DNA from: Verrucomicrobiota bacterium
GTDB lineage: Bacteria > Pseudomonadota > Gammaproteobacteria > Nevskiales > Nevskiaceae
Direction of reading: 5' to 3'
DNA length: 36,834 nt
Assembly (NCBI GenBank): GCA_903970595.1
Contig: CAJCJI010000526.1
Span: 1-36,834 of the forward strand
The notes below the pieces were generated by a model. It was not told the origin of the DNA. It made no database searches and saw only the letters and a program-made list of their open reading frames with translations. Position 1 is the first letter of the stretch, and each line of letters starts with the position of its first letter. Positions 1 to 36,834 of the stretch are shown piece after piece. Position numbers and translations under genes: made by a program.

Positions 1-232
1 TGCCGTAACGCGATTCGATGTCGGCAAAGCGCAAAGCTCCACCGCACATGACCGATGCGATCACGTCGCGCCTGATGAGGTCGTCGTCCGACAGTCGGAT
101 GCCGCGCTCGAGCGGCAGGGGTCCCCGGTTCAGAGCCGCAAAATAGGTCTGCAGCGTCCGCGCATTCTGGCTGTAGACGTCGTCGATACGGCTGATGGCG
201 CTCATGCCCAGGCCCAGCAGGTCGAGGCCGCT
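1..232 (-). pseudogene. hemN: 5'-truncated oxygen-independent coproporphyrinogen III oxidase (HemN) fragment
   Basis: Read on the minus strand, this frame gives GLDLLGLGMSAIS, then VYSQN, RTLQTYF, RGIRLSDDDLIRRDVI and ADIESRYG. These match the C-terminal third of HemN, the radical-SAM enzyme that makes protoporphyrinogen precursors without oxygen. Homology begins near 229. The same frame meets a stop at 278-280, so the N-terminal two thirds, including the CxxxCxxC iron-sulfur motif, are absent. An in-frame ATG at 203-205 could start only a non-catalytic piece. The fragment continues past the left edge. HemN genes often sit beside fnr/anr/dnr regulators, which fits the FNR-type boxes further right. 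Family assignment is good. Calling it a remnant rather than a rearranged live gene is inference, because the rest is not visible. Confidence 0.7.
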
Positions 233-390
233 GCGGGTCAGAATTGGAGCAAAGCCGTCACTGGCGAACTGCCGCTTTCAGGTAGCGACATTATTGTATT
301 TGCACCAACAATCGTGGAATCGCGCTGCCGTTCAGCCAGCTCTGGGGCCCGCTGATCCGGAACGCCAGCAGTCGCGCGCCGGAAATACCG
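233..390. other. Junction and leader between hemN fragment and GGDEF gene
   Basis: No gene is supported here. The stretch joins the broken end of the hemN fragment to the N-terminal region of the diguanylate cyclase gene. I see no inverted repeats, transposase fragment or att-like repeat marking the junction. Confidence 0.4.
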
Positions 391-2322
391 ATGATGACGA
401 GGTCGTCAGACTCGGCAAATTATCACATGCAGTCGCAGCACCTCAATTCATCCAGTGAATCTGCCGCCGGCATGACTTGGCTGCAGAAAGGCAGTCGGGC
501 GGACCCTTTGCACGGGACACAAAGCGCTCACGAGAAAGGAACGTCAAGCTGGACGATATTGATCGTCGATGACGACGCTGCAGTGCATGACGTAACTGAA
601 CTGGTCCTGTCCGGCACACCGTTCCTCGGCCGTGGCATCGAATTCCTCCACGCTAATTCCTGCGAGCAGGCCAGAGCTATCCTGCGCGAGCGGCAAACTG
701 TAGCGCTGGTGCTGCTGGACGTGATGATGGAGTCTGATCATGCGGGCCTGGATCTGGTTAGATTTATCCGGCACGAAATGCATAATCCGCGCGTCCGCAT
801 CCTGCTGCGCACCGGGCAAGCCGGCGCTGTGCCTCAGACTGAGATCGTTACACGCTACGACATCAACGGCTACCTCGACAAGGCGCTACTGACCGGCCCG
901 CAACTGTTCTGTGCCGTACATACGGCGCTTTCCACCTATCGTGACCTGATGACGCTCGACAGGGCGCAACGTGACTTAGCAAGTTCCCTGCAAGAGGTCA
1001 GGTACAACGAGAGTCGCTTCCGCTCCCTTCTCAACAACTCACCGATCGGGCTGGCCGAGGTTGCCCTTGACGGGCGCTTTGCCGGTGTCAATCCCGCCTT
1101 GTGCGGCATGCTCGGCTATGAAGAAGCCGAATTGACGTCCAAGACATTTCAGGACATCACCCATCCCGACGATCTCGAGCACGATCTTGACAATGTGCAA
1201 GAGTTACTCGACGGCAAGCGCCAGACCTATCGCATGGATAAGCGCTACTTCCACAAATCGGGAGAGGTTGTCCACGTTCAGCTCGATGTGGCGCTATTAC
1301 GGGACGAGGCCGGGCAGCCCGATGGCTTTCTCGCCCAGATCCAGAACATCGAAAGCCGCATCACCACGGAAAAAAGCCTACGCAGCCTTGGACAAAGACT
1401 GTCCATGGCGGTGCAGGCCGCCCAAATTGGCGTCTGGTCCTGGGATCTCAAGTCAGGACTTCTGAGCTGGGACACGCAGATGTATGACATGTATGGCATC
1501 GCAGCTGACACCGCCATAACCTACGAACACTGGAAGAATGCACTGTTGCCGGAAGATGTGAATGCAGCCGAAGCCCTGCTGACCAGAACCGTGGAGTTAC
1601 GGTGCGCTACAGACAATCACTTCCGCATCGTGCATCCGGAACGCGGCCTGCGTTATATCGAGGCCGCCGAGGACGTAATGTTTGATGCCGCCGGAGAAGT
1701 GATGGCCGTGGTCGGCATCAACCGCGATGTGACGCGTCAGCGACAGATGGAGGATGCTTTGCTGCAACGACAGGCTGAAGTCGTCAAGTTGTCGCTGACC
1801 GACCCACTCACAGGGGTAGCCAACCGCCGAAGATTGGACGAGCAACTTGAAACAGAGGTCGGCCGAGTGAAGCGCTACGGTGGAACACTGTCGCTAATGA
1901 TTGCCGACCTCGACCATTTCAAGCGGATCAACGACGAATACGGCCACGAGGTTGGCGACACGGTGCTGCAGGCGTTCTCACGCATCATGGAGTCGCATAC
2001 GCGTAGTACCGACCTGATTGCGCGCATGGGCGGCGAGGAGTTCGTGATCCTAATGCCGCAGAGCGGAGGCAACGCGGCGGAAACCATGGCCGAGCGCATC
2101 CGGTTGAGCCTGGCACGGTCGGCAATTCCCCCTCTGCGCAATCCAGTTACGGTCAGCTTCGGTATTGCCGAGATACTTCCCGACGAAGCCGCGGGACAAT
2201 TGTTGCGCCGCGCCGACAAGGCGTTGTATAAGGCCAAGTCCGGCGGCCGCAATCGCACGGTGATTTCAACCGACAGAGTCTCGCCGCAGCCCTCTGGCAA
2301 GTTGAAATTGGTCAGGAAGTAG
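391..2322 (+). CDS. Response regulator diguanylate cyclase (REC-PAS-PAS-GGDEF)
   Basis: Predicted cytoplasmic enzyme that makes c-di-GMP from two GTP under receiver control. A receiver spans about residues 54-185, with acidic residues D60-D62 and phosphoacceptor D110 (VLLD-VMME). Two PAS domains follow at about 206-325 and 335-450, the second PAS_3-like. GGDEF lies at 465-625 with an intact GGEEF active site (547-551). An RxxD product-inhibition site (R538-STD) sits five residues upstream, so the enzyme should be active and feedback-inhibited. No membrane segment is seen. The receiver closely resembles that of the convergent HD-GYP gene, whose 3' end is only 24 bases away. The first 50 residues are unconserved in appearance. 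ATG 391 has a weak ribosome site, and ATG 472 is a possible alternative. The function is firm; the start is not. Confidence 0.9.
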   Translation: MMTRSSDSANYHMQSQHLNSSSESAAGMTWLQKGSRADPLHGTQSAHEKGTSSWTILIVDDDAAVHDVTELVLSGTPFLGRGIEFLHANSCEQARAILRERQTVALVLLDVMMESDHAGLDLVRFIRHEMHNPRVRILLRTGQAGAVPQTEIVTRYDINGYLDKALLTGPQLFCAVHTALSTYRDLMTLDRAQRDLASSLQEVRYNESRFRSLLNNSPIGLAEVALDGRFAGVNPALCGMLGYEEAELTSKTFQDITHPDDLEHDLDNVQELLDGKRQTYRMDKRYFHKSGEVVHVQLDVALLRDEAGQPDGFLAQIQNIESRITTEKSLRSLGQRLSMAVQAAQIGVWSWDLKSGLLSWDTQMYDMYGIAADTAITYEHWKNALLPEDVNAAEALLTRTVELRCATDNHFRIVHPERGLRYIEAAEDVMFDAAGEVMAVVGINRDVTRQRQMEDALLQRQAEVVKLSLTDPLTGVANRRRLDEQLETEVGRVKRYGGTLSLMIADLDHFKRINDEYGHEVGDTVLQAFSRIMESHTRSTDLIARMGGEEFVILMPQSGGNAAETMAERIRLSLARSAIPPLRNPVTVSFGIAEILPDEAAGQLLRRADKALYKAKSGGRNRTVISTDRVSPQPSGKLKLVRK

Positions 2323-2346
2323 CAGAAAGTGCCTGCCGGCGCTGCC

Positions 2347-3951
2347 TCACCCCTCCAGCGCGCCAGTCCTTTCTGCCCCTACGTCTCCGGGGTAGCGGTC
2401 GCGGATTGTGACGAACTCCTCGAAGTGTTCCAAGAACAAGCCGGTGAGCTGTGGGTCAAATTGCCGGCCCTGCTGCTCCCGGAAATATTCCCGCACCTGC
2501 TTCAGCGGCCAGGCCTGCTTATACACCCGGCGCGTGCTCAGGGCGTCGAACACGTCGGCAATGCCGGTGATCCTCGCGAACAGGGGGATCTGCTCCTGTG
2601 ACAGGCGATTGGGATAGCCGCCGCCGTCCCAGTGCTCGTGATGGCCGCCGATGGTCGCGCCGGTGGATTCCATCAACGGGCCTTTCTGGCCCGCCAGCAC
2701 GCTGCGGCCGCGCTCGACGTGGGTTTCCATTAGGGCCCGCTCTTCGGGTGAGAGTCTGTCAGGCTTGTTGAGAATCGCATCCGGGATCGCGATCTTGCCC
2801 AGATCATGGGCGGCGGCGGCGATGCCCAAGGTTTCGACGTCCTCTTCCGCCAGGCCGAGCAGGCGCCCCAGCAACCGGGCGTATTCCGACACGCGCTTGA
2901 CGTGGTTGTGCAATTCGCGCGAGCGCTCTTCCATGGCGGCGCTGAGCAGCAGAATCAGGCGCCGCTGCGAATCCAACACGTCGAGATTCAATTCCAGATT
3001 TTCCAGGGCAATGGCTACATTGCGGCAAAACAGTTCGATCAGGCGGATGTCGGCGGGGGAGAAGGGTATCTCGCTGGTCAGGTAGACCACGTGTTCGGTG
3101 TGGAGGCGGGTCGAGAAATAGGCGACGAAGACCTTGGCGCTGACGTCGTAGGAGCGCCGTTTGATGGCTCGACGTATGTGTTGCAGGGCCACTGCGTCGA
3201 GGACCTCCTCGGCCAAGCCGCCTTCGCAAGCCTGGTAGACGCCGGTGCCCGCGCTGACTCTCAGACCGCGCTCGGTGATGTTGCTCGCCACTCCGCTGGC
3301 GTTGACGATCACCGCGTCGCGCCTGGCATAGAGCAGAGCCGAGACTTGCTCCAACACGCCGCGCTGGAAGCGTCCCAGTGAGCGGGTGTTGAAGATCGAT
3401 GCGCTGGCTTCAATCACCTGTTCCAAGCCGATGCGGTTGCGGTCCATGGCGACCAGTTCGCGGTATAGGCTCAGGCCGGTTTGTAGCACCGTGTACAGCT
3501 TGGTCGTCGTTAGTTCGGTCTTTTCTTTGTAGTCGTTGATGTCAAACCTGCGAACCACTTCCAGTTCCGGCGCCTGACCGGGCTGGCCGGTGCGCAACAC
3601 GATGCGCACGAAGCGGTTGCCCAATTCATTGCGGATCGTTTGAACCGCGTCGAGACCGGCGTGCTCGGTTTCCATTACCACATCCATCAGCACTAGGGCG
3701 ATGTCGGGTTCGCGCCGCATGATCTCGATGCTCTCGCGGCCAGTGTACGCATCATAGAGCTTCAAAGGCCTGCCGAGTACGGTAAAAGGACTCAGCGCCA
3801 TGCCGGTGACTCTGTGAATCTCCACCTCGTCGTCCACCACCAGGATTTTCCAGGGCGTCAAAGCGTCCTCCGTATCCGACGCTTTGGTCTCTGCGAACTG
3901 CATTGGTTCGTTATTGTCTGCGTCGATGTCCATGGGTGCGCTCGGATTCAT
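2347..3951 (-). CDS. Response regulator c-di-GMP phosphodiesterase (REC-DUF3369-HD-GYP)
   Basis: Predicted cytoplasmic HD-GYP phosphodiesterase that hydrolyses c-di-GMP. The receiver covers about residues 34-165 with phosphoacceptor D90 (VLMD-VVME). A GAF-like DUF3369 region runs from about 166 to 325. The HD-GYP domain covers 330-515, with AAHDLGK (H382, D383) and HHEHWDGGGYP (GYP at 445-447), so the metal-binding and signature residues are present. This is the standard order of the RpfG-like REC/DUF3369/HD-GYP family. The ATG lies two bases after the stop of the five-PAS kinase gene, so the two form one operon, and that kinase is the obvious candidate to phosphorylate D90. The 3' end faces the GGDEF gene, whose receiver is a close relative. 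That pairing suggests opposing control of c-di-GMP by related inputs. Confidence 0.93.
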   Translation of the reverse strand: MNPSAPMDIDADNNEPMQFAETKASDTEDALTPWKILVVDDEVEIHRVTGMALSPFTVLGRPLKLYDAYTGRESIEIMRREPDIALVLMDVVMETEHAGLDAVQTIRNELGNRFVRIVLRTGQPGQAPELEVVRRFDINDYKEKTELTTTKLYTVLQTGLSLYRELVAMDRNRIGLEQVIEASASIFNTRSLGRFQRGVLEQVSALLYARRDAVIVNASGVASNITERGLRVSAGTGVYQACEGGLAEEVLDAVALQHIRRAIKRRSYDVSAKVFVAYFSTRLHTEHVVYLTSEIPFSPADIRLIELFCRNVAIALENLELNLDVLDSQRRLILLLSAAMEERSRELHNHVKRVSEYARLLGRLLGLAEEDVETLGIAAAAHDLGKIAIPDAILNKPDRLSPEERALMETHVERGRSVLAGQKGPLMESTGATIGGHHEHWDGGGYPNRLSQEQIPLFARITGIADVFDALSTRRVYKQAWPLKQVREYFREQQGRQFDPQLTGLFLEHFEEFVTIRDRYPGDVGAERTGALEG

Positions 3952-3953
3952 GC

Positions 3954-6680
3954 TCAGAACCGGATGGTGAAAGTCGTGCCTCGGCCTGGCTCGCTGGAGA
4001 CCTGGATAGTCCCGCCGAGGGTCTGGTGCACAAGGTTGAAGACGATGTGCAAGCCCAGGCCGGTGCCGCCCTGGCCGCGGCGGGTGGTGAAGAACGGATC
4101 AAAGATGCGCGCAAGGTTCTCCGGCGGAATGCCGCGACCGTTGTCGGAGAATGTCAACTCCACGTGCTCGCCTTCGCGCCGGAGGCGGATCGCAATCTGG
4201 CCGGGCTTGTCCGGCTCAAAGGCATGGGTGACCGAGTTTACCACGAGGTTGGTGAGGATCTGCGACAGCGCGCCCGGCGTAGTCACGGTCTCGATGTCGT
4301 CCGGACAGTCCAACTCGATGCGATGCTTGGTAGTCTTGAGCTTTGGCTTGAGGCTGAGCAGCACTTCCTCGATGTAACTATTCAACCTGACCTGGCGGCG
4401 CTCGTCGCTCGACTGGTCCACGGCGACGCGTTTGAAGCTGTTGATCAGGTCGGCGGCGCGGCTCAAGTTAAGCAGGATGATGTCGCTGGCCTGCTCGAAG
4501 GTTCGTAACGCCTGTTCGAAGCGGGGCTTGGACAGCGTATTCTCGCGGACGGCCTTGCTCAGTGCGCGTACTTCCTGCTGCAGGTGCGATGCCGCCGTCA
4601 CGCCCACGCCGACGGGTGTATTGATCTCGTGCGCCACGCCGGCGACCAGACCGCCAAGAGATGCCATCTTTTCCTGCTGCACAAGCTGATTCTGCGCCAC
4701 CCGCAGTTGGTCTAGTGCGAGTTGGGTCTCAGATACCTGCGATTCCAGAGACTGGTTCAGATTGCGCAGGGCCTGTTCACCGCGCTTGCGTTCGGTGATG
4801 TCGATGATCGAAGCAAGGACGAAGGCGCCTTCGTCGGTTTCGATAGGGTTGAGGCCAATCTCAATCGGCACTTCGCGGCCATCTTTGGTCACGCCGAACA
4901 GATCGCGTCCAACACCCATCGCCCGGGTGCTCGGCGCGGCGAAGTAGCCATCGCGCAACTGCGGGTGACTGGCCCGGATCCGGCCCGGCACCAGCATGTC
5001 CACTTTCTGTCCCAGCAATTCCTCGCGTGAGTAGCCGAAGAGCAGTTCGGTCTGGCGATTGACCAGGGTGATGGCACCGCCTTGGTTGATCATGATCATC
5101 GCATTTGGCGCCGCTTCCACCGCAAGGCGAAAGCGTGCGTCCAGCCGCTTGCGCTCGGTGATGTCGATGATTGAAGCCAGGACAAATGTTCCTTCAGCCG
5201 TTTCGATCGGATTTAGGCCAATTTCGATCGGCACTTGCTGCCCAGACTTGGTCACGCCGTAGAGGTCGCGTCCCACACCCATCGAGCGAGTGGTAGGGCT
5301 GGCGAAAAAGCCGCCGCGCAAGCCGGGATGTTTGACGCGGGTGCTGATGGGGACCAGTACTTCCACTTTCTGGCCCAGGAGGTCCTCACGCGTGTAGCCA
5401 AAAAGCCTTTCGGTCTGTCGGTTGACCAAAGTCACCACGCCTTCATGGTTGACCATGATCATCGCGTTGGGTGCCGCCTCCACCACCAAGCGGAAGCGTT
5501 CGTCCGATCGCCGCCTCTCGGTCATGTCGCGGGTAACCTTGGAAAAACCGGCCAGTCGGCCCTGTTCGTCCAGCATCGGCGTGATGATGACGTTGGCCCA
5601 GAAGCGGGAGCCGTCCTTGCGGACGCGCCAGCCCTCGTCTTCGTAGCGTCCCTTCTCGATCGCTTGGCGCAGCTCGGTACCGGGCTTGCCTGCCGCCACA
5701 TCCTCGGGCGGATAAAAAATCGAAAAGTGTCTGCCGATCACCTCTTCCTCGGTAAATCCCTTGAGCCGCTGCGCTCCGTCGTTCCACGACGCCACATGGC
5801 CCTTTTCATCGAGCATCAGGATGGCATAATCCTTGACGCTTGATACCATCAGACGGAAGCGGCGCTCGCTGTTGCGCACGGCATCCTCCGCGCGCTTTCG
5901 CTCGGTGATGTCGATGATCGAGGCCAGGACGAAGAAGCCTTCCGCGGTTTCAATCGGGTTCAGGCCGATCTCAATTGGTACCTCGTGTCCGTCCTTTGTG
6001 ATGCCGTAAAGATCGCGGCCCACGCCCATAGAACGGGTGGCCGGACTCGCGAAAAAGCCGTCGCGCAGACCCGGATGGCTGCCGCGGATGCGCTCCGGCA
6101 CCAGCATGTCGACTTTGCGGCCGAGAAGTTCTTGGCGCGAGTAGCCGAACAGCATTTCCGTCTGGCGATTGACCAGGGTTATCACGCCATCGCGGCCCAC
6201 CATGATCATCGCGTTCGGCGCCGCCTCGACCACTAGACGGAAGCGTTCCTCGGCGCGGCGGCGTTCGGTGATGTCGATGATCGAGGCGAGCACGAAGCTG
6301 CCTTCCGCGGTTTCGATCGGATTGAGGCCGATTTCGATCGGTACCTCTCGCCCGTCGCGGGTCGCGCCGAAGAGGTCGCGCCCCACACCCATAGCGCGGG
6401 TGCTGGGACTCTTGAAATAACCGTGCCGCAGCCCGGGATGGGCGTTGCAGATGCGCGCCGGCACTAGCATTTCCACCAGATTGCCGATCATCTCGGCGCG
6501 CGGATAGCCGAACAACTTCTCGGCCTGGGCGTTGACCAGCGTGATCAAACCCTGCCGGTTGACCATGATCATGGCGTTTGGCGCGGCCTCGACCACCTTT
6601 CGGAATAGCTCTTCCCGGTGAACAGAGACTTCGTTTGCCGCGGCATTGACTTTCATAATCCGCTCGCTTTCCAAATCCAA
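3954..6680 (-). CDS. Soluble five-PAS sensor histidine kinase
   Basis: This is a cytoplasmic two-component sensor kinase of 908 residues with no visible membrane segment. It has five N-terminal PAS domains at about 26-146, 147-268, 272-395, 396-516 and 517-638. Domains 1, 2, 4 and 5 are near copies sharing VEAAPNAMIM, MGVGRDL, VPIEIGLNPIET and LASIIDITER; domain 3 is of a different kind. The kinase core has the H box GVAHEINTP (H684), N box (N811, N815), DNGRG (846-850) and GTGLGL (872-877). The start is TTG at 6680, chosen because GGGAGG lies just upstream on the minus strand; ATG 6656 is the fallback. It is co-transcribed with the HD-GYP regulator, its probable partner. A perfect FNR-type box lies about 69 bases upstream. 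The signal sensed is unknown. Confidence 0.92.
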   Translation of the reverse strand: MDLESERIMKVNAAANEVSVHREELFRKVVEAAPNAMIMVNRQGLITLVNAQAEKLFGYPRAEMIGNLVEMLVPARICNAHPGLRHGYFKSPSTRAMGVGRDLFGATRDGREVPIEIGLNPIETAEGSFVLASIIDITERRRAEERFRLVVEAAPNAMIMVGRDGVITLVNRQTEMLFGYSRQELLGRKVDMLVPERIRGSHPGLRDGFFASPATRSMGVGRDLYGITKDGHEVPIEIGLNPIETAEGFFVLASIIDITERKRAEDAVRNSERRFRLMVSSVKDYAILMLDEKGHVASWNDGAQRLKGFTEEEVIGRHFSIFYPPEDVAAGKPGTELRQAIEKGRYEDEGWRVRKDGSRFWANVIITPMLDEQGRLAGFSKVTRDMTERRRSDERFRLVVEAAPNAMIMVNHEGVVTLVNRQTERLFGYTREDLLGQKVEVLVPISTRVKHPGLRGGFFASPTTRSMGVGRDLYGVTKSGQQVPIEIGLNPIETAEGTFVLASIIDITERKRLDARFRLAVEAAPNAMIMINQGGAITLVNRQTELLFGYSREELLGQKVDMLVPGRIRASHPQLRDGYFAAPSTRAMGVGRDLFGVTKDGREVPIEIGLNPIETDEGAFVLASIIDITERKRGEQALRNLNQSLESQVSETQLALDQLRVAQNQLVQQEKMASLGGLVAGVAHEINTPVGVGVTAASHLQQEVRALSKAVRENTLSKPRFEQALRTFEQASDIILLNLSRAADLINSFKRVAVDQSSDERRQVRLNSYIEEVLLSLKPKLKTTKHRIELDCPDDIETVTTPGALSQILTNLVVNSVTHAFEPDKPGQIAIRLRREGEHVELTFSDNGRGIPPENLARIFDPFFTTRRGQGGTGLGLHIVFNLVHQTLGGTIQVSSEPGRGTTFTIRF
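4790..6590 (-). repeat. Tandem duplicated PAS-coding units inside the kinase gene
   Basis: Four units of about 363 bases code for near-identical PAS domains, roughly at 6240-6600, 5880-6235, 5135-5500 and 4775-5130. A divergent PAS unit separates the second and third. Stretches such as those coding MGVGRDL and PIEIGLNPIET recur in each copy. This is internal gene duplication, not a mobile repeat. Confidence 0.8.
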
Positions 6681-6921
6681 AGCCGCCTCCCTCAGACAGA
6701 CGCAGGTATACGCCAGTGTCGTTGAATTGGCGAGCGAGGGTATTGATCTGCATCAATTCCGTGGCATCGGACCCCAGGACCTCAAACCGTTCAGCGTATT
6801 GGCGAATGTCAGCTTCAGGGAAGTCTACGTTCTGGACGATCGGCGCGAACCCTTTCCCCTCATAGTCACTGTGGCCAATGTGCGTGTTGTATACCTGTAG
6901 TCGAATAAGTACTTTCCGCAA
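6681..6921 (-). other. Protein-like open frame of about 80 codons before the kinase (unproven)
   Basis: One minus-strand frame reads through LQVYNTHIGHSDYEGKG, FPEADIRQYAERFEVLGSD and NTLARQFNDTGVYLRL, which looks more like protein than chance. It opens at a stop inside the inverted repeat. Its only early start is a TTG without a ribosome site, and it overlaps the FNR-type box. It is out of frame with the kinase and merges into the kinase's shadow frame without an early stop. It may be a gene relic or coincidence. I do not recognise a family. Confidence 0.25.
6743..6756 (-). promoter_or_regulatory. FNR/ANR/DNR-type operator upstream of five-PAS kinase
   Basis: TTGATCTGCATCAA is a perfect match to the FNR-family dyad TTGAT-N4-ATCAA. 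Its centre is 69 bases upstream of the kinase start, a normal distance for an activator site. The binding protein is not in the window, so FNR, ANR and DNR cannot be told apart. Confidence 0.65.
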
Positions 6922-6944
6922 AGGTGCTGCGGCAAGTACTTATT
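6904..6944. repeat. Near-perfect 17-bp inverted repeat upstream of the kinase operon
   Basis: The left arm AATAAGTACTTTCCGCA (6904-6920) and the right arm TGCGGCAAGTACTTATT (6928-6944) pair at 16 of 17 positions around a 7-base loop. Both arms contain the palindrome AGTACT. No T-run follows on either strand, so it is not a standard terminator. It could be an operator for a dimeric regulator, a protein-bound cruciform, or the relic of a small palindromic element. It lies about 230-265 bases upstream of the kinase start. Confidence 0.75.
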
Positions 6945-7204
6945 GCGCCTGGCCCACCTTTCCGTTGAAGCTATTCTTATTGTCGAGAGAACACCATAGT
7001 TCTGATTTGTGGGTGCGGTGCCCGGTCCGGACGCCGGATAAAGTCTGGTGGTTGGGTGAGTTCGGCAATCTAGGAATTAGCATGAGAAGCGCAAGCTAAA
7101 GGTCGAGCAGCACTCGCCGTCTTGCGGTGAGAGACCGAATCCGGTGGCTTCCGGATTTCCTCGTTGCATCGGCGCCGATTCACCAACCTACGCGGGAGAA
7201 TGAT

Positions 7205-7666
7205 TTGACCAAGGTATTGCCGAGCAGTTGGGCAGCCCAAACTCAGGGCCGGGCCGGCGCATTATGGTCATTGCTGGCAGACGCCAAATGCAACGCGTTA
7301 TCGCTCAGCATCCTGGAGGCAGCGGTTGGGATCGAGGGCATGCCGGATATACTTGCGGCATTTGAGCGCGACATGCCCCGCCTGACTGATGGCATGCGGC
7401 GAGCCGCCAGATGTCTTGATGCCAAAGACTTGCAGCACTTTGCGCATCTGATGAAGTACGGCGCATTGATGCTTGGAACAGCCCAACAGGCTGACCTGTA
7501 CGACGCCCTAGATTTGACGGCTGGCTGTGGCGGCATAACGGACGTATTGGACATCATACCGGAGGCGGCCGCACGCTATGAAGATATGGTACGCAATGCG
7601 ATCGCAATATGGCGGCGCAGCGCAAGTCCGAGAACGTTTCGCGCCACCCAGGTGATCGAGACGTAA
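7205..7666 (+). CDS. Hpt-like phosphotransfer protein
   Basis: Small helical protein of 153 residues. The segment from about residue 36 to 137 resembles a histidine phosphotransfer (Hpt) domain. It has a run ending in FERDMPRL, then FAHLMKYGALMLGT, which aligns with the family pattern AHxLKGxAxxxGA and places the phosphorylatable histidine at H81. Such proteins relay phosphate between a hybrid kinase and response regulators. No partner domain is fused here, and the island around it holds several receivers it could serve. I chose TTG 7205 because GGAG stands six bases before it. GTG 7127 would give 179 residues but has no ribosome site. The gene converges with the NarL-type regulator, with 16 bases between the stops. 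The match is by motif only, so the call is moderate. Confidence 0.6.
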   Translation: MTKVLPSSWAAQTQGRAGALWSLLADAKCNALSLSILEAAVGIEGMPDILAAFERDMPRLTDGMRRAARCLDAKDLQHFAHLMKYGALMLGTAQQADLYDALDLTAGCGGITDVLDIIPEAAARYEDMVRNAIAIWRRSASPRTFRATQVIET

Positions 7667-7682
7667 GAGAAAAAGCGCGTGC

Positions 7683-8387
7683 CTAGTCGGTAGTCAGGCC
7701 GTGTCGCATGGCGAATTGGATCAATTCGGCTGAGCTCGTCAGCCCCAGGCTTTCCATCGCCCTAGCCTTGTGACATTCGACGGTCTTGGAGGAAATCTTC
7801 AGCCTGGACCCAATTTCACGCGCGGTGTGACCGGCAGCCACCAACTGAAGTACTTGGCGTTGCCGTGCGGTCAAATTGAAAACGGCTCGTGTTGCGGCGC
7901 TTGCGGCGAAAGGCGTCCCACGCATTGGACCCTGTCCACCGACAAGCGGAGATACGTAGGTGCCGCCTCGCAGCACGGTTCTTATCGCGTGGCGCAACTC
8001 CACCGCCGGGGCCTGCTTGCCTAGGAAGCCCGAGGCCCCGGCCGCAAGCGATTCGGCAAGAAACATGCGGTCACTTTTGGCAGTAAGGCATATCGCATGG
8101 ACATTCGGAAACTCCTTCTTAATCAAGCGGATGGCGTCAATTCCGTTGAGTCCTGGCATTGAGACATCGGTGACCACGAAGTCGGGCTGAAGCATTCGTG
8201 TTGCGGCCAACAATCCTTCACCGTCGGTGACTACCGCGACGATCGCATATTCGGGTTCGAGAATCCGGCGCAGGCCGTCGGTCACGATGGCATGGTCGTC
8301 GGCCAGTACGCCGCGTGGCCGCGGCCCAGCACCAGTCGCGTAGTCTGGCGCGTCAGCTGCCGACCCTATCTGGACTAATGAAATCAT
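7683..8387 (-). CDS. NarL/FixJ-family response regulator
   Basis: DNA-binding response regulator of 234 residues. The receiver spans about residues 26-143, with acidic D30/D31, phosphoacceptor D74 (VVTD-VSMPG), T102 and K124. A LuxR-type helix-turn-helix spans about 170-228 (LTARQRQVLQLVAAGHTAREIG, then SSKTVECHKARAMESLG). It probably activates or represses transcription when phosphorylated. ATG 8387 was chosen because AGGA stands six bases upstream. The frame stays open to a TTG at 8522, but that extension looks non-coding. No cognate kinase is adjacent. A perfect palindrome about 80 bases upstream may be its operator. Target genes are unknown. Confidence 0.88.
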   Translation of the reverse strand: MISLVQIGSAADAPDYATGAGPRPRGVLADDHAIVTDGLRRILEPEYAIVAVVTDGEGLLAATRMLQPDFVVTDVSMPGLNGIDAIRLIKKEFPNVHAICLTAKSDRMFLAESLAAGASGFLGKQAPAVELRHAIRTVLRGGTYVSPLVGGQGPMRGTPFAASAATRAVFNLTARQRQVLQLVAAGHTAREIGSRLKISSKTVECHKARAMESLGLTSSAELIQFAMRHGLTTD

Positions 8388-8462
8388 GATCATTCCTGTT
8401 TTTGGAGTAATACCGCTTTTTTCCCCTAAGCCTGCACCGAATGCTGATCCATGGCTCGCATT

Positions 8463-8474
8463 GAGCATATGCTC
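8463..8474. promoter_or_regulatory. Perfect 12-bp palindrome upstream of the NarL-type regulator
   Basis: GAGCATATGCTC is fully self-complementary. It lies 76-87 bases before the regulator's start codon, where an operator would be expected. It could be a site for autoregulation. No second copy was noticed in the window. Confidence 0.3.
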
Positions 8475-9212
8475 GGTCAGGTTTGGCCGCCAGTCGGTGC
8501 TTGGACGTATGATTTGAGCCAAAGGCGCCGAATCACCAAAATTTGCTTTTTTTAGGCCTCACGGCTTACGAAACACCGCTCCAGGTGCCGCCGCCGCCTG
8601 ATTGCGCAGTTCCGGGCACCTCGGCCACGGCGAGCCATTGATGGCGCTGCCGCCTCCCCAGCGGCAATGCCGGCAATAGCCGGGTTCGCCCCGCAGGACG
8701 ACTTCGGCGGCGATCCGCTGAAAAATGTGAAGAGCAATACGTAGTTGCCGCCATCGGACTTCGGCAATTGCGGATGGTGCTCGAACAACCTAGCGGGCAA
8801 TCTGGAGGCAACTTGTAGCGAAGTTCAGTCATGCCATTAGACGCCGCGCCCAGCGCTGTCAAAACCGATTACCTTCCATGCCCGGTGCAGACCAGTCATG
8901 CGAGCCGCGGCAGCGGCGAACTGACTGTCCTATTTGGCAACGTGCTTGAGGCACGCATGGGGATGATGCCGGGTATCGGCAACTTTTCACGCCTGGCTAC
9001 CAAGATAGTATGCCGCGCGCTCATATCCTTTCAACAAAGAGGCAGGCTGGTACTCGGCGACCGTTCGGTCTGTTTCATTGACACGAATGCATGGGGCGAA
9101 GCGGCGGAGACCGTTCGCATAGTGCGTCGCCTCCCTACGCTGGCCAAGGCTGCCTGAGCGGCAACAAGGCCGGCGCGACCAAACGAGCAGACCTTGCCAG
9201 CGTTGGCCGACC
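8475..9212. other. About 740 bases without a supported gene
   Basis: Several open frames cross this stretch on both strands, but none has a convincing start, a recognisable domain or protein-like composition throughout. The minus-strand frame near 8720-8800 has a short protein-like run (KSDGGNYVLLFTFF), which could be a relic. Promoters for the flanking NarL-type (minus) and TetR (plus) genes must lie here; I cannot point to them. Confidence 0.4.
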
Positions 9213-9935
9213 ATGGTCTCGTCCCTGTCGTTGTCGTTAATGAAACAATCGAGCAAAACCGTGAAAGAAAATAAGCGCACAAGAATGCGCCAACACAGCA
9301 CGCGTCGCACGCAAGCCAAGCGCAGCCAGAGGATGCGCCAGCGCCTGATCGATGCGACGATCACCTGCCTGGCCGAGAAGGGCTATGCCAAGACCACTAT
9401 AGGCCGGATCGTCGCCCACGCTGGGGTTTCCCACGGCGCCACCGGACATCACTTCCATAGCAAGGCCGCCCTGATCACCGCCGCGACGGAAGAAATGACG
9501 CGGCGCATTCAGCGGATCCAGACGGACCTGATGAACGAACTCACACCCGGAGCAGGCTTTACCGCCTGGGCAGAGGGAGTCTGGTCGCGACTGCATGCGA
9601 CGCCCCTGATCCGCGCCGTATTGGAGCTGAGCATCTCGGCGCGACGCGAGCAGGACCTCACCAAGGCCCTTCAAGGCCTATTCAGTGAAGTGGTGGATGG
9701 ATTCCGTACGGAAGCCCTCCAGGAGGCACGGCAGTCGTTCGGTAACGCGGGCCTGGTCGCCGGGATTATCCCGCTGACCACATCTCTGATGCTGGGCATG
9801 GCGATTCAATATAACAGTCGCGGCGAGACTCCGGAACTTGCGGAACAGCTTGACCTCTGGGCACAGCTGGTAGAGCCCCACGTATCGCCCCAAAAATCTT
9901 TGGATTCACGCTCGGCAGGCTTTCAATCCGGCTGA
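9213..9935 (+). CDS. TetR-family transcriptional regulator
   Basis: One-component repressor of 240 residues from this start. The N-terminal helix-turn-helix has the classic TetR pattern: RQRLIDATI, then CLAEKGYAKTTIGRIVAHAGVSHGATGHHFHSK, at about residues 43-84. A helical ligand-binding domain follows to about residue 225. The N-terminus is rich in Lys and Arg. Starts at ATG 9213, 9240 and 9285 are all possible, and none has a strong ribosome site. ATG 9285 would put the start about 18 residues before the first helix, which is typical of the family. No enzyme or efflux gene lies beside it to suggest the ligand. It converges with the EAL gene, with 42 bases between stops. Confidence 0.85.
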   Translation: MVSSLSLSLMKQSSKTVKENKRTRMRQHSTRRTQAKRSQRMRQRLIDATITCLAEKGYAKTTIGRIVAHAGVSHGATGHHFHSKAALITAATEEMTRRIQRIQTDLMNELTPGAGFTAWAEGVWSRLHATPLIRAVLELSISARREQDLTKALQGLFSEVVDGFRTEALQEARQSFGNAGLVAGIIPLTTSLMLGMAIQYNSRGETPELAEQLDLWAQLVEPHVSPQKSLDSRSAGFQSG

Positions 9936-9977
9936 TGCCGCGAAGTGAGGCCCTGAGCTGGCCTTCCGTTGCGGAAC

Positions 9978-11249
9978 TTACTTTAGGTGATCCCGCGCCC
10001 ATAGGGTGAGTTGAGCAGCGGGAAACGGGCGTGCGATGTGATAGCCCTGTACCAGGTCACATCCCAGTTCGCGCAGTGCATCCCAGTGCTCGCGGGTTTC
10101 CACGCCTTCGGCCACAGTACGCAATCCCAATTCATGCCCCAGATCAAGGTTGGACTTGACGATGCTGTAGGATTCACGATCTTTGAACATGGCCATGACG
10201 AATGAGCAGTCGATCTTCAACTCGTTGAACGGCATACGCTTGAGTTGCTGTAGACTCGAATAACCACAGCCGAAGTCATCTATCGCCAGGCCAATGCCGC
10301 GCAGGCGCAGGCGCGTCAATACGTCGAGCGAGCGCACCGGGTCTTGCATGAATCCCCCTTCGGTTATTTCCAGCGTGATCTGCCGAGCCTCCAGTCCGTG
10401 CCGCTCAGCCAGCATAAGGATCGTGTCCGGCAAATTGAGACGACACATCGATGTAATCGGAACATTTACCGAGATGTTGGTCTTCAGTCCCGCACGATTC
10501 CAGTTGCCGCAGACCGCCACGGACCTTCTCAACATCAGTTCAGTCAACTCGTCGATCAGGCCGGTCTCTTCCGCCAAAGGCACGAAATTGGCAGGCGGAA
10601 CGACACCGCGGCTGGGGCTGTACCAGCGCGCCAACGCCTCCACGCCGTGCAGGGCGCCGTTATGGGCTTCGAGCTGCGGCTGCACGTAGACCTGAATCTC
10701 GTCGCCCTCTATTGCAGTGCGCAGTTCCGCCGCACTTGGCAGCGGTCCGGCCGGTTTCGCCGATGGCCGCGCCGCTTCTTCGAATGTCGACAGCATACGT
10801 TGCAGGTCGTCGGCGCGGATGGGCTTTTCCAGTGCCCCCAAGACGCGCAGCCCCCGGGTGCGCGCGAGGTCCTCGGCGGAAGCCAGCAATCTGCGCCCGG
10901 AAGCGCTGATCAACACCACGGCGGCCTCGGTCTGCCGCACGGAAATCAGGCGCAACAGTTGAATTCCATCCACCTTGGGGATGGAAAGGTCGGAAATGAT
11001 CAAGGTGTACATTTTGCTTTCGTTGAGCAGTCTTACTGCCTCGGGCCCGTTCGACGTGATGGTCAGGTCCGATATTCCAGCCGCGCGCAACTGGCTTTCC
11101 AAAGCACGACAGATGAATTCGTCGTCGTCGATCACCAGGACGCGATGCGCCGAAGCCTTTGACAGGGACTGCCGCTGAGCTTCGGCGGCAAGCGGACTCA
11201 TCACTGCAGGCCGCTTGGATTCACAGTGCTTCACCTTGGTATTGTTCAC
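9978..11249 (-). CDS. Response regulator c-di-GMP phosphodiesterase (REC-EAL)
   Basis: Predicted cytoplasmic phosphodiesterase that opens c-di-GMP to pGpG. The receiver is at about residues 36-155 with phosphoacceptor D87 (IISD-LSIP). The EAL domain covers about 172-420. Its catalytic residues look complete: E204-A-L, N262, E294/E297 (LEITE), DDFG (324-327), K345 and E381 (AEGVET). The start is GTG 11249, preceded by GAGGA seven bases upstream. The gene diverges from a GGDEF cyclase across a 236-base region containing a perfect CRP-type dyad, so synthesis and breakdown are probably regulated together. A decayed copy of this gene lies at 17.3-17.8 kb, sharing VLGALEKP and the QPxL...SSGR region. 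No adjacent kinase is present. Confidence 0.92.
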   Translation of the reverse strand: MNNTKVKHCESKRPAVMSPLAAEAQRQSLSKASAHRVLVIDDDEFICRALESQLRAAGISDLTITSNGPEAVRLLNESKMYTLIISDLSIPKVDGIQLLRLISVRQTEAAVVLISASGRRLLASAEDLARTRGLRVLGALEKPIRADDLQRMLSTFEEAARPSAKPAGPLPSAAELRTAIEGDEIQVYVQPQLEAHNGALHGVEALARWYSPSRGVVPPANFVPLAEETGLIDELTELMLRRSVAVCGNWNRAGLKTNISVNVPITSMCRLNLPDTILMLAERHGLEARQITLEITEGGFMQDPVRSLDVLTRLRLRGIGLAIDDFGCGYSSLQQLKRMPFNELKIDCSFVMAMFKDRESYSIVKSNLDLGHELGLRTVAEGVETREHWDALRELGCDLVQGYHIARPFPAAQLTLWARDHLK

Positions 11250-11313
11250 TATATGATCCTCGGCCCAAACACCTAAGTCGCCTATGATTAAGTATCACCT
11301 AACCAAACTGTGC

Positions 11314-11333
11314 AATGTGAATTGCGTCACATT
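11314..11333. promoter_or_regulatory. CRP/Clp/Vfr-type operator in the EAL-GGDEF divergent promoter
   Basis: AATGTGA (11314-11320), six-base spacer ATTGCG and TCACATT (11327-11333) form a perfect dyad matching TGTGA-N6-TCACA. It is centred about 74 bases before the EAL start and about 162 before the GGDEF start. On the EAL side, CTTAAT at 11287-11292 lies near where a -10 would fall for class II activation. In Xanthomonads the CRP homologue Clp is inhibited by c-di-GMP, so feedback is plausible. Confidence 0.7.
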
Positions 11334-11423
11334 TCGGTCGAAGTCCTTCAGCGTCGCACGGCGTCTAGTGCATTTGCGTCCAACCCAGCAGCCTCAGTGA
11401 ACCACATTGTGCGTATCGAGGCA

Positions 11424-11437
11424 TTGATCCAGATCAT
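11424..11437 (+). promoter_or_regulatory. FNR/ANR/DNR-type operator upstream of second GGDEF gene
   Basis: TTGATCCAGATCAT matches TTGAT-N4-ATCAA at nine of ten defined positions. Its centre is about 55 bases upstream of the cyclase ATG at 11486. The identical 14-mer recurs at 17208-17221. Confidence 0.55.
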
Positions 11438-11485
11438 TTGAGAGTTGGCGAGGCAAAGGCTGCATTTTGCGCGCCCGCAATTTGA

Positions 11486-12916
11486 ATGCTCAAGAAATAT
11501 TGCGCCGTGCCGCTATTAAGAAAAAGCGAACTCCCGAACTGCGGCATCGAGCCTGCATTGAAGATGATCTCAGCGATGACACACGAGGCGCAGCCTTACG
11601 GCAAGTCTCCCACGAGACCCGCATTGCGGCCGCGCTGCAGGGAGAATCTGTTGTTGCGCCGGGTGGTGCTGCGTTTGTGTGCGCTGGCGGCGGGGCGGGA
11701 CGAGCAAATCGATGCCCAGCTAGTCCAGCTCGGCGAGAGCATGAACCGGCCGGGCGATAACGAAGCGCTGGAGCATTTGCTGATCGGCCTGAGTGAAGTT
11801 GCCGGCCCGCTCGATGAAGCACCGCCGATCGAAGCAGCGATGGACTGTGCGGACGGCCCGGGTACGGAGACGACATGTTGGTTCGCCCGTCAAACCGTAT
11901 TGCAACTGCTGGACAAGCTGGTCCTGAGTCCACGCTTGCAGTCTTCTTTGAATGCCCTGAGTGCCGGGCTGTCGGGCTGCAACAGCGAGAGTGAAGTCGT
12001 GCACGCTGCGGAGCAGCTTGCGTTGCTGATCAACCAACAAGCCGTGGAACTGCAAAACGAGCAGGCGGCATTGGCGGAGACTCTGAAAAACGTCAGCGCG
12101 GGACTGGACCGAACCGCGCATCATCTGGTCGACGAAGCCCTATTGCAGGAAACCGCGTTGAAGGACAGCGCGGAGTTTAACCGGCACCTGCAGGGCGAAG
12201 TTGACGCTATCGACAGCGGAGTGCGCAAGGCAGCCAACCTGAGCGAGGCGCAGGGTCAAGTACTGGCGCGAATTCGGATGATCAATATCGTTGTCGATGC
12301 ATTCCGCCAGCGCCAAATGACCCGGCTTGAGGAGACCAAGGAGCGTACGAAGTCGATGAAGTTGCGGGTCGAAGAGCTTGAACGCGAAACCGAAGCCTTG
12401 CAGGAGTCGGTACGTGCGGAACAACGCAAGGCCAGCACTGACGCGCTGACCGGCATTCCAAACCGCCTTGCTTTTCAGCAGCGCATGACCCGCGAATTTC
12501 TGCACTGGAAGGCCTCCGGTGTGGAATTGGGTATTGCCATCTGGGACGTCGATCACTTCAAGGCCGTCAATGACCGTTACGGACACGCCGCGGGCGACAA
12601 GGCACTGCGCGTGATTGCCCGGCACCTGATGCGCAATTGTCGTAGCGAGGACTTCTTCGCGCGCGTGGGCGGAGAGGAGTTCGTGATGATCGTGCGCGGT
12701 CTTGGCGTCGAGCAACTTATGGAAGCGGCGGAGAGGGTGCGCATTTCCTTAGGTCGGCTGGGTCTGCACTGCGAGGGTAGTGCAGTGCCGCTTTCGGTCT
12801 CCTGTGGTCTGAGCCTGTGCCATCCCGGCGATACCGAGGAAACCTTGTTGAAACGTGCCGACGCAGCCTTATATCAGGCCAAGCGCGCCGGCAGAAACCG
12901 CTGCTTCCTGGGCTAG
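11486..12916 (+). CDS. Diguanylate cyclase with N-terminal helical region and coiled coil
   Basis: Predicted cytoplasmic c-di-GMP synthase of 476 residues. Residues 1-170 hold no domain I recognise and look helical. Residues 180-315 are rich in Glu, Gln, Leu and Arg and should form long coiled coils, a common dimerising input to GGDEF domains. The catalytic domain is at about 315-475 with DALTGIPNR, DVDHFKAVND and an intact GGEEF (395-399). An RxxD inhibitory site (R386-SED) sits five residues upstream. ATG 11486 lacks a clear ribosome site; ATG 11564 or 11576 would remove 26-30 residues of unconvincing sequence. It diverges from the REC-EAL phosphodiesterase and has CRP-type and FNR-type sites upstream. 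No transmembrane segment is seen. Confidence 0.9.
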   Translation: MLKKYCAVPLLRKSELPNCGIEPALKMISAMTHEAQPYGKSPTRPALRPRCRENLLLRRVVLRLCALAAGRDEQIDAQLVQLGESMNRPGDNEALEHLLIGLSEVAGPLDEAPPIEAAMDCADGPGTETTCWFARQTVLQLLDKLVLSPRLQSSLNALSAGLSGCNSESEVVHAAEQLALLINQQAVELQNEQAALAETLKNVSAGLDRTAHHLVDEALLQETALKDSAEFNRHLQGEVDAIDSGVRKAANLSEAQGQVLARIRMINIVVDAFRQRQMTRLEETKERTKSMKLRVEELERETEALQESVRAEQRKASTDALTGIPNRLAFQQRMTREFLHWKASGVELGIAIWDVDHFKAVNDRYGHAAGDKALRVIARHLMRNCRSEDFFARVGGEEFVMIVRGLGVEQLMEAAERVRISLGRLGLHCEGSAVPLSVSCGLSLCHPGDTEETLLKRADAALYQAKRAGRNRCFLG

Positions 12917-13675
12917 CAGAATCCGTCTGCCTCAGGCTCCGGAGGTCGGCCACCATTTGTCTACGGGGTCGGTGAAGGATTCGCAACAACTCCGTCCTGA
13001 ATTGGCCGGGCCGGCTGCCCGGATGCCGGTGAAGCAGAAGCCTTAGTGTCCGGAATGCGAAGTCAAGCGACCCATCTCGGCTTTGCATCTTGCACATGCA
13101 GCGATCAATCGACTGCAGTGTAAATAGGGCCCTTATACAGCTGAGTGCTGCAATGGCGCCACCTCCGCGTCGACTTCACGTGGGACCCCCTAATCGGTAC
13201 GAGGTGGTGCGCGACCCAAAACGTCAACCCGGGTCATGGACGGCATGTGGCGCTGCATGGAACCCAGTGTGCGCCAGCGTTTTGCGCATCCACTGGTCAG
13301 TGTCGAGTGTGTCAACAATCCGTGATCGAAACACCCAAAAAAATGACGGAATACCGACAGTGGTCGCTCATTGCAACGAGTGAAGTGTGGGGGGCGTGTC
13401 CACCAAATATGTGCTTGCGCCGAAAAGGGACTTCGTTGTTACCGTTCATCCAGAATAGCATCGCGGTACTGAACGCATTATTGCTATGTTCTGATCGCGG
13501 TAAAGATCAAGCGGCAAACGTAATCGGAATGTGTCGGTGACGATTGTTGCGGCTGATAAGTTCCAACTCAGCACAATATAAAAAAGGACAGGTCCAACGT
13601 TCCGGCTCATTCAGTGAGCATGCGTTGTATCGGCATCCGGGGAAGTAGTTTTCGTTCACATACTGGAGTCAGAAC
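12917..13675 (+). other. Long intergenic region and leader of the Ig-repeat protein
   Basis: This stretch of 759 bases has no supported gene; plus-strand frames near 13.1-13.5 kb have unprotein-like composition and no ribosome sites. Base composition looks less GC-rich than the neighbours. A short hairpin (CCGGGC/GCCCGG, 13006-13022) follows the cyclase without a T-run. Near the right end, GCTCA/TGAGC (13605-13619) nests inside CAACG/CGTTG pairing, so the leader of the next gene may be structured. I do not recognise a c-di-GMP riboswitch. Confidence 0.4.
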
Positions 13676-16177
13676 ATGCATCGCCCGATACTGCTGGACC
13701 TGTTTCGATACCTGGGGGCATCTGCCGTTGTCGCCTGGGGCAGCTTCAGTTTCGCCATGCCACCCATGACCACGATGCCGCCACCGACGTTGAGCTTCGC
13801 CGTCATGCCCGCAAGCATTCCAGTCGACAGCAGTGCCACGCTCAACTGGTCGACCACTAATGCCACTTCTTGTGCCCTGAGCGGCGCGCTCAGCGGCACC
13901 ACCGGTCCGCAGAGCAACAGCAGCAAGCCCCTGAATGTCGAACCCACTGTTGCCGGCAGCTACACCTATACGCTCACCTGCAACGGCGCTGGCGGTTCGA
14001 TCGCCGAATCGGCGACCTTGCAGGTCGTGGCGCCGCCTGTGCCGACCGTAAGCTTTACCATCAATCCTGCCAGCGTTGTGCTCTACAACAGCGCAACGCT
14101 CACCTGGTCGTCGACCAATGCTACGAATTGTGGGATCAGCGGCGCCCTGACCAAGAGCAGCGTCGGTCCGCAGAGCAGCACCAGCAGTCCGGTGCAGGTG
14201 GAACCGACCGCCGCCGGCAGCTATACCTATACCCTGACCTGCTCCGGCGCGGGTGGTTCGACCGCCAAATCGGCGACCTTGCAAGTGGTATTGCCGCCGG
14301 CGCCGACGGTAAGCGTGGCCGTCAGCCCCTCCAGCGTTCAGCTCGACACCAGTGCTACGCTCACCTGGTCGTCGACCAATGCCACGAATTGTGCAATCAG
14401 CGGCGCCCTGACCAAGAGCAGCGTCGGTCCGCAGAGCAGCACCAGCAGCCCGGTGCAGGTGGAACCGACCGCCGTTGGCAGCTACACCTATACCCTGACC
14501 TGCACCGGCCTGGGCGGTTCGACCGCCAAATCGGCGACCTTGCAGGTCGTGCAGTTGCCGGTGCCAACGGTGAGCTTTGCCTTCAGTCCCGCCACGATTC
14601 AGAACGGCAGCAGTTCAACCCTGATCTGGTCGTCGACCAATGCCACGTCCTGCAGCCTCAGCGGCAACGTGAGCGGCACCGTCGGCCCGCAAAGCAGCAG
14701 CACCAATCCGCTGAAGGTCACACCCGGCGGCGTCGGCAGCTACACCGAAAGCCTCGCCTGCACCGGCACCGGCGGCACCGCCGCCAAGTCGGCCACCCTG
14801 ACGGTCACGCTGCCGCCGCCGACATTGAGCCTTGCGGTCAATCCTTCCACGATCAAACTCGGCAACAGCGCTGTGGTCACCTGGACATCGACCAACGCCA
14901 GCGCCTGCACCCAGAGCGGGTCCTGGAGCGGCGCCACGGGTACGGCGAGCGCAAGCAACGCGCCGGCAATCGTCACGCCTGGCGCTGCCGGGACGTACAC
15001 CTACGATCTGACCTGCACCGGCTCCGGCGGCTCGGTCAAGCAGGCGGGTACCTTGTACGTCACCGCGACCCAGAACATGCCGTTCCTGGATACACAGATC
15101 GAAGCGGCCCAGCAGACGGCGGGCAACACCTCGCCCACATCCTCCTGCGGCGTCATCAGTCAGAACAAGTCGGGCAGCGAGGACGGCTTCTATTGGGAGA
15201 TCGGCAACGAGAACGGAATCATCGCGGATACCTCGAAGAACCTGAGCGCCTCGGGCAGCGTGCAGCCGGCCGGCACCTCGGGCACCAACTACACCCGGAC
15301 CTCGCAATTGCAGATTGATTCGGCCAGCAAATGGCTGTATGGCAGCTACGTGGCGGAGACCAAGGCGCAGTTCACGGACAATACCTGGCAGTTCCCTGCT
15401 GCTTACCTGCCGTTCCTGCACTTCACCAGCGGCTACGCCAACATGACGGACAACTGCATGTCCAACCAGAGCGTGCAGCAATGTCTGGCCGATTCCAATG
15501 GCGCAGCGTCCCCGCTTGCCAATGGCACCAGGACCGCGGCGGACGCCGGCCTGTTCGACTACAACTCGGGTCACCTCGAGGTCTTTGAAGGGGGCGGCGA
15601 CCCCAGCATTGCCGGCGTCATGAATGGCGCCAACAACAATGACGCCGCCCTGGCCAGCGAAATCACCACGGCCTTGAGCAACAAGGACGTCATCGTCAAC
15701 CTGAGCTTCGTCGCTCCCGATCCGGCGGGCGGCGTACAGACCACGCCGGGCGACTATGCGGCATTTCTCCAGGGCCTCTTGCGTCCCAGCGATCCGCTGG
15801 TCATGCGCTCGCTGTTGGCCCCGGGGAGCACCGATCCCTACGCGGTTTGCACCAATCCGTTCGATTCGACTTGCGTCAACGGCAGCGGCGCGCCTGCCGC
15901 CGTTTATTCGCCGATCCCGGGCGATGTGAGCTGGCAGTATTCGATCACGCACTGGATCGAAGACGACCCCACCACCGGAGACGGCTCCTACAGCAGTCCG
16001 GGCAAATCCGGCTTCTATCCATGGATCGATGCGACCAAGACCTACTATGGCATCGTGGCCAGGTTCGACACGAGTGGTGCAAGCAGCACCAACCCCAGCA
16101 CCTCGCCGTTCTACCTGTCCGCCGTTTGCGGAGCCGCCATCCGCACCGCCTTCATGACCGGAACCGCGCAGCCCTGA
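13676..16177 (+). CDS. Exported five-Ig-repeat protein with C-terminal beta-lactamase-fold serine hydrolase
   Basis: An 833-residue secreted or surface protein. A short hydrophobic N-terminus (about 5-27) serves as signal peptide. Five Ig-like repeats follow at about 36-118, 122-205, 209-292, 296-378 and 381-463. Each has TLxWSSTNATxC and GSYTYTLTCxGxGGS and one Cys pair (C66/C102, C152/C189, C239/C276, C326/C362, C411/C447), likely disulfides. The C-terminal 365 residues carry SASK (S549, K552), YAN (587-589) and KSG (777-779), in the order and spacing of the three motifs of serine beta-lactamases, DD-peptidases and related esterases. FYPWIDATKTYYGIVAR near the end is typical of that group. 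The natural substrate is unknown. GGAG lies seven bases before the ATG. A strong terminator follows. The fold call is from motifs only. Confidence 0.8.
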   Translation: MHRPILLDLFRYLGASAVVAWGSFSFAMPPMTTMPPPTLSFAVMPASIPVDSSATLNWSTTNATSCALSGALSGTTGPQSNSSKPLNVEPTVAGSYTYTLTCNGAGGSIAESATLQVVAPPVPTVSFTINPASVVLYNSATLTWSSTNATNCGISGALTKSSVGPQSSTSSPVQVEPTAAGSYTYTLTCSGAGGSTAKSATLQVVLPPAPTVSVAVSPSSVQLDTSATLTWSSTNATNCAISGALTKSSVGPQSSTSSPVQVEPTAVGSYTYTLTCTGLGGSTAKSATLQVVQLPVPTVSFAFSPATIQNGSSSTLIWSSTNATSCSLSGNVSGTVGPQSSSTNPLKVTPGGVGSYTESLACTGTGGTAAKSATLTVTLPPPTLSLAVNPSTIKLGNSAVVTWTSTNASACTQSGSWSGATGTASASNAPAIVTPGAAGTYTYDLTCTGSGGSVKQAGTLYVTATQNMPFLDTQIEAAQQTAGNTSPTSSCGVISQNKSGSEDGFYWEIGNENGIIADTSKNLSASGSVQPAGTSGTNYTRTSQLQIDSASKWLYGSYVAETKAQFTDNTWQFPAAYLPFLHFTSGYANMTDNCMSNQSVQQCLADSNGAASPLANGTRTAADAGLFDYNSGHLEVFEGGGDPSIAGVMNGANNNDAALASEITTALSNKDVIVNLSFVAPDPAGGVQTTPGDYAAFLQGLLRPSDPLVMRSLLAPGSTDPYAVCTNPFDSTCVNGSGAPAAVYSPIPGDVSWQYSITHWIEDDPTTGDGSYSSPGKSGFYPWIDATKTYYGIVARFDTSGASSTNPSTSPFYLSAVCGAAIRTAFMTGTAQP
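13780..15063 (+). repeat. Five tandem Ig-like coding repeats
   Basis: Units recur every 85-87 codons. Units 2 and 3 are nearly identical in DNA: the block beginning GGCGCCCTGACCAAGAGCAG occurs at 14141 and again at 14402, an offset of exactly 261 bases, and the match runs on through the next 60 or so bases with single changes. Units 1, 4 and 5 are more diverged. Confidence 0.85.
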
Positions 16178-16251
16178 ACGGGAGTTGACATGGCTATGGA
16201 GCGCGCCATCGATATTTTGTGAGTGTATGGTCGATATCGGGCTTTACCCGC

Positions 16252-16281
16252 GCCAGCCGCCTTCGGGTGGCTGGCCCTTTT
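16252..16281 (+). terminator. Rho-independent terminator after the Ig-repeat hydrolase
   Basis: GCCAGCCGCC (16252-16261) pairs with GGTGGCTGGC (16266-16275) in a ten-base-pair stem capped by a TTCG tetraloop, followed by CCTTTT. It lies 75 bases after the stop codon and is a textbook intrinsic terminator. Confidence 0.85.
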
Positions 16282-16559
16282 GTAACGAAGCTAAAAGCGT
16301 TTGACACGGCCTGGGTATGCTTGCCGATGAGCCCGGATTCTGCCCGGCGGCAGCGCCCCATGGCGATCTATCGCAAGGGATTCACGCGCGCCAACGTCGA
16401 ATCGTGGCGCGCATCGGACATATCGCTCGATGTCGTATGGAACGCGATCATGCCTGCTGCCCTTCCAGGAGCCTGAGTGCTGCTGCGGCCTGGCAGTCGT
16501 GACACTACAATTGTAAGGCGAACCCAGATTGCGGCACGAGTTCCAGACGGCGTCCGCAC
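16282..16559. other. Gap between terminator and PAS-only gene
   Basis: I see no supported gene here. It separates two converging transcripts. Just inside the PAS gene's 3' end the palindrome CCTAA-ATA-TTAGG (16559-16571) overlaps its stop codon. Confidence 0.35.
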
Positions 16560-17144
16560 CTAAATATTAGGAGGCGCCTGAAGCGGATCCGCGTCGACCC
16601 CGCCGGTAAGCAGGCGCAGAGCCTTGTTCAGGGAGTCAGTCAGCAACATGGAGCGGGACTCATCGCTTAGGCTCCCGAGGTGTGCGGTTACATCGCGAAT
16701 GGCCGCGATGCAATGCCCGGCGCCCTCATCTTTGCTCCGACATCGGCTGAGCAGCCAAACATTCCGAGCCCTGCCATCCTGGGCGGCACAGCGCAGCTTG
16801 CATACCGAGTCGCCGGTTCCCTGCTCAATTGCCGTTGCCAACTTTCGCGCAGCCTGCCGCTTGTCGCTGGGATAGATGAAGTCCGCCAGTTTTCTGCCGA
16901 TCAGATATTTTGGCCGATAGCCCAAGAACTGCGTCGCAGAGGTAGTGAGTTCGAGCAGCGTGCCGTCGTAGGCAAGTATCGCAACGGCATCCGCAAGCGT
17001 GTCGGTTACCCGGCGAGCATTGGTTGGATCGAATGGTGCCGAAAACCTGCGCTGCTCCGGCTGGTAAGTGGTGACAGGCGGGGCAGGATTGATCGCCTTG
17101 CCGGTAGTAGAGGTGTAACAGTGAGGTGAAAGCATGGCGAACAT
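16560..17144 (-). CDS. Single-PAS-domain protein
   Basis: A 194-residue protein with one PAS domain at about residues 42-157 (VTDTLADAVAILAYDGTLLELTTSATQFLGY, then GRKLADFIYPSDK and IAAIRDVTAH). No kinase, GGDEF, EAL or DNA-binding domain follows, so it lacks an output of its own and may act by binding a partner kinase or cyclase. The first 40 residues are low in recognisable features. ATG 17144 is used; ATG 17135 is an alternative, and neither has a clear ribosome site. An FNR-type box is centred 70 bases upstream. CATGAT at 17180-17185 stands where a -10 would be if that box were at -41.5, so oxygen- or NO-responsive expression is likely. Confidence 0.75.
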   Translation of the reverse strand: MFAMLSPHCYTSTTGKAINPAPPVTTYQPEQRRFSAPFDPTNARRVTDTLADAVAILAYDGTLLELTTSATQFLGYRPKYLIGRKLADFIYPSDKRQAARKLATAIEQGTGDSVCKLRCAAQDGRARNVWLLSRCRSKDEGAGHCIAAIRDVTAHLGSLSDESRSMLLTDSLNKALRLLTGGVDADPLQAPPNI

Positions 17145-17207
17145 TGCATTAGAGCTGGCAGATGGCTTCTGCAGTTGTAATCATGCCCGTGGGGCCGCCT
17201 AGCGGCA

Positions 17208-17221
17208 TTGATCCAGATCAT
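17208..17221 (-). promoter_or_regulatory. FNR/ANR/DNR-type operator upstream of PAS-only gene
   Basis: TTGATCCAGATCAT, nine of ten consensus positions, is identical to the box at 11424-11437. It lies between the PAS gene (minus) and the EAL remnant (plus). The matching box upstream of the intact GGDEF gene suggests this promoter region may have been duplicated together with c-di-GMP genes. Confidence 0.55.
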
Positions 17222-17299
17222 GACGCATTGTTGCGTGCTCGCAGCACAAAGACTCTAGTGAATTCGATTTTGCGGAGTACTTCGCCATTGAGAGCCGCC

Positions 17300-17789
17300 C
17301 TGAACGTGACCGAGTACCTGGCCGCCAGCCCCGCAAGCTGCTATCCACGCTGGCATGCCTGGCTAAGTAACAGGGGTATGAACGTGCTCGGTGCACTGGA
17401 AAAGCCGGCGACTTCTGAATCGCTGCGCGGCCTGTTGCCGTGCAATACCTCTTCCGACCAGATCAGCATCCTGCGTTCAGCTCCGTTCACCGCGGACGGA
17501 CTGGGTGATGCCAAAACACTGGTCAAAATCAATATTCACGTTCAACCTAAGTTAAATGCGCTCAGCGGGAAGGTGGGCGTCGTCGTCGTATTGGCCCGAA
17601 GGTTCAGTTCAGGACGCAGTATGGTACAGCTCAGCGTATTCTACGTGGCGGAAGGCTGGAGACCGAGAAGCTATGGAACTTGATGGTGAGCATGGCTGCA
17701 AAATCGTGCAGGGGAATTTGATCGCAAACCCAAAGCCGACCGGCCGGCTTCCGGCCTGGTGGCCGCAGTACGCCGCTTGTTTCAACTGA
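17300..17789 (+). pseudogene. Decayed REC-EAL response regulator (frameshifted, internally deleted)
   Basis: One frame gives RGMNVLGALEKPATSESLRGLL and then HVQPKLNALSGKVGVVVVLARRFSSGR. These line up with RGLRVLGALEKPIRADDLQRML and YVQPQLEAHNGALHGVEALARWYSPSR of the intact REC-EAL gene at 9978-11249. The catalytic EAL has become VVL. Some 170 codons are then missing and the frame resumes at YVAEG, equal to the TVAEG of the parent. A shift follows, and another frame continues as EHGCKIVQGNLIANP to 17789, matching LGCDLVQGYHIARP. The receiver's phosphorylation region is absent. It is therefore a dead paralogue, not a new gene. Its end overlaps the hybrid kinase's 3' end by eight bases. Confidence 0.75.
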
Positions 17790-20685
17790 CGTTGACCTGC
17801 AAATATTCCCTTACACGGTTGAACTCACTGCCGGCCTGCTGCGCTAGATTACGGCAAGCGGTGTCCCGCTTTTGCGCCGCCGCGATTTCCAGTTCGGAGA
17901 GAATCCGCGCCAGCGGTTTGGCGCCGAGAGTACGCGCAGAACCAAGCAGGCGGTGCGCCAGGGCTTCCACCGCAGGATAGTCATTCTGCCTGCCGAGTTT
18001 ATCCAGTTCTTCGACCAGAGGCGCGTTGATGCGCAGAAAATCCCGTGCCAGGTCTGCGACGATGGCTGCATCCCCGCCAAGCAACTCGGCCAGCGCGGCG
18101 CGGTCCAGCGGCGATTCGCTGGTGCCGGGTTCGGCTTTGGCGGGAAGATCGCCGGGCGACGCCGCAGTATCGGACCATGGTGCCAAGGCACGATGAAGGT
18201 CTTCAAGGCTGGAAGGCTTGGACAACTGTCCGTCCATTCCTGCGTCTGAGCAGCGTTCTTGCTCACCGGAGGCCACCTGGGCGGTCATTGCCAGAATCGG
18301 CAGGCGGCCGCTCCTTTCTCCAGCAGCTTCGCGCCGGCGGATCTCCCGGGCCACGCCGTAGCCGTCCAAACCGGGCATACGCAGATCGGTGAGCAAGAGA
18401 TCGTAGTCCCTGCCGTCAAGCCGGCGCAGTGCCTCTTCACCGTTGGCAGCCAGTTCGGCGTCATGGCCGAGCAGAGACAATTGGTGCTGAATCACATGCT
18501 GGTTGGTGGGATGATCGTCTACCGCGAGTATGCGCAGGCGCCGTGCAGGCTTCGCTGCCGTGCTCGCCTTAGTGGCACGGACCGGAGCCAATCCCGCCGC
18601 AAGGGCCAGCGCCCGCAGCAGCGCACTGCGATGCTGCGGATGCGGCAGATGCGTTTGTACCGAGCCGCCATCCACAGAAATGCCGTCGCTGGCGTTGTCG
18701 CGCACGCGCAGCACCGCATTGTCGGCAATGCGTGCACCCGCGGCACGCAGATAGTCGACAATCCAGCTGCGTTCCGTGGCGTCGGCAATGTCAATGCCGA
18801 TGACTACGCCGTCGAGCCGCTGCTGCCGAACCGGGGAAGGATCGACGGCCAGGGGAAAGTCCAGCTGGAACCAGAACTCGGTGCCCTTCCCGGGAGTGCT
18901 TTCGAGGCCGATGCGGCCGCCCATGCGCTGCACGAGGCCTTGGCAAATGGACAATCCCAGCCCGGAACCGCCGTAGGTTGCGGCAGTGGCGGCGCTGGCT
19001 TGGCGGAAGGGTTGGAATAGCTTTGCCTGCACCAGGGGTGCTATGCCAATGCCGGTATCCAACACCGAGAAGCGAACGCGCACGCGCTCCGCGGTTGTTT
19101 CTGCTATCCGTGCGCAGACCGCGACGCGCCCCGCTGCGGTGAATTTCACCGCGTTGTTGCACAAGTTAGAGAGGATTTGCCGCAAGCGCATGGCGTCACC
19201 CAGCACGAGCGGCGGCAATGCCGGATCGATGTAGTTGAGCAGGCGGATATTCTTACCGCGCGCGCGGGAGGCAAAGGTTTCGGCGCAGCCTTCGACGACG
19301 TGCACGATGCTGAACGGCTCGCTGTTCAGTTCGATCCGGCCGGCTTCGATGCGAGCCAGGTCCAGAGTGTCGTCGACGATGCGCAGCAAGGACTGCGCGG
19401 ACTCGTGCACCATGCGCAACGATTCGCTTTGGCCCTGGTCCAGGCTCGAATGCTGCAGCAGTTCGAGCATGCCCAGGATGCCGTGCAGGGGCGTGCGTAC
19501 TTCGTGGCTCATCTCCGCCAGGAAGCGAGACTTGGCTTCGCTGGCGGCTTCGGCGGCATCAAGCCGCTCCAATTTATAGGAAAGCCAGTGCGTAGTCTGG
19601 GTCAGCACATCCAGTTCGTCGGCGAACGCCGAGCGCTTGCTGCGTCGTGGCAGCAATTCGCGCGCCTGGGCAAATTTCTGATCGGCCAGCAGGGGGAGGG
19701 CGCTGGAAATTCGGGTCAGGCGACGTGACAAGGGCGTTAAGAACAGCCACAGGGCTCCAGCCGATAAGGTCAGTCCGAGCAGCGAAGAAGCCACGCCGGC
19801 ACGCACGCCGTCGCGGATGCGGGCGAGCGAGGCGGTTTCATCCAGGATGAACAGAACCTGGATGTCGCTTGCGCCGTCCAGGGGCGTGGCCAGAGTCAGA
19901 GATGCAAAGCGACCATCACTGGCAGCATAGGGTTGATTATCGGGCGCTTTGCGTAGAGCCGGGGCTACGGCACGAAGCCAGGGCAGCAGGCGCGGCGCAT
20001 CGGTGACCGCGAATAGCCTACGACCGCCAATGATTCGGCTGGCCGGGCCCGGTGGGTGTACTTGCGCCGAATTGGCGAGCAGGGCCACATCCGCTCCGGA
20101 CTGTCGAGAAAATTCGCGCAGCGTCTCTGCCACCGGCTGGCCGAGACCGACCATGAGCTCTATCCCGTTGCGGTCGAATGCAGGCTCATAGCTGTACTGA
20201 ACGCATTCTTCGCTACAATGGATGACCGCGACTGGCCGGTGCGTATTACGAGCCGAATCGATCAGTTTCTGCTCGATCTGGGACGGCAGGCGGACGGCTG
20301 TCTCCGTCGCTATCCCGCCGACCAGCCAGCCTTGCGCATCGAAGATCCTCAGGTCCGACAGGCTGGCGAGGACTTCCGGCGCCAATTGCGAGGTGTCGAA
20401 TGGATGCTGACGGGCATCCGCCAGCGATGCCCCGGAAGCGATCTGCGCGCCAACGGTTCCAAGGGCATGGGCGGAATTGTCCAGCAATGCTTCGAGCTGC
20501 TGCCTGAAGGCGCCGAGGTGCTCGCGCTCCTGTTGGCGATACTGGTTCATCTCCTGCCTGTAAACCAGCAGACCGAACGCCGTATGCACGATGCCCAACA
20601 GCAGAAAAATGGCGCCGAAGGCCTTCCAGCGCAGGCTCAAGCGCATGCGCGGTGCGGCATCGTTCAACATCGTTGGCGCTGCCAC
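17782..20685 (-). CDS. Membrane hybrid histidine kinase (periplasmic sensor-HK-REC-Hpt)
   Basis: A 967-residue BarA/BvgS-type phosphorelay kinase. Membrane segments are at about 21-42 and 296-317. They enclose a periplasmic sensor of about 250 residues containing HCSEEC (C157, C161) and QYSYEP, resembling double-Cache (dCache_3-like) domains. A HAMP-like linker follows. The kinase core has MSHEVRTP (H394), the N box around 507-511, DTGIG (543-547) and GSGLGL (573-578). A degenerate receiver-like segment at about 620-700 lacks an obvious phosphoacceptor. A true receiver follows (D767 in LLTD-LRMPG), then Hpt with H911 (ALAHRLLGSA). The GTG start is three bases after the porin stop, so it is translated from the same operon as the PstS-like protein and porin, which may bind or admit its ligand. 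The final phosphate acceptor is not adjacent. Confidence 0.92.
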   Translation of the reverse strand: MAAPTMLNDAAPRMRLSLRWKAFGAIFLLLGIVHTAFGLLVYRQEMNQYRQQEREHLGAFRQQLEALLDNSAHALGTVGAQIASGASLADARQHPFDTSQLAPEVLASLSDLRIFDAQGWLVGGIATETAVRLPSQIEQKLIDSARNTHRPVAVIHCSEECVQYSYEPAFDRNGIELMVGLGQPVAETLREFSRQSGADVALLANSAQVHPPGPASRIIGGRRLFAVTDAPRLLPWLRAVAPALRKAPDNQPYAASDGRFASLTLATPLDGASDIQVLFILDETASLARIRDGVRAGVASSLLGLTLSAGALWLFLTPLSRRLTRISSALPLLADQKFAQARELLPRRSKRSAFADELDVLTQTTHWLSYKLERLDAAEAASEAKSRFLAEMSHEVRTPLHGILGMLELLQHSSLDQGQSESLRMVHESAQSLLRIVDDTLDLARIEAGRIELNSEPFSIVHVVEGCAETFASRARGKNIRLLNYIDPALPPLVLGDAMRLRQILSNLCNNAVKFTAAGRVAVCARIAETTAERVRVRFSVLDTGIGIAPLVQAKLFQPFRQASAATAATYGGSGLGLSICQGLVQRMGGRIGLESTPGKGTEFWFQLDFPLAVDPSPVRQQRLDGVVIGIDIADATERSWIVDYLRAAGARIADNAVLRVRDNASDGISVDGGSVQTHLPHPQHRSALLRALALAAGLAPVRATKASTAAKPARRLRILAVDDHPTNQHVIQHQLSLLGHDAELAANGEEALRRLDGRDYDLLLTDLRMPGLDGYGVAREIRRREAAGERSGRLPILAMTAQVASGEQERCSDAGMDGQLSKPSSLEDLHRALAPWSDTAASPGDLPAKAEPGTSESPLDRAALAELLGGDAAIVADLARDFLRINAPLVEELDKLGRQNDYPAVEALAHRLLGSARTLGAKPLARILSELEIAAAQKRDTACRNLAQQAGSEFNRVREYLQVNVS

Positions 20686-20688
20686 GGA

Positions 20689-21885
20689 TTAGAACCGGTA
20701 GGCGCCCATCAACTGGAAAAAATTCCAGTGATCGTGGAGGGTATTGCCGAGATTGTCCGAAGGCGGTACGTCCGCAGTTCCCTGGACGATGTGGAACTCG
20801 GCCCACATTCCCCAATGTTCTGTGGGACGCCAGTTTAACCCCAGCATTTCATCGTGGCTGAACTGTGAATAACGGTCGCCTCCGGTCTGGGACGCAAATT
20901 CGCGGCCGTTACGATCGTGACGGTTGTCGAACGTCGCGCTGTAGCGCCCCATGACGCTCCAGTGCGGAACGATCTGGTAGTCGCCTTGCAGGTAAAAGCC
21001 GTCGCCCGAATCGCTGCTCGTTCCGGTGAGGTCGCCGAAGGTATTGGAGAAGTTGATCTGATATTCGCCGGTCAAGGCAAAGCTGCGTGCGTTGTACCGC
21101 GCGGATACCACCCACAGATTGTCGTCGAGTCCGCCGTTCAGAGGTACGCCCGGATCGGGTTGGATCAGCAAACCTGCGTGCAAGTGGCTCAACGCCAGTT
21201 TGACGGTACCGCCATTCCACTCGTCCTGCAACCGCTCGGCGTCGAAATTCCGCACTTGTAACCGCAGCGGCAGCATTTCACCCCCCAGGAGTTGCTGCTG
21301 GTCTTTTATGCCAAGTTGCGAGTTGAAATCAAGGTTCGACTCGAAACTGATGTAGTGGTCACCAATCTGCACACCGCCATAAAGTTGCCCGCCGTCGCCG
21401 GAGAAGAAAACACTGCGCAGCCCGTCGCTTTCGAAATAGACCGAGTTTGGCAGATCAATACCGGGCCGGGTGAACACAACGTCCCGGGTATCATTGTAAA
21501 AGCCGTAGGGATTCTTCACCCGCCCCAGCCGTATGCCCGCATTGAACCATTGATTTGAAAACAAGCGATAGTCGATCAGGGCATAGTCCAGGCGCAGTCC
21601 GTCGGTGTCGGAGTTGCCGGCGCGACGCAGTACGGTCTGCGCCGACATCAGCAAATTAGGCATGAGCGACAAGGTGCCGCTCAAGCCCAACTCGTAATAG
21701 TCCGTGCTTCCGTGATCGGCGCTAGTGCCGTCGACGTTGTTGCCTTCGCTCAGCGTGTAGCCTTGCGCGGCAAAGCCATGATATTGGTAATCGAGTGCCG
21801 ACGCCTGCGCGGATGCCAGGGCCAGCAGAAACACCAGCGGCGAAAGCGGCCTCCGGCTTCGATGAAAATAAGAGTGCCTGCTCAT
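20689..21885 (-). CDS. Porin-like outer-membrane beta-barrel protein
   Basis: A 398-residue exported protein. A signal peptide of about 30 residues (ending AQASA, then LDYQYHG) leads into repeated amphipathic strands with many aromatic residues. The chain ends in Phe (MGAYRF), the usual C-terminal signature for BAM-dependent barrels. It resembles general porin-like proteins, but no specific substrate can be read. The ATG overlaps the stop region of the PstS-like gene by four bases (21882-21885) and has GGAAAG upstream. Its stop is three bases before the hybrid kinase start, so all three genes are translationally linked. This suggests that the barrel supplies the periplasmic sensor with its ligand; that is inference. 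Confidence 0.82.
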   Translation of the reverse strand: MSRHSYFHRSRRPLSPLVFLLALASAQASALDYQYHGFAAQGYTLSEGNNVDGTSADHGSTDYYELGLSGTLSLMPNLLMSAQTVLRRAGNSDTDGLRLDYALIDYRLFSNQWFNAGIRLGRVKNPYGFYNDTRDVVFTRPGIDLPNSVYFESDGLRSVFFSGDGGQLYGGVQIGDHYISFESNLDFNSQLGIKDQQQLLGGEMLPLRLQVRNFDAERLQDEWNGGTVKLALSHLHAGLLIQPDPGVPLNGGLDDNLWVVSARYNARSFALTGEYQINFSNTFGDLTGTSSDSGDGFYLQGDYQIVPHWSVMGRYSATFDNRHDRNGREFASQTGGDRYSQFSHDEMLGLNWRPTEHWGMWAEFHIVQGTADVPPSDNLGNTLHDHWNFFQLMGAYRF

Positions 21886-22379
21886 GGTGTCTTTCCTTCC
21901 GAAAGCGGGGCCCGGGCTCTTCCCAGGTCGACTGGTGTACGATCGGATTCCCGGCGAGTGAACGAATCCGTGGTGTAGCCGATGGCTCCAGGAGTTGCCA
22001 TAACCTGCCGGCGCATCTCATCTTCGCTGCGAAGCAATGTCGGCGCGAAGCCGGTGCCGGTGAATTCCAGGCGGTCCCAGATGTTGCGTAGCACGTACGG
22101 GTACATGCCGAGCTGTTCGCGGCAGAATTGGTCGTGTACCGGGTTGTCGTCGGCCAATACGAAAATCCTAACTGCGGTGCCGTCCGGCCAGGCGCGCAGC
22201 CGCATGGTAAACAGGGCCCGGAGAAAGTCTCGGCCGATGGGCACCTCGGCATGCTCGGGGCTTACGATAATCTCGGTGGCTGCCCGAGCCGTAAAGGAAC
22301 TCGTCGCCAGGATCGACAACGCCAGCCAAAACCAGAGCTTGGCGGCGCAGCTGACAAGTCTGGTTGGCCCGGTGCCCAT
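21882..22379 (-). CDS. Small PstS-like periplasmic substrate-binding protein
   Basis: A 165-residue exported protein. The signal peptide covers about residues 1-34 (FWLALSILATSSFTARA). The mature part has IIVSPEHAEVPIGRDFLRALFTMR, then GTAVRIFVLADDNPVHDQFCRE and PGAIGYTTDSF. These follow the pattern of short phosphate ABC transporter binding-protein-like (PBP superfamily) proteins that occur without transporter genes. It is about half the length of true PstS and lacks pst neighbours, so transport is unlikely. It is the first gene of the porin/hybrid-kinase operon and could present a ligand to the kinase's periplasmic domain. ATG 22379 has a weak ribosome site. A perfect FNR-type box is centred 198 bases upstream. 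Confidence 0.75.
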   Translation of the reverse strand: MGTGPTRLVSCAAKLWFWLALSILATSSFTARAATEIIVSPEHAEVPIGRDFLRALFTMRLRAWPDGTAVRIFVLADDNPVHDQFCREQLGMYPYVLRNIWDRLEFTGTGFAPTLLRSEDEMRRQVMATPGAIGYTTDSFTRRESDRTPVDLGRARAPLSEGKTP

Positions 22380-22570
22380 GGATTCAGGGCCGGGCCGCGA
22401 CGAATGATCTGTCCGACTGCTCCGAGGCTATCAAGCCCGCAGCCCGACAAATGTCGTATTCCCATTGCCCAACAAAGGCGATGCGCTTATGTTTGAAGCA
22501 ATCGCGACAACCCACGTTTTATTCCCCATTCGCAATAACGTGATTCTGGGGGATTCGGCGCTGGCTTGCA

Positions 22571-22584
22571 TTGATCTGGATCAA
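22571..22584 (-). promoter_or_regulatory. FNR/ANR/DNR-type operator upstream of PstS-like/porin/kinase operon
   Basis: TTGATCTGGATCAA is a perfect dyad matching TTGAT-N4-ATCAA. CAGAAT at 22544-22549 on the minus strand lies where a -10 would be if the box acted from about -41, giving a leader of about 158 bases. On the plus side there is no gene to control, since flgN ends nearby on the minus strand. Confidence 0.6.
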
Positions 22585-22663
22585 TCAATCAGAGCTGGCG
22601 GCACCCGTCACTAGCGCCATTGAGGGAGATTTTCAGTCGTACGGAATGCACAAGGCGGGCGTG

Positions 22664-23050
22664 TCACGCCAGTCCGCGCAAGGTTCGTGTGCTCGAAACC
22701 TGTTGGTGCCCGCGTGTGTCATAGTGCCCGGGCATGCCTTGCAGGAGTTGCAGGGCAATGCGCGTGCGTCTGGCGTGCACGCGGAGGAGCGCCTCGTTAC
22801 CGCGCGTCTGCTGCCTGCAACGCAGGATCAGATCGCGCAGACGCTGGCGCTGCCCCGGTAGGATGTCCTCTGCGGTAGAATCGTTTAATTTATTAAGTAA
22901 GCTGCTCAGTTGCTGCAAGGCTTGCACCTTTTCCCGGCACACCTGTGCCAGGTCATCCGGGGATGTCGATTGCAGCGCCACACGCTCCTCTTCAAGCAGC
23001 GCGAGCAAGCGCTCAGCGCATACGCAGTGCGAATCCGTGTCTGTGCTCAC
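22664..23050 (-). CDS. flgN: Flagellar export chaperone FlgN
   Basis: Small helical protein of about 128 residues (LLALLEEERVALQ, then VCREKVQALQQLSSLLNKLN), consistent with FlgN. FlgN holds FlgK and FlgL in the cytoplasm before export. It directly follows flgM, the usual order. I chose GTG 23050 because it overlaps the flgM stop as GTGA. ATG 23068 would add six residues read from inside flgM. It is transcribed with flgM from the sigma28 promoter upstream. Assignment rests on length, composition and position more than on strong motifs, since FlgN is poorly conserved. Confidence 0.8.
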   Translation of the reverse strand: MSTDTDSHCVCAERLLALLEEERVALQSTSPDDLAQVCREKVQALQQLSSLLNKLNDSTAEDILPGQRQRLRDLILRCRQQTRGNEALLRVHARRTRIALQLLQGMPGHYDTRGHQQVSSTRTLRGLA

Positions 23051-23358
23051 TGGCCGCCCAGTTCCCATTCCATCCGCGTCAGCTTGCCGGCAATCGTCTT
23101 CGAGTCCACGCGATAGCTGCCGCCTGCGATGGCGCTCTTGGCCGCGGCCACGCGTTTGGAATCGACCACCGGAGCGTTTGCGACCGACTGGTTCAACTGC
23201 TGCAGGCGTACGCCATCGCCGGTCAGGCTGACTTTGTCCACGGGTGCCGCCGGCGCAGCGCTGGTCACCGCGGCAGCAACGGCTTTGTCGCCAACCAGCT
23301 TAGGCGTGGTGGCGGCGACGACTGCAGCCCCGCCCAGTGAATCGATCTTAGAGGTCAT
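23047..23358 (-). CDS. flgM: Anti-sigma-28 factor FlgM
   Basis: A 103-residue protein with the FlgM signature: an N-terminal Ala-rich disordered half (secretion region), then KVSLTGDG and a C-terminal helical sigma-binding part (VDSKRVAAAKSAIAGGSYRVDSKTIAGKL). FlgM binds FliA until the hook-basal body is complete and is then secreted, releasing late genes. It has its own sigma28 promoter 43 bases upstream, giving the usual feedback loop. It is separated from flgA by that promoter. Confidence 0.92.
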   Translation of the reverse strand: MTSKIDSLGGAAVVAATTPKLVGDKAVAAAVTSAAPAAPVDKVSLTGDGVRLQQLNQSVANAPVVDSKRVAAAKSAIAGGSYRVDSKTIAGKLTRMEWELGGQ

Positions 23359-23400
23359 GACTTTTCTTCACCGCGCCCGAATAAATGGGGCTCAAGCAGG

Positions 23401-23427
23401 TTAGCGGCATTCGCCAGCCTAACTTTA
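23401..23427 (-). promoter_or_regulatory. Sigma28 (FliA) promoter of flgM-flgN
   Basis: On the minus strand, TAAAGTTA, an 11-base spacer and GCCGCTAA match the FliA consensus TAAAGTTT-N11-GCCGATAA at 14 of 16 positions. It ends 43 bases before the flgM ATG. This is the best sigma28 match in the window. Confidence 0.85.
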
Positions 23428-23446
23428 GCCCCTGGCAAAAAAAGTC

Positions 23447-24136
23447 CTACAGCCCGACCTCCACCGTGCCGTCACCCCGCACCACGCCTTCGACGATGCG
23501 GTGGGAGTCGCTGTTTTCGACGCGAATCCGGTCGCCGTTGGCGCCGTCCGAAAGAGCCTTGCCGTCGGCCCGAATGCTGAAGCTGGCGGATTGGCCGAGC
23601 AAAGTGACATCCTGTCCGCGTTTGATGCTGGCCGGCGCGGTCAACGCGTCCGGTGTCAGCGCCGCACCGGCGGCCATCGGTCGGCGCAATAATTTGCCGA
23701 CCGCATCCTCGGCATGCTCCAGGTAACCCATGGGCAGGACGGCGACATCGCGTTCCTGTAACGCCACGGCGTCCAGTGGAACCGGTGTGCCTGGCGGCAG
23801 CGATCGCGTCAGCACCAGAACCCGGCGATGTTCGGTGACATGTACTGGCACATAAACCGTCCAACTCGAAGGCGTGCTGCAGTGCACTGCCACCGACCAG
23901 GCGGTGCCGACGTTGGGGCTGGTCGAAGAGCTTTCCAGCGCGCTGCCGCAGGCCGGCAGATGCAACCGCCCGTCCAGCGAGGCGGCATTCACCTGGGCGG
24001 CTCCGCCCAGCTGCGCGGCTACCTGTTTCTGAGCCGCGGCGCGGATCAGCACCAGAGGTTCGAAATCGGCCGCCGGCAGTCTGGCGCAGCACAGTGTGCA
24101 GGCCAGGAGGACAACGCAGCGCATCTGATGAGACAT
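23447..24136 (-). CDS. flgA: Flagellar P-ring assembly chaperone FlgA
   Basis: A 229-residue periplasmic protein. A signal peptide covers about the first 23 residues (CVVLLACTLCCARLPAAD). The C-terminal SAF domain and the barrel after it contain LTRSLPPGTPVPLDAV, RRPMAAGAALTPDAL and IKRGQDVTLL. This matches the FlgA family, which helps FlgI form the P ring. It diverges from cheV and has a sigma54 promoter 34-49 bases upstream, so it is expressed with the early hook-basal body genes. The 3' end has a T-rich run after the stop but no clear stem. Confidence 0.92.
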   Translation of the reverse strand: MSHQMRCVVLLACTLCCARLPAADFEPLVLIRAAAQKQVAAQLGGAAQVNAASLDGRLHLPACGSALESSSTSPNVGTAWSVAVHCSTPSSWTVYVPVHVTEHRRVLVLTRSLPPGTPVPLDAVALQERDVAVLPMGYLEHAEDAVGKLLRRPMAAGAALTPDALTAPASIKRGQDVTLLGQSASFSIRADGKALSDGANGDRIRVENSDSHRIVEGVVRGDGTVEVGL

Positions 24137-24170
24137 GAGAAGTGTCGGGTGCGGGAGGCAGGCTGCACAA

Positions 24171-24185
24171 GCAAGCGCCGTGCCC
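24171..24185 (-). promoter_or_regulatory. Sigma54 promoter of flgA
   Basis: On the minus strand, GGGCAC, five bases and TTGC match the RpoN -24/-12 consensus TGGCAC-N5-TTGC at nine of ten positions. It lies 35-49 bases before the flgA ATG. RpoN with FleQ controls class II flagellar genes in related bacteria. Confidence 0.7.
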
Positions 24186-24196
24186 GCCGCGCCAAT

Positions 24197-24223
24197 TCAA
24201 GATTTGCGTGCGTCCGCCGCTAT
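24197..24223 (+). promoter_or_regulatory. Sigma28 (FliA) promoter of cheV
   Basis: TCAAGATT, 11 bases and GCCGCTAT match the FliA consensus at 12 of 16 positions. It sits 25 bases before the cheV ATG. The same GCCGCTA core appears at flgM, and CCGCTAA at fliC. Confidence 0.65.
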
Positions 24224-24247
24224 TGGGACATTGCGAATGGAATACCG

Positions 24248-25183
24248 ATGGCCGCTGGATTACTGGAGAGCATCGACCGAAGCACGCTGCTGGCCGGACA
24301 CAACCGGCTCGCCTTGCTGCTATTCCGGCTGGACGAGCGTCAAATCTTTGGCATTAATGTTTTTAAGGTGCAGGAGGTGATTCCGGTGCCGGCGCTGGTC
24401 AGCGTTCCAAACTCGCACCGACTGGTACGCGGGGTGGCAAGCTTGCGTGGCGGCATCGTGCCGATCATCGATCTGAGCGTTGCCTTGGGCGAACCGCCGG
24501 ATCCGCGACCAGCCCATGTGATCGTGGCCGAATACAACCGCAGCGTGCAGGGCTTCCTGGTGCGCACGGTGGATCGCATCGTACACGTCGACGTCGCCAC
24601 GGTATCGCCTCCGCCGGGCAACGTGGGCGAAACCAGCTACCTCACTGCCGTGACGCGCTACGGCAACGAACTGGTGGAAATCGTCGACGTGGAAAAGGTC
24701 TTGGCGGAAGTTCTGGGCGAGGCGCCGGCCCTGTCCGCTGAAGCTCTGCGGCAGGCCGTCGGATTGCGCACCACGCGCCGCGTCTTGGTGGTCGACGATT
24801 CGCGCGTGGCCAGGACGCAGGTGGAGAAGGTATTGCGGCAGGTCGGCCTTGACTGCGTTCTGGTCAACGATGGTTGCGAGGCACTAAATTACCTGCAATC
24901 ACTGGCCGAAAGCGATCCGGTCAGCGACAAGCTGCTGATGGTGATCTCGGATATCGAAATGCCCGGCATGGATGGCTACCATCTGACGACGGAAATCCGG
25001 CGCGATCCGCGGCTGCGCGATCTCTATGTGCTGCTGCACACGTCTTTGTCAGGCGTATTCAACAAGGCGATGGTGGAAAAGGTGGGGGCCAACCGCTTCG
25101 TCGCGAAGTTCAGTGCCGACGACCTAGCGGCAGGGGTTATCGAACGGCTGCGCACCGCTGTCCCGGAAGCAGTAGCGGCCTGA
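24248..25183 (+). CDS. cheV: Chemotaxis coupling protein CheV (CheW-REC)
   Basis: A 311-residue cytoplasmic protein. A CheW-like domain at about 18-160 (FGINVFKVQEV, then RGVASLRGGIVPIIDLSVALG) couples receptors to CheA. The receiver at about 176-305 has D183/D184 and phosphoacceptor D235 (VISD-IEMPGMDG), which tunes coupling by phosphorylation. ATG 24248 was chosen because it begins the conserved region. The longer upstream frame overlaps flgA on the other strand and is not coding. The sigma28 promoter just upstream places it with late genes, even though it sits before the early flgB operon. Position between flgA and flgB is characteristic of Xanthomonads and pseudomonads. Confidence 0.95.
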   Translation: MAAGLLESIDRSTLLAGHNRLALLLFRLDERQIFGINVFKVQEVIPVPALVSVPNSHRLVRGVASLRGGIVPIIDLSVALGEPPDPRPAHVIVAEYNRSVQGFLVRTVDRIVHVDVATVSPPPGNVGETSYLTAVTRYGNELVEIVDVEKVLAEVLGEAPALSAEALRQAVGLRTTRRVLVVDDSRVARTQVEKVLRQVGLDCVLVNDGCEALNYLQSLAESDPVSDKLLMVISDIEMPGMDGYHLTTEIRRDPRLRDLYVLLHTSLSGVFNKAMVEKVGANRFVAKFSADDLAAGVIERLRTAVPEAVAA

Positions 25184-25220
25184 CCAGCGCAGCGCGTGCG
25201 GCGCCCACGCATGCCAGGTC

Positions 25221-25235
25221 TGGCACGCGGCTTGT
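25221..25235 (+). promoter_or_regulatory. Sigma54 promoter of the flgB operon
   Basis: TGGCAC, five bases and TTGT match the -24/-12 consensus at nine of ten positions. It lies 36-50 bases before the flgB start, downstream of the cheV stop, so the rod-hook genes are transcribed apart from cheV. Confidence 0.85.
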
Positions 25236-25270
25236 AGGACAACTCCCAGATCACTTCATGGGAGTGCGGC

Positions 25271-25669
25271 GTGTCTGAGATCAATCCTCTATCCAATCTG
25301 CACGCCAGGTCGATGGCGGTGCAGCAGCAGCGCATGGATGTGTTGGCCTCGAACATTGCCAATGCGGACACACCGAATTACAAGGCCCGCGACATCGACT
25401 TCGCCAAAGTGCTCGCCGGCGCGCAGGCGAACAGCGGCGCCGAGCTGACACTGGCCGCCACGAATCCGAATCATGCCGCCGGCAGTGCCAGCAGCAGTGC
25501 GCTGCCGATGAGCTTTCGCGTGCCGCTGCAGCCCACGGTCGACGGCAACACGGTCGATGAGCAGGTTGAGCAGGCGGCCTTCGCCGATGCGGTGCTGCAT
25601 TACCAGGCCAGCCTCAGCTTCCAGAGCGGCGACATGAAATCCCTCAACACGGCGATCACCGGCCAATAG
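25271..25669 (+). CDS. flgB: Flagellar proximal rod protein FlgB
   Basis: A 132-residue rod protein exported by the flagellar type III system. It has the rod-family N-terminal motif ASNIANADTPNYKARDIDF and a C-terminal helix (FADAVLHYQASLSFQSGDMKSLNTAI), which form the coiled-coil ends of axial proteins. The GTG start has GGGAG six bases upstream. It is the first gene of the flgB-flgF run under the sigma54 promoter. Length matches E. coli FlgB (138). Confidence 0.96.
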   Translation: MSEINPLSNLHARSMAVQQQRMDVLASNIANADTPNYKARDIDFAKVLAGAQANSGAELTLAATNPNHAAGSASSSALPMSFRVPLQPTVDGNTVDEQVEQAAFADAVLHYQASLSFQSGDMKSLNTAITGQ

Positions 25670-25697
25670 TTTGCCGTCCAATCAATGGAACCCGCAG

Positions 25698-26108
25698 ATG
25701 CCCTCCTCCTTCCGTATTTTCGACATCGCCGGATCGGCGATGAGCGCGCAATCGGTGCGCCTGAGCACTGTCGCCAGCAACCTGGCCAATGCCGATGCGG
25801 TGGGCTCCGATCCCAACAGCGTGTTCAAGGCACACCTGCCGGTGTTCAAGACCGCGCCGGAAGTGGCCGGAAAGCAGACTCCCGGTGTGCGTGTAACCGG
25901 CGTGGTGGAAAGCCAGGTGCCGGCGGAAAAGCTGTACCAGCCCGGCAATCCGGTGGCGGACAGTGACGGTTATGTCTACTCCCCCAACGTCAACGTGGTG
26001 GAGCAGATAACCGACATGATCTCCGCTTCGCGCTCCTATCAAAACAGCGTCGACATGATGAATACCGCCAAGGAACTGGCGCTGAAAACCCTGACCCTCG
26101 GCAATTGA
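25698..26108 (+). CDS. flgC: Flagellar proximal rod protein FlgC
   Basis: A 136-residue rod protein with FRIFDIAGSAMSAQSVRLSTVASNLANADAVG at the N-terminus and a terminal helix (RSYQNSVDMMNTAKELALKTL). ATG 25698 is preferred to TTG 25671 because it places the conserved IFDIAGSA near residue 8, as in other FlgC proteins. It lies 28 bases after flgB and seven before flgD. Confidence 0.96.
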   Translation: MPSSFRIFDIAGSAMSAQSVRLSTVASNLANADAVGSDPNSVFKAHLPVFKTAPEVAGKQTPGVRVTGVVESQVPAEKLYQPGNPVADSDGYVYSPNVNVVEQITDMISASRSYQNSVDMMNTAKELALKTLTLGN

Positions 26109-26115
26109 GAGACCC

Positions 26116-26829
26116 ATGACCATCACTTCCATCCAGCCTGTCAACAACAGCAGCGTCTATGCCGGCCTGGGATTGACCGGCAGCACGCCCACCGCGGCGG
26201 CCGGCTCCTCAAGTACCAGCGCTGCCACCAGCGCAGCCGCCACAACGGTCAACGAACAGGAGTTCCTGCAGCTGATGACAACGCAGCTGCAGGATCAGGA
26301 CCCCACCAATCCGGTCAGTTCCACCGACTTTTTCAGCCAGATTTCCGCCTTCTCCGAGGTTTCCGGCATTGACCAGCTCAACACTTCGTTCTCGACCATG
26401 GCGTCGACGCTGGCTTCGAGCCAGAGTCTGCAGGCGGCTAGCCTGATCGGCCAGAACGTGCTGGTCCCCGGCAGCACCGGACAGCTCACAAGTTCCGGCT
26501 TGGCCGGAGCGGTACAGGTGCCGGCGAGCGGCAACGTCAGCGTCAACATCTACAATTCGTCCGGCGCTCTGGTCAACACGCTCAACCTGGGCGTGCAGTC
26601 GGCCGGCACCGTGCCTTTCGTCTGGAACGGCGTGGATTCCAGCGGCAATGCCCAGTCGGCCGGCACCTATACCATCAACGCCCAGGTCGGCAGCGGGGGT
26701 AGCGCCCAGTCCGCGACTACCGACGTGGCAGCGCAGGTCCTGAGCGTGTCGCCCACCAGCAGCGGGATGATGCTCAACCTTCAGGGGCTCGGCCAGGTGC
26801 CGCTGACCCAGGTCCAGCAAATCCTCTGA
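26116..26829 (+). CDS. flgD: Hook-capping scaffold protein FlgD
   Basis: A 237-residue hook cap needed for FlgE polymerisation. The conserved N-terminal block is NEQEFLQLMTTQLQDQDPTNP at about 49-69. A variable central region follows, with Ig/Tudor-like beta-sandwich repeats in the C-terminal half (VNIYNSSGALVNTLNLG, FVWNGVDSSGNAQSAGTY). The first 45 residues are Ser/Thr/Ala rich, as expected for a type III export signal. Seven bases separate it from flgC. Confidence 0.95.
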   Translation: MTITSIQPVNNSSVYAGLGLTGSTPTAAAGSSSTSAATSAAATTVNEQEFLQLMTTQLQDQDPTNPVSSTDFFSQISAFSEVSGIDQLNTSFSTMASTLASSQSLQAASLIGQNVLVPGSTGQLTSSGLAGAVQVPASGNVSVNIYNSSGALVNTLNLGVQSAGTVPFVWNGVDSSGNAQSAGTYTINAQVGSGGSAQSATTDVAAQVLSVSPTSSGMMLNLQGLGQVPLTQVQQIL

Positions 26830-26852
26830 TCTTTCAGATTTGGAGAACCATC

Positions 26853-28070
26853 ATGTCCTTCAGCATCGCCCTTTCTGGGATCAACGCCGCCAATACCGAT
26901 CTCAACACCATTTCCAACAATATCGCGAATGCCAATACTACGGGATTCAAGGAATCATCCGCGGAGTTCGGCGATATCTTCCAGAACGGCGCCTACAACG
27001 TGCAGAGCAATAATGTCGGCGACGGCGTCGCGACCGAGGCGATCAATCAGGATTTCTCGCAGGGCACCCTGACCACCACGAACAATCCGCTGAACCTGGC
27101 GATCAATGGCGAAGGCTTTTTCACACTGATGGATAACGGGTCGCCGGTTTACACGCGCAATGGCGATTTCACCACCAACAGCGCCGGCTATGTGATCAGC
27201 GCCACAGGTCAGAATCTGCAGGTGTATCCGCCGCTAGCCGGCGGCACCACCTTCAGCACCGGCACGCTGACCAGCCTGCAATTGTCGACCGCGCCCAATC
27301 CGCCGCTGGCGACCACCACCGTCGACGCCGGCATCACCTTGCCGGCCGGCGCAACGGCTCCGGCCACCACGCCGTTTTCCCCCACAGATTCAACCAGCTA
27401 CAACCAGACCACTTCGACGACGATCTACGATTCGGAAGGCGCGGCACAGACGCTGAACATGTATTTCGTCGCGGGTAGCACGCCCGGATCATGGACCGAA
27501 TACAGCACGGTCAACGGCACCCAGGTCGGGGCGGGCACCTCACTCGTCTTCGGCAGTGCCGGTACGCTGACCACTCCGGCGAATGGACAGATTCCGATCT
27601 CATACAGCCCGACCGACGGTGCCGCCCCGATCAGCGCGACGCTGAACCTGAGCGGCAGCACGCAGTACGGCGGCACGTTTTCGGTCAACAGCCTGACGCA
27701 GGATGGCTATGCCACTGGCCAGCTCAACGGGGTTGCGATCTCCAACGCCGGAGTGATTTCGGCCAATTACAGCAATGGCCAGACCACCGTGCTCGGCCAG
27801 GTCGCAATGGCGAATTTCGCCAATCCGGGAGGCTTGCAGCAACTCGGCAACGCTACTTGGGCGCAGACCTATGCATCCGGCGCGGCGCTGCAGGGTTCTG
27901 CCGGCAGCAGCAACCTGGGCACCCTGCAATCCGGCTCTTTGGAAAGCAGCAACGTCGACTTGACCACGCAGCTGGTCGATATGATGAACGCGCAGCGCAA
28001 CTACCAGGCGAATTCCCAGGTCATCTCCACCGATGACCAGCTGCTGCAAACCATTCTGCATCTCCAATAG
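26853..28070 (+). CDS. flgE: Flagellar hook protein FlgE
   Basis: A 405-residue subunit of the hook (E. coli 402). The N-terminal axial motif is SGINAANTDLNTISNNIANANTTGFK, with the FlgE/F/G-family core GFFTLMDNGSPVYTRNGDF and the C-terminal SSNVDLTTQLVDMMNAQRNYQANSQV. The middle of the protein is Thr/Ala/Gly rich and variable. TTTGGAG lies upstream of the ATG. It is 23 bases after flgD and 14 before flgF. Confidence 0.96.
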   Translation: MSFSIALSGINAANTDLNTISNNIANANTTGFKESSAEFGDIFQNGAYNVQSNNVGDGVATEAINQDFSQGTLTTTNNPLNLAINGEGFFTLMDNGSPVYTRNGDFTTNSAGYVISATGQNLQVYPPLAGGTTFSTGTLTSLQLSTAPNPPLATTTVDAGITLPAGATAPATTPFSPTDSTSYNQTTSTTIYDSEGAAQTLNMYFVAGSTPGSWTEYSTVNGTQVGAGTSLVFGSAGTLTTPANGQIPISYSPTDGAAPISATLNLSGSTQYGGTFSVNSLTQDGYATGQLNGVAISNAGVISANYSNGQTTVLGQVAMANFANPGGLQQLGNATWAQTYASGAALQGSAGSSNLGTLQSGSLESSNVDLTTQLVDMMNAQRNYQANSQVISTDDQLLQTILHLQ

Positions 28071-28084
28071 GCGCGGAGTAGAGC

Positions 28085-28828
28085 GTGGACCGCGCGCTAT
28101 ATGTCGGCATGTCCGGCGCGATGCAGACGCTGCTGGCGCAGACGGCCAACAGCAACAATCTCGCCAATGCCTCAACCACCGGCTTCAGGGCACAATTGAT
28201 CGATGCGCAATCGGTGCCGGTGGAGGGTCCTGGCCTGCCCTCGCGGGTGAACGCCCAGATCCAGGATCCGGGTTGGGACGACACACCCGGCACCCTGAGC
28301 CAGACCGGGCGCGAACTGGATGTGGCTTTGGGCCAAGGCGACTGGCTAGCGGTGCAGGCCGCGGACGGCAGCGAGGCCTATACGCGCGCCGGCAACATGA
28401 GCATCGACGTCAACGGCCAGCTCATCACCGGCAGCGGTCAGCCGGTGCTGGGCGACAATGGGCCGATTTCGGTGCCGCCATACGCCTCGATCAAGGTTGC
28501 CGGCGATGGCACCATCTCCATCGTGCCGGCTGGGCAGACCCCGAATGCCGCGGCGACGGTGGGGCGTCTGCGTGTGGTTCAGGCCAGCGCCGCCGATCTT
28601 CTGCGCGGCGAAGACGGACTGATGCGTCCCGCGCCGGGCGTTACGCCCGAGCCTGCCGCGGGGGATACAGTCGTTTCCGGTTCGCTGGAAAGTTCCAACG
28701 TGAATCTGGCCAATACCATGGTGACCATGATCCAGCTGGCGCGCCAGTTCGACCTGCAGACCCGCCTGATGAAGACCGTGCAGGACAATTCCAGCGCTTC
28801 CTCCTCCCTACTGCAATTCAATCAGTGA
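28085..28828 (+). CDS. flgF: Flagellar proximal rod protein FlgF
   Basis: A 247-residue rod protein starting at GTG with GGAG upstream. It begins MDRALYVGMSGAMQTL, has NSNNLANASTTGFRAQL, and ends with SSNVNLANTMVTMIQLARQFDLQTRLMK, as expected for FlgF. It closes the first co-transcribed run; the next 111 bases hold a new sigma54 promoter. Confidence 0.95.
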   Translation: MDRALYVGMSGAMQTLLAQTANSNNLANASTTGFRAQLIDAQSVPVEGPGLPSRVNAQIQDPGWDDTPGTLSQTGRELDVALGQGDWLAVQAADGSEAYTRAGNMSIDVNGQLITGSGQPVLGDNGPISVPPYASIKVAGDGTISIVPAGQTPNAAATVGRLRVVQASAADLLRGEDGLMRPAPGVTPEPAAGDTVVSGSLESSNVNLANTMVTMIQLARQFDLQTRLMKTVQDNSSASSSLLQFNQ

Positions 28829-28861
28829 CAGTTTCTCCCGCGGCGCTGGATTCTTGACGGA

Positions 28862-28892
28862 TGGGGGGGGGAAAGGCTGGCCCGGGACTTGT
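28862..28892 (+). promoter_or_regulatory. Sigma54 promoter of flgG operon, with G9 tract just upstream
   Basis: TGGCCC (28878-28883), five bases and TTGT (28889-28892) match the -24/-12 consensus at eight of ten positions and closely resemble the flgB promoter. A run of nine G (28863-28871) lies seven bases upstream. The element is 47 bases before the flgG ATG and gives flgGHIJ, and perhaps flgKL, their own start. Confidence 0.65.
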
Positions 28893-28939
28893 AGAGCATG
28901 GGTCAGCTTGCCGGATTTCCGGCGTAGAGGACTCTCGAC

Positions 28940-29728
28940 ATGAATTCTGCACTTTGGGTGGCGAAGACCGGTCTGGACGCGCAGCAGACGCAGATGACCG
29001 TAATTTCCAACAACCTGGCCAACGTCAACACCACGGGCTTCAAGCGGGGACGCGCCGTGTTCCAGGACCTGCTTTATCAGAATTATGGACAGGCCGGCAG
29101 CTCCACCAGCACGCAGACCCAGTCGCCTTCGGGCCTGATGCTCGGCACCGGCGTGCATATCGGCGCTACCGAGACGCTGATGGATCAGGGCAATCTGCAG
29201 CAGACGAACAACTCCCTGGACATCGCCATCAACGGCCAGGGCTTCTTTCAGATCCAGAAGCCGGACGGCACCATCGCCTACACCCGCGACGGCAGCTTTC
29301 AGGTCAACAGCCAGGGCCAGATGGTCAATGCCACCGGCTATCTGCTGCAGCCCGGCATTACCATTCCGCAGGCGGCGCAGAGCGTGACCATTTCCGCCGA
29401 CGGTGTAGTCGACGTGACGCTCGCTGGCCAGGCCGCTCCGCAGCAGGTCGGCACGCTCACCATAGCCAACTTCATCAATCCGGCCGGCCTGCAGGCGCAG
29501 GGCGGCAACCTCTTCGCCGAAACCGCCGCCAGCGGCACACCCCAGACCGGCACCCCCGGCTTGAACGGCATGGGCAGCCTGGTGCAGGGTTCAGTCGAGT
29601 CCTCCAACGTCAATGTGGTGGAGGAGATGGTCAACATGATCGAGACGCAGCGTTCCTACGAAATGAACTCGAAGGCGATTTCGACCACCGACCAGATGCT
29701 GCAGAACCTGACCCAGAGCATGACATGA
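28940..29728 (+). CDS. flgG: Flagellar distal rod protein FlgG
   Basis: A 262-residue distal rod protein (E. coli 260). It begins [19 protein letters not shown] with [25 protein letters not shown], contains [20 protein letters not shown], and ends [29 protein letters not shown]. All are close to FlgG consensus. GAGGA stands eight bases before the ATG. Its stop overlaps the flgH start (ATGA). Confidence 0.97.
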
Positions 29729-30387
29729 GACATCTGCTTGCCAACACTACGGTGCTGGTCTGCGCCTGCGCCTGGCTGGACGGCTGCACCACCATCGAAG
29801 ACAAAATGGATTCGACGCCGACCCAGGTGCCCGAAATGCTTACGCTGCCGACTCCGGCGGCCGGGACCGTCGGCTCTCCAAGCCAGGGCATGGCCCTGTT
29901 CGAGGATGCCAAGGCGCGCAGCGTCGGCGATCTGCTGACCGTCGAGCTGGTGGAAGCCACCACTGCGCAGAAGGCCGCCAAGACCGATTCCGCCAAGTCC
30001 GATAACGATACCCTCGGCAATATCGGCATCTTCGGCAAGACCCTGCACACCAACTCCAGTGTTTCCAGCGCGCGTGCCTTCACCGGCAGCGGGGACAGCT
30101 CGCAAAGCAACAGCCTTCAGGGCAGCATCACCGTCGCCGTGGTGCAGCGCCTGCCCAACGGCAATTTGCTCGTGCGCGGCGAGAAGCAGATCCAGATCAA
30201 CCAAGGGTACGAGTACGTAAAGCTGGAGGGCATTATCCGGCCCGCCGACATCGCGACCGACAACAGCGTCACCTCCGATCGCGTTGCCAATGCACGGATT
30301 TCCTATACCGGCAAAGGCATGATCAACGATGCCAACAACCAGGGCTGGCTGACGCGCTTCTTCAATTCGCCATGGTTCCCATTCTGA
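29725..30387 (+). CDS. flgH: Flagellar L-ring lipoprotein FlgH
   Basis: A 220-residue outer-membrane ring protein. A short signal sequence ends in the lipobox LDGC (C21); Asp at -2 is unusual but the Gly-Cys is intact. The mature part has SLFED-like [23 protein letters not shown] and [24 protein letters not shown], typical of FlgH. It overlaps flgG by four bases. Its TGA overlaps the flgI ATG (TGATG), so translation is probably coupled. Confidence 0.96.
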
Positions 30388-31493
30388 TGAAGCATTCACT
30401 GCCGCAGCTGTTCGGCTGCTTATTGGCGCTGGCCGCTGTGTCGGCGCGTGCCGAGCGGGTCAAGGATCTGGCGGATATCGCCGGCGTGCGCAGTAATGCC
30501 CTGATCGGCTACGGCCTGGTGGTCGGCCTCAACGGTACGGGCGACCAGACCACGCAGGCGCCGTTCACGGTGCAGAGCCTGGAGAGCATGCTGCGCCAGC
30601 TTGGGGTGACCGTGCCCACGTCCACCAATCCGCAGCTTAAGAATGTGGCGGCCGTATCGGTGCACGCCGAATTGCCGGCATTCGCCAAGCTTGGTCAGAC
30701 CATCGATATCACGGTTTCCTCGATCGGCAATGCATCGAGCCTGCGCGGCGGCAGCCTGCTGATGTCGCCGATGAAGGGCGCGGACGGGCAGGTGTATGCG
30801 CTGGCGCAGGGCAACATCATCGTCGGCGGCCTCGGCGTATCGGGCAAAGATGGATCACGCGTTTCGGTCAACATTCCCACCGTCGGCCGCATCCCCAATG
30901 GCGCCAGCGTCGAGCGCGATGTGCCGAACACCTTCGCGGCGGGCGGCGATCTGTTGTTGAACCTCCACGCTTATGATTTCACCACCGCGGCCCATACCGC
31001 AGACGCCATCAACAAGTCGCTCGGCGCCCCGGTGGCGCGGGCCGTGGATGCTGTCACGGTTTCGGTAAAAGCCCCGGCCGATCCTAACGACCGCGTCGAC
31101 TTCCTGGCGAACGTCGAGAATATAGAGGTCACTCCCGGTGATGCGCCGGCGCGTGTGATCGTCAATTCGCGTACCGGTACCGTGGTCATCAGCAGCCACG
31201 TCGAAGTCCGGCCCGCGGCGGTTGCACATGGCAATCTGACTGTCACCATCACCGAGCGGCCGCGCGTCAGCCAGCCCAATGCCTTCTCCAAGGGCACCAC
31301 GCAGGTGGTCCCGACTTCGACGATCGATATCAAGGAGGGTAGCGGGCATATGTTCGTGTTTCCGGCCGGGGCGGATCTGGACGAAATCGTGCGCGCGGTC
31401 AATCAGGTCGGCGCCTCGCCTGGCGACCTCGTCGCCATCCTCGAAGCACTCAAGGAAGCCGGCGCCTTGCGCGCCGAGCTGGTCGTCATCTGA
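30387..31493 (+). CDS. flgI: Flagellar P-ring protein FlgI
   Basis: A 368-residue periplasmic ring protein. The signal peptide ([22 protein letters not shown]) is followed by [33 protein letters not shown], the hallmark of FlgI. The C-terminus has [39 protein letters not shown], also typical. I chose ATG 30387, which overlaps the flgH stop and gives a clean signal peptide. ATG 30372 would add five residues. FlgA, encoded at 23447-24136, is its assembly chaperone. Confidence 0.97.
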
Positions 31494-31495
31494 AG

Positions 31496-32419
31496 ATGAA
31501 CCGCACTGGTGTCAACGAGGCGGCGGTCGCCACGGATTTCAGCCAGTTCGCGGGTTTGCGCGCGGCTGCGAAGCGCAATGACCCCAAGGCCTTGCGGCAG
31601 GCGGCGCAGCAATTTGAAGCATTGTTTACCGAAATGGTTCTCAAAGGCGCGCATCAGACCAAGTTCGGCGACGATCTTACCGGCGAACAAGGCGATTTGT
31701 ACCAGGACATGTTCGATCAGCAGATGGCCATGCACCTGTCCGCTGGCAAGGGCTTGGGCCTGGCAGATCTGCTTGTGCGTCAACTCGGCGGCCTGCACGG
31801 CGCCGATGCCGGGGCATCGGCACCACAGGCTGCCTCCGCAGTGCCGGCGCCGGCGGCGAAGGTGTCCGGCACTGGCAGCAGCGGAAACAGTGTCAAGGGC
31901 TCTGCGGCTGTGCCCAAGCTAAAGCTGCCGCAGTCGGTGCAGGAGTTTGTCGATACCATCCGCCCGCATGCCGAAAAAGCCGCGGCACTACTGGGAATAC
32001 CGGCGCGCGCACTGATTGCGCAGGCCGCCCTGGAAACCGGCTGGGGCCAGCATCTCCCCAAGCAGACGGACGGCAGCGTCAACGTCAATCTGTTCGGCGT
32101 AAAGGCCCAGCCGGGCTGGAACGGACCGAGCCAGATGCACCAGACCGCCGAGTTCCAGAGCGGCCAATGGACCAGTGAGCCGGCGAAATTCCGTTCCTAC
32201 AATTCGGTCGGCGCTTCATTCGACGGCTACGTCAGCTTTCTGCAGGCCAATCCGCGTTATGCCGAGGCTCTGCGCAGCGGCGACGTGCACGGCTATGCAC
32301 AGGGCCTGCAGACGGCGGGCTATGCCACGGACCCGCAGTACGCGCAAAAGTTGATCAAGATCGCGTTCGGGCCGCAGTTGGCAAGCGCCTACGACGTCCA
32401 TCCGATTACAAGTGCATGA
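31496..32419 (+). CDS. flgJ: Rod cap and peptidoglycan hydrolase FlgJ
   Basis: A 307-residue bifunctional protein. The rod-binding domain at about 25-100 (LRQAAQQFEALFTEMVLKGA, GDLYQDMFDQQMAMHLSAGKGLGLADLL) caps the growing rod. An Ala/Pro/Ser linker runs to about 140. The GH73 muramidase domain at 145-300 has AQAALETGWGQ with catalytic E180 and NLFGVKA, and opens the cell wall for rod passage. It starts two bases after the flgI stop. The two-domain form is normal for beta- and gammaproteobacteria. Confidence 0.96.
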   Translation: MNRTGVNEAAVATDFSQFAGLRAAAKRNDPKALRQAAQQFEALFTEMVLKGAHQTKFGDDLTGEQGDLYQDMFDQQMAMHLSAGKGLGLADLLVRQLGGLHGADAGASAPQAASAVPAPAAKVSGTGSSGNSVKGSAAVPKLKLPQSVQEFVDTIRPHAEKAAALLGIPARALIAQAALETGWGQHLPKQTDGSVNVNLFGVKAQPGWNGPSQMHQTAEFQSGQWTSEPAKFRSYNSVGASFDGYVSFLQANPRYAEALRSGDVHGYAQGLQTAGYATDPQYAQKLIKIAFGPQLASAYDVHPITSA

Positions 32420-32432
32420 ATACGAGGCTGTC

Positions 32433-34325
32433 ATGAGCGGCATGCTGAGCATCGGCAGTTCGGCTCTGATGGCCTACCAAACCGCGCTGGAGGTGGTCAG
32501 CCAGAACATCTCCAATGCCAATACGCCGGGCTATGTGCGCCAGGCGGTGAACCTGCAAAACGTAGGCGGCCCCACGCTGGCCGGCGGCACGGTGGGCGAT
32601 GGCGTGGAGGTGCAGTCGGTACAAAACATCAGCAATCAGTTTCTGCAGCAGCAGGTGGTCTCCGACAGCAGCAGCTACAACTACATCAACACGTTCCAGA
32701 CCTACGCATCACAGGTCGATGAGGCATTGTCCAATTCAAGCACGGGCCTGTCCGCGCCGATGCAAAGCTTCTTTTCGGCGGTGAACAGCCTGGCAACGGA
32801 TCCCACTTCGAGCGCCTCGCGCCAGGCCATGCTGAGCAGTGCGCAGACACTGGCTTCCACCTTCAACGGCCTGCAGCAGCAACTGGCCGGCGTCGACAGC
32901 CAGATTACCGGAAGCGTCACGACCACGGTGAGCCAGATCAATGGCTATGCTGCGCAGCTGGCCCAGCTTAACGTCAGCATTGCCCAGGCTACCGCCCAAG
33001 GCAATGGCCAGGCCCCCAACGATCTGATCGATCAGCGCAACGAGGTGCTGCAAAATCTGGCCGGCGACATCGGCGTCAGCACCACCACCAATACCGACGG
33101 TTCCGTCAATGTCTACGTGGCCAATGGTCAGGCACTGGTGCTGGACGGCAGCGCCAATTCTCTGTCGGTGCAGCCGAACGCCTTCGGCCAGGATCAGGAT
33201 GTCGTGCTCAACAGCGGCGGCACCGGAAGCGTCATCACCAGCCAGATCTCCGGGGGCAGCCTCGGCGGTTTGCTTACGGCGCAGAGCCAGGTGGTAGAAC
33301 CGGCGATGAACCAGCTCGGTCAGCTTGCCGTAACACTGGCCAGCGCGGTCAATGCGCAGAACGCCCAGGGCATCAACCAGTATGGACAGCTCGGCGGCAA
33401 CATCTTTTCGGTGCCGGCCGTCACGGTAACGGGCGCTTCCGGCAACACCGGCAGTGCCACGGTCAGCGCCAGCATCTCCAACACCAGCCAGTTGACGGCA
33501 TCCGACTACCTGCTCAAATACAACGGTACCAGTTGGAGCCTCATCGACCAGAGCAGCGGCGCCACCGTTGCTCTCAGCGGCAGCGGCACCGCCGCCAGCC
33601 CGCTGACCGGCGCGGGACTGCAGATCGTCGTCGGTGGGATGCCTGCGGCGGGCGACCAATTCCTGGTGCAGCCCACGCAATTCGCGGCGGAGTCCCTGCA
33701 GGTGGCCATCACCGATCCGGCGTTGATTGCCACCGCCGCGCCGGTACAGACCGCAGCCACTTCGTCCAACCAGGGCACCGCGACCATTGGTCCGGCACAG
33801 GTGGTCAATGCCGCCAATCCATCGCTGCTGACCACGTCCACAATCGCATTCACCAGCGCGACGACTTACACCATCAACGGCGCCGGCAGCTATGCGTACA
33901 ACAGCGGCGGCAACATCGCGGTGAACGGCGTTCAGGTCCAGATCACCGGCACTCCGGCGGCGGGCGACAGTTTCACGCTTGCACCCAATACCGGTTCTAG
34001 CAGCGACAACAGCAATGCCCAGCTGATGGCCAATATCGCCAACAAGGCCCTGCTGAACGGCGGACTCAATACGCTCGGTTCCGCCAATGCCGCGATGGTC
34101 TCGCAATTCGGCGCTCAAGCGCAGCAGGCGCAGCAGCGGTTGAGCGCGGAAACCGCGATCCAGACCCAGGACCAGACGCAGCTGTCTTCGGTGTCGGGTG
34201 TCAATCTCGATGAAGAGGCCGCCAGCATGATGCAGTTCCAGCAGGCCTATCAGGCGGCGGCACAGGTCATTGCCACCTCCGATACCTTGTTCGCGTCGCT
34301 GGTCACGGCATTGCAAGCGGCCTGA
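32433..34325 (+). CDS. flgK: Hook-filament junction protein FlgK (HAP1)
   Basis: A 630-residue hook-associated protein, longer than E. coli FlgK (547). It has the N-terminal MLSIGSSALMAYQTALEVVSQNISNANTPGYVRQ and C-terminal SVSGVNLDEEAASMMQFQQAYQAAAQVI. Two related beta-rich modules sit in the variable region at about 330-414 and 440-520, ending GLQIVVGGMPAAGDQFLVQP and GVQVQITGTPAAGDSFTLAP. A third copy is in FlgL. ATG 32433 has GAGG upstream and gives the usual N-terminus; GTG 32412 overlaps flgJ and is less likely. FlgN is its chaperone. Confidence 0.95.
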   Translation: MSGMLSIGSSALMAYQTALEVVSQNISNANTPGYVRQAVNLQNVGGPTLAGGTVGDGVEVQSVQNISNQFLQQQVVSDSSSYNYINTFQTYASQVDEALSNSSTGLSAPMQSFFSAVNSLATDPTSSASRQAMLSSAQTLASTFNGLQQQLAGVDSQITGSVTTTVSQINGYAAQLAQLNVSIAQATAQGNGQAPNDLIDQRNEVLQNLAGDIGVSTTTNTDGSVNVYVANGQALVLDGSANSLSVQPNAFGQDQDVVLNSGGTGSVITSQISGGSLGGLLTAQSQVVEPAMNQLGQLAVTLASAVNAQNAQGINQYGQLGGNIFSVPAVTVTGASGNTGSATVSASISNTSQLTASDYLLKYNGTSWSLIDQSSGATVALSGSGTAASPLTGAGLQIVVGGMPAAGDQFLVQPTQFAAESLQVAITDPALIATAAPVQTAATSSNQGTATIGPAQVVNAANPSLLTTSTIAFTSATTYTINGAGSYAYNSGGNIAVNGVQVQITGTPAAGDSFTLAPNTGSSSDNSNAQLMANIANKALLNGGLNTLGSANAAMVSQFGAQAQQAQQRLSAETAIQTQDQTQLSSVSGVNLDEEAASMMQFQQAYQAAAQVIATSDTLFASLVTALQAA

Positions 34326-34345
34326 TCGATCCAAGGAGCACCGGT

Positions 34346-35542
34346 ATGTTGCGCATTGCCACTACGACCTACTACCAACAAGCAGTCAGCTCGATCGACC
34401 AGAATGAGAGCCAGCTCTCCACCGTACAGGAGCAGATGGGCAGCGGCCTGCAGTTTCAGACAGCCTCGCAGGATCCAATCGCCGCTGGTTCGGTGCTGGG
34501 AGTGAACCAAGCCGTCACGGATGTGACGAGTTGGCAGTCCAACGCCACGTCGCTGAGCAACAGCCTCGGGCTGGAGGACAGCACCCTCACCAGCGTCAAC
34601 ACCGCATTGCAGCAGATCCAGTCGCTGGCGCTCGAGGCCAACAACGGCACCGTCAATAGCGGCGATCGGCAGCAACTGGCCCAGGAGATGCAGCAGCAAT
34701 TAAGCTCCATCATCCAGCTGGCCAACACCCAGGACGCCAACGGCAACTATATTTTCGGCGGGACGCAGACCAACGGCCCGCCGTTCACCCAGACCTCGAG
34801 CGGGGTCGTCTACAGCGGCAACAGCAATGTCAACATGCTGCCGCTTGGACCGACCAGTGAGATTGCCGCCGGCGATGCCGGCGACGCTGTGTTCATGCAG
34901 GTCGCACCGGCCAGCGGCAGCCTTGACGTAAGCGCGGCGAGCGGCAATACGGGAAGCGCCAGCCTGACGGACGCGGCAGTCACCAATTCCAGCCAATACA
35001 ACGGCGGCAGCTATACCCTGACGTTCACCGGCAGCCAGTACCAGGTCGTGGATAGCGGCAACAATGTGGTGGCCTCCGGTACATTTACCAGCGGCAATGC
35101 CATTCAATTCGCTGGCGTGTCGCTGAGCTTCAATGGCACACCCGCCAGCGGCGACACCTTCAGCGTCGGCCCCAGCAGCACGCAGAGTTTGTTCAGCAGT
35201 GTGCAGAATCTGATCAACCTGGTGGGCAATCCGGGTTCCGTCGGCTCGCAGCTGGCGCAGAACCAGACCGCCATGTACGGCGCCTTGCAGTCGCTGAGCA
35301 CCATGCAATCGCAGATTACCAATGTTCTGGCCGGCGTCGGTACGCGGGAACAGATGGTAACCACCGCCACGTCGCAACTGGCAACCCGTGCAACGCAGCT
35401 GCAATCGACACTCTCGGGTCTGCAGGACCTGGACTATGCCCAAGCTTCGGCCCGGTTCGCCCAATACCAGACTACGCTGCAGGCGGCAGAGCAGAGCTAC
35501 GTACAGATTCAAGGATTGAGCCTGTTCAACTACATCAAGTGA
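34346..35542 (+). CDS. flgL: Hook-filament junction protein FlgL (HAP3)
   Basis: A 398-residue hook-associated protein (E. coli 317). It has a flagellin-like N-terminus (MLRIATTTYYQQAVSSIDQNESQLSTVQEQMGSG), QDANGNYIFGGTQTNGPPF in the FlgL-specific region, and a C-terminal helix ending VQIQGLSLFNYIK. The extra length comes from a module at about 192-277 (ASGNTGSASL, VSLSFNGTPASGDTFSVGPSS) related to two modules in FlgK. AAGGAG lies eight bases before the ATG. It is 20 bases after flgK. Confidence 0.95.
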   Translation: MLRIATTTYYQQAVSSIDQNESQLSTVQEQMGSGLQFQTASQDPIAAGSVLGVNQAVTDVTSWQSNATSLSNSLGLEDSTLTSVNTALQQIQSLALEANNGTVNSGDRQQLAQEMQQQLSSIIQLANTQDANGNYIFGGTQTNGPPFTQTSSGVVYSGNSNVNMLPLGPTSEIAAGDAGDAVFMQVAPASGSLDVSAASGNTGSASLTDAAVTNSSQYNGGSYTLTFTGSQYQVVDSGNNVVASGTFTSGNAIQFAGVSLSFNGTPASGDTFSVGPSSTQSLFSSVQNLINLVGNPGSVGSQLAQNQTAMYGALQSLSTMQSQITNVLAGVGTREQMVTTATSQLATRATQLQSTLSGLQDLDYAQASARFAQYQTTLQAAEQSYVQIQGLSLFNYIK

Positions 35543-35602
35543 GCGGCATATAACCGTTGATCGGTCCGTCGCCGCCGATTGTCACGAGAGCGCGGCACAA
35601 GC

Positions 35603-35629
35603 TCAAGAATCCGCAGCCCTCTCCGCTAA
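35603..35629 (+). promoter_or_regulatory. Sigma28 (FliA) promoter of fliC
   Basis: TCAAGAAT, 11 bases and TCCGCTAA match the FliA consensus at about 11 of 16 positions and share CCGCTAA with the flgM promoter. A start near 35637 would give a leader of about 96 bases before the fliC ATG. Confidence 0.65.
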
Positions 35630-35642
35630 CTGGTACAGCACA

Positions 35643-35700
35643 GGCCGTCAATCCCACAGAGGGGATACGCCGATGCGACCCGACCGGTTTGACGGCCGGT
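35643..35700 (+). promoter_or_regulatory. Structured fliC leader with competing stems
   Basis: GGCCGTC (35643-35649) can pair with GACGGCC (35691-35697), enclosing a hairpin ATCCC/GGGAT (35651-35655 and 35662-35666). A different hairpin, ACCGG/CCGGT (35683-35687 and 35696-35700), uses some of the same bases, so the two folds exclude each other. The loop and stem carry an AGGGGA and the ribosome site an AAGGAGA, both resembling CsrA/RsmA targets. Confidence 0.4.
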
Positions 35701-35732
35701 AATCGAACCCAGCCTATGTAAGGAGATTTTCA

Positions 35733-36834
35733 ATGAGCTTAGTCGTCAACACCAACATGACGTCGCTGATCACGCAGAACTATCTGTCGACTTCGCAGAG
35801 CCAATTGCAGGCTGCGGACACGCAGCTGGCTTCAGGCCTGCGCATCAACAGCGCGGCCGACGATGCCGCCGGTTATTCCATTTCTCAGCGCATGACCGTG
35901 CAGATCAACGGCGACAACACCGCCATCCAGAACACCAACAATGCCGTGTCCCTGGCGCAGACCGCCGAAGGCTCGCTGGCGCAGATTACGTCCAACCTGC
36001 AGAGCGTCAGCCAGCTTGCGGTGGAAGCGGCCAACGCTACCAACAGCGCCAGTGACCGCCAGTCGCTGAACAACGAAGCCCAGCAGCTGTTGCAGGAAGT
36101 GGACCGCGTCGCCAGCACCGCCTCCTTCAACGGCATCAACCTGCTCGACGGCTCCTTCACCGGCCAGCAGTTCCAGGTTGGCGCCAACGCAGGCGACACC
36201 ATCACCCTCGGCGCTATCGCCAGCGCCCGCACCAGCGACATCGGCACCGCGACGTCCTACACCGCCACCAGCGCCACGACCGTGACCGCGATTGCAGCGG
36301 GCGGCAGCAGCGTCACCGGCGGCATGACGATCAACGGCACCAATATCGGTGCCAGCGCCTCCGCCAGCGCCACCGATGTGGCCGCGGCCATTACCGCTGC
36401 CGGCGCCGGCGTGACCGCGACGGCCCAATCGGACCTCGTCGGAACGCATGCGGCAGCAGCGAGCGGCACGCTTTCGGGCAGCGACCTGGTGATCAACGGC
36501 GTCGCCGTTGACGGGTCCTTCACCAGCGCCGCCGGCCTGGCCACCCTGATCAACTCTCAGGTCACCGGCGTCACCGCCACAATCAGCGGCGGCGATCTGA
36601 GTCTGACTGCCGCCAATGGCGCCACCGTCTCGGCCACCGTCAGCGCCAACGGCGACACCCTGACCGGCTTGAACGGCGGTGCGGGCTCCGCCGGCACCGT
36701 TTCCGCCACAGCCAACCAGGTGTCGATCACCAGCAACAACGGCTCGGCCTTCACGGTCGATACGGGCAACACCACCGCCTCCGCAACCACCTCCGGCGGC
36801 TTTGTCGCTGCCGCCTCCGGCGGTTCGCAGATTG
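35733..36834 (+). CDS. fliC: Flagellin FliC (partial, runs off the right edge)
   Basis: The filament subunit. At least 367 codons are present with no stop before the window ends. The N-terminus (MSLVVNTNMTSLITQNYLS, then QLASGLRINSAADDAAGYSISQRM and FNGINLLDGSF) is the conserved D0/D1 flagellin domain. From about residue 165 the surface-exposed region is Ala/Thr/Gly/Ser rich and contains two segments like flagellin IN motifs (MTINGTNIGAS... and LVINGVAVDGSFTSAAGLATLIN), so the complete protein is probably longer than 450 residues. AAGGAG stands nine bases before the ATG. Transcription is from the sigma28 promoter through a structured leader. The C-terminal D1/D0 domain lies beyond the window. 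Confidence 0.95.
   Translation, partial: MSLVVNTNMTSLITQNYLSTSQSQLQAADTQLASGLRINSAADDAAGYSISQRMTVQINGDNTAIQNTNNAVSLAQTAEGSLAQITSNLQSVSQLAVEAANATNSASDRQSLNNEAQQLLQEVDRVASTASFNGINLLDGSFTGQQFQVGANAGDTITLGAIASARTSDIGTATSYTATSATTVTAIAAGGSSVTGGMTINGTNIGASASASATDVAAAITAAGAGVTATAQSDLVGTHAAAASGTLSGSDLVINGVAVDGSFTSAAGLATLINSQVTGVTATISGGDLSLTAANGATVSATVSANGDTLTGLNGGAGSAGTVSATANQVSITSNNGSAFTVDTGNTTASATTSGGFVAAASGGSQI

Follow-up and report, generated by a model that had tools for sequence, protein, structure and literature searches.

The stretch of DNA analysed here (36,834 nt, referred to as the window) corresponds to contig C526 in a Solimonas-like MAG of 5.15 Mb (534 contigs, 87% complete). Besides a flagellar half, it carries genes for a histidine kinase with five PAS domains, response regulators with HD-GYP-type or EAL domains, a GGDEF protein, a stand-alone PAS protein and a hybrid histidine kinase. 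Scanning the window revealed TTGAT-N4-ATCAA dyads in four promoter regions, two of them perfect (6743 and 22571) and two with one mismatch (11424 and 17208; TTGATCCAGATCAT), the latter pair sharing 18 identical bases (GGCATTGATCCAGATCAT). These are the four dyads listed in the initial annotation, which was also right in seeing none in the flagellar half, where no site at ≤1 mismatch was found. The stated spacing of 55–70 bases between dyad centre and start codon agrees with the measured values of 55.5 (ATG 11486), 69.5 (TTG 6680) and 70.5 (ATG 17144) for three of the boxes; the centre of the fourth, at 22571, lies 198 bp before ATG 22379. A fifth match with one mismatch, at 5086, is located inside the coding sequence of the five-PAS kinase and was rejected as a promoter site. 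Shuffled versions of the window contain 0.58 ± 0.70 matches at ≤1 mismatch, compared to 5 observed, and the genome-wide density predicts 0.09 perfect sites and 0.95 at ≤1 mismatch, where 2 and 5 are present. The four boxes are beyond chance expectation, with a window-level excess that is optimistic because the window was picked for the presence of boxes; the −10 geometry described below played no part in that choice.

In the class II arrangement of FNR-dependent promoters the dyad is centred near −41.5, and the −10 element is hence located ca. 32 bp from the dyad centre. The perfect FNR/ANR-type box at 6743..6756 (minus strand; TTGATGCAGATCAA) has the core signature defined below and lies upstream of the five-PAS kinase gene (3954..6680, minus strand; five Pfam PAS domains and HATPase_c). 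A possible but weak −10 hexamer, GACACT (3/6; 6715..6720, minus strand), lies with its midpoint 32 bp from that of the dyad, and GACACT also follows a box in relative G010 (L191). The TTG start codon of the kinase is preceded by a good Shine-Dalgarno sequence, GGGAGG, at 6686–6691, and would fit a leader of ~28 nt. The following response regulator gene (2347..3951, minus strand), encoding DUF3369 and HD-GYP-type HD_5 domains (PF13487, PF11849), is likely co-transcribed with the kinase gene. The best annotated relatives of the kinase are from Solimonas; at three such loci (L028, L029, L032) no box occurs near the kinase match, the nearest being a one-mismatch site ~1.2 kb off (L028, L029). A kinase relative in G008 was discarded as a promoter orthologue, since its N-terminal part differs and the promoter is not orthologous.

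The one-mismatch box at 17208..17221 (minus strand) is located upstream of the gene of the stand-alone PAS protein (16560..17144, minus strand; PF00989, 1.4e-7), whose best match found is a paralogue (35% identity) encoded within the cco cluster of contig C423. A −10-like hexamer, CATGAT (4/6; 17180..17185, minus strand), occupies the class II position, with 32 bp between dyad centre and hexamer centre. The same holds for CAGAAT (4/6; 22543..22548, minus strand) downstream of the perfect box at 22571..22584 (minus strand; TTGATCCAGATCAA), which precedes a probable operon of three adjoining or overlapping reading frames (17782..22379, minus strand). This operon consists of a 165-aa ORF, a gene for a possible outer-membrane β-barrel protein and a gene for a dCache_3 hybrid histidine kinase with receiver and Hpt domains. 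The 165-aa ORF (21882–22379, minus strand) had been named PstS-like, which is not supported by any Pfam or NCBIfam match, relaxed thresholds included.

The remaining one-mismatch box (11424..11437; direction uncertain) lies between the divergent genes of a response regulator with an EAL domain (9978..11249, minus strand; PF00563, 1.5e-66, and PF00072) and a GGDEF protein (11486..12916, plus strand; PF00990, 3.1e-40). The −10 position is occupied by CTGCAT (2/6) towards the GGDEF gene and by TTCACT (3/6) towards the EAL gene. The same divergent pair is present in a relative (G008:C267; 69% and 51% identity) with no box in the interval, and none was found in the region before the GGDEF relative of G011. 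FNR control at this site, as judged from its sequence, is uncertain.

Box signature and promoter geometry

The whole genome contains 13 perfect dyads and 133 sites at ≤1 mismatch. Perfect half-sites separated by one to nine bases occur 4, 2, 1, 13, 0, 4, 9, 4 and 3 times, respectively, such that the N4 spacing, with 13 sites versus a mean of 3.4 for the other spacings, is about fourfold enriched. This spacing series was used in place of a reversed-pattern background control, which alters dinucleotides and was rejected. Eleven of the 13 perfect sites share, on one strand, the core TTGATC-Y-R-N-ATCAA (TTGAT-C[CT][AG]N-ATCAA). According to site lists tallied by hand, this signature is also found in 14/16, 14/16 and 11/17 sites of related genomes with two or three FNR genes (G003, G008 and G011), and from 0/3 to 4/9 in those with a single FNR gene. 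FNR-less relatives show it in 0/3 (G001), 0/1 (G002), 0/4 (G005), 0/2 (G006), 0/3 (G009), 1/12 (G012) and 1/2 (G021) sites; FNR-less G007, with 3/7, makes the signature an inexact marker of FNR. With its high fraction, as in the multi-FNR genomes, the window genome therefore resembles one with a working regulon. G012 was dismissed as a case of boxes without FNR, its sites looking like chance. A TGC extension of the half-site, present on only 6/48 sides, was dropped.

Promoter geometry was assessed at boxes outside the window by counting hexamers which match TATAAT in at least four positions and have their midpoint at exactly 32 bp from that of the dyad. In this test, which rests on few boxes, such hexamers were found on 28% of the sides of signature boxes in the genome itself (18 sides) and on 23% in the genus (30 sides). 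The corresponding values are ~2% for other offsets and 1/30 for non-signature boxes, with a background of ~1.2% per offset. Core signature and a −10 hexamer at exactly this distance thus provide a usable test that parts likely real sites from chance dyads. Applied in the direction of the genes, the geometry is clear for the boxes at 17208 and 22571, weak for that at 6743 and poor for that at 11424. The assignment to the FNR/ANR type in the initial annotation is supported by spacing enrichment, core signature and, for part of the boxes, class II geometry.

These data also bear on the possibility that the four window boxes are chance dyads and the real regulon lies elsewhere in the genome. Many of the 133 genome-wide sites are probably due to chance, and the box at 11424 combines poor geometry with missing conservation. 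However, two perfect sites face the small fraction of one expected, and two of the four boxes have a hexamer with at least four matches at the exact offset, against the low background. We regard this explanation as highly improbable.

Probable whereabouts of the regulator gene

Searches of the 87%-complete assembly with E. coli FNR, a genus FNR and PF13545 retrieved no intact FNR, ANR or DNR gene. The genus FNR query detected a deletion relic of 108 codons in the window (8831..9157, plus strand), in which residues 1–49 are joined in frame to about 188–247. The effector barrel is gone while the frame is still open; one N-terminal Cys remains, Tyr and Ser/His replace two cluster cysteines, and the Glu of the recognition helix is changed to Lys. 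Identity amounts to ~50%, and a comparison of codon positions gave no clear sign either way on selection. Judged from its sequence, this ORF is a dead deletion relic and not an FNR. Four cysteines (C-x2-C-x4-C plus a central Cys) are present in the genus FNR proteins; with these FNR-like cysteines there is no indication of a DNR-type NO sensor, which had been considered next to an oxygen sensor.

In five relatives (G004, G010, G022, G023 and G008) the FNR gene is convergent to hemN. The window starts with a partial second hemN copy (1..253, minus strand; model positions 308–390) that runs off the contig edge; over 239 nt it matches the terminal part of contig C423 (L219) with 97% identity. The “hemN remnant” of the initial annotation is this second, partial copy. 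Both contigs break at hemN position 390/454 and share 119 identical terminal bases, and the bin lacks positions 391–454, which adjoin FNR in the five relatives. Two partial copies interrupted at an identical codon by the ends of their contigs represent a repeat-induced assembly break. Because C423 ends inside hemN, where the relatives carry FNR, the gene may be missing from the assembly without having been lost. We infer that an intact regulator gene exists and most likely lies in the unassembled part that adjoins hemN at the terminus of C423. Four-Cys FNR-type regulators beside hemN are a common feature of the genus relatives (G003, G004, G008, G010, G011 and others), from which this assembly differs by having no intact copy and only the relic in the window. 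A genome lacking any FNR homologue had been named as an argument against FNR control; the lack applies to the assembly but not to the genome, the expected locus of which falls in the gap.

Alternatively, the lineage might have lost its FNR, of which the relic would be the remainder and the boxes unread leftovers. The relic without barrel, two cluster cysteines and recognition-helix Glu is in line with such a loss, as are the failure to find another FNR in the assembly and the existence of eight other genus genomes without FNR. Yet the relic is old in view of its divergence, and the boxes have nevertheless remained perfect and retain both signature core and −10 geometry, whereas few signature boxes survive in most genus members that have long been without FNR; moreover, the expected FNR locus lies in the assembly gap. 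Such an abandoned regulon appears unlikely to us.

At least eight paralogues of the Crp/Fnr family, with LGVRRE(G/S) in the recognition helix, are encoded in the genome (L014, L015, L017–L023). FixK proteins bind the same sequence as the FNR box, and FixL and FixJ genes are present on C423. It is therefore conceivable that the boxes are recognised by a Crp/Fnr protein without Fe-S cluster, either FixK-like or one of these GVRREG-type paralogues, and that oxygen is sensed upstream by FixLJ. However, E-x-x-S/C-R is missing from the recognition helix of the paralogues, a FixK-type protein did not turn up in the assembly, and the corresponding cluster of the relatives carries a four-Cys FNR, which makes this scenario distinctly unlikely. 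Scarcely any probability is given to the idea that the lineage lost FNR and kept the boxes, now being read by another Crp/Fnr paralogue, or that the 108-residue relic acts as a truncated regulator.

Predicted low-oxygen regulon and its counterparts

We thus return to the reading which we consider probable, namely that an FNR/ANR-class factor uses the four boxes as operators for class II activation in an ordinary low-oxygen regulon, with the regulator gene in the assembly gap. When oxygen is scarce, the dyad, with its centre near −41.5, would be occupied by a [4Fe-4S] FNR dimer, which would switch on σ70-dependent transcription of the PAS-only gene and the hybrid-kinase operon, and probably of the five-PAS-kinase/HD-GYP operon. 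From the nucleotide sequence we infer this binding, the oxygen response and the direction of regulation. The −10 geometry, clear at 17208 and 22571 and weak at 6743, therefore makes FNR/ANR-type low-oxygen activation likely for two or three of the four promoters, the third being that at 6743.

The window sites probably form part of a regulon that is recognisable elsewhere in the genome by ccoN/usp, FixLJ, hemN and a PHA cluster. Contig C55 carries five perfect boxes together with genes for PHA synthase, thiolase, phosphate acetyl/butyryltransferase (pta) and a sigma-54 regulator, and C423 carries one perfect box between usp and ccoN. The latter box is shared with a relative (G008:C205), the block being collinear from fixJ to hemN. 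Conservation of the boxes in related genomes, which the initial annotation had proposed to check, is found at ccoN/usp outside the window, but not at 11424, the only window promoter with a usable orthologue among the regions compared, where the box is absent in G008. G008 has further boxes of this kind in front of a FixL-like gene and in the interval between an apparent nirK gene, named on the basis of its sequence, and a gene for a stand-alone PAS protein; the proximity of PAS-type sensors to such boxes thus recurs in the genus. At the second of these sites (L178; G008:C222, 5484–7720), two perfect FNR-type boxes lie between the apparent nirK and the PAS gene, which encodes 159 aa.

Control of much of the c-di-GMP network, as originally proposed, is not supported. 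Only the boxes at 6743 (kinase/HD-GYP operon) and 11424 (GGDEF/EAL response regulator pair) touch c-di-GMP genes, the latter with poor geometry and no counterpart in G008. Perfect boxes show no sign of enrichment at such genes; among the GGDEF matches listed for the genome, no contig except that of the window has one. The regulator called NarL-type, cited for the same theme, is a LuxR-type response regulator with no nitrate-specific feature.

FNR control of c-di-GMP genes is not a new idea and has a precedent in Rhodobacter. In R. capsulatus, direct targets of FnrL include c-di-GMP signalling and flagellar proteins, and FnrL boxes precede ccoN, uspA and the hybrid sensor kinase gene dorS (TTGATCGGGATCAA) (PMC4634722, PMC7232146). 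The present genome has boxes of the same form before ccoN, usp and a hybrid sensor kinase, and both usp and ccoN are FnrL targets there (PMC4634722). R. capsulatus belongs, however, to another class of Proteobacteria, its other target genes differ, and its regulon was established by ChIP-seq and RNA-seq, compared to sequence only in our case. The Anr regulon of Pseudomonas, in which strain-specific targets are common, likewise includes boxes of the same kind before a sensor kinase gene, narX, and hemN beside the regulator gene (PMC6588701). It differs in that the window targets have no counterpart in that paper, a text search of which revealed no c-di-GMP gene (PMC6588701). If correct, our assignment extends the low-oxygen regulon predicted for this little-studied, Solimonas-like genus to PAS-sensor, hybrid-kinase and HD-GYP genes. 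Further perfect dyads of the genome are located near genes of pro-kumamolisin activation-domain proteins, repeated in similar copies on two contigs (L220 and L223; C530 and C449).
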